Below are positions 1 to 59,035 of a DNA stretch of 59,035 nt, piece after piece. The notes beneath the pieces were generated by a model, which saw only the letters and a program-made list of their open reading frames with translations, had not been told where the DNA came from and did not search any database. Made by a program: the position numbers and the translations under genes. This stretch comes from an uncultured Prevotellaceae bacterium (lineage in GTDB: Bacteria > Bacteroidota > Bacteroidia > Bacteroidales > Muribaculaceae). Within the stretch, counting starts at the first letter, position 1. Each line of letters opens with the position of its first letter. The stretch lies in contig ONLH01000017.1 of the NCBI GenBank assembly GCA_900318645.1, positions 1-59,035 of the forward strand. Direction: 5' to 3'.

Positions 1-669
1 GATGCGTTCTCGCGCATGACCTACAAGAGTGTCTATATCATCGACTACTTCAAGAAGAACTTCCTGTATGTCAGCGAGAACCCGTTGTTCCTGTGCGGCC
101 TGTCAGCCAGCGAGGTCAAGGAAATCGGCTACAAGTTCTACATCGACAATGTGCCGCAGGAGGATCTCGAGCGGCTGTTGATAATCAATTCCTCAGGCTT
201 TTATTTCTCCAAGGACATCCCTGCCGCCGAGAAGCGATACTACACGCTATCTTACAATTTCAGGGTCATCAACACGGTGTCCAAAAAGGTGCAAACCATC
301 AACCATCAGCTGACGCCCCTCAAAATGATGCCCGACGGGAAAATCTGGCTGGCGTTGTGCGTAGCATCCATCCCCACCAAGCAGGGCGATGACACCATAC
401 TGATGTTCAATAACCGCACGCATGAGGGTTGGAACCTGGATCTGGAGAGCGGCACATGGCAGTCGGTCCCCTACATCTCCCTCACCGAGCAGGAGACGCA
501 GGTTCTCAAATATTCGGCCATGGGTTACACCACCCAGGAAATCGCCCGGCTGATGTTCAAGTCGTTTGACACGGTGAAAGGCTACCGTAAAAGCATCCTT
601 GAGAAATTCGACACCGACAGCATCACCGAGGCCATCAACTACGCCATGATCTACCGCCTCATCGACTGA
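1..669 (+). CDS. LuxR-family transcriptional regulator, 5' end outside the window
   Basis: This is the C-terminal 222 residues of a helix-turn-helix regulator. The frame is open to base 1 (D-A-F-S-R before the first ATG at base 16), so the true start very probably lies upstream. The last 65 residues form a LuxR-type DNA-binding domain, with the pattern LTEQETQVLKYSAMGYTTQEI followed by a recognition helix around FDTVKGYRKSIL. The preceding part resembles the PAS-like sensor half seen in Bacteroidales regulators of this size (FKKNFLYVSENPLFLCG). Target genes cannot be read from the sequence. No terminator follows within 150 bp, which is relevant to the proposed insertion immediately downstream. 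The regulator class is certain; the sensor domain is inferred. Confidence 0.85.
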   Translation, partial: DAFSRMTYKSVYIIDYFKKNFLYVSENPLFLCGLSASEVKEIGYKFYIDNVPQEDLERLLIINSSGFYFSKDIPAAEKRYYTLSYNFRVINTVSKKVQTINHQLTPLKMMPDGKIWLALCVASIPTKQGDDTILMFNNRTHEGWNLDLESGTWQSVPYISLTEQETQVLKYSAMGYTTQEIARLMFKSFDTVKGYRKSILEKFDTDSITEAINYAMIYRLID

Positions 670-1052
670 CAAGCGCTGAAACGTAATAAAGGTACTGTCC
701 ATCCTGACCTGGGAGCAACATTGTCTAATTACCAACTCATTACCACTATATCCAACCGAACCGAAAAAAAAGAAGTGAGACCGATCACCTCTTCGGTGTC
801 AGCCTCGTTAGCTTCTTTTCCAGACTCGCTGTCGGTTTGATTATGCCGTCATTAGGGCACGGTCTCCCCGGCAGGTAATAACGCCTGGTGATGGTGGTGC
901 TGGATGACTCTTCGCCACCCAGTCCATACCATCGGGTTATATATTGTCTTTGCCCCTCATGCCGCCAGCGTGTTCATTGCTATACCTGCGGTCCAAATAT
1001 AGGGGCGTTTATTCTCTTGTTTATAAGGGTTCTGAGCGTTATCTGACGGTGA
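670..1052. other. Intergenic stretch without a confident gene
   Basis: The 383 bases between the LuxR gene and the TOPRIM gene hold no good promoter and no strong hairpin with a T-run. The only coding-like trace is a 62-codon open frame on the minus strand, listed separately. If the ATPase/TOPRIM/integrase cassette is an integrated element, this is its integrase-distal end. Confidence 0.5.
785..973 (-). pseudogene. Possible gene remnant, C-terminal-like open frame
   Basis: A 62-codon open frame on the minus strand runs from an upstream TGA to a TGA at 785-787. It has no ATG, GTG or TTG start. Its translation is not low complexity and has a conserved look (for example RWYGLGGEESSS, then RRYYLPGRPCPNDG, ending LTRLTPKR). 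It could be the tail of a gene truncated when the neighbouring cassette was rearranged, or a chance frame. I do not recognise the family. Confidence 0.2.
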
Positions 1053-1676
1053 CTAAATCGTAACATTAAGGATTGATTCCAGGCGTGCTAACGATGACTG
1101 CCGCTGTTGCCTAATCACATTCATGTCGATTGAGGTCATCATTGGTGTTATGCTATTGCCTTTCAGATAGAGCTTGTTGGCCCGCTTGAAAAGGTTCTGC
1201 ATCTTTTGATAGCCCGTTTCGCCAGCCAACGGGATGGGCGCCTTTTTCAATTTGAGGAATGCACAAATGCCTGCCAGGTCATCCAGAAGCCAATCCTCCA
1301 TCATCTGTTCCACCCTAACGTGGCAAAACTCACGGATTCCAAGTTTCTTGACTTCTCGCTCAACCTTGTTCCAATCAACCACTGGACGCTCGGCATACTC
1401 GAACACATCGGTGTCATAGCTGCAACAAACCGCTGTCACCGCCATGCCTTTCTTCAATGCCTTCGGGCAGATGTCGTTTTGGAGTTTACCCACGATCTTA
1501 TTGGTATAACGTGAGACACCGCGCAGATTTCTCACTTCGCATGACACAACCTCTGTAGTCGAATTATCACGATAGAACTGAATGAGATGGTCGAAGAAAA
1601 CTTTATCGGTGTCGCCTTCAACAAAGATCACCACATGGGGCTTATTAGGTCCTGTCTTCTTCATATCCTCATGCAA
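1053..1676 (-). CDS. TOPRIM/RloB-like protein, putative nuclease partner of the ATPase
   Basis: A 207-residue protein with the core of a TOPRIM-like fold. An acidic first motif (VVIFVEGDTDKVFFDHLI, residues about 15-32) is followed by a DxD motif (SYDTD, about residue 88) and an acidic helix ending EDWLLDDL (about residue 128). This order matches the small proteins paired with OLD/RloA/AbiLi-type ATPases, where the TOPRIM domain is the suspected nuclease. The start codon overlaps the last codons of the ATPase gene (1669-1676), which indicates one transcript and coupled translation. Role inferred: effector of a two-gene anti-phage system. DUF4276 or DUF4435 membership cannot be told apart by eye, and nuclease activity is not proven by the sequence. 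Confidence 0.7.
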   Translation of the reverse strand: MHEDMKKTGPNKPHVVIFVEGDTDKVFFDHLIQFYRDNSTTEVVSCEVRNLRGVSRYTNKIVGKLQNDICPKALKKGMAVTAVCCSYDTDVFEYAERPVVDWNKVEREVKKLGIREFCHVRVEQMMEDWLLDDLAGICAFLKLKKAPIPLAGETGYQKMQNLFKRANKLYLKGNSITPMMTSIDMNVIRQQRQSSLARLESILNVTI

Positions 1677-2940
1677 AATACTCGTTCAACATCTCATCAT
1701 CTGCCTCGGCATCAAGCATCATGTCGAAAAGGTATTCACCGATAGAAACTTCCTCGGCTGAGGCCTGACGCAATACTTTGTTCACCTTACTGGGCTTAAT
1801 GGTCTTGAATTCTGCAACACCAGAATGTGTGGGCAAGCCGAGCTGGATATTGTTCGGTGACAAATATTTGACGAGATAAGGAGAATGGCTCGTCGTAATG
1901 ACCTTGGTATTACCCGCGAGTTCGGTAACGACTTGCAGCAGATTCTGCAACAGTCGGGGATGTACAGAATTCTCTAGTTCCTCGAACATGAGCAGGTCCA
2001 CATGATTAAGGCTGGCTGCCAACGACATGGTCAAGACGTACAAGATCTTCTTGCTGCCGGTTGACACATTGTTGATGCTAGTGTATTGGTTATTGAAGCG
2101 TTCCTTGACACGGATATCAAAGTATGTATTTGGGAGCTGGAATGGCACATCAGTCTTTGGCGACAAGTCCACCTGAACAGGCTCAAAGTCTTCAATGTTG
2201 GGCAACAAGTCTACGATGGTGTTCTTCAGCAACTCATACTTGTCCACATCAAGTTGGCGGAGGCTGTTGATGAAGAAGCCTATTTCACCAGGCTTGGGAA
2301 ATGACACACTATATCCTCCAGAACCCGAAGCAGGATAAGGTGAACTGAAAATACCATCTGGGTTGTCCAGGGTATTCACACGCTTGACGTTAATTGACCT
2401 TATAGCCTTCACCACGTCCAAATAGAACAGTCCATCCATATTCAACAGTTTGTCCATGACAAGAATGTCACGGTCAACCAAAACTTCCTTGTTGCACCGT
2501 CCTTTGGGGGTGGCAATAATATATGCAAGTTCAGTATCATCCCGTTTGATATAGGCCTTGTACTTGAGCTCAGAGGCTTGCTTCAATTTCAAGATCTCGC
2601 TTACTACCCTACTACCATGTTCTTTACCATTTGTCCTGGCCCATTCGAACGAGAAGCCATACACGAACTCTATATCACCAGCGCTGCCCTCAATCTCAAA
2701 CGAGAATGGAGCATCCTCCATTGACTTATTGATGGGAATCACATTACGAGTTGACATCATCTTGAGCCTGGTATCGCTTTGAGCCGCCATGAACTGAACG
2801 GCGAACTCGATGGCAACAAGGAAGTTGCTCTTACCATAATTGTTTGGAGCAACAAGAGCCGTCAACTTCTCCATGGGAATCTCAACACTCATAATATTGG
2901 TGATTCCACCAACCTTGATTTTCTTAATTGATATCTCCAT
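1669..2940 (-). CDS. OLD/RloA-like AAA ATPase of a putative defence module
   Basis: About 423 residues from the ATG at 2940. An upstream ATG at 3063 overlaps the integrase stop, but a perfect Bacteroidota promoter lies between the two and places the transcript start near 2964, so the internal start (MEISIKKIKV) is preferred. It has a P-loop (APNNYGKSN), an ABC-like signature (STGSKKILYV), a Walker B region (LLMFEELENSVHP) and a switch histidine (TTSHSPYLVKYL). This is the ABC-type ATPase head found in OLD, RloA and AbiLi proteins, which sense infection and hold or release a TOPRIM partner. The partner gene follows with an 8-bp overlap. The ATPase fold is certain; the defence role is inferred from family and context. 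Confidence 0.8.
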   Translation of the reverse strand: MEISIKKIKVGGITNIMSVEIPMEKLTALVAPNNYGKSNFLVAIEFAVQFMAAQSDTRLKMMSTRNVIPINKSMEDAPFSFEIEGSAGDIEFVYGFSFEWARTNGKEHGSRVVSEILKLKQASELKYKAYIKRDDTELAYIIATPKGRCNKEVLVDRDILVMDKLLNMDGLFYLDVVKAIRSINVKRVNTLDNPDGIFSSPYPASGSGGYSVSFPKPGEIGFFINSLRQLDVDKYELLKNTIVDLLPNIEDFEPVQVDLSPKTDVPFQLPNTYFDIRVKERFNNQYTSINNVSTGSKKILYVLTMSLAASLNHVDLLMFEELENSVHPRLLQNLLQVVTELAGNTKVITTSHSPYLVKYLSPNNIQLGLPTHSGVAEFKTIKPSKVNKVLRQASAEEVSIGEYLFDMMLDAEADDEMLNEYFA

Positions 2941-2967
2941 AATGTCGAAATATTTGCGTTTTGGTCG

Positions 2968-2998
2968 CAAAAATAGCCTATTTTTGGCAATTTTCAAA
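2968..2998 (-). promoter_or_regulatory. Bacteroidota promoter for the ATPase/TOPRIM pair
   Basis: Read on the minus strand, TTTG (2998-2995), a 19-bp spacer and TATTTTTG (2975-2968) match the Bacteroidota -33/-7 consensus exactly. The expected transcript begins about 25 bases before the ATG at 2940. The pair can therefore be expressed without the integrase. Just after the -7 box the leader holds a small inverted repeat, TTTGCG...CGCAAA. Confidence 0.75.
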
Positions 2999-3000
2999 AG

Positions 3001-3025
3001 AATACGCAACAAATCGTTGCGTATT
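3001..3025. promoter_or_regulatory. Perfect 10-bp inverted repeat just upstream of the ATPase promoter
   Basis: AATACGCAAC at 3001-3010 and GTTGCGTATT at 3016-3025 pair perfectly around a 5-base loop. It sits between the integrase stop and the -33 box of the ATPase promoter, ending 3 bases from that box. It could be an operator for a repressor or a weak terminator for the integrase; no long T-run follows on either strand, which favours an operator. Confidence 0.55.
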
Positions 3026-3062
3026 TCATAAATTATAGTTTTCACAACCTGAAATATTAGCA

Positions 3063-4421
3063 TCAGCTGGCAATTGACTTGACGAAGTCATACACCTGCT
3101 CAAGTTTGTCTGCATCAAGTTCCTCAAGAGCAGCGATGATATCAACCTTGGTGTCCTTCCCATTCCACTTGTCAAGGTCAAGTTTCTGCGTATCGTTTCC
3201 CACCTCAATGTAGGGCTTCATGCTCTGATAGTCCTTGTGACCCGTGCATGACATGACAACGGCAGGCGGTATTCCAAAAGCCAAAGAGCAGCACACAAAT
3301 GTGCGACGTCCGTCATGGCAGCCGATAATCTCATAAAACTTATGGACCTCATCGTAGCGTTTCGTGCCGATGAAATACGTGTTGACGACCTCCCTGTCGA
3401 TACCAGCCTGCTTTGCCGCAAGTTTGATATAGTCATTCAACTTCTGGCTTGACGGCACTGGGAATAGACTACCATCGGATGACTTGTAGTTGGAGTACTT
3501 GTCAATAATCTCCTGCGCATAATCAATTATCGGTATCGTTATTGGAGTAGAGGTCTTCTTGGTATAGAGTTCAATGCCACGGCTAGTGATATTGGCCCTT
3601 TTGAGCTGAGCAAGGTCTGAATAGCGCAACGAGGTGAACGCCATGAAGCAGAACATGTCGCGAGCCTTATCCAGATATTTATGCTCGGGCGCGAACTTAT
3701 AGTGATAAAACTGCATCAGCTCCTTGAACGTCAGAAAAGTCACATTTTTCTTGGTAACGGTCAAATGAATCTGGCAGTCAATCGCACTCTCATGGACAGG
3801 ATAGCCGTTGGCCTTCATCCAGCGAAGGAACGATTTCAAAAACCGGAACTGCTTGGTGGTTGTGCGATTCTTGTAATTGTTCTTGACATACCAATCCTTG
3901 AGTTCAAGCATCTTGTCCTTGTCAAGGGTCTCAAGAGAAACGGTCGGATCACACCGAGTCAAGTGTTTCCACACCTGCTCATACTTGTAGTGCACTGCGC
4001 TCGTCCAATCGCGTTCCTTTTTGCCCGATGCGAGGAAGTCGCCAAATATTTCCTTGAGTGGCTTTACCTGTGGTTCTTCTTCCTGGTCCCCGATTCGACC
4101 GACCTTCTCGTTCACAAGCTCACGCAGTTCGTCTGGTCCAGGCATAATATCTTTGAGCCCGAACTCGACAAAGGACTCATTGATAGCCGCAAGGAACTCA
4201 TCGATCCGGTCATTGATGACACGCGACGGGATCCTCTTCTGGCCGATAACATGCGTCGAACCGCGAACAGGCCTCTGAGAGTCGGCGTTCCACTTAGAAG
4301 GGTCAGCATGCAACCCGATAGAGAAACCGACCTCTGACCTTTTTTTGTTCCACCTCACGCGCACCACCACTTGATCGCGATGGTTCAGGAATGTCCTGCA
4401 ATTAAATTTAATCTCCTTCAT
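3063..4421 (-). CDS. Tyrosine site-specific recombinase (phage-type integrase)
   Basis: A 452-residue integrase of the type on Bacteroidales mobile elements. Residues 1-100 resemble the arm-binding domain (FLNHRDQVVVRVRWNKKR), about 115-220 a SAM-like core-binding domain, and 230-420 the catalytic domain. The catalytic set is complete: Arg in SLRYSDL, Lys in YTKKTSTP, HxxR in HDGRRTF, His in TGHKDY and the nucleophile Tyr404 in KPYIEV. It would cut and rejoin DNA at attachment sites, which usually lie beside the integrase. The start at 4421 fits a promoter 25 bp upstream. It is read toward the ATPase and TOPRIM genes, so the three form a compact cassette. Function is certain; the target site is not known. 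Confidence 0.93.
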   Translation of the reverse strand: MKEIKFNCRTFLNHRDQVVVRVRWNKKRSEVGFSIGLHADPSKWNADSQRPVRGSTHVIGQKRIPSRVINDRIDEFLAAINESFVEFGLKDIMPGPDELRELVNEKVGRIGDQEEEPQVKPLKEIFGDFLASGKKERDWTSAVHYKYEQVWKHLTRCDPTVSLETLDKDKMLELKDWYVKNNYKNRTTTKQFRFLKSFLRWMKANGYPVHESAIDCQIHLTVTKKNVTFLTFKELMQFYHYKFAPEHKYLDKARDMFCFMAFTSLRYSDLAQLKRANITSRGIELYTKKTSTPITIPIIDYAQEIIDKYSNYKSSDGSLFPVPSSQKLNDYIKLAAKQAGIDREVVNTYFIGTKRYDEVHKFYEIIGCHDGRRTFVCCSLAFGIPPAVVMSCTGHKDYQSMKPYIEVGNDTQKLDLDKWNGKDTKVDIIAALEELDADKLEQVYDFVKSIAS

Positions 4422-4445
4422 AATAACTTTATTTTAAATTTTCAG

Positions 4446-4477
4446 CAAAATTACCACGCCCAAAAATACTACACAAA
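4446..4477 (-). promoter_or_regulatory. Promoter of the integrase gene
   Basis: On the minus strand TTTG (4477-4474), a 20-bp spacer and TAATTTTG (4453-4446) form a good Bacteroidota promoter. The -7 box ends 25 bp before the integrase ATG. Confidence 0.7.
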
Positions 4478-4821
4478 TCATTGAGTAACAATAAATTAGC
4501 GTGATACGACAAGATATCAAAAGACACCTTCTGACACGATAACGCTATTTTGTCACGCTGCATCATCCGACAGGTTCCCATCAATGACGTGCGTATCAAA
4601 TTCGTATGACTTTGAGTAAGAAGAAACGCGGGGGTGCCTCGGTACGCAAGGTTGCTTTTTTGGGGGGTACATTGATTCCCCCCTTTTACGGGATAACAGG
4701 GTTTTTATCGATATGTAAAGAATCGATAGCTTAATCTAAGCAACTGACAATCCGAACATTAACGTATCTATCAGTGTCGGACCATATTGCTCCAGAAAGC
4801 GCTATGCTCCACGGAACAAGG

Positions 4822-4855
4822 ACAAGCGACTGATTTTCAGCCGCTTGTTTTTTTA
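4822..4855 (+). terminator. Rho-independent terminator orphaned from its gene
   Basis: ACAAGCGACTGA (4822-4833) pairs with TCAGCCGCTTGT (4837-4848), with one A-C mismatch, followed by a run of T. It works on the plus strand, but no plus-strand gene lies between it and the LuxR gene 4.1 kb upstream. The same stem recurs at 11141-11173 behind the macroglobulin gene. Confidence 0.75.
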
Positions 4856-5188
4856 TTCCACTCGGTGATTGCGCCTAAATGTAGCCCCTTTTTGTTTGAG
4901 GGAGGTGTCGCAAAGCGTAGGAGAGATATGCTACACCATCATCACACGTGTATCTTGTAGCTTGAAACACATGCGCCCTGGGGCCATCTTCTGCCCTATC
5001 GGGCATCCTTGTGATGAGCCGTCTGGGGCGAATTACCTAAAAATGACCATTTTATTTCATATTCTACTGATAATCATCATTTTACATTTTAATAAATGTC
5101 TATTGAATGCTATCGGTATTTCAATATTACGTTGTAATTTTGCAAGCGAGAGTTAGCGCGTTTTTATCAACCTAAAAAAGTGACTGAT

Positions 5189-5239
5189 ATGATACACGGT
5201 AAATTGATTCCAGATCCATCCTTGACCAGATGGTTTTAG
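5189..5239 (+). other. Possible 16-residue leader peptide or remnant
   Basis: A short frame (MIHGKLIPDPSLTRWF, then stop) follows a TAATTTTG box at 5135 by about 50 bases. Start context resembles local genes. No homology can be claimed and it may be chance. Confidence 0.15.
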
Positions 5240-5356
5240 CCTTGGTCCTTATGCCTATCTGCAATGGCATTGATGTTATCCTTGTCTGAAAATCGCTTCT
5301 GACGTTAATTTTTGCAAAATATTGAGAGATTGGCGAAGGTTTTGCACATTATTATG

Positions 5357-5364
5357 TAATTTTG
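5357..5364 (+). promoter_or_regulatory. -7 box for the macroglobulin gene
   Basis: TAATTTTG lies 27 bp before the ATG at 5392. No TTTG is found at the ideal 19-20 bp upstream, so the promoter is called from the -7 box and its distance to the gene. Confidence 0.5.
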
Positions 5365-5391
5365 GAGTTATAATAACACATCAAACACCGA

Positions 5392-8300
5392 ATGACTATG
5401 AAACAGACAATCATTCACATCCTATCTATAGTATTACTCATCATGGCATTTCCATTTGATTCATCGGGAAAGGACAAGGTCATTGACTTCAATTTCCCGC
5501 AGGACGTGTCCAAGGCAGCAATCGCCGACCTGGACCAGGCGCTCAAGACAGGCGACGGCCAGTTGACCGTCGATGCGCTGGTGCGCTACAGTCTTGCCCA
5601 GAGCGGCATTTCTCAAGACAACATGGCGGACATCATCACGCGTGTCGAATCGGTCATCGATAAAGAGAAACGACCCCACATCAAGGCGTTACTCTACCAC
5701 CTGGAGGCGATGATCTATCAGGGCTACCGCGACCGCTTTGCCCGCTGGAGCGACCGTGAGAATCCCGTGGAGGAAACGCCTGCCGACATCAGCGAGTGGG
5801 ACCGCAAGCAGTTTGATAATAAAATCACTGAATTGATCGAGAAGAGCCTCGCCGAGCCCGAGGCGCTCAAGGCCGTAGCTGTGACGTCGTTGCCTGGCAT
5901 TATCAAGTGCAACGAGTTGGGTGCCACCTACATCCCCACCTTGCATGAGTTCCTGCTGATGAAAGGCAGGGAGATGTTCCAAGATGTAATGGAGATATAT
6001 TCACTCGACGATACCTATGCCGAGAAGACGAATCTACTGAACCGCATCGTGAACGACTGGCTCAAGACCACTGAAGGCAACGTGCCGACACACATCTATG
6101 CGACAAATGAGCTCAGTGGCATTATCCCGATTGAGACCTACCGGCAGTATCAGGACAATGAGCATTGCGCGCTGCTGCTCAACAGCATAGCATGGGAGAA
6201 CGACAAACTCCACTACAAGACATTGCAGGAGTATGTAGAGCGCTTCCCCACCTCTATCTACACCGCCCAGGTGAAAAATGCCATCTCCAACCTCGAGAGC
6301 AAGCACGTGAATCTCCGTTATCCTAAAATCCGCTCCTCTCGTGACAGCATCACAGTCACCGCCAGTGTCAAGAATGCCAATGCGTTCACCATCGAAGTTT
6401 ACCGTATTCCCGACGATATGCTCGATGAGTACAGCTTAAACCCAAGCATGTTACAACTTGTCTCGAAACACCCGGTCAAGGTGCAGGGCATCGTGCCATT
6501 TGATGTAAATAATGTGGTGACGACCTTGCCTCCCCTGCCCTATGGTGCATATATCATCCGCCCCGACATTGATGGCGATAAGACTTCCATTAATGACAAT
6601 TACCGACACGACATCCTGCACGTTACCGACATCGCCCTGTTCACAATTGGTCGTAATGACCACAAGGACTGCGTGGGCGCCGTTGACATCAACACCGGCA
6701 AACCCTTGCAAGGTGTGACCATCATGACTGATGAAGACAAGCCCCTGGGCACTACAGGTTCGGATGGCACCATGGCCATAAGCATGCGCATCAATGAAGA
6801 CGATGAAGACGATGAAGACGATGTAAACAGCTTGGACGAGAGCGAATTGAGAGCCTTCAAGGGTAATGACCGCTTTGGATACTCCGTCGAATATTGCAAA
6901 GTTAAGAATCGCAGCATAAGCAACAACTCTGCCAAGGTTTATACCGACCTGGGTGTGTATCGCCCGGGTGAGACCATCCAGTGGACCGCCATCGTCTATA
7001 ACTGGACCGAAAAGGAACGCAAGGTGCTGCCCGGCAAGTCGATTGAAGTCATCTTCATGGACAATAACAACGAAACCATCGACACGGTGACAAAGACCAC
7101 CGACGAGTATGGCCGCGTTGAGGGCACGTTCGTTGTTCCCAAGGACCGAATGAACGGCGCGTTCTATATCGAATTGAACGAAAAAGATGATAAATCCATC
7201 CTTGAAACGCAATACGTGAACGTTAGCGAATACAAAACGCCGACGTTTGAAGTCACCTTCCCGGATGCAAGGAATAACTACGTCGCTGGCCAGCCCGTCA
7301 AGGTAACTGGTAAGGCAATGACCTATAGCGGTCTACCCGTGCAGAACACCGAGGTGCGCCTGTCGCTCATCCAGAACGAGTGGTCCTGGTGGTGGTGGCG
7401 CGTGCACAACAATGACGGCGAGCACCTGCAAGATACGACCGTCATGACCGATGAGCAGGGCAACTTCATGATAGAATACCCTGCCGAACTGTTTGAGGAA
7501 AGCAAGGGTTACAAGCCAGGCAAGCGCTGTTGGGCACGCAATAACTACCAGGTCGTGGCCACAGTCACTACCGATGCCGGCGAGACCCACGAGGAAAGCA
7601 CTTCGTTTATCGTGGGTACCCGTCGTGGCCTGGTATTGGGCAGCGTGAACGATGATATCTACCTTAACGACAAGCCCATCAAACTGCCGTTGAAGTACAA
7701 CACCACCGACGAGGAGCACCCCAACACTTGGTGTACATGGGAAATCACACCAATAGACGGCAAAACGCCCGTAATGACAGGCAATCTCAACACTGCTGAC
7801 CCGACCATCGACTTGACCAGTCTGCCCTCGGGAAAATATAGTCTGGAAATTAACATCCTTGATGCCGAGGAAGGCGAACAGGACGTGGACGTTGAGCGTG
7901 AGATTACCCTCTATCGCAAGGGCGACAAGACGCCACCCGTCAAGGACTGCCCGCTATGGCTCAACCCGTTGGAGCAGAGTGTGGACAAGAAAAACGTGGG
8001 ACACATCACCATTGGTGTCTCTTCGCCGAAGGCTTACATCTACTATGTGGCAGCGGCTGTCAATGATATCATCGCCCAGGGCTGGCTCAACTACGATAAG
8101 GGTATGCATGATTTTACTATCAAGTTGCCTAAAGAAGCCGGTAAAGATGTTACCGTGCGGTTCATCACCTATTACGGCACCATGCAGTGGGATGAGACCG
8201 TGAGGTTGCAGAATCCCTATAAGGCCGAATCCATCAAGATTACCGCCACATCGTTCCGCAACAAGCTTGTGCCCGGTAATACGGAGCATTGGACATTCAG

Positions 8301-11109
8301 CCTCACCGACCAGAACGGCAAGCCCCATCAGGGCGCTATGCTGCTCGACATGTTCGACAAGGCGATTGCCAGTATCGAGAACAACGATTGGGAATTCATC
8401 AACTGGAGCCCAATTATCAATTCATTTTTTGCTTTTACACAGAATTTGGACCTTGTCAATAGCACTAGAGGAGTCTGGATGGGCGAGGGCTTCAGAATAC
8501 CCAAAGAGGCTTATCCCGAGTTGCCGAGACTTTATACCTACGACCAAATATTCTTCGGCTACGGGTATGGCCGAGGCCGCATGTTGATGAAATCGAATGG
8601 TGTCGCCGACGTCAGCCGTGGTCTGGAAGGCCGCGTAGCGGGTGTGCAGGTTCCGAACGTGTATGGTGCCCGCGCTCCGTCTCTGGAAGGCCACGTCGCG
8701 GGTGTGCAGGTGCAGAACGAATTGGCGATGCAGGAGGAAAGTGTGCTGTTGTCGTATGACGGGGAGGATGAAATGTTCGTGGAACTTTCAGCCAATGAAG
8801 ACATCAAGGAGGCAGCAGTTGACCAGAAGAACCTGGACAAGGTAATCCTGCGCGAGAGTGACGTAAAGACCGCGCTGTGGCAGCCGATGCTCACCAGTGA
8901 CGACAAGGGCAACATCAACGTGGAGTTTGAGGCGCCCAACTTCAACACCACATGGATTGCCCAGGCCGTGGCATGGGACAAGAAGATGACAGGCTCAACC
9001 TGGATGGCAGAGGTGTTGACGCAAAAGCCGCTGATGGTACGCAGCAACATGCCGCGCTTCCTGCGTCAGGGCGACAAGGCGACACTCGCCGCCACCGTGC
9101 AGAACGCTACCGACGAGGCAGCAGCGTGTGATGCCGTGATTGAACTCTTTGACCCGCGCACCAATGAGATCTATGCCACCCGCAAGTTCAACCTGACGCT
9201 CTACCCGATGGGCAGTGAGGCGGTCACCATCGACTGGCAGGTGCCCGATACCGTGGCTATGGTGGGCTTCCGCATCAAGGCTGCCAACAGCACCTTCGGC
9301 GACGGCGAGCAGGTGATGGTGCCCGTGCTGACGACCGTGTCGCCCGTCATCGAGACCGGACCCTTCTATGTCGAGGCTGGAGAGGGACACTTCGAGCAGC
9401 CGCTGCCCAAGTACCCCAAGGACGCCCGCGTGACACTGGAATACTGCGACAACCCCGTGTGGTATTGCGTGCTGGCCCTGCCCACTATCTTCAGCGACCA
9501 GTATAACGTCGCCACCCATGCCGCCCACAGCCTGTTTGCCCTGCAAGTGGCACAAGGCGTTGCCAAGGAACAACCCCAGATCAAGGAGGCCGTCACCTAC
9601 TGGAAGCAACACAACGAGGACAGCACCCTCGTGTCGATGCTCAAGAAGAACCAAGACCTGAAAATCGGCACCCTGCTGGCATCACCGTGGATGCGTGACG
9701 CCGACCGCCAGACGCTGAGGATGTCCAAACTCAACGAACTCTTTGACGATGCCATCGTCAAGAAGGAATATGAGAAGATCATCACCGCCCTGCAGTCGCT
9801 GCAGATGGGCGACGGCGGCTTCACCTGGTTCCGCTATCCGGGTTGCAAGTCCAATGCCTGGACCACAGGCACCGTGCTTGAGCTTATCGGCGAAATCAAG
9901 CACCTGGGCTACCTGCCCGAGGACAGCCGCCTGACCTCGATGGTCAATCGTGCGCTTGCCTACTACGACGCGGAGAATGTGCGCCTGTTCAACGAGGCCA
10001 AGAAGTACTCCAAGGAGCCTTACGGCCTGTTCACCGGATATGCCTACACGCGTAGCCTCTTCCCCGAGGTGAAGCAGCTGTCCAGCGCCAGCGCTGATTT
10101 GTTCAAGAAGACGTTGAAGTATATGGACAAGAACTGGGGCAAGGGCATCACCCTCCAGCAGAAGGCCTACTACGCCATGACGCTTAACCGCAACGGTTAC
10201 CAGAAGACAGCCCGCAGCATCGTCGAGAGCATACGCCAGTTTGCCATCGTGAAGCCCAGTCTGGGCATGTACTGGGACAACCTGCAGACGGGCTACGGCT
10301 GGTGGGAGTTTGACAAAATTGCCTATACCAGCACTATCCTGCAGGCTATGAACGAGATTGATTCACGCCAGCAGGAGATTGACCTGATACGCAAGTGGAT
10401 GCTGCTGATGAAGCAGAGCAATGACTGGGGCAGTTGCAGCCTCGCTGCCGATGCCGTCTATAGCATCCTGAGCACGGGCAGCCACTGGCTCGAACGTGCA
10501 ACCTTGCCCACCATCACCGTTGCCGGCGAACCCGTCAACCTCGACAAGATGGCCGAGTGGCTGGGCTACTTCCGCACTACCCTATCCGCCACCACTGCCG
10601 GTAACGTCGTCATCGACCGCACCGCCAGCGGACCTGCCTGGGGCGCTGTCTATAGCCAGTTCAAGGCACCGATGACCGAAATCAAGGAGAAGGCTATCGA
10701 GGAGGTTTCCATCAGCAAAGAATATTATGTGTATGCCCAGGACGGCTCGCTGCACAAGACCGACGCCTTCAAGGTGGGCGACAAGGTGAAGGTGCGCGTC
10801 ATCATCAAGACCAACAAGGACATGGACTTCGTGACCATGACCGACGAGCGTGCCGCCTGCTTCGAGCCCGTTGACCAGCTATCGGGTTACCGCAGCGAGG
10901 ACAACACCTGGTTCTATCAGGAGACCAAGGACACACAGACCAACGTGTTCATCAACAGCCTGAACAAGGGCACGCACATCATCGGTTATGACGTGTGGGT
11001 GACCAATCCCGGTGAGTTCACCTCGGGCATTGCCACCATTCAGTGCCAATATGCTCCTCAGCTGACTGCCCATAGCGCAGGCAAAATGATCCGGGCCGTG
11101 GAGCAATAA
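5392..11109 (+). CDS. Alpha-2-macroglobulin family protein without thioester
   Basis: A 1,905-residue exported protein. Residues 1-26 are a hydrophobic signal peptide with no lipobox Cys. An MG2-type domain begins at GVYRPGETIQW (residue 520), the bait region spans about 1030-1150, and the conserved A2M block (KTALWQPMLTSDD, then APNFNTTWIAQAVAWD) starts at about 1159. An alpha-helical toroid-like region and a C-terminal receptor-type domain follow. The thioester motif (GCGEQ) expected near residue 1370 is absent, so it would trap proteases by conformation rather than by a covalent bond. The bait region carries a 60-bp tandem duplication, and residues 469-477 are an acidic EDD run encoded by three 9-bp repeats. 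It ends in a strong terminator and seems to be a single-gene unit. Family certain; target proteases unknown. Confidence 0.9.
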   Translation: MTMKQTIIHILSIVLLIMAFPFDSSGKDKVIDFNFPQDVSKAAIADLDQALKTGDGQLTVDALVRYSLAQSGISQDNMADIITRVESVIDKEKRPHIKALLYHLEAMIYQGYRDRFARWSDRENPVEETPADISEWDRKQFDNKITELIEKSLAEPEALKAVAVTSLPGIIKCNELGATYIPTLHEFLLMKGREMFQDVMEIYSLDDTYAEKTNLLNRIVNDWLKTTEGNVPTHIYATNELSGIIPIETYRQYQDNEHCALLLNSIAWENDKLHYKTLQEYVERFPTSIYTAQVKNAISNLESKHVNLRYPKIRSSRDSITVTASVKNANAFTIEVYRIPDDMLDEYSLNPSMLQLVSKHPVKVQGIVPFDVNNVVTTLPPLPYGAYIIRPDIDGDKTSINDNYRHDILHVTDIALFTIGRNDHKDCVGAVDINTGKPLQGVTIMTDEDKPLGTTGSDGTMAISMRINEDDEDDEDDVNSLDESELRAFKGNDRFGYSVEYCKVKNRSISNNSAKVYTDLGVYRPGETIQWTAIVYNWTEKERKVLPGKSIEVIFMDNNNETIDTVTKTTDEYGRVEGTFVVPKDRMNGAFYIELNEKDDKSILETQYVNVSEYKTPTFEVTFPDARNNYVAGQPVKVTGKAMTYSGLPVQNTEVRLSLIQNEWSWWWWRVHNNDGEHLQDTTVMTDEQGNFMIEYPAELFEESKGYKPGKRCWARNNYQVVATVTTDAGETHEESTSFIVGTRRGLVLGSVNDDIYLNDKPIKLPLKYNTTDEEHPNTWCTWEITPIDGKTPVMTGNLNTADPTIDLTSLPSGKYSLEINILDAEEGEQDVDVEREITLYRKGDKTPPVKDCPLWLNPLEQSVDKKNVGHITIGVSSPKAYIYYVAAAVNDIIAQGWLNYDKGMHDFTIKLPKEAGKDVTVRFITYYGTMQWDETVRLQNPYKAESIKITATSFRNKLVPGNTEHWTFSLTDQNGKPHQGAMLLDMFDKAIASIENNDWEFINWSPIINSFFAFTQNLDLVNSTRGVWMGEGFRIPKEAYPELPRLYTYDQIFFGYGYGRGRMLMKSNGVADVSRGLEGRVAGVQVPNVYGARAPSLEGHVAGVQVQNELAMQEESVLLSYDGEDEMFVELSANEDIKEAAVDQKNLDKVILRESDVKTALWQPMLTSDDKGNINVEFEAPNFNTTWIAQAVAWDKKMTGSTWMAEVLTQKPLMVRSNMPRFLRQGDKATLAATVQNATDEAAACDAVIELFDPRTNEIYATRKFNLTLYPMGSEAVTIDWQVPDTVAMVGFRIKAANSTFGDGEQVMVPVLTTVSPVIETGPFYVEAGEGHFEQPLPKYPKDARVTLEYCDNPVWYCVLALPTIFSDQYNVATHAAHSLFALQVAQGVAKEQPQIKEAVTYWKQHNEDSTLVSMLKKNQDLKIGTLLASPWMRDADRQTLRMSKLNELFDDAIVKKEYEKIITALQSLQMGDGGFTWFRYPGCKSNAWTTGTVLELIGEIKHLGYLPEDSRLTSMVNRALAYYDAENVRLFNEAKKYSKEPYGLFTGYAYTRSLFPEVKQLSSASADLFKKTLKYMDKNWGKGITLQQKAYYAMTLNRNGYQKTARSIVESIRQFAIVKPSLGMYWDNLQTGYGWWEFDKIAYTSTILQAMNEIDSRQQEIDLIRKWMLLMKQSNDWGSCSLAADAVYSILSTGSHWLERATLPTITVAGEPVNLDKMAEWLGYFRTTLSATTAGNVVIDRTASGPAWGAVYSQFKAPMTEIKEKAIEEVSISKEYYVYAQDGSLHKTDAFKVGDKVKVRVIIKTNKDMDFVTMTDERAACFEPVDQLSGYRSEDNTWFYQETKDTQTNVFINSLNKGTHIIGYDVWVTNPGEFTSGIATIQCQYAPQLTAHSAGKMIRAVEQ
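6796..6822 (+). repeat. Three perfect 9-bp tandem repeats inside the macroglobulin gene
   Basis: GAAGACGAT is repeated three times in frame and encodes an acidic E-D-D run. Changes in copy number would not shift the frame. Confidence 0.9.
8621..8720 (+). repeat. 60-bp-period tandem duplication in the bait region
   Basis: The stretch starting GTCTGGAAGGCC at 8621 recurs at 8681 with a few changes, giving GLEGRVAGVQVPN and SLEGHVAGVQVQN 20 residues apart. The protein motif resembles the plug of SusC-type TonB receptors (LQGRAAGVQV), which is unusual inside an A2M bait region. Confidence 0.85.
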
Positions 11110-11140
11110 TCAGCCTGGAATCCCATATACCCAAATAGCC

Positions 11141-11173
11141 AAAACAAGCGACTGAAAATCAGTCGCTTGTTTT
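11141..11173. terminator. Bidirectional terminator between macroglobulin and NRPS operon
   Basis: A 15-bp perfect stem (11141-11155 with 11159-11173) with an AAA loop, flanked by A-runs and T-runs on the two sides. It can end both the plus-strand macroglobulin gene and the minus-strand operon finishing at 11199. Confidence 0.9.
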
Positions 11174-11198
11174 AGTTATTTGGATTGCCATCACAGGT

Positions 11199-11759
11199 CT
11201 ATCTCATAGAGCAGGAGGTGATGATGCAGTCAGCGTGCACGAGAGTCGTGAAACGGTAGCGGTCGGTGTGGTCCAGCATGCGAGGGATGCCACCAGCGAG
11301 GGGTACTCCTCTCAATTTGTACAGGCTCTCTTTCATTGTCCAGAGGCGTGTAAATGTGACTTCAGGACAGAAAGATGAGTTGATTGAGCGCAACTCGGCA
11401 TGGCTCATCACCTGTCTCGCCACGTCGTCACTGTAATTGTCAGTTGTCTCGACGTCAATGCCCACGGGCAATTCACTGATGGCACAAACGACCGCCTGAT
11501 TGCAGTGGCTCAGGCTGAAATGGATTTCAGGGAACCCTTCCAGTGACGGTTTGCCATTACCGTTGTAAATGAACCGTGGCAGAATATTGAGACCATATTC
11601 TGTTAACAAAGCATGCTGCAACAGCTTGTAAACCGCTACGGACAGGCGCTGATCCAGTTCCCGACGATAACGCAGGGCATAATTCCTGCGCCATTCACTC
11701 ACCGAGTCGAGCGCTTGGCGCAGGTCAAAATTCCAAATATTGTCATCAATATAAATCAC
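11199..11759 (-). CDS. Sfp-type 4'-phosphopantetheinyl transferase
   Basis: A 186-residue enzyme that moves the phosphopantetheine arm of coenzyme A onto a carrier-protein serine. It shows the Sfp/AcpT signature: the Mg-binding IGVDxE-like motif as GIDVETTDNY (about residue 96) and the WTMKESLYKLRG helix (about residue 140), where the Trp-x-x-Lys-Glu core is typical. It is the last gene of the NRPS operon and overlaps the MATE gene by 4 bp, so it is expected to activate the two carrier domains of the NRPS. A role in activating the fatty-acid ACP cannot be excluded, but the position argues for a dedicated enzyme. Confidence 0.9.
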   Translation of the reverse strand: MIYIDDNIWNFDLRQALDSVSEWRRNYALRYRRELDQRLSVAVYKLLQHALLTEYGLNILPRFIYNGNGKPSLEGFPEIHFSLSHCNQAVVCAISELPVGIDVETTDNYSDDVARQVMSHAELRSINSSFCPEVTFTRLWTMKESLYKLRGVPLAGGIPRMLDHTDRYRFTTLVHADCIITSCSMR

Positions 11760-13102
11760 TTCTTAAGCTCAAACTGGATGTGGCGTGTCTTATGCAGGGT
11801 ATAGATAATAGCTGCCTCAATCAAGTAAGCGATCATGTAACTGTACCAGATGTATTCCGGCATCAGTCGAGACATGAGCCACAATACAGGGATTACCGTG
11901 AGTGACAAGGCGAGCGAAATAAACAGTGCCATGCGGTGTTGACTATATAGTTTATAGACAATCATCAGCACATAGATATAGCAGAATGGGATGAAACTCA
12001 AAGCGAAAACACGCAGTGCGGACTCACTCTGAGCTATCATTTCGGGCTCATCGCAGCCAAACAGACGTGCAATGGCCTGGGGGAAGAACCAAACCAACAG
12101 ACAGGTGACTACCATTGACGTGGTAATGAACCGGAAGCCACGCTTGATGACTGTCCGTACGCCCTCATCGTCCTTCTTACCCACCTGAATGGCACCCAGT
12201 GACTGTAGGGTCTGACAAGTGCCTGACAAGAAGAGGTTATATACCTGTAACAAATTCATGCACAGTGCAAACACAAAAATACCCGTGCGTCCAGTCGTCG
12301 ATAGCACGATAGTATTGGCGCTAAGCAACAGCAACGTCAAACAGATAGATGCAACCGCCAACGGAGCGCCTTGAGATACAATGCGCCGCCATGATGACAC
12401 GAGCCCATCGGTTGAGAGCACCGGAACGAGTCGCCTGTTTTCGGGGTTTCGCCAATGGTAAAGCAATATAGCAATACCCACAAGATGCCCCACAACAGTA
12501 GCGGCCGACGATCCCGTGATGCCCCACCCAAAGTACTGAATGAACACGATATCAAGCAACAGATTGACCGCATTATCGATGATGACAGCCAGCGAAACCA
12601 GACGAGGGCTGCCATCAACACCCACCATCGTGGATAGTCCCCACATTAAAATGAATGCTGGATTGCCAATAAGCAGCACACGCATATAATCCTCGGCAAG
12701 GGGCAGAATCTGCTCATTGCTACAGAGCATCCGTGCCGTCTGATGCGGGAACATGATTCCACCGACCAAAGTCAACAGCAACCCTAAACCCATGCTGAGT
12801 GCTAGCGCACGTGTGAAGAAGCGCCGAGCATCATCAATCTTCTTCTGGCCCAAGGCGTACGCTACCAGCATTCCAGCACCTGCATTGATGAGCAGATGAA
12901 GGGTGAAGATGAACTGATTGATGGGCTTTGAGAGGTTGATAGCGCTCACACCGTCCTCACTGATGAGGTTGCCCACGATGATACCATCCACCACATTACC
13001 CAGACAGCCCGATAGAGCCACCAGGATATAGGCCCACAAGTAATTATAGAACTGTTTATTGATATTGATATCGTTATCTCGCATTATCAGTTTTTCATTC
13101 AT
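11756..13102 (-). CDS. MATE family multidrug/metabolite exporter
   Basis: A 448-residue inner-membrane protein with about 12 hydrophobic segments in two similar halves, as in MATE transporters (N-half ISEDGVSAINLSKPINQF; C-half TCQTLQSLGAIQVGKKDDEG). These proteins export small molecules using a sodium or proton gradient. It lies 69 bp after the NRPS gene and overlaps the Sfp gene, so export of the NRPS product or self-protection is the likely role. The 69-bp gap holds a nested palindrome. The family call is firm; the substrate is inferred from position. Confidence 0.9.
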   Translation of the reverse strand: MNEKLIMRDNDININKQFYNYLWAYILVALSGCLGNVVDGIIVGNLISEDGVSAINLSKPINQFIFTLHLLINAGAGMLVAYALGQKKIDDARRFFTRALALSMGLGLLLTLVGGIMFPHQTARMLCSNEQILPLAEDYMRVLLIGNPAFILMWGLSTMVGVDGSPRLVSLAVIIDNAVNLLLDIVFIQYFGWGITGSSAATVVGHLVGIAILLYHWRNPENRRLVPVLSTDGLVSSWRRIVSQGAPLAVASICLTLLLLSANTIVLSTTGRTGIFVFALCMNLLQVYNLFLSGTCQTLQSLGAIQVGKKDDEGVRTVIKRGFRFITTSMVVTCLLVWFFPQAIARLFGCDEPEMIAQSESALRVFALSFIPFCYIYVLMIVYKLYSQHRMALFISLALSLTVIPVLWLMSRLMPEYIWYSYMIAYLIEAAIIYTLHKTRHIQFELKK

Positions 13103-13111
13103 GATAGTCCA

Positions 13112-13154
13112 GGTGATCCAGCCACTCTACTGTAAATAGAGATGCCAGATCACC
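13112..13154 (-). promoter_or_regulatory. Nested palindrome between NRPS and MATE genes
   Basis: An outer pair GGTGATC (13112-13118) / GATCACC (13148-13154) and an inner pair CTCTA (13125-13129) / TAGAG (13137-13141) would fold into one interrupted hairpin in the operon mRNA. No T-run follows, so it may stabilise the 3' end of the long NRPS message or set the expression ratio of the exporter. Confidence 0.5.
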
Positions 13155-13171
13155 CAGACGGTTTATCGGTT

Positions 13172-16100
13172 TTAAAGATCAAAGAAGCCTAACGAGCCAA
13201 TGGCAGTTAACATGCGTTCAACATAGTCCCATGAGGTTGGCGACCAAGAGAAGCCCAAACGGTAGAGCACCTGGGTCGTATAGTCGTTGTCACGCTTGAC
13301 ATCGACCGTCTTTTGACCATGAGCCATATCCTGATAAGCCAGCAGTGATGACATCTGCTTAGCCTTCTGAGGATCTTCCTTGGCACGATCCATAGCTTCG
13401 GCAAATTCCTCCTGTTCAACGAAACGCACGCCCTCGCCTACCGAGGTCAATCCCATCAGCACATCACCCAAGAACTGACCGTGAATGTTGTAGGGATGGA
13501 AGACGGTACATTCTTTGGGAGTAGAGCTGAGCAGCACGATAGCGTGGGCCACCTCGTTGATGGGTGAGAACTCTACTTGCTTGTTGCGCATCGTGTGAGG
13601 ACAGCATCCCAGCATGTTATAAACCTTGATGCGTCCCATGAACGAGTTGGTGGCAAAGTTGGCCTGGAACTCGCCATCGGTTGAACGGGCAGCCAGGTTA
13701 CCCACACGCATGATCTTGGCACTCAAGCCATGCAGTGCTACTGCATTGAGGATCAAGCGTTCGGCTATGAACTTGGAATAAATGTATTTATTACCCAAGA
13801 ACTGTCCCATGTAGAGGCGCTGCTCGGTGAAGATATCATCCTTAATCTCACCAGCCCACAAGCCACGCGTGCTTGCCGTTGAAACATGTACGAGTTTAGC
13901 ACCGGTCTTCAAGCAGTAGTCCACACAGCGTTGAGCGCCACCGATATTGACGTCTTCAATCTCGGTTCCCTCGCTGAAGTGCTTAACGATTGCGGCACAG
14001 TTGAAGATGGTATCCACTTGCAATCCTTCACCGAAGTCGCTTGTCACATCGCCCAAGATAACATGGAGTCGTGTACCAAACAGGTCCTTGAATGCATCAG
14101 AGAAGTAGTAGAACAACAGGGTGCGCAGACGACTCTCGGCAGCCTCAAGACTCTTTCCGCGGACCAGGCAGTAGATGTTATCGGCATCGGAGTCGATGAG
14201 TTCGCGCAGGATGTGGATGCCCAGGTAACCTGTTGCACCAGTGATCAGTACATTACCCAATTGTTGACGTTCTCCCTTGCGATAGTTGTCCAACGTGTTG
14301 CGCTGCAACAGGTTGTTGATGGCCGTGTAATCAAATGCCGTTATCTCGCTATCACCCTCATCGTCAGTATCGCCAGTGATCAAGCGTGCCAACTTGCGAG
14401 GTGTTGGATTGGCGAAAACGTCACCGTAGGCCACGTGCATACCTGCTTTGTCGGCTTCAATAATCACGCGGGTCACCACTAGCGAGGTACCGCCCAACTC
14501 AAAGAAGTTGTCAGTAGCGCCGACCTTGTCCATCTGCAGGATTCCCGCAAAGATGTCGCAGAAGGTGCGCTCTGTATCATTGACAGGCTCGACGTAAGCA
14601 GAACTGATCGCCAATTCAGGCTCGGGCAGCGCCTTGACGTCGGTCTTGCCGTTGGGCGTCATGGGCATCTCCTTCAATTGCAAGTAGGCCGTGGGCACCA
14701 TGTACTGTGTCAGGCTCTTGGAAATCTCAGCCTTCAGTGCATCGGGAGCGATTTCACGGTCGGCAGTATAATAGGCACACAGGTGCTCCTTGTCATTAAT
14801 CTTGCGGATGAGGATAACCACCTTCTTGAGGCCTTCAACCTTGAGCATCACATTCTCAATCTCACCCAGCTCGATGCGTAGACCGCGCAACTTGATCTGG
14901 TGGTCGGTACGGCCCAAGATCACGACATCGCCGTCGGGCAGCCACTTGGCATAATCACCCGACTTGTAGATGCGCTCGCCGTGGTAATCCACAAAGCGCT
15001 CACGCGTCATCTCGTCGAGGTTGTTGTAGCCATGAGCCACGCCGCGACCGCCAATATAGAGTTCACCGACAACGCCAACGGGCAATTCGTTGCCATCCTG
15101 ATCCACGATAAACTCCTTGACATTTAACTGCGGCTTGCCCACGGTCACAATGTCGGCATGCGTCAGTTCCTTGTTGTTCGAGGCCACAGTGGTCTCGGTG
15201 GGACCGTAGCAGTTAAAGATGCGAGCTTTGGTGACGTTCCTCAACTGGGCAAGCAACTGGTCGGAGAATTTCTCACCACCGGCACGCACGATGCTGATGC
15301 GGCTGATGGCGTCGCAGAAGTCCTCGCTCGTCAACCACGTCATCCAGCGCGACGGCGTGCCCGATACCATATTGATGTGCTCCTCATTGATGAGACGGGC
15401 AAGGTCAAGAGGATTATTGGCCTGCTCCTCGGTAGCGACAATGAGTGTCTTGCCATTGAAGTAGGCTGTACCGATGTCCTGCAGAGCGGCGTCAAACGAG
15501 ATTGTTGTCACACTCAGCATGCGCTTGGCATCGGTCATGACACCGTTGGCAAACACATTGGCGGGATGTCCGTAAAGGTAGTTGCAGATGCCGCGATGGT
15601 GCAGCATCACACCCTTGGGACGGCCTGTTGAACCACTGGTGTAAATCAGGTAGGCCAGAGCATCGGGAGTGATGTCGGTTGTTACCTTACCGTCGTTATC
15701 ATCGTTAATCAGTTCCTCCACGTCGATGGCCTTGCCTTTAGGCACGGTGTCCAACTTGTCGGCAGTGGTGATGATGTAACGCGCCTCACTGTCTTCAAGA
15801 ATGAGTTTCACACGGTCGGCGGGATACTCTGGGTCGCAAGGGATATAGGCAGCGCCGGATTTCAGTACACCGAATAGGGCGAGAATCAGGCGGCTCGTGC
15901 GCGGCAGCAGCAAGGCTACGCGGTCATGCTCCTTCACGCCGCGTTTTCTCAGGGCGGCAGCGATGCGGCTGGTCACCTCGTCCATCTCCTTATAGGTGTA
16001 TTTGGCATCAATGGCCACCAGAGCCTCATGGTCGGGCTGCGTCTGTGCAAAGTGCCCAATGCACTCGTGGAAGAAGGTGAAGGGGGCATCGGCGGGAACG

Positions 16101-19100
16101 TTGCCCGTGTCCACCTGGCGCAGATGACTCAATTCCTCCTCTTGGCTCTCGCTCACGATAGACAGCTGGCGCAAGCGGGCTTGAGGTGCTTCCATCATCC
16201 TCATAGCGACGGCCACAATACTCTCGGCAAGGCCACGCCCTACCCTCTCGCTGTAAACCGAATCGTCATACTGCACGACTACACCACGCGATTCAATCTT
16301 GATGTTAATCTTGAACTTGGGTACATTGAGTTCCAACAACTCCTGTCCCATTGGCTTACCGTTTACTGTGTATTGCGACAGCACACCCACCTGATAGGCA
16401 TAGGCGATGGCGGGACGGAAGCCGTAGTCGGTAGCAATGCGTGCGAAGGGATAATCCTCATGTCGAAGTGTCTGGTCGAATGTGTCGCTCGCATTTTTCA
16501 GGAACTGTTCAACCGTCACATCATCAATGTTCATGCCCAGGGCGAGCGTATTGACAAACATACCCACCGTGTCGGCAATCTTGAGGTTGCTGCGGCCGCT
16601 GCTGACGGTACACAGATAAACGTCACGATTATTGGTATAGCGAGAAACGACATAAGCCGTAGCACCCAAGAACAGGTGGGCTGGAGTAATCTCTTGACCA
16701 CGGCAGAAGACAGCGGCACGTTCCAGATCTACAGGACATACAGCCTCGCCGATGAAACCTTGCTCATCAGTTTTAGGCAAGTCGGCAGGAATCTCACTAG
16801 CACCCTCACAGGTCTGCAGTTTCTCGGCAAAGAACTGCTGGGATGCCTTGAAGGTCTCGCTCTCCTCGGCAGCCTGCTGATCGGCAACAAAGTCCAAGTA
16901 GTTATAGGACTCTTTCTCAATCGAATTACCCTCAAGGAGAGCATTGATTTGACGAATAAGCAAGTCGGCAGAGCCACCATCAAATATCAAGTGATGGACA
17001 TCCAGCAACAGGTTGACACCAGCCGGGGTCTTGACCACTTCGGCGCGGTACAAGGGCGGTTTCTGCAAGTTGAACGGACGAACAAACTCATTCTTGTATT
17101 TCGCCAGTTCTTCTTCAGTCATTTCGGTGATGTCCACCTCAATGGGAACGCTATCCTCGGTCGTTTGGATAATGCTGTCGCCCTCGGTAGTAAAGTGGAC
17201 ATTCAACTCAGGATGAGCCTCAATGACACGCTTCACAGCATCAGCAAGACGATTAGCGTCAATACCTTCGGGGTAAGAAAGCAGATAAGGGATGTTATAG
17301 ATGGTTGAAGCCGGATTCTTCAGGCAGTCAAAATAAACACCCGTTTGTGCATAGGACAGCGGAGCACTGTTTCTCGCCTCCTGAGCGGGAGACGCAAGAT
17401 TTTGCGTCTCTACAGAGCCCTCGAGCAATGCTTTAAGGATTTCGTTCTCGATAGACTGGATGGTACCGGTCTTGACAAGGCTGCGGGAGTCAAGTGTCAC
17501 ACCATAGCGCTTGTTAACCTGCACTGCCAGCTTAATGGCCGAAATAGATGTCAAGCCAGCATAGCCCAGCACCGTCGTCACACCGAAGTCGGTGTTATTG
17601 ACAATGTCGGCGACTATCTTGTGGATTTCCTGTTCCAGCACATTCATTGGCACATTGACATTTTCGGCGGCAGCAGCCTTCTTTTCAGGCTTGGGCAGTG
17701 CACGCTTGTTCACCTTCTGGTTCTGGTTCAGTGGGATGGCATCAATCTGCATGGTCACAGCTGGTACCATATAGGGCGGCTTCTGGTCCAGAATGAAGTT
17801 GTTGAGCGCTTCAATATCCACCTTGTCATCGCTGACGACATAGGCCGCAATAAACTTGCCGCCGCCTTCCTCGTCAAAGGCCTGAACCGTTGCGTCCTTG
17901 ATGCCGGGGAATTCGCGGATGACACTCTCTACTTCCTTTAATTCGATGCGGAAACCGCGAATTTTCACCTGACCATCGCGGCGACCCACAAACTGGATAT
18001 CGCCCGAGGGCAAATAGCGCACGATATCGCCTGTGCGATATACGTGTTGATACTTTTCGTCGGTAGTAAACGGATTGGTGATATAGACCTCGGCGGTCTT
18101 CTCAGGACGGTTCAAGTAACCGCGGCTCACCTGGGGACCTGCAACCAACAATTCACCAGCTGCTCCCACCGGCAGACGATGACCCTGTGGGTCAACAATA
18201 TACAAGCGCACGTTCTTCGGCGCTTTGCCGATGGGAATCTCCTTCATTTTCTTATCTACAAGGAAATAGGTAATGAAAACCGTTGACTCGGTGGGACCAT
18301 AAAGGTTGAAGAACTTAATGCCCTGCGGTGGCGTGAGTGATGCCAGTTTCTCTCCGCCGGTCGAGAGATACTGCAACGTGTGGTTCTCGACACTTGTCGC
18401 AAACTGATAACACACCTGCGTCGTCATAAACGAGTGGGTAATACCGTTCTGCTCAAAATATTCATTGAGGGCAATAAGATCCAAACGCAATTCCTCAGGA
18501 ACGATATAGACCGTCGCGCCGCAAGTCAATGCAGGGTACGTATCCATCATATTGGCGTCAAAACCGTAGCTGGCATAGGCTGCTACCTTGCATCCTGGCT
18601 TGAGATCAAACATTTGATGGTACCAGTGGCAGAAGGCCACGAGGTTGCGGTGAATCAACTGGCAACCCTTGGGCACACCTGTCGAACCTGAAGTATAAAG
18701 CAGGATGAACAACTGGTCGGGCTTGATATCCACCTGGGGAGCTTCTGCTGCAGGCAGATTCATGATGTCCTTGGTCAAGAGCACTTCACCCTCGTATTCA
18801 TCAACGATGGGACGCAATTCCTCGTCGGCAATCAGCAGTTTGGCGCTGGCGTCCTGCATCATGAAGTTGAGTCGCTCCTTGGGATAACTCGGATCGAGTG
18901 GCTGGTAAGCGCAACCGGCTTTCAGCACGCCTATTGAGGCGATGGGCATCCATTCACAGCGAGGAATGAGTACCGATACAACGTCCTCAGCGCCCAGGCC
19001 CTTGCTAACGATGTAAGCGGCAATGCGATTGCTGATTTCGTCAACTTGGGCATAAGTAAACTGTTTGTCCAGATAAACAGCGGCTATATTGTCAGGGGTG

Positions 19101-20434
19101 GCTTGAACCTGCTGACGGAACAGCGAGACGATGGTCTGAGTGTCATCATATTCCAACTCGCCAGGGTTAAAACTATCGAGGATGGCCACCTGATCGGCTG
19201 TCGCGATGTCAATGTCCTTCAAGTATTCCTGAGCAAGGAATCCCTCGAGCACGGCCTCGTAGCTTTCGAGAATCTGAGCGATGAAGTCACTGGAATACTC
19301 GTTGGAATTATATTCTGCTTTGACCTGTACCTTATCGTCCTTGATGAAGACCTTCATGTAGAACGAGGCGTCAATAGTACTGTTGCCAATGCGGACAGTC
19401 TGCATGGGCTTGCCGCCCATTGTCTCATTGTCAAACAGCATACCGTGCCAGGCAAACATCGAGTTACTCTGCAGATTCAGGTCGGTTACAAGGTCACTAT
19501 AAGTATAGATATCGTGCTGGCGGCAGCCGCCCATCTGCTCTTGTCCACCCAGCAGCAAGTCAAGCACGGTGGTATCGTTGGTGAATTTGGTATAAACGGG
19601 CAGGGTTTTAACAGCCATACCCACCGAATGGGCAAAGCGCTTATCATTTCGTCCGTTATAGACTGTGGTAAACAGACTTTCCTGCTCGTTGTTGAACTTG
19701 GCCAGCAAGTAGGCATAGGCTGTCGTGAACAGCGTGCTCTTGAACACGCCGTTCTGCTTGCAGTAATCTTCTACTCGGTTTAAGTCAAGAGACAGGGTGC
19801 GGAGCAAATTGTCCTCGCTGTGCTCCGGCTCTTCCAGATCGGGAGTGAACTGAGTGAAGGTGTCACCGCAGTCAAAGTTTGCGGCATACCATTTTTTAGC
19901 CTCGTCAAATGCAGGAGTCTCTCGACGTGAGGCTTCATCGTTGGCTACATCCATCAGTGTCAGTTCCTCGGGAAGAAGTTCCTCACCACGGTAGGCCTTA
20001 TCGATGTCTTGCAGCATGATCTGCATCGAGGTGCCATCAACAATAATGTGGTGATAATCCAGGAAGAGATAATAATTGTTCTGATCTCGCAACAATCTGA
20101 CGTGGAACAGACGATCGCCGTAGATATTGAACGGAACTACCAAGTTTGCCTTTTCGGCTTCGATGTCCTGGATGTTCTCGATGGCGAGCGACCAGGGCTC
20201 GTTGTCCATGTCAATGGTCTGCAAGGGTTCTCCATCCTCATTCAGCTCGATGCGTGTAAACAAGGTGGGATGAGCCTTGAAAGCTTTTTCTATCGCTTCA
20301 AGCAAACGTTCACCATCAAGTGAAGGATCGAGTACATAAATATAAGGTAGGTTATAATAGGCTTCACCTTGGTGGCCTACACATTCTACATAGATACCAA
20401 ATTGAGATTTAGATAATGGCGCTGACAGTTTCAT
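13172..20434 (-). CDS. Two-module non-ribosomal peptide synthetase with terminal reductase
   Basis: About 2,420 residues from the ATG at 20434 (MKLSAPLSKSQ); an earlier in-frame ATG at 20491 lies inside the preceding gene. Domain order: C1 (HHxxxDG in YHHIIVDG, about 128), A1 (YTSGSTGVPKG, about 585), T1 (LTSISAI, about 961), C2 (VHHLIFDG, about 1148), A2 (YTSGSTGRPKG, about 1598), T2 (GGTSL, about 1980) and a thioester reductase (TGATGYLG at about 2058, catalytic Tyr-Lys in YIYSKF). Such C-A-T-C-A-T-R enzymes release a dipeptide as an aldehyde, which can cyclise to a pyrazinone or act as a protease inhibitor. The starting C domain suggests an acyl or aminoacyl cap. By eye the A-domain pocket residues match no code I know. 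The whole protein is intact. Confidence 0.95.
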   Translation of the reverse strand: MKLSAPLSKSQFGIYVECVGHQGEAYYNLPYIYVLDPSLDGERLLEAIEKAFKAHPTLFTRIELNEDGEPLQTIDMDNEPWSLAIENIQDIEAEKANLVVPFNIYGDRLFHVRLLRDQNNYYLFLDYHHIIVDGTSMQIMLQDIDKAYRGEELLPEELTLMDVANDEASRRETPAFDEAKKWYAANFDCGDTFTQFTPDLEEPEHSEDNLLRTLSLDLNRVEDYCKQNGVFKSTLFTTAYAYLLAKFNNEQESLFTTVYNGRNDKRFAHSVGMAVKTLPVYTKFTNDTTVLDLLLGGQEQMGGCRQHDIYTYSDLVTDLNLQSNSMFAWHGMLFDNETMGGKPMQTVRIGNSTIDASFYMKVFIKDDKVQVKAEYNSNEYSSDFIAQILESYEAVLEGFLAQEYLKDIDIATADQVAILDSFNPGELEYDDTQTIVSLFRQQVQATPDNIAAVYLDKQFTYAQVDEISNRIAAYIVSKGLGAEDVVSVLIPRCEWMPIASIGVLKAGCAYQPLDPSYPKERLNFMMQDASAKLLIADEELRPIVDEYEGEVLLTKDIMNLPAAEAPQVDIKPDQLFILLYTSGSTGVPKGCQLIHRNLVAFCHWYHQMFDLKPGCKVAAYASYGFDANMMDTYPALTCGATVYIVPEELRLDLIALNEYFEQNGITHSFMTTQVCYQFATSVENHTLQYLSTGGEKLASLTPPQGIKFFNLYGPTESTVFITYFLVDKKMKEIPIGKAPKNVRLYIVDPQGHRLPVGAAGELLVAGPQVSRGYLNRPEKTAEVYITNPFTTDEKYQHVYRTGDIVRYLPSGDIQFVGRRDGQVKIRGFRIELKEVESVIREFPGIKDATVQAFDEEGGGKFIAAYVVSDDKVDIEALNNFILDQKPPYMVPAVTMQIDAIPLNQNQKVNKRALPKPEKKAAAAENVNVPMNVLEQEIHKIVADIVNNTDFGVTTVLGYAGLTSISAIKLAVQVNKRYGVTLDSRSLVKTGTIQSIENEILKALLEGSVETQNLASPAQEARNSAPLSYAQTGVYFDCLKNPASTIYNIPYLLSYPEGIDANRLADAVKRVIEAHPELNVHFTTEGDSIIQTTEDSVPIEVDITEMTEEELAKYKNEFVRPFNLQKPPLYRAEVVKTPAGVNLLLDVHHLIFDGGSADLLIRQINALLEGNSIEKESYNYLDFVADQQAAEESETFKASQQFFAEKLQTCEGASEIPADLPKTDEQGFIGEAVCPVDLERAAVFCRGQEITPAHLFLGATAYVVSRYTNNRDVYLCTVSSGRSNLKIADTVGMFVNTLALGMNIDDVTVEQFLKNASDTFDQTLRHEDYPFARIATDYGFRPAIAYAYQVGVLSQYTVNGKPMGQELLELNVPKFKINIKIESRGVVVQYDDSVYSERVGRGLAESIVAVAMRMMEAPQARLRQLSIVSESQEEELSHLRQVDTGNVPADAPFTFFHECIGHFAQTQPDHEALVAIDAKYTYKEMDEVTSRIAAALRKRGVKEHDRVALLLPRTSRLILALFGVLKSGAAYIPCDPEYPADRVKLILEDSEARYIITTADKLDTVPKGKAIDVEELINDDNDGKVTTDITPDALAYLIYTSGSTGRPKGVMLHHRGICNYLYGHPANVFANGVMTDAKRMLSVTTISFDAALQDIGTAYFNGKTLIVATEEQANNPLDLARLINEEHINMVSGTPSRWMTWLTSEDFCDAISRISIVRAGGEKFSDQLLAQLRNVTKARIFNCYGPTETTVASNNKELTHADIVTVGKPQLNVKEFIVDQDGNELPVGVVGELYIGGRGVAHGYNNLDEMTRERFVDYHGERIYKSGDYAKWLPDGDVVILGRTDHQIKLRGLRIELGEIENVMLKVEGLKKVVILIRKINDKEHLCAYYTADREIAPDALKAEISKSLTQYMVPTAYLQLKEMPMTPNGKTDVKALPEPELAISSAYVEPVNDTERTFCDIFAGILQMDKVGATDNFFELGGTSLVVTRVIIEADKAGMHVAYGDVFANPTPRKLARLITGDTDDEGDSEITAFDYTAINNLLQRNTLDNYRKGERQQLGNVLITGATGYLGIHILRELIDSDADNIYCLVRGKSLEAAESRLRTLLFYYFSDAFKDLFGTRLHVILGDVTSDFGEGLQVDTIFNCAAIVKHFSEGTEIEDVNIGGAQRCVDYCLKTGAKLVHVSTASTRGLWAGEIKDDIFTEQRLYMGQFLGNKYIYSKFIAERLILNAVALHGLSAKIMRVGNLAARSTDGEFQANFATNSFMGRIKVYNMLGCCPHTMRNKQVEFSPINEVAHAIVLLSSTPKECTVFHPYNIHGQFLGDVLMGLTSVGEGVRFVEQEEFAEAMDRAKEDPQKAKQMSSLLAYQDMAHGQKTVDVKRDNDYTTQVLYRLGFSWSPTSWDYVERMLTAIGSLGFFDL

Positions 20435-20456
20435 ATACTTGTTTATTGGGTTAAAT

Positions 20457-21818
20457 TTACCATTTAATTGAGAAAATGCGGGGGTTAACACTCAGTGTGA
20501 TCCAACCCCATCGCAGAGAATTGTTGTTACTGGAACGTTTGAGGCGTTCCATGGTCTCGGTACCTGTCATCCATGATGCACCGATGGCACATTTCACATC
20601 AGGTGTGATCGCGTAGGCAGCCTGCAATTCCACCTCATGCCCCAGAGTCATATCCATGTTCTGAAGCTTGGTCGCTGTTGCCAGATAGTGGTAGCTGCCA
20701 TTGATCATGAGACCTTTCAAGGGCGTGTAAGTGGCTCCTACATAGGCATTCTGCAAACCAGGAGTGAACCCGTTCAGATAAGTGCTCACATAGAAGAAGT
20801 CCATTGCACCATAGAATTTGTGATGGGAGCCATAGACCGTGCTGAAGCCCTTGATGACCTGATGATGAGTCACACCGATAGCCCCTCTGGGAGGAACAGC
20901 AAAATTCTTGTCTCCACTCAGATAGTCATAGCCTGCCTGAATCTTCAAGGTATTCAAGGGACTGTAAGACGCCTTGACACTCGCCATCCAGGCATCAATC
21001 TTAATGCCCTGTTCGCTCTTACCGAACTGGTGATAGTAGGACAGTTCGGCATTCCAGCGTTTGGGTGAGAACGACACATATCCACCCAGCAGATGCTGGA
21101 ACCAAGTACGTCGCGGCATATCCGGGTCACTCTGCATGCCGATATTCATGAACAGCACCGAAGCGCCCAGCGGAATTCTTGAGAAATCATAGTGGTACCA
21201 CAAGTCCTGCATGGTCTTATAGGGTTGAGCACCATTTGCATAATAGGTATCTCCTGTGACCATCACATCAGGATTCTGATTATAGGCCAGTATGAGGTGA
21301 GCCTTATGGCCATTACCTTCATACCCCAAGCGCAAGATGTCGTGGGACGATGAAGCCATGGCCCAATCATCTGAACCGATGATGCGCTCGTCATCATAGT
21401 TCAGCGCCACCCTGCCGACTTGAGCGAACAAGCCGGAACGGGTGGTCATCTTTACCCAAGTCTCGTAGAGGTTGAAAGCGCCTTTTCCCGCCTGTCCCCA
21501 CACGCCGGAATGCTGAGGGGTCACACGGGCCTCAAGCCAGTCACGCTTGAAGTTGATGGGCAATCGTGTGCGCCCCATGATGAAACTGGACTTGGCTGTT
21601 TTTACGTTCTCTTCTTCCTCTTCCTCGCTAATGCCGGTGTTGTCATAGAGCAGTCCGCCATAGCGCGACTCGCCACGCCCCAGGAATTGCAGGTCAATGC
21701 TTATCTCGTTCTTTGGAGCCGTGACGGTATCGTCTGCCTCCTGGGCGCAAAGCAATAAGGCACTGCCGACAAATGCTGTCGACAGTAGCCATTTCCTTAA
21801 GCCATACTTGCAATGCAT
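20457..21818 (-). CDS. Outer-membrane beta-barrel protein (alginate-export/porin-like)
   Basis: About 453 residues from the ATG at 21818 (MHCKYGLRKWLLSTAFVGS), 4 bp after the STAS stop; the longer frame from 21884 would overlap STAS. A signal peptide ends near LLLCAQE. The mature protein is rich in alternating aromatic/polar strands (LRLGYEGNGHKAHLILAYNQ, AELSYYHQFG) and has an acidic EEEEEE run at about residue 65. This pattern and the size fit a 16-18-stranded alginate-export-like porin. It lies between the STAS gene and the NRPS, with 22 bp to the NRPS start, so it may pass the product across the outer membrane. Barrel class is probable; function inferred. Confidence 0.7.
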   Translation of the reverse strand: MHCKYGLRKWLLSTAFVGSALLLCAQEADDTVTAPKNEISIDLQFLGRGESRYGGLLYDNTGISEEEEEENVKTAKSSFIMGRTRLPINFKRDWLEARVTPQHSGVWGQAGKGAFNLYETWVKMTTRSGLFAQVGRVALNYDDERIIGSDDWAMASSSHDILRLGYEGNGHKAHLILAYNQNPDVMVTGDTYYANGAQPYKTMQDLWYHYDFSRIPLGASVLFMNIGMQSDPDMPRRTWFQHLLGGYVSFSPKRWNAELSYYHQFGKSEQGIKIDAWMASVKASYSPLNTLKIQAGYDYLSGDKNFAVPPRGAIGVTHHQVIKGFSTVYGSHHKFYGAMDFFYVSTYLNGFTPGLQNAYVGATYTPLKGLMINGSYHYLATATKLQNMDMTLGHEVELQAAYAITPDVKCAIGASWMTGTETMERLKRSSNNNSLRWGWITLSVNPRIFSIKW

Positions 21819-21822
21819 GGAA

Positions 21823-22128
21823 TTACTCGAACTCAAACAGATTGATAAAGCCTGTAATCTTGAACACGTTCTTGATTTCTTCATTCAAGTTACGCAGGAC
21901 GACACGTTTGCCTTTGGCCTTGGTCTTCTTGAGCACGTCGAGCAGGATGCGCAGGCCGCTTGATGCGATGTATTCCAATTCCTGGCATTCAAACACGATA
22001 TCCTTTACAACCTCGGGGGCTGTAATGGGTTTCAGCGTCTGTTCTGTTTCAATGGCGGCTGCGGTGTCAAGCGAACCGATCATGGTGACGATGATGTTCT
22101 CGTCAATGTTTTGAATCGTTGTTTTCAT
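21823..22128 (-). CDS. STAS-domain anti-sigma-factor antagonist
   Basis: A 101-residue single STAS domain of the SpoIIAA/RsbV type. The phosphorylation loop is clear: LEYIASSGLRIL, with Ser57 in the place of SpoIIAA Ser58. In partner switching the unphosphorylated form binds a kinase/anti-sigma protein, and a PP2C phosphatase removes the phosphate. Both opposing activities appear to be fused in the protein encoded just upstream (19-bp gap). No sigma factor is encoded nearby, so the output of the switch is unknown. Confidence 0.9.
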   Translation of the reverse strand: MKTTIQNIDENIIVTMIGSLDTAAAIETEQTLKPITAPEVVKDIVFECQELEYIASSGLRILLDVLKKTKAKGKRVVLRNLNEEIKNVFKITGFINLFEFE

Positions 22129-22147
22129 TTTTTCTAAATTTTTAGAT

Positions 22148-24361
22148 TTATCGTTTTTTATATTCTTTCTTGAGTGTTAACACATTCTTGCCATCATAGC
22201 GTTCATAGTTGATGGTATCCATCATGGACTGTACCAACAGGATGCCAAGTCCTCCGATGGGACGGTCCTCAACATCGAGTGTCGTATCGACATGGGTCCG
22301 CAGGGTGGGGTCAAACGCCTTGCCCTGGTCGGTGATGATAAACTTCAGGTCATGTTCAGTAGCCATGGCGTCAATCTGGACATTGCCCTCGGTACCTATC
22401 GGATAAGCATAATTCATCACGTTCACCGCAGCTTCCTCAACGGCCAGCATGAGTTGAGACGAGAGTGAGGGCTCAAGGTTTAATCGGTCGGCTACCGATT
22501 TGACAAAGTTGTTGAGCTCGGGCACCTGTTTCACGTCATTGGCCAGGGTAAGCGACTCGCTGAGTACCAGCGTCTCGTCAAGGCGATGATAGTGTATGGC
22601 GAGCATCGTCAAGTCATCGCTCCGCTGAGCCCCGTCGGCAAAACGTACTGATTCGTCATACAAAGCACGCATCAGTTCGTCTGGCTCCGTTCGATTTTGT
22701 TCAACACTAGCCTGGGCGGCATCGATGATGCGCTGTAACCCGAAGAGCTGCCGCTGCCTGTTGGCTGCCTCGGTCAGTCCATCGGTATAGAGCAGCAGCG
22801 TCGTGTCCGGCGGCAATACCGTCTCTTGTTGGACATACGTGAAATCGCTATACAAGCCGATGGGCAGATTGGCATTGACCGGCAATGGCTTCACGCCATG
22901 ATCGAGGATCAAGGGCGCATCATGGCCGGCATTGCAATAGCGCAATCGTCCCGTGGGCAAGTCGAGCACACCGATGAACAGCGTGACGAACATGTTGGTC
23001 TCATTATCCTGTGAGGCTGCCTCGTTGAAGGAGCACATCAACTGGCCCGGATTGCTCATGTTTTGGGAAAACGTCCTGAAGTAGGAATGAACCACCGCCA
23101 TGACCAGCGATGAGGGCACGCCCTTGCCGCTCACGTCACCGATGCAGAAGTACAGCTTCTCATCACGAATGAGGTAGTCATACAAGTCGCCGCCCACCTC
23201 AAACGCTGTCACCTGCATGCCGTTCACGTCCACATCGCGACGATGGATGCCGTGGGTGGGCAACATCTTGGACTGGATGTTCTGAGCTACGTGCAGCTCG
23301 CTGGCGGTATGCTCTTTGCTCAGGTTACTCTCGTACAGATTCCTCAGGTTGCGGTTGTAGCGGTACAGGATGAACCCCAGCAGGGAGAAACCTGCCAGCA
23401 TCATCAGGATGAAGTTGCGACGCATCCTCGTGAGTTTGGAATAGACCTCGTCATCGTAGCACACCTTAACGACCTGCCAGTGGGGCCGCCCCCTCATGAA
23501 AGCATAATAGATGTAGGCCTTGGAACCGTCCTCGCCGTCAACAAAGGTGATTACCTTGCTATGACGGCTGGCGCTGCGCTTTCGCTCAACGGTGCTGTCG
23601 TTGATCAGGCTCACCACGGTATCCACATCTTTCCACTTGGCATGGGTGGAGTCGGGCTGCGCCACCAGGCAGCCGTCCTCGGTCAGCAGCAGGAAGAAGG
23701 TGGATTCCTCCTCGTGCTTCATGTTGAGGGTATCGACGATGCTCTGGGTAGCCATGTCGATACCGAAGGCGGCAACCACATTGCCGTTCTCATCGGTCAG
23801 CGGCACGGAATAGGTCACGACCTGCTCGCCGCTCGCAAACTCGTCAAAATAGGGGTCGCTCCAACTCGCGTTGCCGTTCTCCACCGCCTCGTGATAGAAC
23901 TCGCGGGTGGTGTAGTTGTAGGGGTCCGCCAGCTGGCGGACGACGATGCTGTCACCGCCGCTGCGATAGGCACTGGGCTCAAACAGCCGGCCCTTCTCGG
24001 GATAGCGGTCGGGGACAAAGGCCACAAAACTGCTCATCACGTCGGGGTTGGTGCTCACGATGCGCTCAATGATGGGATATATCTTGTCGGGGTGATGGAT
24101 TTGCTGCCTGACGGGCCACAGATAGTTGCGCGTCATGCTCTCGTGGGAACGCAGGATGCCTCGAACGCGCACCGCCTTAAGCGTCATCTCACTCTCGGTG
24201 CGGTTGTCCAGCTCTTCCTCAAGCAGGGAGTGGGCGTAGTTGTACTGCACGAGGGCCACAATCTCAATGAGCAAACCTGCCAGCAAAATTATACCTAATG
24301 CTGATAACGTTCGCTTGGAATAGCGCACCTTCAGTTTCTCAAACAACGCCTTGACGGTCAT
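22148..24361 (-). CDS. Membrane sensor with PP2C/SpoIIE phosphatase and HATPase kinase domains
   Basis: A 737-residue protein that starts the operon. Order: transmembrane helix (about 18-42), a periplasmic dCache-like sensor (about 45-300, with YNYTTREFYHEAV and AAFGIDMA), a second transmembrane helix (about 315-335), a SpoIIE/PP2C phosphatase domain (about 365-580; FCIGDVSGKGVPSSLVMA and LLLYTDGLTEAAN carry the metal-binding Asp residues), and a C-terminal RsbW-like ATPase (about 600-735; VEEAAVNVMNYA N-box, ITDQGKAFDP, GGLGILLV). It therefore carries both the likely eraser and writer of the STAS phosphoserine. An external ligand is expected to set the balance. Domains are clear; the ligand is unknown. 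Confidence 0.92.
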   Translation of the reverse strand: MTVKALFEKLKVRYSKRTLSALGIILLAGLLIEIVALVQYNYAHSLLEEELDNRTESEMTLKAVRVRGILRSHESMTRNYLWPVRQQIHHPDKIYPIIERIVSTNPDVMSSFVAFVPDRYPEKGRLFEPSAYRSGGDSIVVRQLADPYNYTTREFYHEAVENGNASWSDPYFDEFASGEQVVTYSVPLTDENGNVVAAFGIDMATQSIVDTLNMKHEEESTFFLLLTEDGCLVAQPDSTHAKWKDVDTVVSLINDSTVERKRSASRHSKVITFVDGEDGSKAYIYYAFMRGRPHWQVVKVCYDDEVYSKLTRMRRNFILMMLAGFSLLGFILYRYNRNLRNLYESNLSKEHTASELHVAQNIQSKMLPTHGIHRRDVDVNGMQVTAFEVGGDLYDYLIRDEKLYFCIGDVSGKGVPSSLVMAVVHSYFRTFSQNMSNPGQLMCSFNEAASQDNETNMFVTLFIGVLDLPTGRLRYCNAGHDAPLILDHGVKPLPVNANLPIGLYSDFTYVQQETVLPPDTTLLLYTDGLTEAANRQRQLFGLQRIIDAAQASVEQNRTEPDELMRALYDESVRFADGAQRSDDLTMLAIHYHRLDETLVLSESLTLANDVKQVPELNNFVKSVADRLNLEPSLSSQLMLAVEEAAVNVMNYAYPIGTEGNVQIDAMATEHDLKFIITDQGKAFDPTLRTHVDTTLDVEDRPIGGLGILLVQSMMDTINYERYDGKNVLTLKKEYKKR

Positions 24362-24434
24362 CTTTGGATAGATTGCTACTAACGATATACTTTAGCACCC
24401 CCCCACACACATCACATCAGACTCAGGGAGTCTG

Positions 24435-24442
24435 CAAATTTA
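24435..24442 (-). promoter_or_regulatory. -7 box for the NRPS operon
   Basis: TAAATTTG on the minus strand lies about 73 bp before the phosphatase start. No clear TTTG is found at -33. It is the only good -7 box in the gap, so transcription of the six-gene operon likely begins just downstream. Confidence 0.45.
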
Positions 24443-24545
24443 CAAATATTTTTTGATTGATAAGCGACTAGAGACATGTTTTTTTTGATGATCGCTTGTG
24501 GGGAAGAGCTTGGCAATCTTATCATGGAAACAACTGTTTTTTAGA

Positions 24546-24570
24546 AAAACTCCAGTTTTTAAGGAGTTTT
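24546..24570. terminator. Hairpin between divergent NRPS operon and C10 protease
   Basis: AAAACTCC (24546-24553) and GGAGTTTT (24563-24570) pair around a 9-base loop, just upstream of the protease promoter. It may be an insulator or part of the regulatory region. Confidence 0.4.
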
Positions 24571-24602
24571 CTTGTCAATTTGTCAAAAAGAGATTATTTT
24601 TG
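24571..24602 (+). promoter_or_regulatory. Promoter of the first C10 protease gene
   Basis: CTTG (24571-24574), a 20-bp spacer and TATTTTTG (24595-24602) form a near-consensus Bacteroidota promoter about 45 bp before the ATG at 24648. Confidence 0.55.
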
Positions 24603-24647
24603 GCGTCTCAATAATAAATTATTACCATCTTAATCATTTACATCAAC

Positions 24648-26300
24648 ATGAACTATAAGAGAATCATTGTTTTATGCTGTGTGATGGCAATAGCGATCAT
24701 TCCATTTAACGCTGTTGCCGAGGTCGTTGACGCCGCCACTGCACGCACTACGGCCGTGGCTTTCATGAGCAAGTCGCTGCACCCCTCGTTGAAATCGGCA
24801 GCTGGCACCGAACTGAAGCTCATCCACGCCGAGCCGTCACGGGCTGTCGACAAGGCCAATGCCTATTATGCCTTCAACATCACCGGGGGCGGCTTTGTCA
24901 TCGTTGCCGGCGATGACCGCGCCCGCGCTATCCTGGGCTACAGCGACAGCGGCCTGCTGGACTTCGACCGCCTACCGAGCAACCTGCGTGCGCTGCTCAA
25001 CGGGTATGCCGACGAGGTCAACTACCTGCATTCCCACCCCGAGCTGACGGCCACTGCCACCCCCCGCTTGACCACGGGCACGGGCGTGGCTCCGCTCATC
25101 AAGTCGCACTGGGGACAAGAGATGCCCTATTACCTGCAATGCCCCACCTATAACGGAGAATACTGTGTCGTGGGCTGTGTCGCCACGGCGATGTCCCAGG
25201 TGATGCACTACTGGCAATATCCCACGACAAGTCCTGAATTGAACGCCTACTACTGCTACGACATCGGCCAGACCCTCCCAGCCATGGAAGAGACCAACTT
25301 TGACTACGGCAAGATGCTCAATGCCTATTGCCACTGGGACTATGACCAGGGCAAGCTGATTCAGGACAGTTACACCGACGAGCAGGCCCAGGCGGTGGCC
25401 AAGCTGGCTCGCTACTGCGGGCAGGCCGTGAGGATGGGCTACAGCCCCGATGGCAGCGGTGCCTATGTGACCGACCAGCTGGCAGCGATGAAGAAATTCG
25501 GCTACAGCTCTTCGGCCGAGGACGTCAGCCGCGACAGCTGGTGGGGCGACTCCTATACCGATGCACAGTGGGAAGCCATGATCAGGGCTGAGCTCGATGC
25601 CGGGCGGCCAATCCTGTATTCGGCCAACGACTACTCGGCCGGCGGACATGCCTTTGTGTGCGACGGCTATAACCAGGAGGGACTGTTCCACTTCAACTTC
25701 GGCTGGTATGGCACCTGCGATGGCTGGTACGCCTCCACAGCCCTCAACATGACTCACCGCGACGGTGAGGCACTCCACTTCAACTGGAGCCATGAGATGC
25801 TCACCGGCATGGTACCGCCCGCCTATGTCGTTGTCTCGATCGACGATATCACAGCGACGGGCACACTCCTGGTGCTGGGCGAAACCATGGACATCAATGC
25901 CACGGGCGTCACCATCAGGAGCAGCCACCCCAACGTCAACCTGCTCTTCAACCTCTGCAACGAGGGCGGCGCCATCAAGGCGAAGAGCCAACCGTACAAC
26001 ATCTCCACGGCCGACTTCCAGCAGGGCAGCAGCATGGACGCTAGCATCACCCTGCCAGCGACATTGGCACCGGGATGCTATGACCTCAAGGTCTATTACT
26101 ACATCTCGTCGCCGCGCATCACCACCTTTACCAACAACCAGGGCGGCCAGCTCAACGTCATCGGACATCTGGCAAAATATGACGCCCCGTTCAACATCGA
26201 CGACGTCACCACCTGCATCCAAGACCTGCTCGGCGGAGCACGCCAAAACCTTAGCATCGACGACGTCACCGACCTGATCAATTACCTGCTCGCTAACTGA
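24648..26300 (+). CDS. C10 (streptopain-like) cysteine protease with dockerin-like tail
   Basis: A 550-residue secreted protease. Residues 1-24 are a signal peptide, about 25-130 a Spi/inhibitory prodomain (YYAFNITGGGFVIVAGDDRA), and about 145-385 the papain-like catalytic domain with Cys177 in GCVATAMSQVMHYW and His334 in GGHAFVCDGY. A beta-sandwich region (about 390-505) and a C-terminal dockerin-like pair (FNIDDVTTCIQDLL, then LSIDDVTDLINYLL) follow. The tail keeps the hydrophobic helix pattern but lacks the DxNxDG calcium ligands. Such enzymes usually degrade host or dietary protein at the cell surface. It stands divergent to the NRPS operon and next to a paralogue of similar length. The activity call is strong; the substrate is unknown. 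Confidence 0.93.
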   Translation: MNYKRIIVLCCVMAIAIIPFNAVAEVVDAATARTTAVAFMSKSLHPSLKSAAGTELKLIHAEPSRAVDKANAYYAFNITGGGFVIVAGDDRARAILGYSDSGLLDFDRLPSNLRALLNGYADEVNYLHSHPELTATATPRLTTGTGVAPLIKSHWGQEMPYYLQCPTYNGEYCVVGCVATAMSQVMHYWQYPTTSPELNAYYCYDIGQTLPAMEETNFDYGKMLNAYCHWDYDQGKLIQDSYTDEQAQAVAKLARYCGQAVRMGYSPDGSGAYVTDQLAAMKKFGYSSSAEDVSRDSWWGDSYTDAQWEAMIRAELDAGRPILYSANDYSAGGHAFVCDGYNQEGLFHFNFGWYGTCDGWYASTALNMTHRDGEALHFNWSHEMLTGMVPPAYVVVSIDDITATGTLLVLGETMDINATGVTIRSSHPNVNLLFNLCNEGGAIKAKSQPYNISTADFQQGSSMDASITLPATLAPGCYDLKVYYYISSPRITTFTNNQGGQLNVIGHLAKYDAPFNIDDVTTCIQDLLGGARQNLSIDDVTDLINYLLAN

Positions 26301-26609
26301 AAAGTATTTTAATCAACATCATTAACCTAACGTGAGCTCAACGAAAATTTGTTATGACAATCAATGCGTTAGCAACTCCCAAGGGGCTAGTCATATTTCA
26401 TTCCTTGTAAATTGAATCGCGCTTCGCGCGAGAAATTAAACAAAATTATTAATTTTAATTTTTATATAAATTTTTGTTTAATTTGGCTTCGCCGAGCTAA
26501 AGGTTCTCGGCCGTTTGGCCGATTATACATTTGAGGCGAATTTTGACACAGTCCATTGAATATCAGCACTTTATTTTCGTTTAACTCACATTAACCTAAA
26601 CCATTTCGC
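26301..26609. other. Intergenic region between the two C10 genes, holding a palindromic element
   Basis: The 309 bases contain the composite palindromic element described separately (26417-26493) and a further hairpin CGGCC-GTTT-GGCCG near 26509-26522. No consensus promoter for the second protease can be named; only weak boxes such as TATTTTCG near 26572-26579 are seen. Confidence 0.6.
26417..26493. repeat. Composite palindromic intergenic element, copy 1
   Basis: Four parts in order: a hairpin TCGCGC-TTC-GCGCGA (26417-26431); a left arm AAATTAAACAAAA (26433-26445) matched by a right arm TTTTGTTTAATTT (26472-26484); an AT-rich centre; and a right hairpin GGC-TTC-GCC (26485-26493). The same architecture with different hairpin bases recurs at 56269-56378. 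Confidence 0.75.
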
Positions 26610-28277
26610 ATGATGAATTACACTAAAAACCTCCTGAGCACGCTTGCGTTGCTCCTCATGTCGTCATCGGCCATTAACGCCGGCAACATCAGTGCCAACA
26701 CGGCTCGTCAAGTGGCCAACAACTTTGTTAAACAGCTGTCGGCTGCTCCTGGTTCGTTCCGTGCTACAGCCTTGAGTGATCTGATGCTCGCTCACGCCGA
26801 ACCCTCATCAACCGCCCTTGGCGCCAACGACTACTATGCCTTTAACATCAAGGGTGGCGGTTTTATCATTATCGCTGGCGAAGACCGTGCCGCCCAAGTG
26901 CTGGGCTACAGCGACCGGGGGCGCATCGATTTCAACAACCTGCCTGCACCGCTCGAAGACCTGCTGAAGGGTTACAAGAAGGAGATTGAGTACCTGCAGA
27001 CCTACAAAGGCAATGACTTGGTGGTCAACCATCCCACCCTCAAAGCTACGAGCTCGGTAGATCCGCTCATCAAGACGACATGGGGCCAGGAAGACCCCTA
27101 TGACTGGCAGTGCCCCGTTTATCAGGGACAATACTGCGTCGTGGGCTGCGTTGCCACCGCGATGGCCCAAGTGATGAACTACTGGCAATACCCGACCCAG
27201 TGCGATGGTCTATCAGCATTCTACAGTAATGGGTATGGACGTGTGGGTGCATTGCCCGCTACTACATTTGACTACAGCTTGATGCTGGATTCCTACTGCC
27301 ATTGGGATTGGGATAACAGCCAACTGGTTCAAGACACTTATACCGAGGCCCAAGCACAGGAAGTCGCAAAGTTGGGCCGCTACTGCGGTCAAGCAGCAAA
27401 TATGCAATACAGCCCCGAAGGCAGTGGAGCCTATACTTGGGACCAATTGGAGGCTATGAAGAACTTCGGCTACAGCAACAATGCCCAAGATGTAACAAAA
27501 GGCAGCGGCGGCTGGAGTTGGGGCGGAAGCAGCGGCTACACAACAGCACAATGGGAAGCCATGATCAAGACAGAACTTGACGCCGGTCGTCCCATCCTGT
27601 ATTCGGCCAATGACCCAAGCGCCGGCGGTCACGCCTTCATCTGTGACGGCTATAACACCAGCAACTATTTCCATTTCAACTTCGGCTGGTACGGCACCTG
27701 CGACGGCTGGTATGTGTCCACCGCGCTGAACATGATTCATCGCGAGGGTGATCAGCTGAAGTTCAATTCTGACCATGAGATGCTCATCGGCGTGGAGCCC
27801 CCAGCCTACTGCATCTTCACTACCGACGGCATCAATGCCGATGAAGGTCTGATGGTACTCGGCGAGACCATGAGTGCCGATGCGCTCAATGTCAAACTCA
27901 GGACCAATTACAACAACGTCAACCTGATGTTTACGCTGACTGATGGCAATGGCAACAACGTCTGCAACGGCAATACGATCACCATCAACAAGAACAGCTT
28001 TGAGCAAGGGAGCACGGTGACAGGCAACATCACTCTCCCCGAAACCCTGGAAGCTGGCAGTTACAACATCAAGCTGTACTACTCGACCGGCAGTGACTTC
28101 CAGACCGTCACGACCGCTGCAGGATCGTTGCAAGTCGTCGGTCATCTCGCTAAATACAACGAACCGTTCACCATCGGTGATGTCACCAAGACCATCAATT
28201 ACCTGCTGGATGGTTCCCAAACCGTCCTCAGCATCAAGGACGTCACAACCCTGATCAATTACCTGCTGTCGGAATAA
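26610..28277 (+). CDS. Second C10 (streptopain-like) cysteine protease, paralogue
   Basis: A 555-residue paralogue of the upstream protease with the same plan: signal peptide (1-24), Spi-type prodomain (YYAFNIKGGGFIIIAGEDRA), catalytic domain with Cys180 (GCVATAMAQVMNYW) and His341 (GGHAFICDGY), beta-sandwich and a dockerin-like tail (FTIGDVTKTINYLL, LSIKDVTTLINYLL) that again lacks calcium ligands. Codon use is less GC-biased than in its neighbour, so the two are not a recent duplication. A Gly/Ser/Trp-rich insertion (about 298-309) precedes the substrate-pocket region. Two similar proteases side by side suggest different cleavage preferences. Function class is certain. Confidence 0.93.
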   Translation: MMNYTKNLLSTLALLLMSSSAINAGNISANTARQVANNFVKQLSAAPGSFRATALSDLMLAHAEPSSTALGANDYYAFNIKGGGFIIIAGEDRAAQVLGYSDRGRIDFNNLPAPLEDLLKGYKKEIEYLQTYKGNDLVVNHPTLKATSSVDPLIKTTWGQEDPYDWQCPVYQGQYCVVGCVATAMAQVMNYWQYPTQCDGLSAFYSNGYGRVGALPATTFDYSLMLDSYCHWDWDNSQLVQDTYTEAQAQEVAKLGRYCGQAANMQYSPEGSGAYTWDQLEAMKNFGYSNNAQDVTKGSGGWSWGGSSGYTTAQWEAMIKTELDAGRPILYSANDPSAGGHAFICDGYNTSNYFHFNFGWYGTCDGWYVSTALNMIHREGDQLKFNSDHEMLIGVEPPAYCIFTTDGINADEGLMVLGETMSADALNVKLRTNYNNVNLMFTLTDGNGNNVCNGNTITINKNSFEQGSTVTGNITLPETLEAGSYNIKLYYSTGSDFQTVTTAAGSLQVVGHLAKYNEPFTIGDVTKTINYLLDGSQTVLSIKDVTTLINYLLSE

Positions 28278-28312
28278 CACCGGCTGCACAGAGGGGCACA
28301 AAAAAATGGGGG

Positions 28313-28350
28313 GCTGAGTTATCAAGGTGACTCAGTCCCTCATTTTGTCT
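28313..28350. terminator. Terminator between C10 protease and fabD
   Basis: GGGCTGAGT and ACTCAGTCCC pair with one bulged base around a short loop. The hairpin lies between two genes that converge here, so it can serve both. Confidence 0.6.
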
Positions 28351-28370
28351 GGTTGGTTCCCGCAGGAGGA

Positions 28371-29249
28371 TTATTGGCGACCTGACACGACGACGTCGCG
28401 GCTGGTCTTGCCGATCAGGCCTTGCAGCACCTTGCCCGGGCCCAGTTCCTCGGCCTCGGTCATGCCGTCGGCGACCATATTGGCAACGATGTGGCTCCAA
28501 CGCACGGGAGCGGTCAACTGTTGCAGCAGGTTAGCCTTGATTTCGGCAGGATCGGTGTGGGGCTTGGCGTCCACGTCCTGATAGATGGGGCAAACGGGAG
28601 CCGAGAAGTCGGCAGCCTCGATAGCCTCGGCCAACTCAGCACGAGCGGGTTCCATCAGGGGCGAGTGGAAAGCGCCACCCACCTTGAGGGGCAACGCACG
28701 GCGTGCGCCAGCCTCCTTGAACTTGGCACAAGCCTCCTCGATAGCGGCAATCTCACCCGAGATAACCACCTGTCCGGGGCAGTTGTAGTTGGCAGGAACG
28801 CAGATGCCGTCGATAGTGGCACAGATTTCCTCTACCTTCTCGTCGGGCAGGCCGATGATGGCAGCCATCGTCGAGGGGGCAGCCTCACAAGCCTTCTGCA
28901 TCGCCAGGGCACGAGCCTCGACCAGCTTCAGACCCTGCTCAAAGGGCAGTGCACCAGCGGCAACGAGGGCCGAGAACTCACCGAGTGAGTGGCCGGCAAC
29001 CATATCGGGCTTGAACTCGTCACCCATGGTGAGCGCGAGAATCACGGAGTGCAGGAATACAGCGGGCTGAGTGACCTTGGTCTGCTTGAGGTCGTCCTCG
29101 GTGCCTTCAAACATGAGGTCGGTGATGCGGAAACCCAGCACCTCATTGGCTTTTTCAAACAATTCTTTGGCCTGGGGATTGTTGTCATACAGGTCCTTAC
29201 CCATACCGACAAACTGTGCGCCCTGACCGGGGAATACGAATGCTTTCAT
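28371..29249 (-). CDS. fabD: Malonyl-CoA:ACP transacylase
   Basis: A 292-residue enzyme that moves the malonyl group from CoA to acyl carrier protein for fatty acid synthesis in the cytoplasm. It begins with the family hallmark FVFPGQGAQFVGMG, carries the nucleophile Ser88 in GHSLGEFSALVA, and a later GGAFHSPLM with the catalytic histidine. Length and motifs are standard. It stands alone, preceded by a TACCTTTG -7 box and a repeat-rich gap before queC. It could also supply malonyl-ACP to other pathways, but nothing here requires that. Confidence 0.97.
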   Translation of the reverse strand: MKAFVFPGQGAQFVGMGKDLYDNNPQAKELFEKANEVLGFRITDLMFEGTEDDLKQTKVTQPAVFLHSVILALTMGDEFKPDMVAGHSLGEFSALVAAGALPFEQGLKLVEARALAMQKACEAAPSTMAAIIGLPDEKVEEICATIDGICVPANYNCPGQVVISGEIAAIEEACAKFKEAGARRALPLKVGGAFHSPLMEPARAELAEAIEAADFSAPVCPIYQDVDAKPHTDPAEIKANLLQQLTAPVRWSHIVANMVADGMTEAEELGPGKVLQGLIGKTSRDVVVSGRQ

Positions 29250-29306
29250 TGTCTATTTATTTTATAATTAATGTTGATTACAGCTATTTTTCTGCAAATG
29301 CGGCTG

Positions 29307-29314
29307 CAAAGGTA
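29307..29314 (-). promoter_or_regulatory. -7 box of fabD
   Basis: TACCTTTG on the minus strand lies 57 bp before the fabD start. The -33 element is not clear. Confidence 0.5.
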
Positions 29315-29349
29315 GTAATTTTTTTAGATAATAGTTGATTGCTTTTTTA

Positions 29350-29466
29350 GTTAATAGTGAATAGTGGATAGTGAATAGTTTTAAAATAAACATCCAATCT
29401 ATTGATTTTCAACAAAATAGTCAACCTTCTCTAAACTATTAACTATTATCTATTATCTATTAACTC
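29350..29466. repeat. Degenerate heptamer repeats in inverted orientation
   Basis: A left block of repeats (GTTAATAGTGAATAGTGGAT and following, 29350-29382) and a right block of the complementary type (CTATTAACTATTATCTATTA and following, 29433-29466) can fold into a long imperfect hairpin between queC and fabD. Similar ATAGTGA/CTATTAA arrays occur in other Bacteroidales gaps. Confidence 0.6.
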
Positions 29467-29470
29467 TCAA

Positions 29471-30124
29471 CTATGCCAAGTATTCGGTGGGGTCGTCGAT
29501 GCCGGCTTCCTTGAGAGCTTGACGGCGCTCGGTGCAGGTGCCGCAGGTGCCGCAGTGTTTTTCGCCGCCCTTGTAGCAGGAATAGGTCTCGCTATAGTCA
29601 AGGCCCAGGGCAGCGCCGTGGCGGGCGATATCAGCCTTACTCAAGTCGGTATAGGGAGCAAAGACCTTGATGTTCTCATAGGTGCCAGTCATCATAGCCG
29701 TACTCATGGCTTCGATAAAGGGCGAGCGACAGTCCGGATAGATGGAGTGGTCGCCGGCATGGTTGGCAATCATCACGCGCTTGAGGCCGTTGCTCTCGGC
29801 TATACCGCAGGCAATAGCCAGCATGATGCCGTTGCGGAACGGCACCACCGTGGATTTCATGTTCTCGTCGTTGTAATTTCCGTCGGGGATGGCGTCGGCA
29901 CTCTCAAGCAAGGCGCTTTTGAAATACTTGTGCATGAAGTCCAAAGGGATAATCAAATGCTTGATACCCAAACGTTTGCAGTGCATGATAGCACACTGGC
30001 GCTCACGGCCGTTCTGAGTGCTGCCATAGTCAAAGGTTATGGCCATGGCAATCTGGTCCTTGTATTCATAGAGCATGGTCGTCGAGTCCATGCCGCCCGA
30101 GGTAATGATTACTGCGTCTTTCAT
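29471..30124 (-). CDS. queC: 7-cyano-7-deazaguanine synthase
   Basis: About 217 residues from the ATG at 30124; a longer frame from 30223 would overlap queF. It converts 7-carboxy-7-deazaguanine to preQ0 with ATP and ammonia, in the queuosine tRNA pathway. The ATP-pyrophosphatase P-loop is SGGMDSTT near the N-terminus, and the C-terminus has the zinc-binding cysteines of CYKGGEKHCGTCGTC. It starts 1 bp after the queF stop, so the two are cotranscribed and catalyse consecutive steps. No preQ1 riboswitch is visible in the short leader upstream of queF. Confidence 0.96.
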   Translation of the reverse strand: MKDAVIITSGGMDSTTMLYEYKDQIAMAITFDYGSTQNGRERQCAIMHCKRLGIKHLIIPLDFMHKYFKSALLESADAIPDGNYNDENMKSTVVPFRNGIMLAIACGIAESNGLKRVMIANHAGDHSIYPDCRSPFIEAMSTAMMTGTYENIKVFAPYTDLSKADIARHGAALGLDYSETYSCYKGGEKHCGTCGTCTERRQALKEAGIDDPTEYLA

Positions 30125-30125
30125 G

Positions 30126-30596
30126 TCAATCGTTATGGAAATTGCTGATGAGGCGGGCGCGCACCATGTCCTGATGCTCACTGTCGCCAAAGTTGGCAAA
30201 AGGCTTGATACTGATGCCGCCACGGGGATTAAACAACCCGATGACCTCCAGATACTTGGGATCCATCAGCTTGACCAGGTCCTTCATGATGATGTTGACA
30301 CAATCCTCATGGAAATCGCCGTGGTTGCGGAAGCTGAACAGATAGAGCTTCAGGCTCTTGCTCTCGACCATGCGCTGGCGAGGGATATAGTTGATAATGA
30401 TATGGCCGAAGTCGGGCTGACCCGTCTTGGGACACAACGAGGTGAACTCGGGACAATCGAGCGTCACCACATATTCGTTCTCAGGGTGCTTGTTCTCGAA
30501 GGTCTCCAGCACGTCGGGACGGTAATCAAACTCATACTGCGTGCCCTGGTTTCCCAGCAGCGACACTCCTTCAAGTTCTTGTTCGGTTCTTGACAT
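30126..30596 (-). CDS. queF: NADPH-dependent preQ0 reductase
   Basis: About 156 residues from the ATG at 30596 ([10 protein letters not shown]); a second in-frame ATG lies 9 bp upstream at 30605. It reduces the nitrile of preQ0 to the amine of preQ1. The family motif with the active cysteine is [14 protein letters not shown], followed by [20 protein letters not shown] for cofactor binding. Length fits the short, unimodular QueF type. It forms an operon with queC (1-bp gap). A TAATTTTG box lies 28 bp upstream. Confidence 0.97.
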
Positions 30597-30624
30597 AATA
30601 TCCAATGTTTTTGTTTTTGGACTG

Positions 30625-30632
30625 CAAAATTA
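30625..30632 (-). promoter_or_regulatory. -7 box of queF-queC
   Basis: TAATTTTG on the minus strand, 28 bp before the queF start. The -33 element is unclear. Confidence 0.5.
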
Positions 30633-30671
30633 GTAAAAAAACGCCATCCTGATGCCAATGGCCAGCCAGAA

Positions 30672-31382
30672 TCACCTATCGAGCAAGAGATCCAGAGCAA
30701 AACGAGCGGCATTCGGTCCTTGAGGTTCAAGGAGTTCCAGGCTTTTCAGTGCATTCACCCTAACGGACTGCTCCACATCATCACAGCAGTTGAGCAACAG
30801 ATGACGGCTATAGGCGACGGTGAACTCGGGATGCCCCTGGAAAGTGACTACCTGATGACCAATCCTGAAGGACTCGTTACGGCAAAAGTCACTGGTTGCA
30901 CATCTCACAGCCCCAGGAGGCAGAGTCATCACTTGATCGTGATGGCTGTACAGCAAGTGCATCTGGTCATTGGGGAAGTAGGATTTCATTTGTTCATCAA
31001 GCACTTGTGAGGCGCGAATTCCAGCGCCAAATCCACCTTCGTAGGGCTCCACAGTGCCACCCAAGGCTCGCGCGATTGCCTGATGTCCGAAACAGACGCC
31101 CATCAATCGGGCTCCGAGAGCATAGGCTCTTTCTATCCACTTGAGCAGCTCAACAATCCACGGCTTGTCACTGTAGGCCGAATCAAGACTGCCAGGAACC
31201 AGATAGATCTCATCGGTATTAATATCCTGCGGCAGTTCTCCTTGCCAAGTCTGGTAAATCCTATAGGTCACCTGTTCGCCGATAGCGGCAAACAGATCCA
31301 TGAACAAGGATTCATAGTTGGGGATGAAATCAGGCAAGCGACCCGGGAACGTGTCGCACAACAGGATGTTGATGCGCGTCAT
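30672..31382 (-). CDS. Class I glutamine amidotransferase-like protein
   Basis: A 236-residue protein with the class I glutaminase triad: Cys97 in GVCFGHQAIA and His184/Glu186 in FQGHPEF. It most resembles the stand-alone GMP-synthase-like amidotransferases, which may hydrolyse gamma-glutamyl compounds or donate ammonia to an unknown partner. It overlaps the HD-domain gene by 4 bp (ATGA), so the two are translationally coupled. No synthetase subunit is adjacent. Fold certain; the substrate is unknown. Confidence 0.85.
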   Translation of the reverse strand: MTRINILLCDTFPGRLPDFIPNYESLFMDLFAAIGEQVTYRIYQTWQGELPQDINTDEIYLVPGSLDSAYSDKPWIVELLKWIERAYALGARLMGVCFGHQAIARALGGTVEPYEGGFGAGIRASQVLDEQMKSYFPNDQMHLLYSHHDQVMTLPPGAVRCATSDFCRNESFRIGHQVVTFQGHPEFTVAYSRHLLLNCCDDVEQSVRVNALKSLELLEPQGPNAARFALDLLLDR

Positions 31383-32011
31383 AATTCGTCAATCTCCTCT
31401 CCCGTGCGTTCCATGATGCTGGCAGCCAAGCCGTCGGCGGTTTGGATGATGGTGACGAGAGGATAGAGTTTGCGGGCAGCGTCGTAGTTACGCACGTCCT
31501 CATAGCTGTTCTGATTCACGCCCCAAGCGCCCATATGCCAACGGATAGCGAGCATCTCGTCGTCATTCAGCGGCAGGCCGCTGCACAGCAAGAGCGTCAG
31601 CGACTTCTCGCCATGTCCCATCGGGAAGCCCTTATAGGTGATTTTGTAACCCTCGGCGTCTTCCCAGATGCCCAGCGCATTCTTGCGTTTCTTAATTGAG
31701 CGCTTGTAGATATCGCACTTGCACACATCGTGCAGCAGGCTGGCGAGGATAATACTGTCGCGCTTCACCTCGTGTTCCAGGCTGGGCTCGATGGCCTTCA
31801 TCGCTTCCCAGACGGCAAGTGCCGCCTTGCAGGTGTTGAGGGAGTGCTTTGCCAAGCCACCCTCGGTGTTCAAGTGATGACCGGCCGAAGCAGGAGCGGT
31901 AAAAAAGCCCCAAGCCTCTAAATCACCTATCACGTCCTCGATGCCTTCGCGTCCAGTAGAGCGCAACAGTTCGAGGATTTCTTCTTTACAATTGATATCA
32001 CTGGTTTTCAT
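31379..32011 (-). CDS. HD-domain hydrolase-like protein
   Basis: A 210-residue protein with an HD metal-binding core: His56 in LAKHSLNT, the His94-Asp95 doublet in SLLHDVCKCD, and later histidines in FPMGHGEKS and IRWHMGAWG. HD proteins of this length are often phosphohydrolases acting on nucleotides. It is followed by the overlapping amidotransferase gene, suggesting a shared nucleotide or amine metabolism role. The HD fold is clear; the reaction is not. Confidence 0.8.
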   Translation of the reverse strand: MKTSDINCKEEILELLRSTGREGIEDVIGDLEAWGFFTAPASAGHHLNTEGGLAKHSLNTCKAALAVWEAMKAIEPSLEHEVKRDSIILASLLHDVCKCDIYKRSIKKRKNALGIWEDAEGYKITYKGFPMGHGEKSLTLLLCSGLPLNDDEMLAIRWHMGAWGVNQNSYEDVRNYDAARKLYPLVTIIQTADGLAASIMERTGEEIDEL

Positions 32012-32107
32012 TGCAGAATCATGAGATTATTAATCTTGTCGATCGTCATGCACGCACGGAGAAAACGGGCAAAACGGATATAACGGACTAAACGGATGGA
32101 AAAAGGA

Positions 32108-32911
32108 CTAACCCTTCACAAGCCTGGTCGGCTTGTAGCCATGCTCGCGGCGGTACTTACGCACGTCGCGGAATAGGTCGGTGGCGTAAACGAAGTTGTT
32201 CAGGTCATCATTGTCCACGTTATAGATCTCGTCCTTGGTGCCGATCCAGCCCACATGTCCCTTATTGATAAAGACGATATTCTCGCCGATGCCCATCACT
32301 GAGTTCATATCATGGGTGTTGATAATCGTGGTAATGCCGAACTCGTGGGTAATGTCACTCAAGAGTTCATCGATGACAATCGATGTCTTGGGATCAAGAC
32401 CGGAGTTAGGCTCGTCACAGAAGAGGTACCTGGGGTTCAGAGCAATGGCGCGGGCAATGGCGCAACGCTTCTGCATACCGCCTGACAATTCGCTGGGAAA
32501 CTTGTTCTCACTCCCTGTGAGATTCACGCGGTCGATACAGAACTGGGCACGATCCCGCATCTCGCTGTTGGACATGCCACCAAACATGACCAGCGGGAAC
32601 ATCACATTGCCCATCACGGTCTCGCTGTCGAACAGTGCCGACCCCTGGAAGAGCATACCGATTTCCTTACGCAGGCCCTTGCGCTGCTTACGGTCCATTT
32701 TAGTAATATCACGGCCGTCGTACAAAATCTCGCCCTCATCGGGGTCAAACAGGCCGACGATGTTCTTGATAAACACCGTCTTACCGGAACCCGATTGGCC
32801 GATGATGAGGTTAGTTTTACCGTCATAGAGCTTGCAACTCACGTCAAAAAGGACTTGACGAGTGCCACCTTCTTCCTTAAAGGACTTGGATAGATGCTTG
32901 ACTTCTATCAT
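32108..32911 (-). CDS. ABC transporter ATPase of the Mla/Mce type
   Basis: A 267-residue ATPase with Walker A GQSGSGKTVF, signature LSGGMQKRCAIARAIAL, Walker B YLFCDEPNSGLDP and switch His in INTHDMNSV. The SGLDPKTS ending after Walker B and the permease beside it mark the MlaF-like group that moves phospholipids between the membranes. It follows the permease gene by 3 bp. A substrate-binding MCE protein (MlaD), often in such operons, is not encoded next to it here. Confidence 0.92.
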   Translation of the reverse strand: MIEVKHLSKSFKEEGGTRQVLFDVSCKLYDGKTNLIIGQSGSGKTVFIKNIVGLFDPDEGEILYDGRDITKMDRKQRKGLRKEIGMLFQGSALFDSETVMGNVMFPLVMFGGMSNSEMRDRAQFCIDRVNLTGSENKFPSELSGGMQKRCAIARAIALNPRYLFCDEPNSGLDPKTSIVIDELLSDITHEFGITTIINTHDMNSVMGIGENIVFINKGHVGWIGTKDEIYNVDNDDLNNFVYATDLFRDVRKYRREHGYKPTRLVKG

Positions 32912-32914
32912 AGT

Positions 32915-33661
32915 TTATAACAATAACAGGGTTAAGATGACGTCGGCTACCAGAATCATAATATTGCTCATCACCACAGTGTCAGTACTTGCCTTTCCCA
33001 CCTCGACTGAGCCACCTTGAACCGAATAGCCATAGTAGCAAGCGATAGTTGACATCAGGAAAGCAAAAAACAGCGACTTGATGAGGGCAAACCAGACGTA
33101 CCACGGAATAAACAGTGACTGGATACCGAAAATATAGGTGTCTGGGTCAACTATACCGGAAACGATACAGATGAGCCAACCGCCCAACAGGCTAGTGGCC
33201 ATACAGATGACAACCAGGAACGGCAGAATGGTGATCAGAGCCAATATCTTGGGGGCAGCCAGGAAGTTCGCACTATTGATACCCATGATATCCAGGGCGT
33301 CAATCTGTTCGGTGGCACGCATCGTACCGATCTCGCTGGCGATGTTTGAACCAATCTTACCCGACAAAATCAGGCACAGAATGGTAGACGAGAACTCCAG
33401 CAGAATGATTTCGCGAGTCGTCAATCCCACCGTGTAACGAGGCAGCAGCGGGTTGGAGATATTTAGCTTGATGAGGATGGTACACAGCGAGCCGATGAAC
33501 AACGACACAATGATGATAAGCGGTATCGAGTCAATACCCAATTTATAAATCTCGTTGAGATAACGTTTGAAGAAAACCTTCCACTTGTCAGGAATGGCGA
33601 TAACCCGCCACATGAACATGCAGTAGTCTCCAAACCTATCCAGCATTTTAGTCAATAACAT
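32915..33661 (-). CDS. ABC transporter permease of the Mla/Mce type
   Basis: About 248 residues from the ATG at 33661 (MLLTKMLDRF). A TTG at 33688 would extend it, but that codon lies inside the promoter -7 box, so it cannot be the start. It has five or six hydrophobic segments and the MlaE-type motif around SEIGTMRATEQIDALDIMGI. It forms the membrane channel of the lipid transporter with the ATPase gene 3 bp downstream. Confidence 0.92.
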   Translation of the reverse strand: MLLTKMLDRFGDYCMFMWRVIAIPDKWKVFFKRYLNEIYKLGIDSIPLIIIVSLFIGSLCTILIKLNISNPLLPRYTVGLTTREIILLEFSSTILCLILSGKIGSNIASEIGTMRATEQIDALDIMGINSANFLAAPKILALITILPFLVVICMATSLLGGWLICIVSGIVDPDTYIFGIQSLFIPWYVWFALIKSLFFAFLMSTIACYYGYSVQGGSVEVGKASTDTVVMSNIMILVADVILTLLLL

Positions 33662-33685
33662 ATCTTCTCTTTTTGTTTCAACCTG

Positions 33686-33693
33686 CAAAGATA
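33686..33693 (-). promoter_or_regulatory. -7 box of the Mla-type transporter operon
   Basis: TATCTTTG on the minus strand, 24 bp before the permease ATG. It decides the permease start by excluding the upstream TTG. Confidence 0.65.
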
Positions 33694-33757
33694 GAGAAAA
33701 GTTTTCAGTCAGCAGTTTACAAAAGCCAGTTTTTCGCTATTATCAATCTGGCTTTGG

Positions 33758-34327
33758 CTACAATAAAGAACTCTCGTCAATGAGGTTATTGAGCATGGCA
33801 TAAACGGTGAGACCCGCAACACTCTTAATACCTGTCTTGTGAGTGATGTTCTTGCGATGGCTGATAACCGTGTGAACGCTGACGCTGAGGGCATCGGCAA
33901 TTTCCTTGTTGGTTTTGCCCTGTGCCAGCTGCACGAGGACGGCTGTCTCACGTTTGGTCAGCTCATAATTGCCCTTGCTCGACTCTGTCTCACCTGGTGA
34001 CACCTGAGCCAAAGTTTCGATGATAACTGCACGGCTGTCACGGATCTCGGCCACTGCGTCATAAGCTTTCAACACATCACGCTCCACATACTGATAGACC
34101 AATGCCACCACTGCCATGGGATGCTCGCCGCGCAAGCTTGCAACGTCATCAACCAACGTGGGGTTAATAAGCAGGATATCAGGACGCGAAGCCACGATAC
34201 GCTCATCAAGTCGCTTGACATCCAGCTCTGGCTCCAGCACCTTAAAACGTATCTGTCCTTCCAGAATAGCCTTCAGTCCCTCAATGATGACTTCAGAAGG
34301 TTCAACAATCAATAATCGCTGTTTCAT
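33758..34327 (-). CDS. LuxR-type regulator with degenerate receiver domain
   Basis: A 189-residue protein with a CheY-like N-terminal half and a LuxR helix-turn-helix C-terminal half (LTKRETAVLVQLAQGKTNKEIADALSV, then VHTVISHRKNI). The usual phosphoacceptor Asp is replaced: the beta-3 motif reads DILLINPTL, with Asn where Asp is expected, and the N-terminal acidic pair is reduced to EPS. It probably signals without phosphorylation. It overlaps the hemerythrin-domain gene (34324-34327), so it may report on the iron or redox state sensed there. Confidence 0.85.
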   Translation of the reverse strand: MKQRLLIVEPSEVIIEGLKAILEGQIRFKVLEPELDVKRLDERIVASRPDILLINPTLVDDVASLRGEHPMAVVALVYQYVERDVLKAYDAVAEIRDSRAVIIETLAQVSPGETESSKGNYELTKRETAVLVQLAQGKTNKEIADALSVSVHTVISHRKNITHKTGIKSVAGLTVYAMLNNLIDESSLL

Positions 34328-35031
34328 TTCTTCAAGATGGCGTTTTCGAGATGTTTAACCAGCGGAACCATGATTTTCTCCTCAATGAAGGTGTGCTTCT
34401 TGAGGTCCTCGCTCAATCGCAGGATATCGTACACCACATCCAGCACGTTATCGTCATCAACTTGGGGCGGCACATACTTAAAGACAATATTCAACAGATC
34501 CCCCAGCTTGCCCTCGATGTCACTATGGCTATGGAGGAAGTCGGCCATCCTGTAAGTCGTGTCACGCTCACCAGCCATCAAAGCGCGGATGTGCGGGAAC
34601 ACCTTGTTCTCCTCGTGCATGAAGTGTTCTACCACTTCCTGCTTGTACTCCTTGAAGAAACTGATGAATACCATGCCGATGCGTCCGCCCAGTTTCTGGG
34701 CGATAGCATCGAGGTGACGCTCGATGTGCGGCAAGCGCTTATCAACATAATAGTTGTGGGACTTCTCCAAATAAGGCACAAGACCAGTCATGTCGGTGCC
34801 AAGAATCGCTGCCGTCGAGGGCACATAGTTGTTGAACGTATAGACATTACAGATGAGCAGAAAGAAGTCAGTATCTACCCCACTCTCCTCACACACATCG
34901 GCAATCGAACGGTCGCCAAAGCCCAAGGAAATGCCTAACCGTGTCAACATCGAGAGCAATGCCGGATGGGCTGTAATGAGGTCACTCAAGCGACTTTCGC
35001 TAGAAAACAGACGAGATTTGTTATCTTTCAT
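34324..35031 (-). CDS. Hemerythrin-domain protein, di-iron/redox sensing or repair type
   Basis: A 235-residue protein. Residues about 15-75 resemble the N-terminal helical domain of Ric/ScdA-type repair proteins (LITAHPALLSMLTRLGISLG). Residues about 90-230 form a four-helix hemerythrin bundle with the iron ligands His and Glu in KSHNYYVDKRLPHIE, HFMHEENKVFPHI, HSDIE and HTFIEEK. Roles include repair of iron-sulfur clusters after nitrosative stress or oxygen sensing. It is coupled to the regulator gene by a 4-bp overlap. Fold is firm; the exact role is inferred. Confidence 0.85.
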   Translation of the reverse strand: MKDNKSRLFSSESRLSDLITAHPALLSMLTRLGISLGFGDRSIADVCEESGVDTDFFLLICNVYTFNNYVPSTAAILGTDMTGLVPYLEKSHNYYVDKRLPHIERHLDAIAQKLGGRIGMVFISFFKEYKQEVVEHFMHEENKVFPHIRALMAGERDTTYRMADFLHSHSDIEGKLGDLLNIVFKYVPPQVDDDNVLDVVYDILRLSEDLKKHTFIEEKIMVPLVKHLENAILKK

Positions 35032-35054
35032 TTTAGTATATTTGGTAGTTATTA

Positions 35055-36818
35055 TTAATCATCAATTTTCGGCAAGCCTTTCCCATCAATGATGATGAGA
35101 CGGCTGATATCCCATATCTGCCGCTGATGTGGTGTCATTGACGTGCTATCGCCAATGATTGACATGTTACGCGGCTGAATGGCACCCGTAACTGGATAGC
35201 GCAAGAAGCTGTATCCCAATCCTTTCCACGGATACGCATTGGCGCCCATGACGTCAAGCAAGGTCGGGAAGACATCTATCTGTCCAATAACAGGATCGTA
35301 GCGCAATGTCGTGTCACAGCCACTGATGATCAAGGGAATACCCCAGTCATCGTCGGTCCATTCATAGTCAGTTAAACCCTTAACGCGATTCAGGTAAATC
35401 TGGGTGTGGTCGCTGACGATGGCCACCACAGTATGCTGTCTCAAACCCAGGCGCTGCAGCTCATCGATGAAGGCACCGATGCAACTGTCGGTGATGTTGA
35501 CACAATTGAGATAGTCGCGCGCCTCAGCTGTGAGCGTGTCGCTAGCCGTTATCCATGAGGGACGTGACTTGCCATTGGTGTAAGGCACATGCATCGTCAT
35601 GGTCACCATCTCTAGGAAGAAAGGCTGTCGCAGGCTGGGCAGCAACTGAGCTGCAAAATCGGTCAATGCAGCGTCATCAATGCCGTTGTGACGCTTAAAG
35701 GCGCCAGCGGCAGTCAAGTCATCACGCGTGTAGAGGGTATCAAAGCCATAGGTGCGGGCCGTCACGTTCTGGTTCCAGTTCACGCCTGGCGTGCAGATAA
35801 TCTCACGACAATCATAACCATTGAGTGCTGCAGCCAATGTCGGATAATTGCCATCGCCCCAATCCACAGCCACGACGCCATCGAGCAAGGGAGCCAAGCC
35901 CGTATTGTAGATGAAGTGGGCATCACTGGAATGGCCATGGCTCGTCTGGAACAAGACATGGGGCGCATAGATGACACTATCACCCGCTACCAGGCGGTTG
36001 AGGACCGGCGTCACCTCACGGCCGTCCACATCCATGCCGATGGGCCACGTGTGCAAGGACTCGACGATGATGAGCACCAGGTTGCGGTCCGGAACTGAAC
36101 AATAGGCATTATCTTCATAATGAGGACATTCCTCAGCAATGAAACGCTTCACCCGTGCACGCTCCTCTTCACTCACGACATGACCTTGCATAATCGATTG
36201 ATATAACGTGAAGGTGCAGTAAGGCAAAAAGCCATTATAGGCATAATAGTCGCGATTGCTGAACTTGTGAAAGAACCGCTTCTCATAGTTGTCGGTGCCG
36301 TCGAGAAAGCCGAAGGCCCCTGTGACCACAACAGCCAGCAGCGTGTATAGAAACATCCTGTAACGGCCTGCATCACCATTCACTCGCTTGCTCAGCAGGC
36401 AGACAGCTATCAATGCCAGAAACGGCAACACAATCAGCAGATCCAGCCATCGCAGTAACGAAACTGTACTGGCAGCAAGCGTGGAATTGACGTTGTCGGT
36501 CATCAACAGGCTTCGCCAAGGCATCAGGTCATCGTAAGCCCGGCAATAGCACAGCTGCATCAGGCACCACAGCGTCATCAACGTCAATGGGATCCACACC
36601 AACCATCGCCAACGACGCTTCAGCAACCAGTAAGGTGATAGCAACAACAAGGCATTGGCTATAGAAATGGCAACCACATGCCACTCATGTAGCATGCGGC
36701 CCATCCCACCCAACTGAGTATCGAGCGCGACAACAAAGCATTGCCAAGCCACCGTTGCCACCGACAAGACGAAGAACGCCATGCCGTATCTCCCGATATG
36801 TCTTGATGCCAGCTTCAC
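35055..36818 (-). CDS. Sulfatase/LTA-synthase-like membrane protein
   Basis: About 588 residues from a GTG at 36818, which is chosen because it clears the UmuD-like gene ending at 36835; an ATG at 36884 overlaps it by 50 bp and an ATG at 36782 is a third option. Five hydrophobic segments (about 15-190) precede a periplasmic alkaline-phosphatase-type domain: metal ligands in LIIVESLHTW, a nucleophile region TSHGHSSDAHF with Ser where LtaS has Thr, and IVSDHTQIY for the second metal site. Gram-negative members transfer phosphoglycerol or phosphoethanolamine onto glycans or lipids. Role inferred from family only. Confidence 0.82.
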   Translation of the reverse strand: MKLASRHIGRYGMAFFVLSVATVAWQCFVVALDTQLGGMGRMLHEWHVVAISIANALLLLSPYWLLKRRWRWLVWIPLTLMTLWCLMQLCYCRAYDDLMPWRSLLMTDNVNSTLAASTVSLLRWLDLLIVLPFLALIAVCLLSKRVNGDAGRYRMFLYTLLAVVVTGAFGFLDGTDNYEKRFFHKFSNRDYYAYNGFLPYCTFTLYQSIMQGHVVSEEERARVKRFIAEECPHYEDNAYCSVPDRNLVLIIVESLHTWPIGMDVDGREVTPVLNRLVAGDSVIYAPHVLFQTSHGHSSDAHFIYNTGLAPLLDGVVAVDWGDGNYPTLAAALNGYDCREIICTPGVNWNQNVTARTYGFDTLYTRDDLTAAGAFKRHNGIDDAALTDFAAQLLPSLRQPFFLEMVTMTMHVPYTNGKSRPSWITASDTLTAEARDYLNCVNITDSCIGAFIDELQRLGLRQHTVVAIVSDHTQIYLNRVKGLTDYEWTDDDWGIPLIISGCDTTLRYDPVIGQIDVFPTLLDVMGANAYPWKGLGYSFLRYPVTGAIQPRNMSIIGDSTSMTPHQRQIWDISRLIIIDGKGLPKIDD

Positions 36819-36834
36819 GCTTGATGATAAAAAG

Positions 36835-37263
36835 CTATACTTTTTTAATGATGTGGGAAACCACGCCCCAGACCTGGAAATCACTATCTTCCTGCACTTT
36901 CATCTCAGGAAAAGCAGCATTGGCGGGAGTCATGTATATTCCATCATCACGAACGCTGAGGCGCTTGACGGTAAAATCTCCGTCAATGAAACAGACGGCG
37001 ATATTGCCATCTTGCGGAGTGATTGAACGGTCGATAATCAACAAGTCGCCCTCGTTGATTCCGGCATCAACCATCGAATTGCCAATGACACGCGCACAGA
37101 ATGTCGCTGCCGGATTAGTAATCAAGGCACGGTTGAGGTCAATAGTATCGGCATACTCGCCCTGTGCCGGACTGGGAAATCCTGCCTGCACGCGACCTTC
37201 AAAGAACTGCAGACCAGAAGTCTGCTCTTCGCCCTTGACTTCAGATATCTTGATTTCGTCCAT
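36835..37263 (-). CDS. umuD: UmuD-like S24 self-cleaving protein
   Basis: A 142-residue LexA/UmuD-type protein. The cleavage site Ala27-Gly28 is in RVQAGFPSP, with the catalytic Ser63 in GNSMVDAGI and Lys100 in FTVKRLS. UmuD normally forms DNA polymerase V with UmuC and is cut during the SOS response. No umuC gene follows; the next gene on the strand is the LTA-synthase-like one. The PSPAQGEY sequence after the cleavage site is typical of UmuD rather than LexA, and there is no DNA-binding domain. It starts 2 bp after the PhnP-like gene. Confidence 0.85.
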   Translation of the reverse strand: MDEIKISEVKGEEQTSGLQFFEGRVQAGFPSPAQGEYADTIDLNRALITNPAATFCARVIGNSMVDAGINEGDLLIIDRSITPQDGNIAVCFIDGDFTVKRLSVRDDGIYMTPANAAFPEMKVQEDSDFQVWGVVSHIIKKV

Positions 37264-37265
37264 GG

Positions 37266-38039
37266 TTATACTTTCACAATCATGCCATCGTAAGCCAATT
37301 CCACATTATCAGGCAATAGTCCGCGAGAATCAGCGTGAAGTCCCATGCGGTCACTCATGTGGATAAGGTAAGTGTGGCCAGGCTTGATGCGTCTCACCAC
37401 GTCAAGCGTCTCGGCAAGGCACATGTGGGACAAGTGCTCACCCGATACGCGCAAAGAATTGATGACCAACAGAGGCACTCCTTGAAGGCGTTCCACGACT
37501 TCGGGTGCAATCGTCTTGGCATCGGTAATATAAGCCAACGGGCCGATGCGGAAGCCCACAATAGGCAGCCTGTAGTGCATCACAGGAATCGGCTCCACCC
37601 TGACGCCCTCGACAAGAAACGGCTCATCGCCAATTTCATGTTCCTCAAACTGTGCCACGCCAGGATAGGGATTTTCGGCAAAGCAATAAGGAATGCGCTG
37701 GTGCAGGTCATTCAGAACGTCGGCACGGGCATAGATTGGCATGTGACGCTCAAAACAATAAGCCCGCAAGTCGTCAAGTCCCGCTACATGGTCAAAGTGG
37801 ATGTGGGTCAACAACACGGCATCAAGGTTATCGTCGCTGGCGCGCAACATCTGGGTACGGAAATCCGGACCACAGTCAATGAGCAGGCGCACGCCCTGAT
37901 AACGCACGATGGCCGAAGTGCGCAACCGCTTGTCACGCGGGTCAGCACTCAGGCATACGGGACAATGGCAACGCAACATGGGCACACCTGTCGATGTGCC
38001 AGTTCCCAAAAACTCTATTTCAAGGGTAGAAGGTTTCAT
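37266..38039 (-). CDS. PhnP-like metallo-beta-lactamase-fold hydrolase
   Basis: A 257-residue phosphodiesterase-type hydrolase. The N-terminal LGTGTSTGVP and the zinc-binding CHCPVC (residues 24-29) match the PhnP group, which hydrolyses cyclic phosphodiesters such as ribose 1,2-cyclic phosphate. The active-site motif is THIHFDHVAGLDD with His79, His81, Asp83 and His84. The context shows no phosphonate operon, so a general phosphodiesterase role (Bacteroidota homologues are common) is more likely than phosphonate use. It is placed 1 bp after the lipoprotein gene and 2 bp before umuD. Confidence 0.87.
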   Translation of the reverse strand: MKPSTLEIEFLGTGTSTGVPMLRCHCPVCLSADPRDKRLRTSAIVRYQGVRLLIDCGPDFRTQMLRASDDNLDAVLLTHIHFDHVAGLDDLRAYCFERHMPIYARADVLNDLHQRIPYCFAENPYPGVAQFEEHEIGDEPFLVEGVRVEPIPVMHYRLPIVGFRIGPLAYITDAKTIAPEVVERLQGVPLLVINSLRVSGEHLSHMCLAETLDVVRRIKPGHTYLIHMSDRMGLHADSRGLLPDNVELAYDGMIVKV

Positions 38040-38040
38040 A

Positions 38041-39006
38041 TCATCTCCTGAATTGGCTCAACAAGCCATCTACAAAATACAGATAAGAGCCCCCGTCATA
38101 ATACCAGTATTCCTTCAAACCGCCCTGGTCAGGACGTTCAGCAATGCGTTTTGGGGCTCCTAACGAGAGCAGGCACTCTTCCTTGGTCATGCCTTCAACG
38201 ATTTGACCGCACGTAATGAGGAGCCAGTTCTTGTCGCCAATGGCCGGATAGGACAAGTGAGGATCATTGGCAACAAACAAGGCATCAAAATCACGCCCGT
38301 GCATCGTCGAGACATTGTCGCTCATCCACACCATGGCACGTTCGCCTGAATCAATGGCCGTGAACAAAACCCGCAACGGCAGCACCTCATTACCTGGTAG
38401 AACGCTATCAATCAAGACCTTGATGAAACGGCGGCCGTCCTTCATCTGCTCGGTTTGACGGTCATACCAGATGGGCGTGCGAATATAAAATTCCTTACTG
38501 ACCAACTGTCGAGCGACATGGTCCACCATGTCCAAATCAACCAGCATAGGCAGCGAGAAAATGGTTTGAGTAGCTTCACGACCACTTATGCAGTAATGAA
38601 GATCCAAGCCAGTCTGCTCATCATTAAAATCGATATATATCCTGCGGTTATCACCATAGAGGACTTGTCCACTCCTGGAATACCCTCTATAAGTAAGGAC
38701 ATGTCCGGCCAGATGCAGGGTATCATTGTCATAGCCTGCAGTAACGGCAAGCATCTGCGTCACCTTGTCATCGGCAACCCAAAAGCGCTTACCGATTTTC
38801 CATGCCTGAAGCGAGTCGGTGTACACATCAAGCGTGATAGGAGGTTGGCGTGTGTCAGTCTGATCCATGACCCGACGCACGTCCTTGTCGGTGACATGCT
38901 CAGTCACCTCAATTCCTGTTCCACAAGCTAACGCAATCAAGCCCAGCACGATGCAAATGATCGCACGTGCTTGAATCAAAACACGGAATTGAGGAAAGAG
39001 CCTCAT
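38041..39006 (-). CDS. Lipoprotein with C-terminal SmpA/BamE-like segment, function unknown
   Basis: A 321-residue protein with a lipobox near residue 28 (LIALACGTG), so it should be anchored to a membrane. The middle part (about 30-240) has beta-strand character and no motif I can name. The C-terminus (about 265-320; VEGMTKEECLLSLGAPKRI, ending YWYYDGGSYLYFVDG) looks like the SmpA/OmlA fold, which in other proteins helps assemble outer-membrane complexes. It lies in a chain of closely spaced genes with the small lipoprotein upstream and the PhnP-like gene downstream. Confidence 0.65.
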   Translation of the reverse strand: MRLFPQFRVLIQARAIICIVLGLIALACGTGIEVTEHVTDKDVRRVMDQTDTRQPPITLDVYTDSLQAWKIGKRFWVADDKVTQMLAVTAGYDNDTLHLAGHVLTYRGYSRSGQVLYGDNRRIYIDFNDEQTGLDLHYCISGREATQTIFSLPMLVDLDMVDHVARQLVSKEFYIRTPIWYDRQTEQMKDGRRFIKVLIDSVLPGNEVLPLRVLFTAIDSGERAMVWMSDNVSTMHGRDFDALFVANDPHLSYPAIGDKNWLLITCGQIVEGMTKEECLLSLGAPKRIAERPDQGGLKEYWYYDGGSYLYFVDGLLSQFRR

Positions 39007-39018
39007 GTGATGATGTTA

Positions 39019-39450
39019 TTACTTCTTCTCTTCTTTTTTACCCTTCTGCTTATCTTCAATTTTCAAGAGGGTATTGATGGCGGTGTTTACTGCTTGGATG
39101 TTGACATCACCATTTAAGGCATCCTGAACCAACTCTTTCATGGCCTTATCACGCTCCATTCCATTGTGAATTTTGCTCATGGTAACGAAGGTTGCATTAC
39201 GGACGCGAGCATCCTTCATGGCCTCACGGAAGTCGGCCAGTGCAGCCGAATCGCCACTAGCGATGATTTCTTGCTCCAATTCACGAATCTCATCATCGAC
39301 ACTGAGAGCCGCTGTTGTATCATTCTGCTCAACTACCTCGTCAAGCTGTTTGGAAAGTTGTTCACCTTCAGCCTTGTAATCCTTGTTGCCAGTGCAACTT
39401 ACCAGTGTCAAAGCCAGAGTGGCTGTCATCATCAAAAAAAACTTCTTCAT
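39019..39450 (-). CDS. Small helical lipoprotein, function unknown
   Basis: A 143-residue protein with a clear lipoprotein signal (LTLVSCTGN, Cys at about 19). The mature part is strongly charged and helical, ending in a Lys/Glu-rich tail (DKQKGKKEEKK). No known domain is visible. It sits 12 bp upstream of the larger lipoprotein gene and may act with it in the envelope. Confidence 0.75.
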   Translation of the reverse strand: MKKFFLMMTATLALTLVSCTGNKDYKAEGEQLSKQLDEVVEQNDTTAALSVDDEIRELEQEIIASGDSAALADFREAMKDARVRNATFVTMSKIHNGMERDKAMKELVQDALNGDVNIQAVNTAINTLLKIEDKQKGKKEEKK

Positions 39451-39485
39451 TTATTCTTTAATTAATAATTAATAGTCTTAATTGG

Positions 39486-39749
39486 TCAATCCTTCTTTTC
39501 TTGTTCCAAGACCCTGCGCAGGGCGTTAGCCAGCTGGTCGGGGCATGACGTGTTTTTGTATCCGCAACGGATACCTTGCAACTTGCTGACCACATCACTA
39601 GCCTTCATGCCTCGTACCAGGATAGAGATTCCTTGCAGGTTGCCGTGACAACCGCCATAGAACATCACATCGCGCAAAATGCCCTCGTCATCAATTTCAA
39701 AGTCAATCTGTGACGAGCATGTGCCTTGAGTATAATAGGTGTATTTCAT
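39486..39749 (-). CDS. TSCPD-domain protein
   Basis: An 87-residue protein that matches the TSCPD family throughout, with the defining motif near the C-terminus read here as NTSCPDQLANALRRVL and the preceding GIRCGYKN. Cys residues (CSSQ, GGCHGN, RCGYKN, SCPD) could bind metal. Related domains sit at the end of class II ribonucleotide reductases and in small stand-alone proteins of unknown function. It lies between the Crp-type regulator and the lipoprotein pair. Confidence 0.85.
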   Translation of the reverse strand: MKYTYYTQGTCSSQIDFEIDDEGILRDVMFYGGCHGNLQGISILVRGMKASDVVSKLQGIRCGYKNTSCPDQLANALRRVLEQEKKD

Positions 39750-39763
39750 TTCAGTTCTATATT

Positions 39764-40447
39764 TTAATCATCATTCAAGTTGAGCAATCCTTGAAAATCA
39801 AGAATCGTCAACCCATTACTGTCATAGTCCAGGATGTCCAAGTCACGCAACTTGTCAAGTGTGGACACCAATGTCGTTCGCTGTGTGCCCAGCAGGGTGC
39901 ACAAATCCTTCTGCTTGTAGCGGAAGCCTATGTCAGTCGCTCCAGAAATCGACAAAGCGTCCACATACATCGCCAGACGCTCGGCCACCGATCCATCTTT
40001 TACGGCAAGAGGCAACTGCACACTGCGTTGGCTACCCGATGATAAGTAATTCAGGATGTTGAACAAGAACACTTTATCGGTAGTGACCATCTTGATATAG
40101 TCGCTCTTGAGCAGTTGCAGGATGCCACACGCACCATGGCTGACGGCGGTATAAGGATAAACCGTTTCACGGCCGAAGAGGCATTCCGCTGCCAGGACAT
40201 GAGGATTGTGAATCGTTTGGTGCATGGTGATACGCAGATTGGGAAACGGGGTTTCCAATCTCACCTGCCCCGAAACAATAAACTTAATGTGTGTACACGG
40301 ATCACCAGCGGCAAAGATCTGCTCACCATTGCGATATTTCAGGAAATGGAACGGCAGTTTCTCTACCAGAGCCGTAATCTTCTCGGTACCCACGCCCTGG
40401 AAGAGCGGCAGTTGCATCAACTGTTGATACATGCTGTTCATGGCCAC
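39764..40447 (-). CDS. Crp/Fnr-family transcriptional regulator
   Basis: A 227-residue regulator with a cyclic-nucleotide-binding-type beta-barrel (about 25-130; RNGEQIFAAGDPCTHIKFIVSG) and a C-terminal winged helix (about 170-222; FRYKQKDLCTLLGTQRTTL). No cysteine cluster for an iron-sulfur site is seen, so it is Crp-like rather than an oxygen-sensing Fnr. It follows hisS by 11 bp and precedes the TSCPD gene by 14 bp. The ligand and target genes cannot be read from here. Confidence 0.9.
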   Translation of the reverse strand: MAMNSMYQQLMQLPLFQGVGTEKITALVEKLPFHFLKYRNGEQIFAAGDPCTHIKFIVSGQVRLETPFPNLRITMHQTIHNPHVLAAECLFGRETVYPYTAVSHGACGILQLLKSDYIKMVTTDKVFLFNILNYLSSGSQRSVQLPLAVKDGSVAERLAMYVDALSISGATDIGFRYKQKDLCTLLGTQRTTLVSTLDKLRDLDILDYDSNGLTILDFQGLLNLNDD

Positions 40448-40458
40448 CGCGAGTAGTG

Positions 40459-41823
40459 TTATCGAGAGAGAGCGGTTATCACCTGGTCCACAGTCAACGT
40501 CTGCTGTTCACCAGTCACCATGTTCTTGAGTGCGATGGTACCGTTTTGTACCTCATCGGCACCCACAATGGCGACAAAAGGAATCTGGCGGTCGTTGGCA
40601 TAGTTCATCTGTTTCTTCATCTTGGCACTGTCAGGGTACAGTTCAGCGCTGATACCCGCCTTGCGTAATGCCATGATGTGACTCAGTGACGTTGTAGCTT
40701 CCTGTTCACCGAAGTTGACAAACATGACCCGAGCAGTCGCCATTGTGTCGGCAGGATAAAGGTCAAGGGCGTTCAACACATCATAGATGCGGTCGGCACC
40801 GAAGCTGATGCCTACGCCAGACAAGCCCGGCATACCGAATACGCCCGTAAGGTTATCATAACGTCCGCCACCGGTGATGCTACCGATCGCAACATCCAGT
40901 GCCTTGACCTCAAGGATGGTGCCTGTATAGTAGTTCAAGCCGCGAGCCAACGACACATCAAGTTCAACCTGGGCACGGGTGCCTAATGCAGCGACATGGT
41001 CGAGCACATAGCGCATCTCTTCAATGCCCTTCATGCCCGTCTCGCTGCTGGCCAGCATACCTGCCAGTGCAGTCAGACGTTCCTCGTTGGTACCGTCTAG
41101 TGCCAACAGCGGTTGCAGTGTGGCGATGGCTTCGTCACTCAACCCTTTCTCCTTCAACTCGGCATTCACGTTGTCAAGGCCGATTTTATCGAGTTTATCA
41201 ATGGCGACGGTGATATCGACTATCTTGTCGGCGGCTCCGATGATCTCGGCAATGCCACTCAGGATTTTGCGGTTGTTCAGTTTGATAGCGACATTGATGT
41301 TGAAGCGATTGAACACCTCATCGATCATCGTCACCAGCTCTACCTCGTTGAACAGCGAGTCACTGCCCACGATGTCAGCATCACACTGATAGAACTCGCG
41401 GTAACGACCCTTCTGGGGACGGTCGGCACGCCACACAGGCTGTACCTGATAACGCTTGAACGGCATCTGCAAGTCGTTGCGGTGCTGCACGACGTAACGG
41501 GCAAAAGGCACCGTCAAGTCATAACGCAGTCCCTTCTCGCTGATCTTGGTCGTCAGGTGCAAGGAATCGTGTGCCGTGAGCAAGTCATCGGGAGCATCCT
41601 TGAGGTAGTCACCACTGTTCAGAATCTTGAACAGCAATTTATCGCCTTCCTCGCCATATTTGCCCATCAATGTTGAAAGGTTTTCTACGGCAGGTGTCTC
41701 AATCTGCTGAAATCCATAGAGCAAGAAAACGTCTTTAATCGTGTTAAAGATATAGTTGCGGCGCGCCATCTCGATAGGTGAGAAGTCGCGAGTCCCCTTA
41801 GGGATGGATGGTTTTTGTGCCAT
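40459..41823 (-). CDS. hisS: Histidyl-tRNA synthetase
   Basis: A 454-residue class II aminoacyl-tRNA synthetase. Class II motif 2 is visible in [20 protein letters not shown], the histidine-specific motif in [14 protein letters not shown], and motif 3 in [14 protein letters not shown] with [10 protein letters not shown]. The anticodon-binding domain fills the last 100 residues. It is the housekeeping enzyme that charges tRNA-His. It lies between the zinc peptidase and the Crp-type regulator on the same strand; a T-box or other leader structure is not apparent. Confidence 0.97.
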
Positions 41824-41864
41824 TATCTGTTTTTCTGTATTTTTTATATGAATTATTTATCGGT

Positions 41865-42548
41865 TTACCTCCTGCGACCACCAAGGACAAGAGATGCATA
41901 ATATAGTAATGTAGCCAGTGAGCCGAGGGCTGATACCACATAGGTATAGGCTGCAGCACGAAGGGCGTCCTTGGCGTTAGCCAATTGCTCGCCACTAGCA
42001 ATGCCTGAGCCTTCAAGCCACTGGATGGCACGACGGCTGGCATCGACCTCAACAGGCAGAGTCACAAAACTGAACAATACCGTTGCCCCAAACATAGCAA
42101 GAGCTATATAAAATGGTATCGGGGTCACCGTAAAAATAACGATACCAGCAAGCAACAGCCATTGAACAGTCCTCGAGGCAAAAGACACGATAGGAACCAT
42201 CTTGGTGCGCAGTTGCAACATGCTATAGCCCACCTTGTGCTGAATAGCATGGCCACACTCATGGGCAGCGACCGCAGCAGCGGCAATGCTATTGGTGCCA
42301 TAAACTGGCTCACTCAGGTTCACCGTCCTGTTGGCCGGGTTGAAATGGTCGGTCAACTGACCGCTCACGCTGGTCACCTGCACGTCGCCGCAGCCATTCT
42401 GCTGCAGCATCGCGTTAGCGATGTCACGTCCTGCCATGGGAACTCCCAATGGTATTCTACTGTACTTGGCAAACTTCGACTTAAGAGAATTCTGAACAAT
42501 CATACTCAGAATGAAGATTGCGCCAAATACGAGATATCCTAAACTCAT
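41865..42548 (-). CDS. Zinc metallopeptidase of the YugP type
   Basis: A 227-residue membrane protein with an N-terminal transmembrane helix, the zinc motif HECGHAIQH (residues 96-104) and two or three further hydrophobic segments (about 120-160 and 200-222). This is the Zn_peptidase_2/YugP family, found in many bacteria, with an unknown physiological substrate. It is the first gene of the minus-strand block and is divergent to the Ala-rich lipoprotein. Confidence 0.9.
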   Translation of the reverse strand: MSLGYLVFGAIFILSMIVQNSLKSKFAKYSRIPLGVPMAGRDIANAMLQQNGCGDVQVTSVSGQLTDHFNPANRTVNLSEPVYGTNSIAAAAVAAHECGHAIQHKVGYSMLQLRTKMVPIVSFASRTVQWLLLAGIVIFTVTPIPFYIALAMFGATVLFSFVTLPVEVDASRRAIQWLEGSGIASGEQLANAKDALRAAAYTYVVSALGSLATLLYYASLVLGGRRR

Positions 42549-42838
42549 ATCACATTAAATATTTAGTTGTTAGTAATTTGCTGAAATAAAACTGCCAAAC
42601 TATAAATAAATTGTCAATGCCGATAATCTTGGCACGGAAGTTGCAACACAACCTGACGGTCAAGATTCTGCACCGCAAAGTTATAGTTTTTTGACCGCAA
42701 AACAGCCTAAAAGGCAAATAAAAGTATTAAAAAATGAAAATTTAGACCAAAAAATTTGCCAATTCAAAAATAGCCGTTACTTTTGCGGCGTTGAATTTTC
42801 GTTTTATTATTAATTTTTTAAATTAAAGTTGTTTTATT
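42549..42838. other. Divergent promoter region
   Basis: The 290 bases between the zinc peptidase and the Ala-rich lipoprotein are AT-rich. A perfect promoter for the lipoprotein is at 42755-42785. The peptidase side has no exact TAnnTTTG box. Confidence 0.6.
42755..42785 (+). promoter_or_regulatory. Promoter of the Ala-rich lipoprotein gene
   Basis: TTTG (42755-42758), a 19-bp spacer and TACTTTTG (42778-42785) match the Bacteroidota consensus exactly, 54 bp before the start codon. The leader is AT-rich, a feature of highly expressed genes in this phylum. Confidence 0.8.
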
Positions 42839-43420
42839 ATGAAGAAGTTTTTATTGATGTTTGCAGCTGTTGCTGCTATCGCATTTGTAGGTTGCAAGAC
42901 CGAGACCAAGCCCGCTGAGGAGGTTGTAGAAGAGCAGACCGAAGAGGTAGCTCCCACTGTTGAGAGCGTTACCGCTGACCTGTTGAACTGCGCCGACGAG
43001 GCACAAGCTGTTACTCTGCTCGATGGCCTGAAGGCTAAAGCTCAGGCTCTCCTTGATGGTGGTGACCAGGCTGGTTACTTCAACATCATCAACATCATCA
43101 AGACCGTTTGGGAGGCTAACAAGGACGCCATCCTGGCTAAGATCCCGACCCTGGCTGAGAAGATGACCAGCTACATCGATGTTCCCGAGAACCTGAAGGC
43201 TGGTTTCGCTGAGTTCGTAGCCAACGCCGCTAAGGAGAAGGTTAACGAGGCTGTTGGTGCCGCTGCTGATGCTGCTGGTGCTGCTGTTGACGCTGCTAAG
43301 GACAAGGCTGGTGAGGCTGTTGACGCTGCTAAGGACGCCGCTGGCAACGCCGTTGACGCTGCTAAGGACAAGGCTGCTGACGCTGCTCAGAAGGTTGCCG
43401 ACGAGCTGAAGAAGAACTAA
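42839..43420 (+). CDS. Ala/Lys-rich repeat lipoprotein
   Basis: A 193-residue lipoprotein (lipobox AFVGCKTE, Cys at about 19). An acidic linker (EEVVEEQTEEV) is followed by a helical middle and a C-terminal run of 11-residue repeats of the AVDAAKDKAGE type (about residues 138-185), as in LEA-like and apolipoprotein-like helices. The repeats suggest an amphipathic or extended helix in the periplasm or at the cell surface. Strong promoter, clean terminator and biased codon use suggest high expression. Function unknown. Confidence 0.85.
   Translation: MKKFLLMFAAVAAIAFVGCKTETKPAEEVVEEQTEEVAPTVESVTADLLNCADEAQAVTLLDGLKAKAQALLDGGDQAGYFNIINIIKTVWEANKDAILAKIPTLAEKMTSYIDVPENLKAGFAEFVANAAKEKVNEAVGAAADAAGAAVDAAKDKAGEAVDAAKDAAGNAVDAAKDKAADAAQKVADELKKN
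43286..43390 (+). repeat. 33-bp tandem repeats in the lipoprotein gene
   Basis: GTTGACGCTGCTAAGGAC recurs at a 33-bp period three times, encoding AVDAAKD-type 11-mers. Copy number could vary between strains without a frameshift. Confidence 0.8.
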
Positions 43421-43450
43421 TCTGAAAATAAGATTAAATTCCTTATAACT

Positions 43451-43490
43451 AATCAGGGCTGACCCACAAGGGCCGGCCCTGATTGTTTTA
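43451..43490 (+). terminator. Terminator of the Ala-rich lipoprotein gene
   Basis: AATCAGGGC (43451-43459) pairs with GCCCTGATT (43476-43484), followed by GTTTTATCC. Confidence 0.8.
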
Positions 43491-43556
43491 TCCATATTGC
43501 TGGCCGCGACAAAGTCACGGCACAGGGAACCCTGGCACTGGGCGGCATCAAGTTAT

Positions 43557-44057
43557 CTATCCCCGGTGATTTAACTGATAGGCCAGGCGCTCATCGCCAT
43601 TGAGCAGGTAGATGATGCCACAATAGGTGAAACCGTAACGGTCGATGACATGATGCATGATGACATTATCGCGATGGGTGTCGATACGCAGGTTGCCTGC
43701 AACGCCCATGCAGTAGTCCATCACATCGTTGAAAACACCATGACTGGCAGCTGTGCTTGCCAAGCGATGCACGACATAATAGGGCTTGTCATCCAGCCAC
43801 TGACCCTCGTAGATTTCCTTGTAGGTAGGCTCTGGGCCAGGGATGAAGGCAAACGAGGCTATTACTTCCCCACCCCGCTCCACACACACATAGCCATGTC
43901 CATTATTGATATCAGTCTCGATTGTCTCACGGCTGGGATAGCCGTCAATCCACTGGTTCATGTTACCGCACGAACGCATAATGGCGCGCGCCTCGTCGAT
44001 GAGTCGCATAATTACCGGCACATCGTCCATCAAAGCCTTTCTAATCATCCTATTCAT
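43557..44057 (-). CDS. GNAT-family N-acetyltransferase
   Basis: About 166 residues from the ATG at 44057 (MNRMIRKALM); an ATG at 44048 is equally possible, and the longer frame from 44129 starts upstream of the promoter and inside a terminator, so it is rejected. The GNAT fold is shown by the N-terminal IRKALMDDVPVIMRLIDEA and the acetyl-CoA region VVHRLASTAASHGVFNDVM, then NLRIDTHRDNVIMHHVIDRYGF. The sequence resembles the small-molecule acetyltransferases of Bacteroidota. Acceptor unknown. Confidence 0.85.
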   Translation of the reverse strand: MNRMIRKALMDDVPVIMRLIDEARAIMRSCGNMNQWIDGYPSRETIETDINNGHGYVCVERGGEVIASFAFIPGPEPTYKEIYEGQWLDDKPYYVVHRLASTAASHGVFNDVMDYCMGVAGNLRIDTHRDNVIMHHVIDRYGFTYCGIIYLLNGDERLAYQLNHRG

Positions 44058-44061
44058 GCCG

Positions 44062-44093
44062 CAAAGATAGAGAAAAGCACCGAATTGTACAAT
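44062..44093 (-). promoter_or_regulatory. Promoter of the acetyltransferase gene, nearly leaderless
   Basis: ATTG (44093-44090), a 20-bp spacer and TATCTTTG (44069-44062) on the minus strand. The -7 box ends only 4 bases before the first ATG, so the message has almost no leader. Confidence 0.65.
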
Positions 44094-44099
44094 AGGCCA

Positions 44100-44147
44100 T
44101 AAAATGAACCCCAAAAGTTTTTTATCCAACTTTTGGGGTTCATTTTA
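44100..44147. terminator. Strong inverted repeat ending the FISUMP gene
   Basis: A perfect 20-bp stem (44100-44119 with 44128-44147) with an 8-base loop, containing CCCCAAAAG/CTTTTGGGG. It lies just after the stop of the minus-strand FISUMP gene. Confidence 0.85.
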
Positions 44148-44160
44148 GATCGAGTAGGTA

Positions 44161-46626
44161 CTAAATCTTGGAGGCACGCACAGGGCGGATGCTCTGTCCA
44201 AAGTAGCGGAGCCTGTAGGTATAGCTCCAGGCAGGATTTCCCGAATCGGAGCTCAGACCACAAGCGCCATCGGGGCCACTGTAGGGGTCACCCGTGATGA
44301 GCGTGCGTGTCCAGTAGTAACCGTAGGTACCTACGCTGGTAAGCGAACCATTAGAGCGGAGACCCGCTGCGGGCAAGAAGATTGTGTTCCCATTGGGACC
44401 AGTTACTAGATTACCTTTCACACCGTTTATTGTCGTCCATGTCCAGGTACACTTTACCATCAGCTCTTCCATTTGTTCCTCGGTCGGCATGCGCCAGCTC
44501 TCGCCCCAGTTCACATAGGCAGCATCGTCCTCAAGATCCAATACCGTCTTATAGTCCACAGTACCATAAGAACTATTGTCGCAGTACTTCGTCAACGTCC
44601 TATTGGTACCATTGCACCACTTGTAGGTGCTCCAATCATAATAATTCTTAGGCTCAGTCTCGCCCCAAGCGAAGTAGTCACCGTACTCCTCGGGGTTATT
44701 GGCGCCGATGTTGCACGTAGCCCACAGTGTGCCACTGGGCAGTCCCAGGTCAACAGACTGCGGGGCGCCTTCATAATAGGCACGAGCTTGGACCGGGACA
44801 ACCGTCTGACCGCCTTCAAGAGAAGAGTGCAAGAAGTACACATTGCCGCTGACTAAGCCTGGCCTAGTTGCCGAGAACATCACTGTCACCTCACGGCTGG
44901 AATTACCAGGTACCACTACAATTATGCTCGACGCACTACCCTCATCCTCTTTTAACATGAACGGTTCATCAACCGAGACAGTCAATATCTTATCTCCTGC
45001 GGTATTATTGACAATGGTCAGCTCACCCGTGATGGTCTCATCTATGAGCACATCACCCAAGTTAAGGCTTTCCTCCTGGACGTAGAGATCCCGGGTATCA
45101 GGAAGCGGTACATGCACGGCACGGACACTGTGGCCGAAGTAGCGAGCACCGTATACACCGTTGTAGAATGTGGTCCATTCCCCCCAATCAAAGCCAACTT
45201 CGGTTGCTTCGTAGGCGCCAGTGGCAATGCCGTTATTAGTAGCGCATGACCTCGACCAATAAATACCCATAACCTCCGATTCGACAATTGAACCCTCGTT
45301 GCGGAAACCTGCAGCAGGCAAAAATATCATGTTCCCATTGGGACCTTTTACCTTATAACCTTTCACACCATTCATATTCGACCGGATCCATGTACACCTG
45401 TCATACAGTTCATGCAACTGCTCGTCAGTCGGTGTACGCCACGATGGACCCCAGTTCACGTATGCAGCATCATCCTCAGGATCCAGTTCGGTCTTATTAT
45501 CTACTATGCCCAAGTTGTTGTTGGTATTGTACTTTGTCAGTGTATTCCTACTGCCGTTACACCACTTGTAGGTACCCCAGTTATACACATCCTTAGACTC
45601 GGTCTCGCCCCAAGCGTAATAGTCGCCATAGCCTTCAGGGTTATCGGCGCCGACGTTGCAGGTCGCCCACAACGTTCCGCTAGGAAGGCCCAGGTCAACA
45701 TACTCGTGATTATCAGGAATCTCTGGCTCTTCAGGCCATGTACCTTTTAACAGGTAATCAATCAGGCAAGTCACATCGTCAATGCTTACTCGGCCATTTT
45801 GGTCCACATCACCGCGCTGATATTCATTGTCAGCAGCAGTGAACGAAGCCGGCATCTGCGGCACATACACAGCACGGACAGTGTATCCATAGAAGCGGTA
45901 GCAGTTTTTGTTCCAATTCACTTCCTCAGACTGGAAGCTCATGTAGCAAGCACCACTGGAATAGCCCGAGGTAAGCGTGCGCGACCAATAGTAGCCATAC
46001 GATCCAAAATCGTAAAGTGACTCATTCCTGTGAGCGCCCGTAGCGGGCAAGAACAAGGTATTCCCATTAGGGCCAGTGACCAGATAACCATTCACGCCGT
46101 TACTCGTTGTCCACGTCCAGGTACAATTATCAACCAATTCATGTTGCTGTTCGTTTGTTGGTATCCGCCATGATGCACCCCAGTTCACGCTGGCGGCATC
46201 GTCCTCGGGTTCTAATGCTGTCTTGTTGTCAACCGTGCCGTAGCTTGCTGACGTGCAGTACTTCGTCATTGATTTGTAGCTGCCGTTGCACCACTTGTAG
46301 GTACCCCATTCATACACCGCTTTAGGCTCTGTTTCGCCCCAAGCGAAATAGTCGCCACATTCCTCAGGAGCATTAGCACCGACGTTGCACGTCGCCCACA
46401 GCGTACCGCTGGGCAGTCCCAGGTCAACATACTCATGACCATCAGGAGGAGCCACCGGTTCATCGAACCATGTGCCTTTTAACAGATAGTCTATCAGGCA
46501 AGTCAGGTCGTCCACATTCACTTGACCATCATGACTCACATCACCTCGCTGAAAATCACCTGCTGCAGTAGTAAACGAGGTCAACATCAGCGACAATACA
46601 AATAAACTTAAAATTGTTCTTTTCAT
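44161..46626 (-). CDS. Three-FISUMP-domain protein with dockerin-like repeats and Ig-like domain
   Basis: An 821-residue secreted protein. After a signal peptide (1-22) come a dockerin-like repeat (about 24-52; FQRGDVSHDGQVNVDDLTCL), FISUMP domain 1 (about 65-260; VDLGLPSGTLWATCNVGA to the GYTVRAV end), a second dockerin-like repeat (about 272-300; YQRGDVDQNGRVSIDDVTCL), FISUMP domain 2 (about 303-505), an Ig-like domain (about 508-618) of the DUF1573 type, and FISUMP domain 3 (about 622-820). The dockerin-like units keep calcium ligands. Each FISUMP unit shares the DDAA.VNWG.SWR.PT motif. Probable surface adhesin or carbohydrate-binding protein; function not proven. Confidence 0.87.
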   Translation of the reverse strand: MKRTILSLFVLSLMLTSFTTAAGDFQRGDVSHDGQVNVDDLTCLIDYLLKGTWFDEPVAPPDGHEYVDLGLPSGTLWATCNVGANAPEECGDYFAWGETEPKAVYEWGTYKWCNGSYKSMTKYCTSASYGTVDNKTALEPEDDAASVNWGASWRIPTNEQQHELVDNCTWTWTTSNGVNGYLVTGPNGNTLFLPATGAHRNESLYDFGSYGYYWSRTLTSGYSSGACYMSFQSEEVNWNKNCYRFYGYTVRAVYVPQMPASFTAADNEYQRGDVDQNGRVSIDDVTCLIDYLLKGTWPEEPEIPDNHEYVDLGLPSGTLWATCNVGADNPEGYGDYYAWGETESKDVYNWGTYKWCNGSRNTLTKYNTNNNLGIVDNKTELDPEDDAAYVNWGPSWRTPTDEQLHELYDRCTWIRSNMNGVKGYKVKGPNGNMIFLPAAGFRNEGSIVESEVMGIYWSRSCATNNGIATGAYEATEVGFDWGEWTTFYNGVYGARYFGHSVRAVHVPLPDTRDLYVQEESLNLGDVLIDETITGELTIVNNTAGDKILTVSVDEPFMLKEDEGSASSIIVVVPGNSSREVTVMFSATRPGLVSGNVYFLHSSLEGGQTVVPVQARAYYEGAPQSVDLGLPSGTLWATCNIGANNPEEYGDYFAWGETEPKNYYDWSTYKWCNGTNRTLTKYCDNSSYGTVDYKTVLDLEDDAAYVNWGESWRMPTEEQMEELMVKCTWTWTTINGVKGNLVTGPNGNTIFLPAAGLRSNGSLTSVGTYGYYWTRTLITGDPYSGPDGACGLSSDSGNPAWSYTYRLRYFGQSIRPVRASKI

Positions 46627-46772
46627 AACTTTATAATTTTAATAATGTAATAATTGTCTAATCATGTATCAAATCATTGCACATTCCTAACTGTTTTCAA
46701 TCATAAACGCCTGCCAGAGGCAAGGAACTTATATGATATTGCAAGAGAGCTATCAATCATTATCTCATGTTA

Positions 46773-46804
46773 CAAATATATTGGCATTGATAATAGCAAA
46801 CAAA
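46773..46804 (-). promoter_or_regulatory. Promoter of the three-FISUMP gene, long leader
   Basis: TTTG (46804-46801), a 20-bp spacer and TATATTTG (46780-46773) on the minus strand match the consensus. The start codon is 147 bases downstream of the -7 box. Confidence 0.65.
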
Positions 46805-46877
46805 CTTTTCAATTAAAAAATGCCCATCAACTATAAAAAAAACCGAAAAGTGTAAAATAATTTGACAATAAAACGAT

Positions 46878-46904
46878 AATAAGGGCCCAAAATGAGCCCT
46901 TATT
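46878..46904. terminator. Terminator of the M3 peptidase gene
   Basis: AATAAGGGC and GCCCTTATT form a 9-bp stem with a short loop. On the minus strand it lies just after the peptidase stop, with a T-rich tail. Confidence 0.75.
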
Positions 46905-46930
46905 GATCAATTCATTGATGAAAAAACAGT

Positions 46931-48979
46931 CTATTGCAGTGGCTTAATGCCATCGCGGCGCATCATGGCCTCGATGCCAGGTTCGGAGCCGCGGAATCGC
47001 TTGTAGAGGGTCATCGGGGCCTCAGTTCCGCCACGGGACAAGACATTCTCGACCCATGAGCGGGCTGTATCGCGGTTGAAGATGCCGTCCTGACGGAATT
47101 TGTCAAAGGCGTCACACTCAATCATTTCGGCCCACTTGTAGCCATAATAACCTGCTGCATAGCCACCCGAGAAGATGTGGGTGAACTGAGGCGACATGAT
47201 GCAGCCTTCCACTGGTTCAAATGCCTGTACTTCCTTGACCGCATTATACTCAAAATCAAAGTCGTCGCCCTTGTAGGGTTCGTTGATGCTATGCCAAGCC
47301 ATATCCATGTAACCGAAGCCCAGCTGACGCACACAGGCGTAGGCAGCACCATATTGTGACGAGGCAATCAGGCGGTCGATCAATTCCTGCGGCACCTGTT
47401 CACCTGTCTGATAGTGGCAGGCAAAACTGTCAAGGAACTCGCGCTCATAGACATAGTTCTCATTGAACTGTGACGGCACCTCGACAAAGTCACGATAGAC
47501 ATTGGTTCCTGAGATTGACTGGTACTTGCAACGGCTCAGCAACTGATGCAATGCATGGCCGAACTCGTGCATGAAGGTCTCGACCTCGCGCACGGTGAGT
47601 AACGAGGGTTTGTTGTCGGTGGGACGTGTGAAATTCATCGTCAAGGTCACCAAGGGACGCACGTCATTGCCGTTATCGTCGATATATTGCTCGCGGAAAC
47701 TTGTCATCCATGCCCCACTCTGCTTGGTGGGACGGGGGAAAAAGTCAAGATAAAGCATTCCAACGGCTTTACCATCCTCGTCGGTCACGTCATAGACTTC
47801 TACCTCGGGGTGGAACACCTGGGCATCATGGTTGGGGATAAAGCGCAGGCCATACATCCGCTTGGCAAAACCGAACACGCCCCGTGTAACCCTACCTAAC
47901 TCAAAATAAGGCCTCAGCAACTCGTCATTGATCTCAAACATCGAGTCCTTTTCCTTATTGCTGTAATAGCTATAGTCCCACGGCATGATATCCATCGGCT
48001 TGCCCTCAAGTTCACTGGCAAAACGAGACAGGCGTTCCATCTCGTCACGTTCTACGGGCAGATAGGCATCGCGCAGCCGGTTCAGCATGTCATAAACATT
48101 GTCAGGCGTCTGTGCCATCGTGTGCTGCAGTTTGTAGTCGGCAAAAGTCTCATACCCCATCAGGCGTGCAATCTCAAGCCGCGTGTTGGCAATGTCACGC
48201 AGCACGTCCAAATTGCAGTACTCGCCACTGGTGCACTGGCGATTATACATCTTGTATAACTTTTCCCGCAAGTCACGTCGGGAGCTGTATTTCATGAATG
48301 GGATGTAACTTGGGGCATTTAGCGTCACCAACCATTCATTCTCACGCCCCTTGTCCTTAGCGGCCTGTTTAGCAGCATCAAGGGCACTCTCGGGCAGACC
48401 GTCAAGGTCATTCTCGGAGAGCCACAACTCATATCGCGGGGTCTCTTTGAGGGTATTCTGTTCAAACTTCAGGGTCAGTTCGGTCAAGCGCTTGGACAGC
48501 TGGCGGTAACGCTTGCGGTCCTCGCCTTGAAGATTGGCACCGCTACGCACAAAGCCATCGTAGGTTTCCTGCATCAGCATGCGGTCCTCCACATCATGAC
48601 TCTGTTCGTTGAAATGGTCATGAACGTATTTCACACGTTGCCAAAGTTGTTCATTCAGGGTGATACTGTTAAAGTGGTCACTCAGCTCGGGTGCCATGAG
48701 TTCGCTCACGGCCATCAACAAGTCATCTGCATTGGCCGATAGCATGGGATAGAACACACCCAATACACGGTTCAGCATTATACCTGCACGGTCAAGCGCG
48801 ACAATGGTGTTCTCAAAGGTCGCTTCATCCTCGTTGGCTGCAATGGCCTTCACCTCGTCATCATGCTGTCTGATGCCCTCGCGGATTGCAGGTTCATAGT
48901 CTGCAGTCGTTATGCGGTCGAACGGGATAGCTCCACCCGAAGTCCTGAACGGACTATAAAAAATATTATTCTCTATCAT
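46931..48979 (-). CDS. M3-family oligopeptidase (Dcp/OpdA-like)
   Basis: A 682-residue zinc peptidase of the thimet oligopeptidase family. The zinc motif HEFGHALHQL (about residues 467-476) with a downstream Glu (DFVEVPSQFNENYV) is complete. Such enzymes cut small peptides in the cytoplasm or periplasm; no signal peptide is seen, so a cytoplasmic dipeptidyl carboxypeptidase role is likely. It starts 38 bp after the mutS2 stop on the same strand, so they may share a transcript. Confidence 0.94.
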   Translation of the reverse strand: MIENNIFYSPFRTSGGAIPFDRITTADYEPAIREGIRQHDDEVKAIAANEDEATFENTIVALDRAGIMLNRVLGVFYPMLSANADDLLMAVSELMAPELSDHFNSITLNEQLWQRVKYVHDHFNEQSHDVEDRMLMQETYDGFVRSGANLQGEDRKRYRQLSKRLTELTLKFEQNTLKETPRYELWLSENDLDGLPESALDAAKQAAKDKGRENEWLVTLNAPSYIPFMKYSSRRDLREKLYKMYNRQCTSGEYCNLDVLRDIANTRLEIARLMGYETFADYKLQHTMAQTPDNVYDMLNRLRDAYLPVERDEMERLSRFASELEGKPMDIMPWDYSYYSNKEKDSMFEINDELLRPYFELGRVTRGVFGFAKRMYGLRFIPNHDAQVFHPEVEVYDVTDEDGKAVGMLYLDFFPRPTKQSGAWMTSFREQYIDDNGNDVRPLVTLTMNFTRPTDNKPSLLTVREVETFMHEFGHALHQLLSRCKYQSISGTNVYRDFVEVPSQFNENYVYEREFLDSFACHYQTGEQVPQELIDRLIASSQYGAAYACVRQLGFGYMDMAWHSINEPYKGDDFDFEYNAVKEVQAFEPVEGCIMSPQFTHIFSGGYAAGYYGYKWAEMIECDAFDKFRQDGIFNRDTARSWVENVLSRGGTEAPMTLYKRFRGSEPGIEAMMRRDGIKPLQ

Positions 48980-49017
48980 TACGTTTTGTTATTAGTATCA
49001 AGTCCCACGTTAACCAA

Positions 49018-51471
49018 TTACTCCAAATCCACCACGGTGATACCGGCACCGCCGAACTGTACATGTTCATCACGGTAAGACTTCACACCATTAACCGTGT
49101 GCAGATAGTCACGGATGGCAACTTTCAAGGCTCCAGTTCCAGTTCCATGCAATATGCGCACGCGCTGGGCGTTGAACTGGATAGCATCGTCTATGAAGTA
49201 GGTTATCGCCTGCAGAGCCTCGTCGGCACGCATGCCACGCACATCAATATCGGGTTTGAAATTCAGTTGCCTTGTCCTTATCTCGTCGGTAGTCGCACGT
49301 CCGAGCGACTCAGCCTTAGCTGTCTTCTCCTTACGCATCGTGCGCTCTACCTTATCGGCCTCGATGCGAGTCTTAATATTGCCAAATGCCACGAGCGCAT
49401 ATTTCTCGTCTATACTGATGAGCGTTCCTACGGTCGTCGTGCCCTTCAGCACCACATTGTCGCCAGCCTGCAAGGGACGGTTTTTAGCGACGGGCTGTAT
49501 CGTCTTTTTCTTGGGCTGTTTAGGACGGGGGTTATTTTTGGGCGTGAGTTCCTTCAGTCGTGTCGGTTCCTCAGGCTCTTCGGCATTCAGGCGTTTCTTG
49601 AATTCGTCAAGCTGTCGGCGCAAGTCCTTAGTACGTTCTTTTTCGGCCTGCTGCTGACGTATTTCCTTGATTGTTCGTTCTATCTGTGCATTGCTGTCAC
49701 GTAGGATTTCCTGCGCTTCGGCACGTGCATCATGGATGATTTGACGGTGTTCGGCACGGATGTTGTCCAAGCGTTCGTCATAATCACCAATCAGCTGGTC
49801 TAGGCGCTTCTCCTTAGCCCGCACATCCTGACGCTTGTTTTCCCAGTAGCGGCGGTCACGCACGATGTCCAACAGGTACTTGTCCATGTTGATATAGTCA
49901 CTGCCCACGATCTCGCTTGCCTTGTCAATGACCTGCTGGGGCAAACCCGTCTTGCGTGCAATCTCGATGGCGAAAGAGCTGCCCGGATAACCTATTGACA
50001 GTTGGAACAGCGGCTGCATGCGTTGGCGGTCATAGAGCATCGCTCCATTGATTACCCCTTCGGCCTCATCAGCAAAATGCTTCAGGTTCTGGTAGTGGGT
50101 GGTAACCACGCCCATTACTTGATGCTCGTTGAGCTGCTCCAGGATAGACTGGGCTATAGCTCCGCCAATCTGCGGCTCGGTGCCGCTTCCCATCTCGTCG
50201 ATCAGAATGAGCGTCTCCTTGCCACCTTTGGACAGGAACAGTTTCATGTTCTGCAGATGGCTGCTATAGGTACTCAGGTCATTCTCAATGCTCTGCTGAT
50301 CACCGATATCAATGAAAATATCGCGGAAGATACCGACATGAGAATTGTCGCGCAAGGTGGGTAACAGACCACATTGCACCATGTATTGCACCACTCCCAC
50401 GGTCTTGAGACACACCGACTTGCCACCGGCATTAGGTCCTGAAATGACCAGGATACGGTTTTGTTTATTCAGGGTGATATTGAGCGGAACGACTTCCTTC
50501 CCTTGATTGCGTAACGAGAGCATCAAGGCCGGATGAATGGCATTGTACCATTCAATGAGGGGCTTACGGTCCACATGGCACATCTGGGCACCGACATCCT
50601 GGGCAAACAGAGCCTTGGCACGGATAAAATCCAGCTGTCCCAACGTCTCCAGGACGCTGGCCAGTTCGTCAAGGTGCGGACGTATCTGGTCGGTCACCTC
50701 GGTGAGGATACGGATGATCTCGCGGGCGATCTCGGCTTCGGTCTCGCGGATGCGGTTATTGGCTTCGACGATGGCATCAGGCTCAATGAACACGGTTTTA
50801 CCCGTAGCGCTCTCGTCGTGGACGATGCCGTGAAGCTTGCGCTTGTTCATCGCATTAACAGGCAGCACCAAGCGTCCGTCACGAAGTGAAGGCTGAACAT
50901 CATTATCAAGGATACCGTCCTGCTTGCCTTGGGCGATGATGCGTCGCAGGGTGCCATTAATGCTACTGGTCACACGGGCTATGTTCACACGCAACTCGTG
51001 GAGACGGGGCGAAGCGGTGTCCTTGATATTACCGGCCTTGTCGAGCACGTGTCCGATTGCGGCACTCAACTCGGGAAAAGACTGCATGCCGCTGGTCAAT
51101 TCACGCAGACGCGGATAGGGAGTATTGTCGTCACCATCAAGAGAGAAAAAGCGCACTATCTGGGAGACGGTCACCAACAGGCGTTGCAAATCAAACAGAC
51201 GCTCTGCCGACAAGAAAGTGCCTGGTGTTGACACCTCTCTCAACACTACACGCAAATCAAAGTAGTAACTCAACGGGAACTCCTTGCCCGTCTGCACGAT
51301 AGACAAGAACTCGTTGGTCTGTTCAAGCCAGCACAGCACCTCGTCGCGACGGGTTGAGTAATGCAAGCGGGGCACGTTGGCGGCGCCCAATGCACTCACG
51401 CAATGGCGTTCCAGTTCACGCCTGACGGCATCAAAGCCGATCTTGGTCTCAAAAGATGAGGGATAAATCAT
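49018..51471 (-). CDS. mutS2: MutS2 endonuclease/anti-recombination ATPase
   Basis: An 817-residue protein of the MutS2 type. The MutS ATPase core has Walker A ISGPNAGGKSVCLKT (about 340), the LIDEMGSGTEP motif, and VVTTHYQNLK. A coiled coil (about 520-640; repeated Glu/Lys/Arg) and a C-terminal Smr nuclease domain (about 745-817; DVRGMRADEA, RILHGTGTGALK) follow. It lacks the mismatch-binding domain. MutS2 suppresses recombination and, in some bacteria, rescues collided ribosomes. The gene is the upstream neighbour of the M3 peptidase. Confidence 0.96.
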   Translation of the reverse strand: MIYPSSFETKIGFDAVRRELERHCVSALGAANVPRLHYSTRRDEVLCWLEQTNEFLSIVQTGKEFPLSYYFDLRVVLREVSTPGTFLSAERLFDLQRLLVTVSQIVRFFSLDGDDNTPYPRLRELTSGMQSFPELSAAIGHVLDKAGNIKDTASPRLHELRVNIARVTSSINGTLRRIIAQGKQDGILDNDVQPSLRDGRLVLPVNAMNKRKLHGIVHDESATGKTVFIEPDAIVEANNRIRETEAEIAREIIRILTEVTDQIRPHLDELASVLETLGQLDFIRAKALFAQDVGAQMCHVDRKPLIEWYNAIHPALMLSLRNQGKEVVPLNITLNKQNRILVISGPNAGGKSVCLKTVGVVQYMVQCGLLPTLRDNSHVGIFRDIFIDIGDQQSIENDLSTYSSHLQNMKLFLSKGGKETLILIDEMGSGTEPQIGGAIAQSILEQLNEHQVMGVVTTHYQNLKHFADEAEGVINGAMLYDRQRMQPLFQLSIGYPGSSFAIEIARKTGLPQQVIDKASEIVGSDYINMDKYLLDIVRDRRYWENKRQDVRAKEKRLDQLIGDYDERLDNIRAEHRQIIHDARAEAQEILRDSNAQIERTIKEIRQQQAEKERTKDLRRQLDEFKKRLNAEEPEEPTRLKELTPKNNPRPKQPKKKTIQPVAKNRPLQAGDNVVLKGTTTVGTLISIDEKYALVAFGNIKTRIEADKVERTMRKEKTAKAESLGRATTDEIRTRQLNFKPDIDVRGMRADEALQAITYFIDDAIQFNAQRVRILHGTGTGALKVAIRDYLHTVNGVKSYRDEHVQFGGAGITVVDLE

Positions 51472-51489
51472 GGTACAAAATTACATATT

Positions 51490-51521
51490 TTTCTTCAATC
51501 AACGAAAACTTTGTATCTTTG
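51490..51521 (+). promoter_or_regulatory. Promoter of a candidate small RNA
   Basis: TTTC (51490-51493), a 20-bp spacer and TATCTTTG (51514-51521) form a good plus-strand promoter, divergent from mutS2 and about 80 bases before a strong terminator. Confidence 0.6.
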
Positions 51522-51527
51522 CGGCAT

Positions 51528-51608
51528 CATCAATCAAATCTTATCTATCTGATTCTAGAAAAAACAATGCCTCGTTGTGGCTCTTCGGGCCATAGCGAGG
51601 TTATTTTT
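51528..51608 (+). ncRNA. Candidate small RNA between mutS2 and the C1 peptidase
   Basis: A promoter at 51490-51521 is followed within 50 bases by a 12-bp hairpin with G-U wobbles (51570-51581 with 51589-51600, loop TCTTCGG) and a T-rich run. That defines a transcript of about 80 bases with no good reading frame. A second -7 box (TACATTTG, 51654-51661) lies downstream for the peptidase gene. It could instead be a leader that ends early under some condition. Expression is not shown. Confidence 0.45.
51570..51608 (+). terminator. Terminator of the candidate small RNA
   Basis: A GC-rich hairpin with a tight loop followed by TTATTTTTAT. Confidence 0.7.
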
Positions 51609-51714
51609 ATCATTTTATTTCCAAAAACGGTCGTTATTCAAAAATAATGAGTACATTTGCAAGTTATAACCAATGAAATTCTATTAACCTAATATTAATA
51701 ACTAACTGTATTTT

Positions 51715-52920
51715 ATGAAGAAGTTTTTATTCTTACTGCTTGCATCGGCCGTTTCCATCAACGTTTTGGCCGACAGCAAGGTTGTCATTCCTGACAGCAC
51801 TGGTTTCAAATTCACCGACACCAAAGTCATTCGCCACACTCCCGTTAAGGACCAGAACAAGTCCGGAACGTGCTGGTGCTACTCTACCAACTCCTTCTTT
51901 GAGAACGAGATCCTGCGCCAAACCGGCAAGGAGGTTCACCTGAGCGAGGGTTTTGTCGTTAACCACTGCTACTATGACAAGGCCATCAAGTACATCCGCA
52001 TGGATGGCACCATCAACTTCGCTGAAGGCGGCGCTGCCGAGGACGTGCCCTACGTATGGCGCAAGTACGGTATGGTTCCCAACGAGGTCTATACTGGCAT
52101 GACCTATGGCGACAAGAAGTTTGACACCAGCGAGCTGACCGCTCTGTTGAAAGGCTATGTTGGCACCATCAACAAGAACAGCCGCGGTAAGCTTTCTCCT
52201 GCTTGGATGGACGGTCTGAAGGGCATCCTCGACGGTTACATGGGCAAGATGCCCGAGACTTTCGTCTATGAGGGCAAGACCTATACCCCGCAGACCTGGG
52301 CTGCCAGCCTCGGCATCAACATGGACGACTATGTACCCATTGCATCGTTCACCCACCACCCCTACTATCAGCCCTTCGTCCTTGAGGTGGCCGACAACTG
52401 GTTGTGGTCAAGCTATCAGAACGTGCCCATCGACGAGCTGCTGGAGATTGCCAACTATGCTATCGACAACGGCTACAGCATCGCTTGGGGTTCTGACGTG
52501 AGCGAGAAAGGCTTCAAGTGGCGCAATGGTTATGCTATCCTGCCCGTCAAGAAAGAGGTTCCCGATGCTGCAGGTACCGACATGGCACGCTGGGCTCAGC
52601 TGAGCGACAGAGACCGCGAGGCCGAGTTGTGGGACATCAAGGGCCCGGTTAAGGAGCAGTGGGTAACCCCCGAGGAGCGTCAGGCAATGTTTGACAACAA
52701 GGAGACCACCGACGACCACGGTATGGTCATCATGGGTAAGGCTGTTGACCAGGAAGGCAACCGCTACTTCAAGGTGCAGAACAGCTGGGACACCAACCAG
52801 CTCTATGAGGGCTACTTCTATTGCAGTGAGGCCTTCTTCCGCGCTAAGACCTTGAACATCCTCGTTCACAAGGATGCCATCCCCGCCAAGATCGCCAAGA
52901 AGATGGGTATCAAGAAGTAA
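51715..52920 (+). CDS. C1-family (bleomycin-hydrolase-like) cysteine aminopeptidase
   Basis: A 401-residue peptidase with a signal peptide (1-19) and a papain-like active site: Cys53 in KSGTCWCYST, His335 in DDHGMVIMG and Asn356 in KVQNSWDT. Size and motif order fit the aminopeptidase C/bleomycin hydrolase group, but here the protein appears to be exported, as in many Bacteroidales. It would trim amino acids or dipeptides from peptides in the periplasm. A TACATTTG -7 box lies 53 bp upstream, and a terminator follows at 52947-52976. Confidence 0.92.
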   Translation: MKKFLFLLLASAVSINVLADSKVVIPDSTGFKFTDTKVIRHTPVKDQNKSGTCWCYSTNSFFENEILRQTGKEVHLSEGFVVNHCYYDKAIKYIRMDGTINFAEGGAAEDVPYVWRKYGMVPNEVYTGMTYGDKKFDTSELTALLKGYVGTINKNSRGKLSPAWMDGLKGILDGYMGKMPETFVYEGKTYTPQTWAASLGINMDDYVPIASFTHHPYYQPFVLEVADNWLWSSYQNVPIDELLEIANYAIDNGYSIAWGSDVSEKGFKWRNGYAILPVKKEVPDAAGTDMARWAQLSDRDREAELWDIKGPVKEQWVTPEERQAMFDNKETTDDHGMVIMGKAVDQEGNRYFKVQNSWDTNQLYEGYFYCSEAFFRAKTLNILVHKDAIPAKIAKKMGIKK

Positions 52921-52946
52921 TCAAAACTTCATCTTTTTAAATGATC

Positions 52947-52985
52947 ACGACCTGCAGTCAGATGACCGCAGGTCGTTTTTTTCTT
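52947..52985 (+). terminator. Terminator of the C1 peptidase gene
   Basis: ACGACCTGC (52947-52955) pairs with GCAGGTCGT (52968-52976), followed by a long T-run. Confidence 0.9.
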
Positions 52986-53018
52986 GCCCATTCATGCAGT
53001 TGAATCAATAATTATCAC

Positions 53019-53026
53019 TACCTTTG
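53019..53026 (+). promoter_or_regulatory. -7 box of ridA
   Basis: TACCTTTG, 57 bp before the ridA ATG. A -33 TTTG is not obvious. Confidence 0.5.
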
Positions 53027-53083
53027 CAGTATCTGATTAACTCACATTATTAACAACAATATTATTCATCTTATCAACAAACA

Positions 53084-53461
53084 ATGAAAGTATTAAACAC
53101 CGATAAGGCACCTGCTGCCATTGGTCCCTACAGCCAGGCTATCCGCACCGGCAATCTCGTATTCGTTTCGGGCCAGCTGCCCATCATCCCTGAGACCGGA
53201 GCATTCCCCGAGGGAGGCATCAAGGAACAGACCCGTCAAAGCCTGCTCAACGCACGCGCCATCCTCCAGAGCGAGGGACTCGACCTCAATAACGTTGTCA
53301 AGACCACCGTATTCCTCAGTGAAATTGCCAACTTCGGCCCAATGAACGAGGTCTATGCCGAGTTCTTCACGGCTCCCTTCCCTGCTCGCTGCGCCTTCGC
53401 AGTAAAGGACCTGCCCAAGGCTGCCCTTGTCGAAATCGAACTCATCGCCGAGGCACAGTAA
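53084..53461 (+). CDS. ridA: RidA-family reactive imine/enamine deaminase
   Basis: A 125-residue RidA/YjgF protein, starting MKVLNTDKAPAAIGPYSQAI and holding the substrate-binding Arg (PFPARCAFAVKDLP) and the C-terminal VEIELIAE. RidA breaks down 2-aminoacrylate and related imines that would damage pyridoxal enzymes. Length and motifs are standard. A terminator at 53486-53521 ends a single-gene unit. Confidence 0.97.
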   Translation: MKVLNTDKAPAAIGPYSQAIRTGNLVFVSGQLPIIPETGAFPEGGIKEQTRQSLLNARAILQSEGLDLNNVVKTTVFLSEIANFGPMNEVYAEFFTAPFPARCAFAVKDLPKAALVEIELIAEAQ

Positions 53462-53485
53462 ACCATTTTCCTAATAAACACAATC

Positions 53486-53521
53486 ATCAGGTCGTGGTCT
53501 TTTCCATGACCTGATTTTTTT
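53486..53521 (+). terminator. Terminator of ridA
   Basis: ATCAGGTCGTGG (53486-53497) pairs with CCATGACCTGAT (53504-53515) with one G-U pair, followed by TTTTTTCG. Confidence 0.85.
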
Positions 53522-53731
53522 CGAACGTCACTGAGGAAATAAAAACTACGAATTATACTCATTGGCATCCGCATACCATTATGACAAATTTCACGAATGG
53601 CGGCGCATACATAGATTGAAACTATCAAAAGTAAAATATTCTTAAGTCAATAGCAGTCAATACAACATGAGTGTTTGTTGATCGTTATAATAAATATGTG
53701 ATTATTAACCCGCTAAAAGTATCAGGAAAAA

Positions 53732-54409
53732 ATGAAGAATTTGATGTTGATGATGATTATGGCAATGATGGCTTTGTGTGTGAAAGCTCAGCCTGTTATC
53801 AATGACGATGTGAATAATCTCCACGAATGGGTGGACTTAGGACTGCCCAGTGGCACACTATGGGCGACGATGAACGTGGGCGCCAGCAGTCCCGAAGACT
53901 GTGGTTATTACTTTGCCTGGGGCGAAACTTCTACCAAGGATGCCTATGACTGGAGCACCTATATCTGGTGCAACGGAAGTGAAAACACGTTGACGAAATA
54001 CTGCTCCGACAAAGACTTTGGAGAAGTTGATAATAGGACTCTACTGCTGCCCGATGACGATGCCGCCACCGTGAATTGGGGTGCAGCATGGCGCATGCCC
54101 ACCGAAGCACAAATGCAGGAGTTGATTACACGGTGTACATGGACAACAATCGAGATCAACGGTGTAAATTGTTGCAGGGTTACAGGTCCTAATGGAGCGA
54201 CTTTGATTCTGCCAGAATCAGGTGTCCGTTCGGAGGGAGGATCAGACGAGACCGGACTGGGCGGCTACTACTGGTCAAGCGAGTCCACTTTATTGCCCGA
54301 ATGCGCAGGGGGCTTATCCTTTGGTTCGGGAAACAGATCTTGGGGCATTTTTTACCGCTACGGCGGTCTAAGCGTTCGAGCTGTTCGTGTTCAATTGCCA
54401 CCAAACTGA
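53732..54409 (+). CDS. Single-FISUMP-domain secreted protein
   Basis: A 225-residue protein with a signal peptide (1-19; LMLMMIMAMMALCVKAQ) and one FISUMP domain (about 32-220; WVDLGLPSGTLWATMNVGA to LSVRAVRVQ). It shares the order DDDAATVNWGAAWRMPTEAQM with the 821-residue protein. It may bind host or dietary glycans, but the family has no settled function. An unusual purine-rich AGGAAAAA lies just before the ATG and could be a ribosome-binding site. The upstream 200 bases have no consensus promoter. Confidence 0.85.
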   Translation: MKNLMLMMIMAMMALCVKAQPVINDDVNNLHEWVDLGLPSGTLWATMNVGASSPEDCGYYFAWGETSTKDAYDWSTYIWCNGSENTLTKYCSDKDFGEVDNRTLLLPDDDAATVNWGAAWRMPTEAQMQELITRCTWTTIEINGVNCCRVTGPNGATLILPESGVRSEGGSDETGLGGYYWSSESTLLPECAGGLSFGSGNRSWGIFYRYGGLSVRAVRVQLPPN

Positions 54410-54535
54410 TCTCCCGATTTGAGAGAAACCTATATTTGTCTTATTTCCAGAGCATTAAAGGGAAGTCCTAAACTTTAGGGCTGACACTAATCGTCCAAAT
54501 CTAAAAGAAAATGAAGTGGTTAGCTGAAAAATCGC

Positions 54536-54543
54536 TATCTTTG
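54536..54543 (+). promoter_or_regulatory. -7 box of the C69 dipeptidase gene
   Basis: TATCTTTG, 37 bp before the ATG. The -33 element is weak. Confidence 0.5.
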
Positions 54544-54580
54544 TACCCTATAGAAAAAACGACAAATTGGATTTTGTAAT

Positions 54581-56233
54581 ATGATGACGAAACGATTTCT
54601 CTCATTCCTCGTGGCGATGTTGGCTGTGGCAGTCACTCAGTCTTGGGCATGTACCAACCTAATCGTCGGTAAGGCAGCCTCGGCAGATGGCTCGGTGATT
54701 TGCACGTATAACTGTGATGGCTATGGCTTTGCGGGCTCGCTGTCGCGCACTCCTGGAGGCAGGCACGAGAAAGACGAGAAGATTGCCATCCGTGAGTGGG
54801 GCCGTGGCCCCGTGAAAGGCTATATTCCTCAAGTGGAATACACCTATGACGTCATCGGCTTTATCAATGAGAAGCAGGTGAGCATCGTGGAAACCACCTT
54901 TGATGGCCGCCTGGAATTGCAGAACCCTGAAGGATGGCTCGACTATTTCTCTATGATGCATCTGGGGCTGGAGCGTGCCGCTACAGCTCGTGAGGCTATC
55001 CTCATCATGACCGACCTGGTGCAGAAGTATGGTTACAGCAGCACGGGTGAGACCATCACCGTGTGTGACAAGAACGAGGCTTGGATTCTCGAGATCGTGG
55101 GTAAGGGCCCTGGTGTGAAAGGTGCCGTGTGGGTAGCCGTCCGCATTCCTGACGACTGCATCTGTGCCCATGCCAATCTCTCTCGCATACGCCAGTTCCC
55201 CTTGAAGGATCCCAAGAACTGCCTGTATTCCAAGGATGTGATTTCCTTTGCGCGCGAGAAAGGCTATTTTAGCGGCAAGGATGAAGACTTCAGCTTCCGC
55301 GATACCTATTGCCCCATTTCCTTCTCCTCGGTGCGCTATGCCGATGCCCGCGTGTGGAGTTTCTTCCGCCATCACTACGACCATGCCGAGATGGACAAGT
55401 ATCTGCCCTACATCAATGGCCAGCATGACGTTTGCGACCACCTGCCGCTCTACATCAAGCCCGACCGAAAGTTGTCGGTGCGTGACATCATGAATGACAT
55501 GCGCGACCACTACGAGGGCACGCCGCTTGACATGACAGTCGACATGAGTGCAGGACCCTGGAGCTCACCTTACCGTCCGCTGCCCATGAACTGGGAAGTT
55601 GATGGAAAGAACTATTTCCGCGAGCGTGCCATCGGCACCCCGCAGTCGGGCTTCACGCTGGTATCACAGCTGCGCAGCTGGCTACCCGACGAGGTGGGAG
55701 GCATCATGTACTTCAACTGCGACGATGCCAACATGATTGCCTACGTGCCTGTGTATTGCTGCGTAAATGATGTGCCCGAAGCCTTCCGCCGTGAGAACAA
55801 CGTGAGCAGCGAGTTCAGCGAGCATAGCGCCTTCTGGATGAACAATCTGGTGGCCAACATGATTTATCCGCGCTACAGCGTCATGATTGGCGACCTGCGT
55901 GAAGCACAGAAGGAGTTGGAAGACTTTTATGCTGCCGATCAGGCCCAAGTATTGAAAGACATAGAGCCTCTCACCAAGCGTGAGCGCGTCAGCTACCTCA
56001 CCAGCAAGAGTGCTGCCTATACCGCCCAAATGATGCAGCGTTGGGACAAGCTCTTCCGTCTCATAGCCGTGAAGCATAACGATCAAATCATGAAGCCTTC
56101 AGAGAATGGTGTCGTCGTTCCGGGACGTTATACAACACCCGGCTATGACCAGCAGTTCCGTGAACAGATCAGCAAGGACACCGGTACCCGTTACCTGATG
56201 CCCGAAAGCTCTGGAGACATCAAGTCGCTGTAA
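54581..56233 (+). CDS. C69-family (PepD-type) dipeptidase, secreted
   Basis: A 550-residue N-terminal-nucleophile hydrolase. A signal peptide is followed by the catalytic Cys in SWACTNLIVGK (Cys24), which becomes residue 1 after processing, as the family requires. Further family landmarks are SADGSVICTYNCD, EAWILEIVGKGPG and VRIPDDCICAHANLSRIRQF. It cleaves dipeptides in the periplasm or outside the cell, which fits the nearby secreted proteases. The stop is followed by the second palindromic element. Confidence 0.92.
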   Translation: MMTKRFLSFLVAMLAVAVTQSWACTNLIVGKAASADGSVICTYNCDGYGFAGSLSRTPGGRHEKDEKIAIREWGRGPVKGYIPQVEYTYDVIGFINEKQVSIVETTFDGRLELQNPEGWLDYFSMMHLGLERAATAREAILIMTDLVQKYGYSSTGETITVCDKNEAWILEIVGKGPGVKGAVWVAVRIPDDCICAHANLSRIRQFPLKDPKNCLYSKDVISFAREKGYFSGKDEDFSFRDTYCPISFSSVRYADARVWSFFRHHYDHAEMDKYLPYINGQHDVCDHLPLYIKPDRKLSVRDIMNDMRDHYEGTPLDMTVDMSAGPWSSPYRPLPMNWEVDGKNYFRERAIGTPQSGFTLVSQLRSWLPDEVGGIMYFNCDDANMIAYVPVYCCVNDVPEAFRRENNVSSEFSEHSAFWMNNLVANMIYPRYSVMIGDLREAQKELEDFYAADQAQVLKDIEPLTKRERVSYLTSKSAAYTAQMMQRWDKLFRLIAVKHNDQIMKPSENGVVVPGRYTTPGYDQQFREQISKDTGTRYLMPESSGDIKSL

Positions 56234-56268
56234 ACGAGAGAGAGAATAGAGTAACCTCTGGTTTTTAA

Positions 56269-56378
56269 TCGGCCTAGCGGCCGAGAAATTAAACAAATTT
56301 TTTTAATAAAATTAAAACAAAAAATTATTTTTCTTAATTTTTATACAAATTTTTGTTTAATTTCTCGGTGCGCTGCAC
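56269..56378. repeat. Composite palindromic intergenic element, copy 2
   Basis: A hairpin TCGGCC-TAGC-GGCCGA (56269-56284) runs into a left arm CCGAGAAATTAAACAAA (56281-56297), matched by a 17-bp perfect right arm TTTGTTTAATTTCTCGG (56352-56368), with an AT-rich centre and a right hairpin GTGC-GCT-GCAC. Copy 1 at 26417-26493 has the same plan with different hairpin bases. Confidence 0.8.
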
Positions 56379-56563
56379 GGACATTGATATAGGCTTGAAT
56401 TATGACGCACACCACCCCATGCGGCTTCTATGCCAATGCGTTTTTCTCAGGACAGCTATTAATACTCATTTATAATAATTCTAGATTATAATCGTTATAT
56501 AATAACTTGAATGTATTGAATATAATTCACAAATTTGCCACAATCTTTAAATTGGATATCATC

Positions 56564-57316
56564 ATGAATAAGTTTTATTTGTTATTGGCTATAGCATTGC
56601 CTCTGGTTTTTATTTCTTGCGGTGACGATAAAGATGAGCCCGTGACTCCCGATACTCACGAGCATGTTGACCTGGGGCTGCCCAGCGGCACGCTGTGGGC
56701 GACGTGTAACATCGGTGCCGACAGCCCTGAGGAATATGGCGACTACTTCGCCTGGGGCGAAACCGCTACCAAGGACACCTATGAATGGCGCAACTACAAG
56801 TGGGCGCATTGGGAATATGACACCATCAGTGATCATTATTATCGCATTTTGGAAGAGACGTGGTATAAGTACTATTACATGAAATGGACAGAAGATGGTT
56901 ATGTTCAAGGCGGTGATGGCAAGATGGAGCTCGATCCCGAAGACGATGCTGCATACGTGAAATGGGGCTCCAATTGGCGCACACCGACGATGGAACAATT
57001 GCAAGAGCTTGTGGAAAAATGCGAATGGCAATGGACTCGACGGGACGGCGTGAATGGTTATCTTGTAACCGGCCGCAACGGCAACTCCATCTTCTTGCCA
57101 ACTGCAGGCGGGTGCTCAACCCATATCTACAATGATGGCCAATTCGCCTATTATTGGTCACGCACGCTGTGCTCAGCCAAGAAGATGGCTATCGAAGCGG
57201 CAGACCAGGGCGAAGCCTATATCCTGTTCTTTAATTCGTTTGGCAAACAGGAAATCTGGTACGATAGCCGATATACCGGCATCCCCGTCCGTGCTGTGCG
57301 TGCCTCCCGCAAATAG
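56564..57316 (+). CDS. FISUMP-domain lipoprotein
   Basis: About 250 residues from the ATG at 56564 (MNKFYLLLAIALPLVFISC); an earlier in-frame ATG at 56507 adds a tail without signal character. The lipobox ISCGDD puts it on a membrane. The FISUMP domain runs from VDLGLPSGTLWATCNIGADSP to IPVRAVRASRK with a longer inserted loop (about residues 85-120; Tyr/Trp-rich). It is the third FISUMP gene of the window, more diverged than the others. Function unknown. Confidence 0.85.
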   Translation: MNKFYLLLAIALPLVFISCGDDKDEPVTPDTHEHVDLGLPSGTLWATCNIGADSPEEYGDYFAWGETATKDTYEWRNYKWAHWEYDTISDHYYRILEETWYKYYYMKWTEDGYVQGGDGKMELDPEDDAAYVKWGSNWRTPTMEQLQELVEKCEWQWTRRDGVNGYLVTGRNGNSIFLPTAGGCSTHIYNDGQFAYYWSRTLCSAKKMAIEAADQGEAYILFFNSFGKQEIWYDSRYTGIPVRAVRASRK

Positions 57317-57326
57317 CACTCACACT

Positions 57327-57368
57327 GTCTTTTCAAGGCATACGCGGTTGAGCAATTTATACCAAATT
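57327..57368 (+). repeat. 42-bp direct repeat, copy A
   Basis: GTCTTTTCAAGGCATACGCG through CCAAATT. It matches copy B at 57801-57842 with about 79% identity by hand alignment. The two copies flank the small membrane gene 57376-57774. Confidence 0.6.
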
Positions 57369-57375
57369 TAGCGAA

Positions 57376-57774
57376 ATGGAAATCCTAAGGAAAATATCAT
57401 TGATGCTTCTCTGCTCACTCATTGCATTAGTGGTGCACCCGCTATTTCTTATTATCGGGCTTGATTTCTATACGGAAGAACCGTTCATTATTCTTCATAT
57501 TGTATTGACCTACATAATCGTAAGTACTCTTATTTGGATGTTGGCTGGGAAAAAAGTATGGTGGAAACAAGGTGTGTACATATTTGTTTGCATCAACTTT
57601 GTGTTGGCCGTTATATTGACGTGTTGGATTAACAGTACAATCAAAGACGGGATGACAGGGCTGATGGTCTTGTCAGGGAGCTTTTTCGATGGCTGCTTTT
57701 CTATTATCCCAATCATGCTGTGCTGCTATTTGAATAACAAATATTGGGAACATAATATAATCAGACTTGAATGA
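57376..57774 (+). CDS. Small membrane protein, four hydrophobic segments
   Basis: A 132-residue protein with transmembrane helices at about 7-28, 38-57, 66-88 and 98-120, and a short hydrophilic tail. I recognise no family. It is bounded by a pair of 42-bp direct repeats, so it may be a separate insertion between the FISUMP gene and the toxin-antitoxin pair. Its A+T-rich codon use differs from the GC-rich neighbours. Confidence 0.6.
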   Translation: MEILRKISLMLLCSLIALVVHPLFLIIGLDFYTEEPFIILHIVLTYIIVSTLIWMLAGKKVWWKQGVYIFVCINFVLAVILTCWINSTIKDGMTGLMVLSGSFFDGCFSIIPIMLCCYLNNKYWEHNIIRLE

Positions 57775-57800
57775 AATACAAATTCCAATTTATCGGTCAC

Positions 57801-57842
57801 GTCTTTTATAGGCACAAGCGGTTGAGCAACATTTCCAAAATT
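57801..57842 (+). repeat. 42-bp direct repeat, copy B
   Basis: GTCTTTTATAGGCACAAGCG through CCAAAATT, in the same orientation as copy A. The core GCGGTTGAGCAA is identical. Confidence 0.6.
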
Positions 57843-57983
57843 GTAAAACTCTGGACGAACACATGTTATTCGGTGGGGGTATAAATGAACAATAAGGAGG
57901 CATAGAAATCAGAATCCTGCACATGATTTGCTTAGAATTGAACATTTTATGAGCAAAATAGCAATAAATTAAGAATAAAAAGA

Positions 57984-57991
57984 TATCTTTG
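57984..57991 (+). promoter_or_regulatory. -7 box of the toxin-antitoxin pair
   Basis: TATCTTTG, 24 bp before the antitoxin ATG. No clear -33 element; a partial repeat TTTGCAAATCAAA lies just downstream and could overlap an operator. Confidence 0.5.
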
Positions 57992-58015
57992 CAAATCAAA
58001 TAAAACACTTAAACA

Positions 58016-58219
58016 ATGGCAACCTATACAATCACAATTAACGAGCGCACCACATGGGGTAAGGCTTTGATGAACTATCTTCGTGCGTTAGGAGTTATCG
58101 TGCAAAAGGTTTCTCCGAAATCCAAGAGCAGTTATATCCGATCTCAAGAGGATAAGCAAGCAGGAAGGATAGAATCATTTGAGTCATCTGAAGAAATGTT
58201 TGAGTCTTTAGGGATTTAA
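58016..58219 (+). CDS. Antitoxin of a YafQ-type toxin-antitoxin pair
   Basis: A 67-residue protein whose start (MATYTITINERTTWGKALMNYL) resembles small Bacteroidales antitoxins, with an acidic C-terminal tail (EDKQAGRIESFESSEEMFESLGI) fit to wrap the toxin. It ends 2 bp before the toxin gene, so the two are cotranscribed. It probably represses its own promoter. The family is assigned mainly by partner and size. Confidence 0.75.
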   Translation: MATYTITINERTTWGKALMNYLRALGVIVQKVSPKSKSSYIRSQEDKQAGRIESFESSEEMFESLGI

Positions 58220-58221
58220 AT

Positions 58222-58494
58222 ATGTATCAGATTCGAATGACAAAGACGTTCCGTAAAGATACGGAACGATGCCGCAAGCGAGGTTATGATATGGAACTCC
58301 TCAAGGCCGCAATCCGCCTGCTTGAGACAGACGGGAAATTGCCCGCAACATATCGTCCGCACAAGTTATCTGGTGATTATGGAGGTTGCTGGGAGTGTCA
58401 TCTTAAGTCAAACTGGTTGCTGATATGGGAACAGAATGACAAAGAACTGATTTTACTTTTCACTGGAACCGGCACACACTCTGATCTGTTTTGA
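58222..58494 (+). CDS. YafQ-family mRNA interferase toxin with altered catalytic residue
   Basis: A 90-residue RelE-superfamily toxin. The C-terminal motif follows E. coli YafQ: His47 in RPHKLSGDYGG, His60 in CWECHLKSNW, His86 in GTGTHSDLF. The position that in E. coli YafQ is Asp67 (PDW) is Asn here (SNW, residue 64), a change that may weaken cleavage. YafQ cuts ribosome-bound mRNA in response to stress. The frame is intact. Confidence 0.85.
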   Translation: MYQIRMTKTFRKDTERCRKRGYDMELLKAAIRLLETDGKLPATYRPHKLSGDYGGCWECHLKSNWLLIWEQNDKELILLFTGTGTHSDLF

Positions 58495-58549
58495 CAAGCG
58501 TCTTTGTACGTTAACGATAAATCAAAATCGTGTTAAACGAAATAATCGT

Positions 58550-58557
58550 TATATTTG
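58550..58557 (+). promoter_or_regulatory. -7 box of the last membrane-protein gene
   Basis: TATATTTG, 27 bp before the ATG at 58585. A TTG inside this box would give a longer frame and is rejected as a start. Confidence 0.45.
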
Positions 58558-58584
58558 TCAGTAAAACTTTTTCATCTGAATGAC

Positions 58585-58983
58585 ATGATACAGGAATTCT
58601 TCAGATACTTCTATTACCGTTGGGCCCATGCGATGATTAATTTTGGTTGGAGCAAGAATTATTCATTTCATTGCGCCGATTGGAATTCTAGTATCATCAT
58701 ATCGAACATCTATACGATAATCTTGATTTTGGCGTATCTAATTATCGGTGAAATGCAACGAGATACAGAGTTACTATTGGCGATTCCAAGTCTTATCATA
58801 GGCCTTTTATTGCTGAACAAGATATTTCCCGATAACGATGATGAACGGTTCTACGAAATGCTGGATGAGAAATATAGAGATGAGAAATATCGGAAACTCA
58901 AAGGCTACCTAGTTGTCCTCTACTACATACTGTCACTGTTTAGTTTTATCGCAGTCAGCATTTTCGTCGCGCAGCACAAGTGA
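58585..58983 (+). CDS. Small membrane protein, function unknown
   Basis: About 132 residues from the ATG at 58585. Two hydrophobic segments lie at about 42-58 and 64-82 (ISNIYTIILILAYLII, AIPSLIIGLLLL), then a charged stretch (DNDDERFYEMLDEKYRDEKYRK), then a C-terminal hydrophobic helix (about 108-128). I do not recognise the family. It follows the toxin-antitoxin pair by about 90 bp. Confidence 0.6.
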   Translation: MIQEFFRYFYYRWAHAMINFGWSKNYSFHCADWNSSIIISNIYTIILILAYLIIGEMQRDTELLLAIPSLIIGLLLLNKIFPDNDDERFYEMLDEKYRDEKYRKLKGYLVVLYYILSLFSFIAVSIFVAQHK

Positions 58984-59035
58984 CATATCTTTACAAATAA
59001 CTAATTGAATGTTCGCGAAAAACAGGTTATGCTAG

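What the first reader, a model, noticed from the sequence alone, without database searches (positions are those of the whole stretch)
11199..24361. NRPS operon with a terminal reductase and a built-in partner-switch sensor
One minus-strand operon joins a dCache-PP2C-HATPase sensor, a STAS protein, a porin-like barrel, a C-A-T-C-A-T-R NRPS, a MATE exporter and an Sfp enzyme, with gaps of 4-69 bp. The reductase predicts a dipeptide aldehyde or a cyclised product. Established knowledge: reductase-ending gut NRPSs can make peptide aldehydes that inhibit proteases. The coupling of such an NRPS to a membrane phospho-switch is the unusual part. Both the structure of the product and the signal that turns the operon on are unknown.
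Basis: partly seen in the sequence, partly recalled or inferred. Interest (0 to 1): 0.75.

Follow-up and report, generated by a model that had tools for sequence, protein, structure and literature searches.

The report
Sensor-switched lipopeptide-aldehyde operon, rumen Bacteroidales
A rumen-type bacterium carries a six-gene operon that appears to sense something outside the cell, make a small peptide ending in an aldehyde and export it; related bacteria keep these genes together, and a similar set was noted in 2010 in a rumen methane-producing microbe.

Summary
The operon is real: dCache-PP2C-HATPase sensor, STAS, porin-like barrel, C-A-T-C-A-T-R NRPS, MATE and Sfp on one strand, gaps -4 to 69 bp, terminator-like stem behind. 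In 297 family genomes the 41 with this NRPS type also match the sensor: 38 linked, a 39th with STAS beside the NRPS at a contig end, 2 unlinked. R-domain catalytic residues are invariant in 67 of 67 full R domains. The second A-domain pocket is nearly fixed in close relatives, while the dCache is the fastest-changing part and tracks STAS better than the NRPS. Likeliest product (inference): an N-acyl dipeptide aldehyde rather than a pyrazinone. This genome has one RsbW-type kinase, one such STAS and no SigB/F/G over cut-off, so the switch looks dedicated and a classical sigma output is doubtful. The pairing is not new: a 2010 paper describes a dimodular NRPS beside serine phosphatases, an anti-sigma antagonist and MatE in the rumen methanogen M. 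ruminantium. Verdict: new variant of a known kind.

The parts
24434..24442 (-). TAAATTTGC, Bacteroidota -7 promoter-like box upstream of the sensor (consensus recalled)
   Evidence: sequence; TANNTTTGC within 130 bp upstream in 16 of 25 loci where the sensor is the first gene, shuffle mean 0.61, max 3
22148..24361 (-). sensor: dCache-like (about 23468-24082), PP2C/SpoIIE (22589-23164), HATPase_c_2 (22166-22543)
   Evidence: tested catalytic residues kept in 113-125 of 125 sensors
21823..22128 (-). STAS-only protein, anti-sigma-antagonist type
   Evidence: TIGR00377 71.4 bits, cut-off 53.45; first Ser of SSG in 123 of 123
20457..21818 (-). outer-membrane barrel-like protein (ORF opens at 21884; start chosen by eye)
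   Evidence: PF13372, 30.2 bits, cut-off 25.2; no NCBIfam match
13172..20434 (-). NRPS C-A-T-C-A-T-R (ORF opens at 20491): C1 about 19172-20431, A1 17642-19114, C2 16130-17371, A2 14612-16051, T2 14378-14566, R 13172-14314
   Evidence: two HHxxxDG motifs and R motifs present
11756..13102 (-). MATE exporter
11199..11759 (-). Sfp-type phosphopantetheinyl transferase
   Evidence: best named relative AusB, 58.5 bits, below its cut-off 225
11141..11173 (.). terminator-like 15-pair stem between Sfp and the convergent alpha-2-macroglobulin gene

Best explanation
A self-contained sense-make-export operon. The dCache domain of the membrane sensor reads a periplasmic signal; its PP2C and HATPase domains dephosphorylate and phosphorylate the STAS protein at the conserved serine (inferred from catalytic residues, as in SypE-SypA and RsbU/V/W). 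The state of STAS sets the output of the operon. Sfp primes the NRPS; C1 loads an acyl group, A1 a hydrophobic residue, A2 a second residue (possibly aromatic), and the R domain releases an N-acyl dipeptide aldehyde (or alcohol). MATE moves it across the inner membrane and the barrel may pass it through the outer one. The likely role is inhibition of proteases of competitors or host, by analogy with N-acyl dipeptide aldehydes of gut Clostridia. Shown: operon, domains, intact motifs, conserved linkage, steady A2 pocket, variable sensor. Inferred: phosphorylation cycle, product, export route, role. Unknown: the signal and the direct target of STAS.
For: Domains and order. 41 of 41 genomes with this NRPS type match the sensor at E <= 1e-30; 38 linked, one more with STAS next to the NRPS at a contig end, 2 unlinked. 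The 3 genus genomes without an R match also lack the sensor. Own genome: one HATPase_c_2, one TIGR00377 STAS, no SigBFG over cut-off. In the family set, where another gene or a longer gap parts sensor from STAS, STAS lies 4-288 bp from the NRPS (L054, L061, L062, L071, L073; also L053 and L056, where no sensor is on the stretch). Eight loci add a ligase gene related to F390 synthetase/PaaK, one of them scored (99.6 bits, cut-off 251.9); L069, L070 and L113 have an extra A-like first domain without the amino-acid Asp; both fit an acylated product.
Against: C1 was not shown to be a starter-type domain. No product, phosphorylation or expression data. Sensor-STAS pairs also occur with other cargo: the script counts 33 of 80 sensor loci with an NRPS hit, one (L154) only an acyl ligase, so 32 of 80. 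Four genus genomes keep sensor-STAS-barrel without this NRPS (L166-L169). Two genomes have sensor and NRPS unlinked. Some genus genomes (G079, G193, G207) carry a second sensor away from the NRPS, so the switch is not sole everywhere. In L103 the parted STAS sits by the barrel, 1.35 kb from the NRPS. For G101, G199 and G223 the sensor match is partial, 32-34% identical.
Confidence: 0.6

Rival explanations
1. Autoinduction: the dCache domain senses the operon's own exported product in the periplasm and STAS turns production up.
For: Sensor, synthetase and exporter share one operon, and the dCache would face the compartment into which MATE exports (inference). Pyrazine/pyrazinone autoinducers are reported in Klebsiella oxytoca (start of abstract in the search listing).
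Against: Among 25 loci the dCache has 44% mean identity while A2 has 84% and R 82%; a receptor for one fixed product would be expected to vary less. L037 and L039 have 91-92% R identity to the window but 43-46% dCache identity.
Confidence: 0.12
2. Classical partner switch: the HATPase domain holds a sigma factor and STAS frees it, so the operon belongs to a transcriptional regulon.
For: The HATPase_c_2 domain matches RsbW and SpoIIAB models and structures.
Against: No SigBFG over cut-off in the genome; best match 120.8 bits in a 285-aa frame against 234.35, probably the primary sigma (recalled). The operon's upstream box is of the primary-sigma type (consensus recalled). Other sigma classes were not tested.
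Confidence: 0.15
3. The sensor-STAS pair controls something else (envelope or stress) and merely travels with the NRPS.
For: Sensor-STAS-barrel persists without the NRPS in some genomes; other sensor-STAS pairs sit beside alarmone-type enzymes and transporters.
Against: On the sensor tree the NRPS label needs 8 changes against 32.7 in shuffles; gene order is reshuffled yet linkage is mostly kept; an NRPS-STAS-PP2C-Sfp row occurs in another family with an R domain 34-37% identical.
Confidence: 0.13

Closest known systems
M. ruminantium M1 NRPS cluster mru0068 (PMC2812497, 2010; first author Leahy recalled; NRPS section read)
   Same: Two C-A-T modules; neighbours are two serine phosphatases, an anti-sigma factor antagonist and MatE; a separate cluster has PPTase, STAS, phosphatase and anti-sigma kinase. 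The authors already propose environment sensing and NRPS regulation. Rumen.
   Different: Archaeon; PPTase and kinase lie elsewhere; no barrel listed; kinase and phosphatases listed as separate genes. The text says thioesterase, the Fig. S8 legend thioester reductase. Its genes were not fetched here.
Gut N-acyl dipeptide aldehyde clusters (BGC0001686; ruminopeptin)
   Same: NRPS-made acyl dipeptide aldehydes of gut bacteria; predicted product class.
   Different: Producers named in the passages are Clostridium and Ruminococcus (PMC8518294, PMC12327764, passages). Their neighbouring genes were not seen here.
AusA/AusB aureusimine system
   Same: Best named NCBIfam relatives of NRPS and Sfp; AusA R domain is the second-best solved relative.
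   Different: Scores below curated cut-offs; AusA lacks the first C domain and makes pyrazinones (both recalled).
SypE-SypA (Vibrio fischeri)
   Same: One dual serine kinase/phosphatase acts on a STAS-only protein whose target is unknown (PMC8256260, passage).
   Different: SypE is a response regulator (title in its reference list), not a dCache membrane sensor; controls biofilm.
Rv1364c
   Same: Best solved relative of the sensor profile (3ke6, 8.5e-26, positions 379-681): PP2C plus kinase in one chain.
   Different: PAS sensor, fused STAS, sigma-F pathway (all recalled).

Membership tests
Gut reductase-NRPS dipeptide aldehyde pathway | NRPS ends in a reductase with intact catalytic residues | tested here: met
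   Gly motif, Thr, Tyr, Lys in 67 of 67 full R domains out of 77 NRPS frames
Gut reductase-NRPS dipeptide aldehyde pathway | First C domain is a starter (acylating) type | tested here: inconclusive
   HHxxxDG intact in the window, some relatives add acid-activating parts; no C-type phylogeny made
Gut reductase-NRPS dipeptide aldehyde pathway | Product is an acyl dipeptide aldehyde | not testable with these tools
   needs chemistry
AusA (aureusimine synthetase, NF047350) | Score over curated cut-off | tested here: not met
   1167.6 bits against 2500
STAS partner switch | STAS with conserved phospho-serine | tested here: met
   first Ser of SSG in 123 of 123; that this is the phospho-site is recalled from SpoIIAA
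STAS partner switch | PP2C and HATPase catalytic residues | tested here: met
   PP2C Asp 392, 409, 582, 583 in 124-125 of 125, Asp395 in 113; HATPase Glu643 125, Asn647 124, Asp678 125 of 125
STAS partner switch | Cognate sigma factor as output | tested here: inconclusive
   no SigBFG over cut-off in a genome 91% complete; other sigma classes not tested
STAS partner switch | Phosphorylation and dephosphorylation of STAS | not testable with these tools
   needs biochemistry
M. ruminantium mru0068-type cluster | C-A-T-C-A-T NRPS beside PP2C, STAS and MATE genes | tested here: met
   window; description
M. ruminantium mru0068-type cluster | Common ancestry of the genes | tested here: inconclusive
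   the 6vtj R domain (archaeal origin recalled, not confirmed by a call) falls in the starred 31-row group that holds all 23 sensor-linked R domains on a tree of 37 rows chosen from 81; long branches; archaeal sensor not compared

The most novel reading that the evidence does not exclude
The STAS protein acts directly on the NRPS (or on its export), so that a peptide assembly line is switched by partner switching without transcription, with an exchangeable sensor-STAS cassette that lets each strain place the same product under a different external signal; the kit would be shared between rumen Bacteroidales, Clostridia-type bacteria and methanogens.
Probability: 0.2. Interest if true: 0.85.

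Novelty: new variant of a known kind. Interest (0 to 1): 0.55.

Why it matters
It shows that linkage of a partner switch to a reductase-ending NRPS is a stable feature of a group of uncultured rumen-type Bacteroidales and not a curiosity of one methanogen. It gives a set of different sensors for what looks like one conserved product, makes the unknown output of STAS switches without a clear sigma factor testable, and points to a likely protease-inhibitor chemistry in the rumen, where proteolysis matters for animal nutrition.

Tried and rejected
Rejected: that sensor/STAS are chance neighbours. Rejected: that the flanking C10 proteases and alpha-2-macroglobulin belong to the system; among 47 fetched loci C10 hits appear only in L071 and L078 and A2M in none, on flanks of a few kb. 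Doubted: the amino-acid-binding dCache motif (recalled); its Arg is not kept in alignment A1. A-domain substrates: only pocket letters were read, with positions recalled from GrsA; no trained predictor was on hand. Window A1 D-A-M-F-L-T-L-V-F (the F, position 278, set by eye because the alignment left a gap), A2 D-A-Q-S-V-A-C-V-A. Alignments A3 and A4 were made for the structure jobs only.
Full report
Observation. The NRPS is C-A-T-C-A-T-R; both C domains keep HHxxxDG and the R domain keeps TGATGYLG and YIYSKF, aligned with PDB 6vtj (5.2e-67) and AusA (8.6e-34). Among 77 NRPS frames looked at, 67 hold a full R domain, and in 67 of 67 the three Gly, the Thr, the Tyr and the Lys are kept. HHxxxDG occurs twice in 62 of 77, once in 13, never in 2; the 77 include short-type and cut-off frames.

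Conservation in the family. An R-domain query over 297 genomes of the window's family (drawn from a larger group) hit 45. I class 41 as the window's type by open frame, identity or a cut contig end (33 of the 40 genus genomes listed, 8 in other genera), and 4 (G156, G164, G272, G280) as having only a shorter or partial type. A sensor query over the same 297 hit 49: those 41, those 4, and 4 more remote ones (G004, G144, G246, G287). Of the 41, 38 have the sensor linked (G256 across a contig end, seen in L170; G135 about 14 kb off with STAS next to the NRPS), G252 has STAS next to the NRPS at a contig end, and G146 and G154 are unlinked. For G101, G199 and G223 the sensor match is partial, 32-34% identical. 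Three genus genomes, one of them a single contig, lack both. Gene order varies (sensor-STAS behind the NRPS or MATE in L064, L069, L070, L072; barrel in front in L054, L062, L066, L071), yet linkage stays. In 393 genomes of the order 12 have an R match, own included; of the 11 others, G559, G649 and, with only 34-37% R identity in a different family, G548 carry STAS and sensor-type genes beside it, and 8 do not on the stretches fetched, some of them short. In 395 genomes of the phylum 2 match, own included, and the other has no sensor or STAS hit nearby.

Sensor elsewhere. All titles name Bacteroidota except L094, an 'uncultured bacterium'; 63 of 80 carry a ruminant word or isolate code, 17 name no source. 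By script 33 of 80 have an NRPS hit, but L154 only an acyl ligase, so 32 of 80; 72 of 80 have a STAS hit in the locus; short contigs hide some neighbours. In the rest, recurrent neighbours, each known from one scanned representative, are a RelA/SpoT-type synthetase (18 loci), an APH-type kinase (12), an HD protein (8), ABC, Na+/H+ and CitMHS-type transporters and a LuxR-type regulator. On a FastTree of 123 sensors, 105 classed (64 NRPS, 41 none; 18 left out for short flanks), the label needs 8 changes against a shuffled mean of 32.7, 0 of 500 as low: old linkage with repeated losses or swaps. Long branches make deep nodes unsure.

What varies and what does not. In the 25 of 48 loci (window plus 47) that hold all eleven parts, mean pairwise identity is dCache 44%, PP2C 58%, HATPase 61%, STAS 66%, barrel 59%, C1 63%, A1 80%, C2 73%, A2 84%, R 82%, MATE 75%. 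Distances of the three sensor domains correlate with STAS at 0.82-0.87 and with NRPS domains at 0.58-0.81; MATE fits no part well (0.22-0.51). Over 49 loci sensor and R still correlate (0.66, 0 of 2000 permutations as high). L037 and L039 keep 91-92% R identity to the window with 43-46% dCache and 56-59% STAS identity: sensor and STAS appear to change together against a steady synthetase. Fast change is common for periplasmic sensor domains (general knowledge), so selection is not shown. The last A-domain pocket reads DAQS[VCA]ACVA in 31 of 40 family-set loci with two or more A domains and in 14 of 27 of the named set, which repeats some genomes; the rest have other codes. So one product type in close relatives, others further out.

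Mechanism. Catalytic residues are near-invariant (rows covering under 80% of the query were dropped). The window's genome holds one HATPase_c_2, one TIGR00377 STAS, two SpoIIE matches (the second 35.8 bits) and no SigBFG over cut-off; it is 91% complete. In the genus 57 of 61 genomes have an HATPase_c_2 match, 56 over the cut-off, some only histidine-kinase-like, and some genomes have a second sensor, so 'one switch' holds for this genome, not for each relative. A TANNTTTGC box lies upstream in 16 of 25 loci against 0.61 expected. Together this suits a dedicated switch with a non-sigma output. In the family set STAS stays by the NRPS where it is parted from the sensor; in the named set L103 is a counter-example, with STAS by the barrel and 1.35 kb from the NRPS. 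This hint is weak.

Product. The intact first C domain suggests acylation, which would block pyrazinone formation; relatives with an added ligase or an A-like first domain lacking the amino-acid Asp agree. N-octanoyl-Met-Phe-H from a Clostridium cluster is the nearest named example (PMC8518294 passages). C1 type and substrates remain untested.

Prior art. PMC2812497 (NRPS section read) describes this kind of neighbourhood in M. ruminantium, with a full-length NRPS match in Syntrophomonas wolfei. None of the ten paper searches (open-licence PMC only, top rows of listings seen) showed a paper on this coupling in Bacteroidales; most subscription papers are not held. A rumen BGC survey counts NRPS clusters; the words aldehyde and reductase do not occur in its main text (PMC8241843, passages). 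Hence new variant of a known kind.

Noticed in passing
L117, L123, L135, L141, L144, L150, L152, L153, L159-L161, L163, L165 and others: Paralogous sensor-STAS pairs sit near a RelA/SpoT-type synthetase (18 loci), an APH-type kinase (12) and an HD_4 protein (8), one representative of each scanned: a possible partner switch tied to alarmone metabolism.
   Followed up: partly
G000:C41:50617-51762 (L078), also L075-L077, L080, L081: A second, shorter reductase NRPS (one C-A unit plus R, about 1440 aa) in the same genome and genus, with no sensor or STAS hit next to it.
   Followed up: partly
L089, L167: Sensor-STAS-barrel-Sfp without NRPS and MATE between barrel and Sfp, as if that pair had been lost cleanly.
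   Followed up: no
24648-26300 and 26610-28277: Two tandem C10 cysteine proteases with Spi inhibitor domains, divergent from the operon; hits to them in only 2 of 47 relatives' loci.
   Followed up: partly
5392-11109: Bacterial alpha-2-macroglobulin (1905 aa) convergent with the operon.
   Followed up: no
1053-4421: AAA ATPase plus a small DUF4276/TOPRIM-like protein (weak) next to an integrase; the ATPase matches AriA, AbiLi and HEC-01A defence models at 76-83 bits, the small protein AbiLii weakly.
   Followed up: partly
L042 about 2290-4500; G060:C19:62371-64560: The sensor of G222 is split into two ORFs and that of G060 holds one TGA in the search frame; assembly error or broken gene, not resolved.
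   Followed up: no
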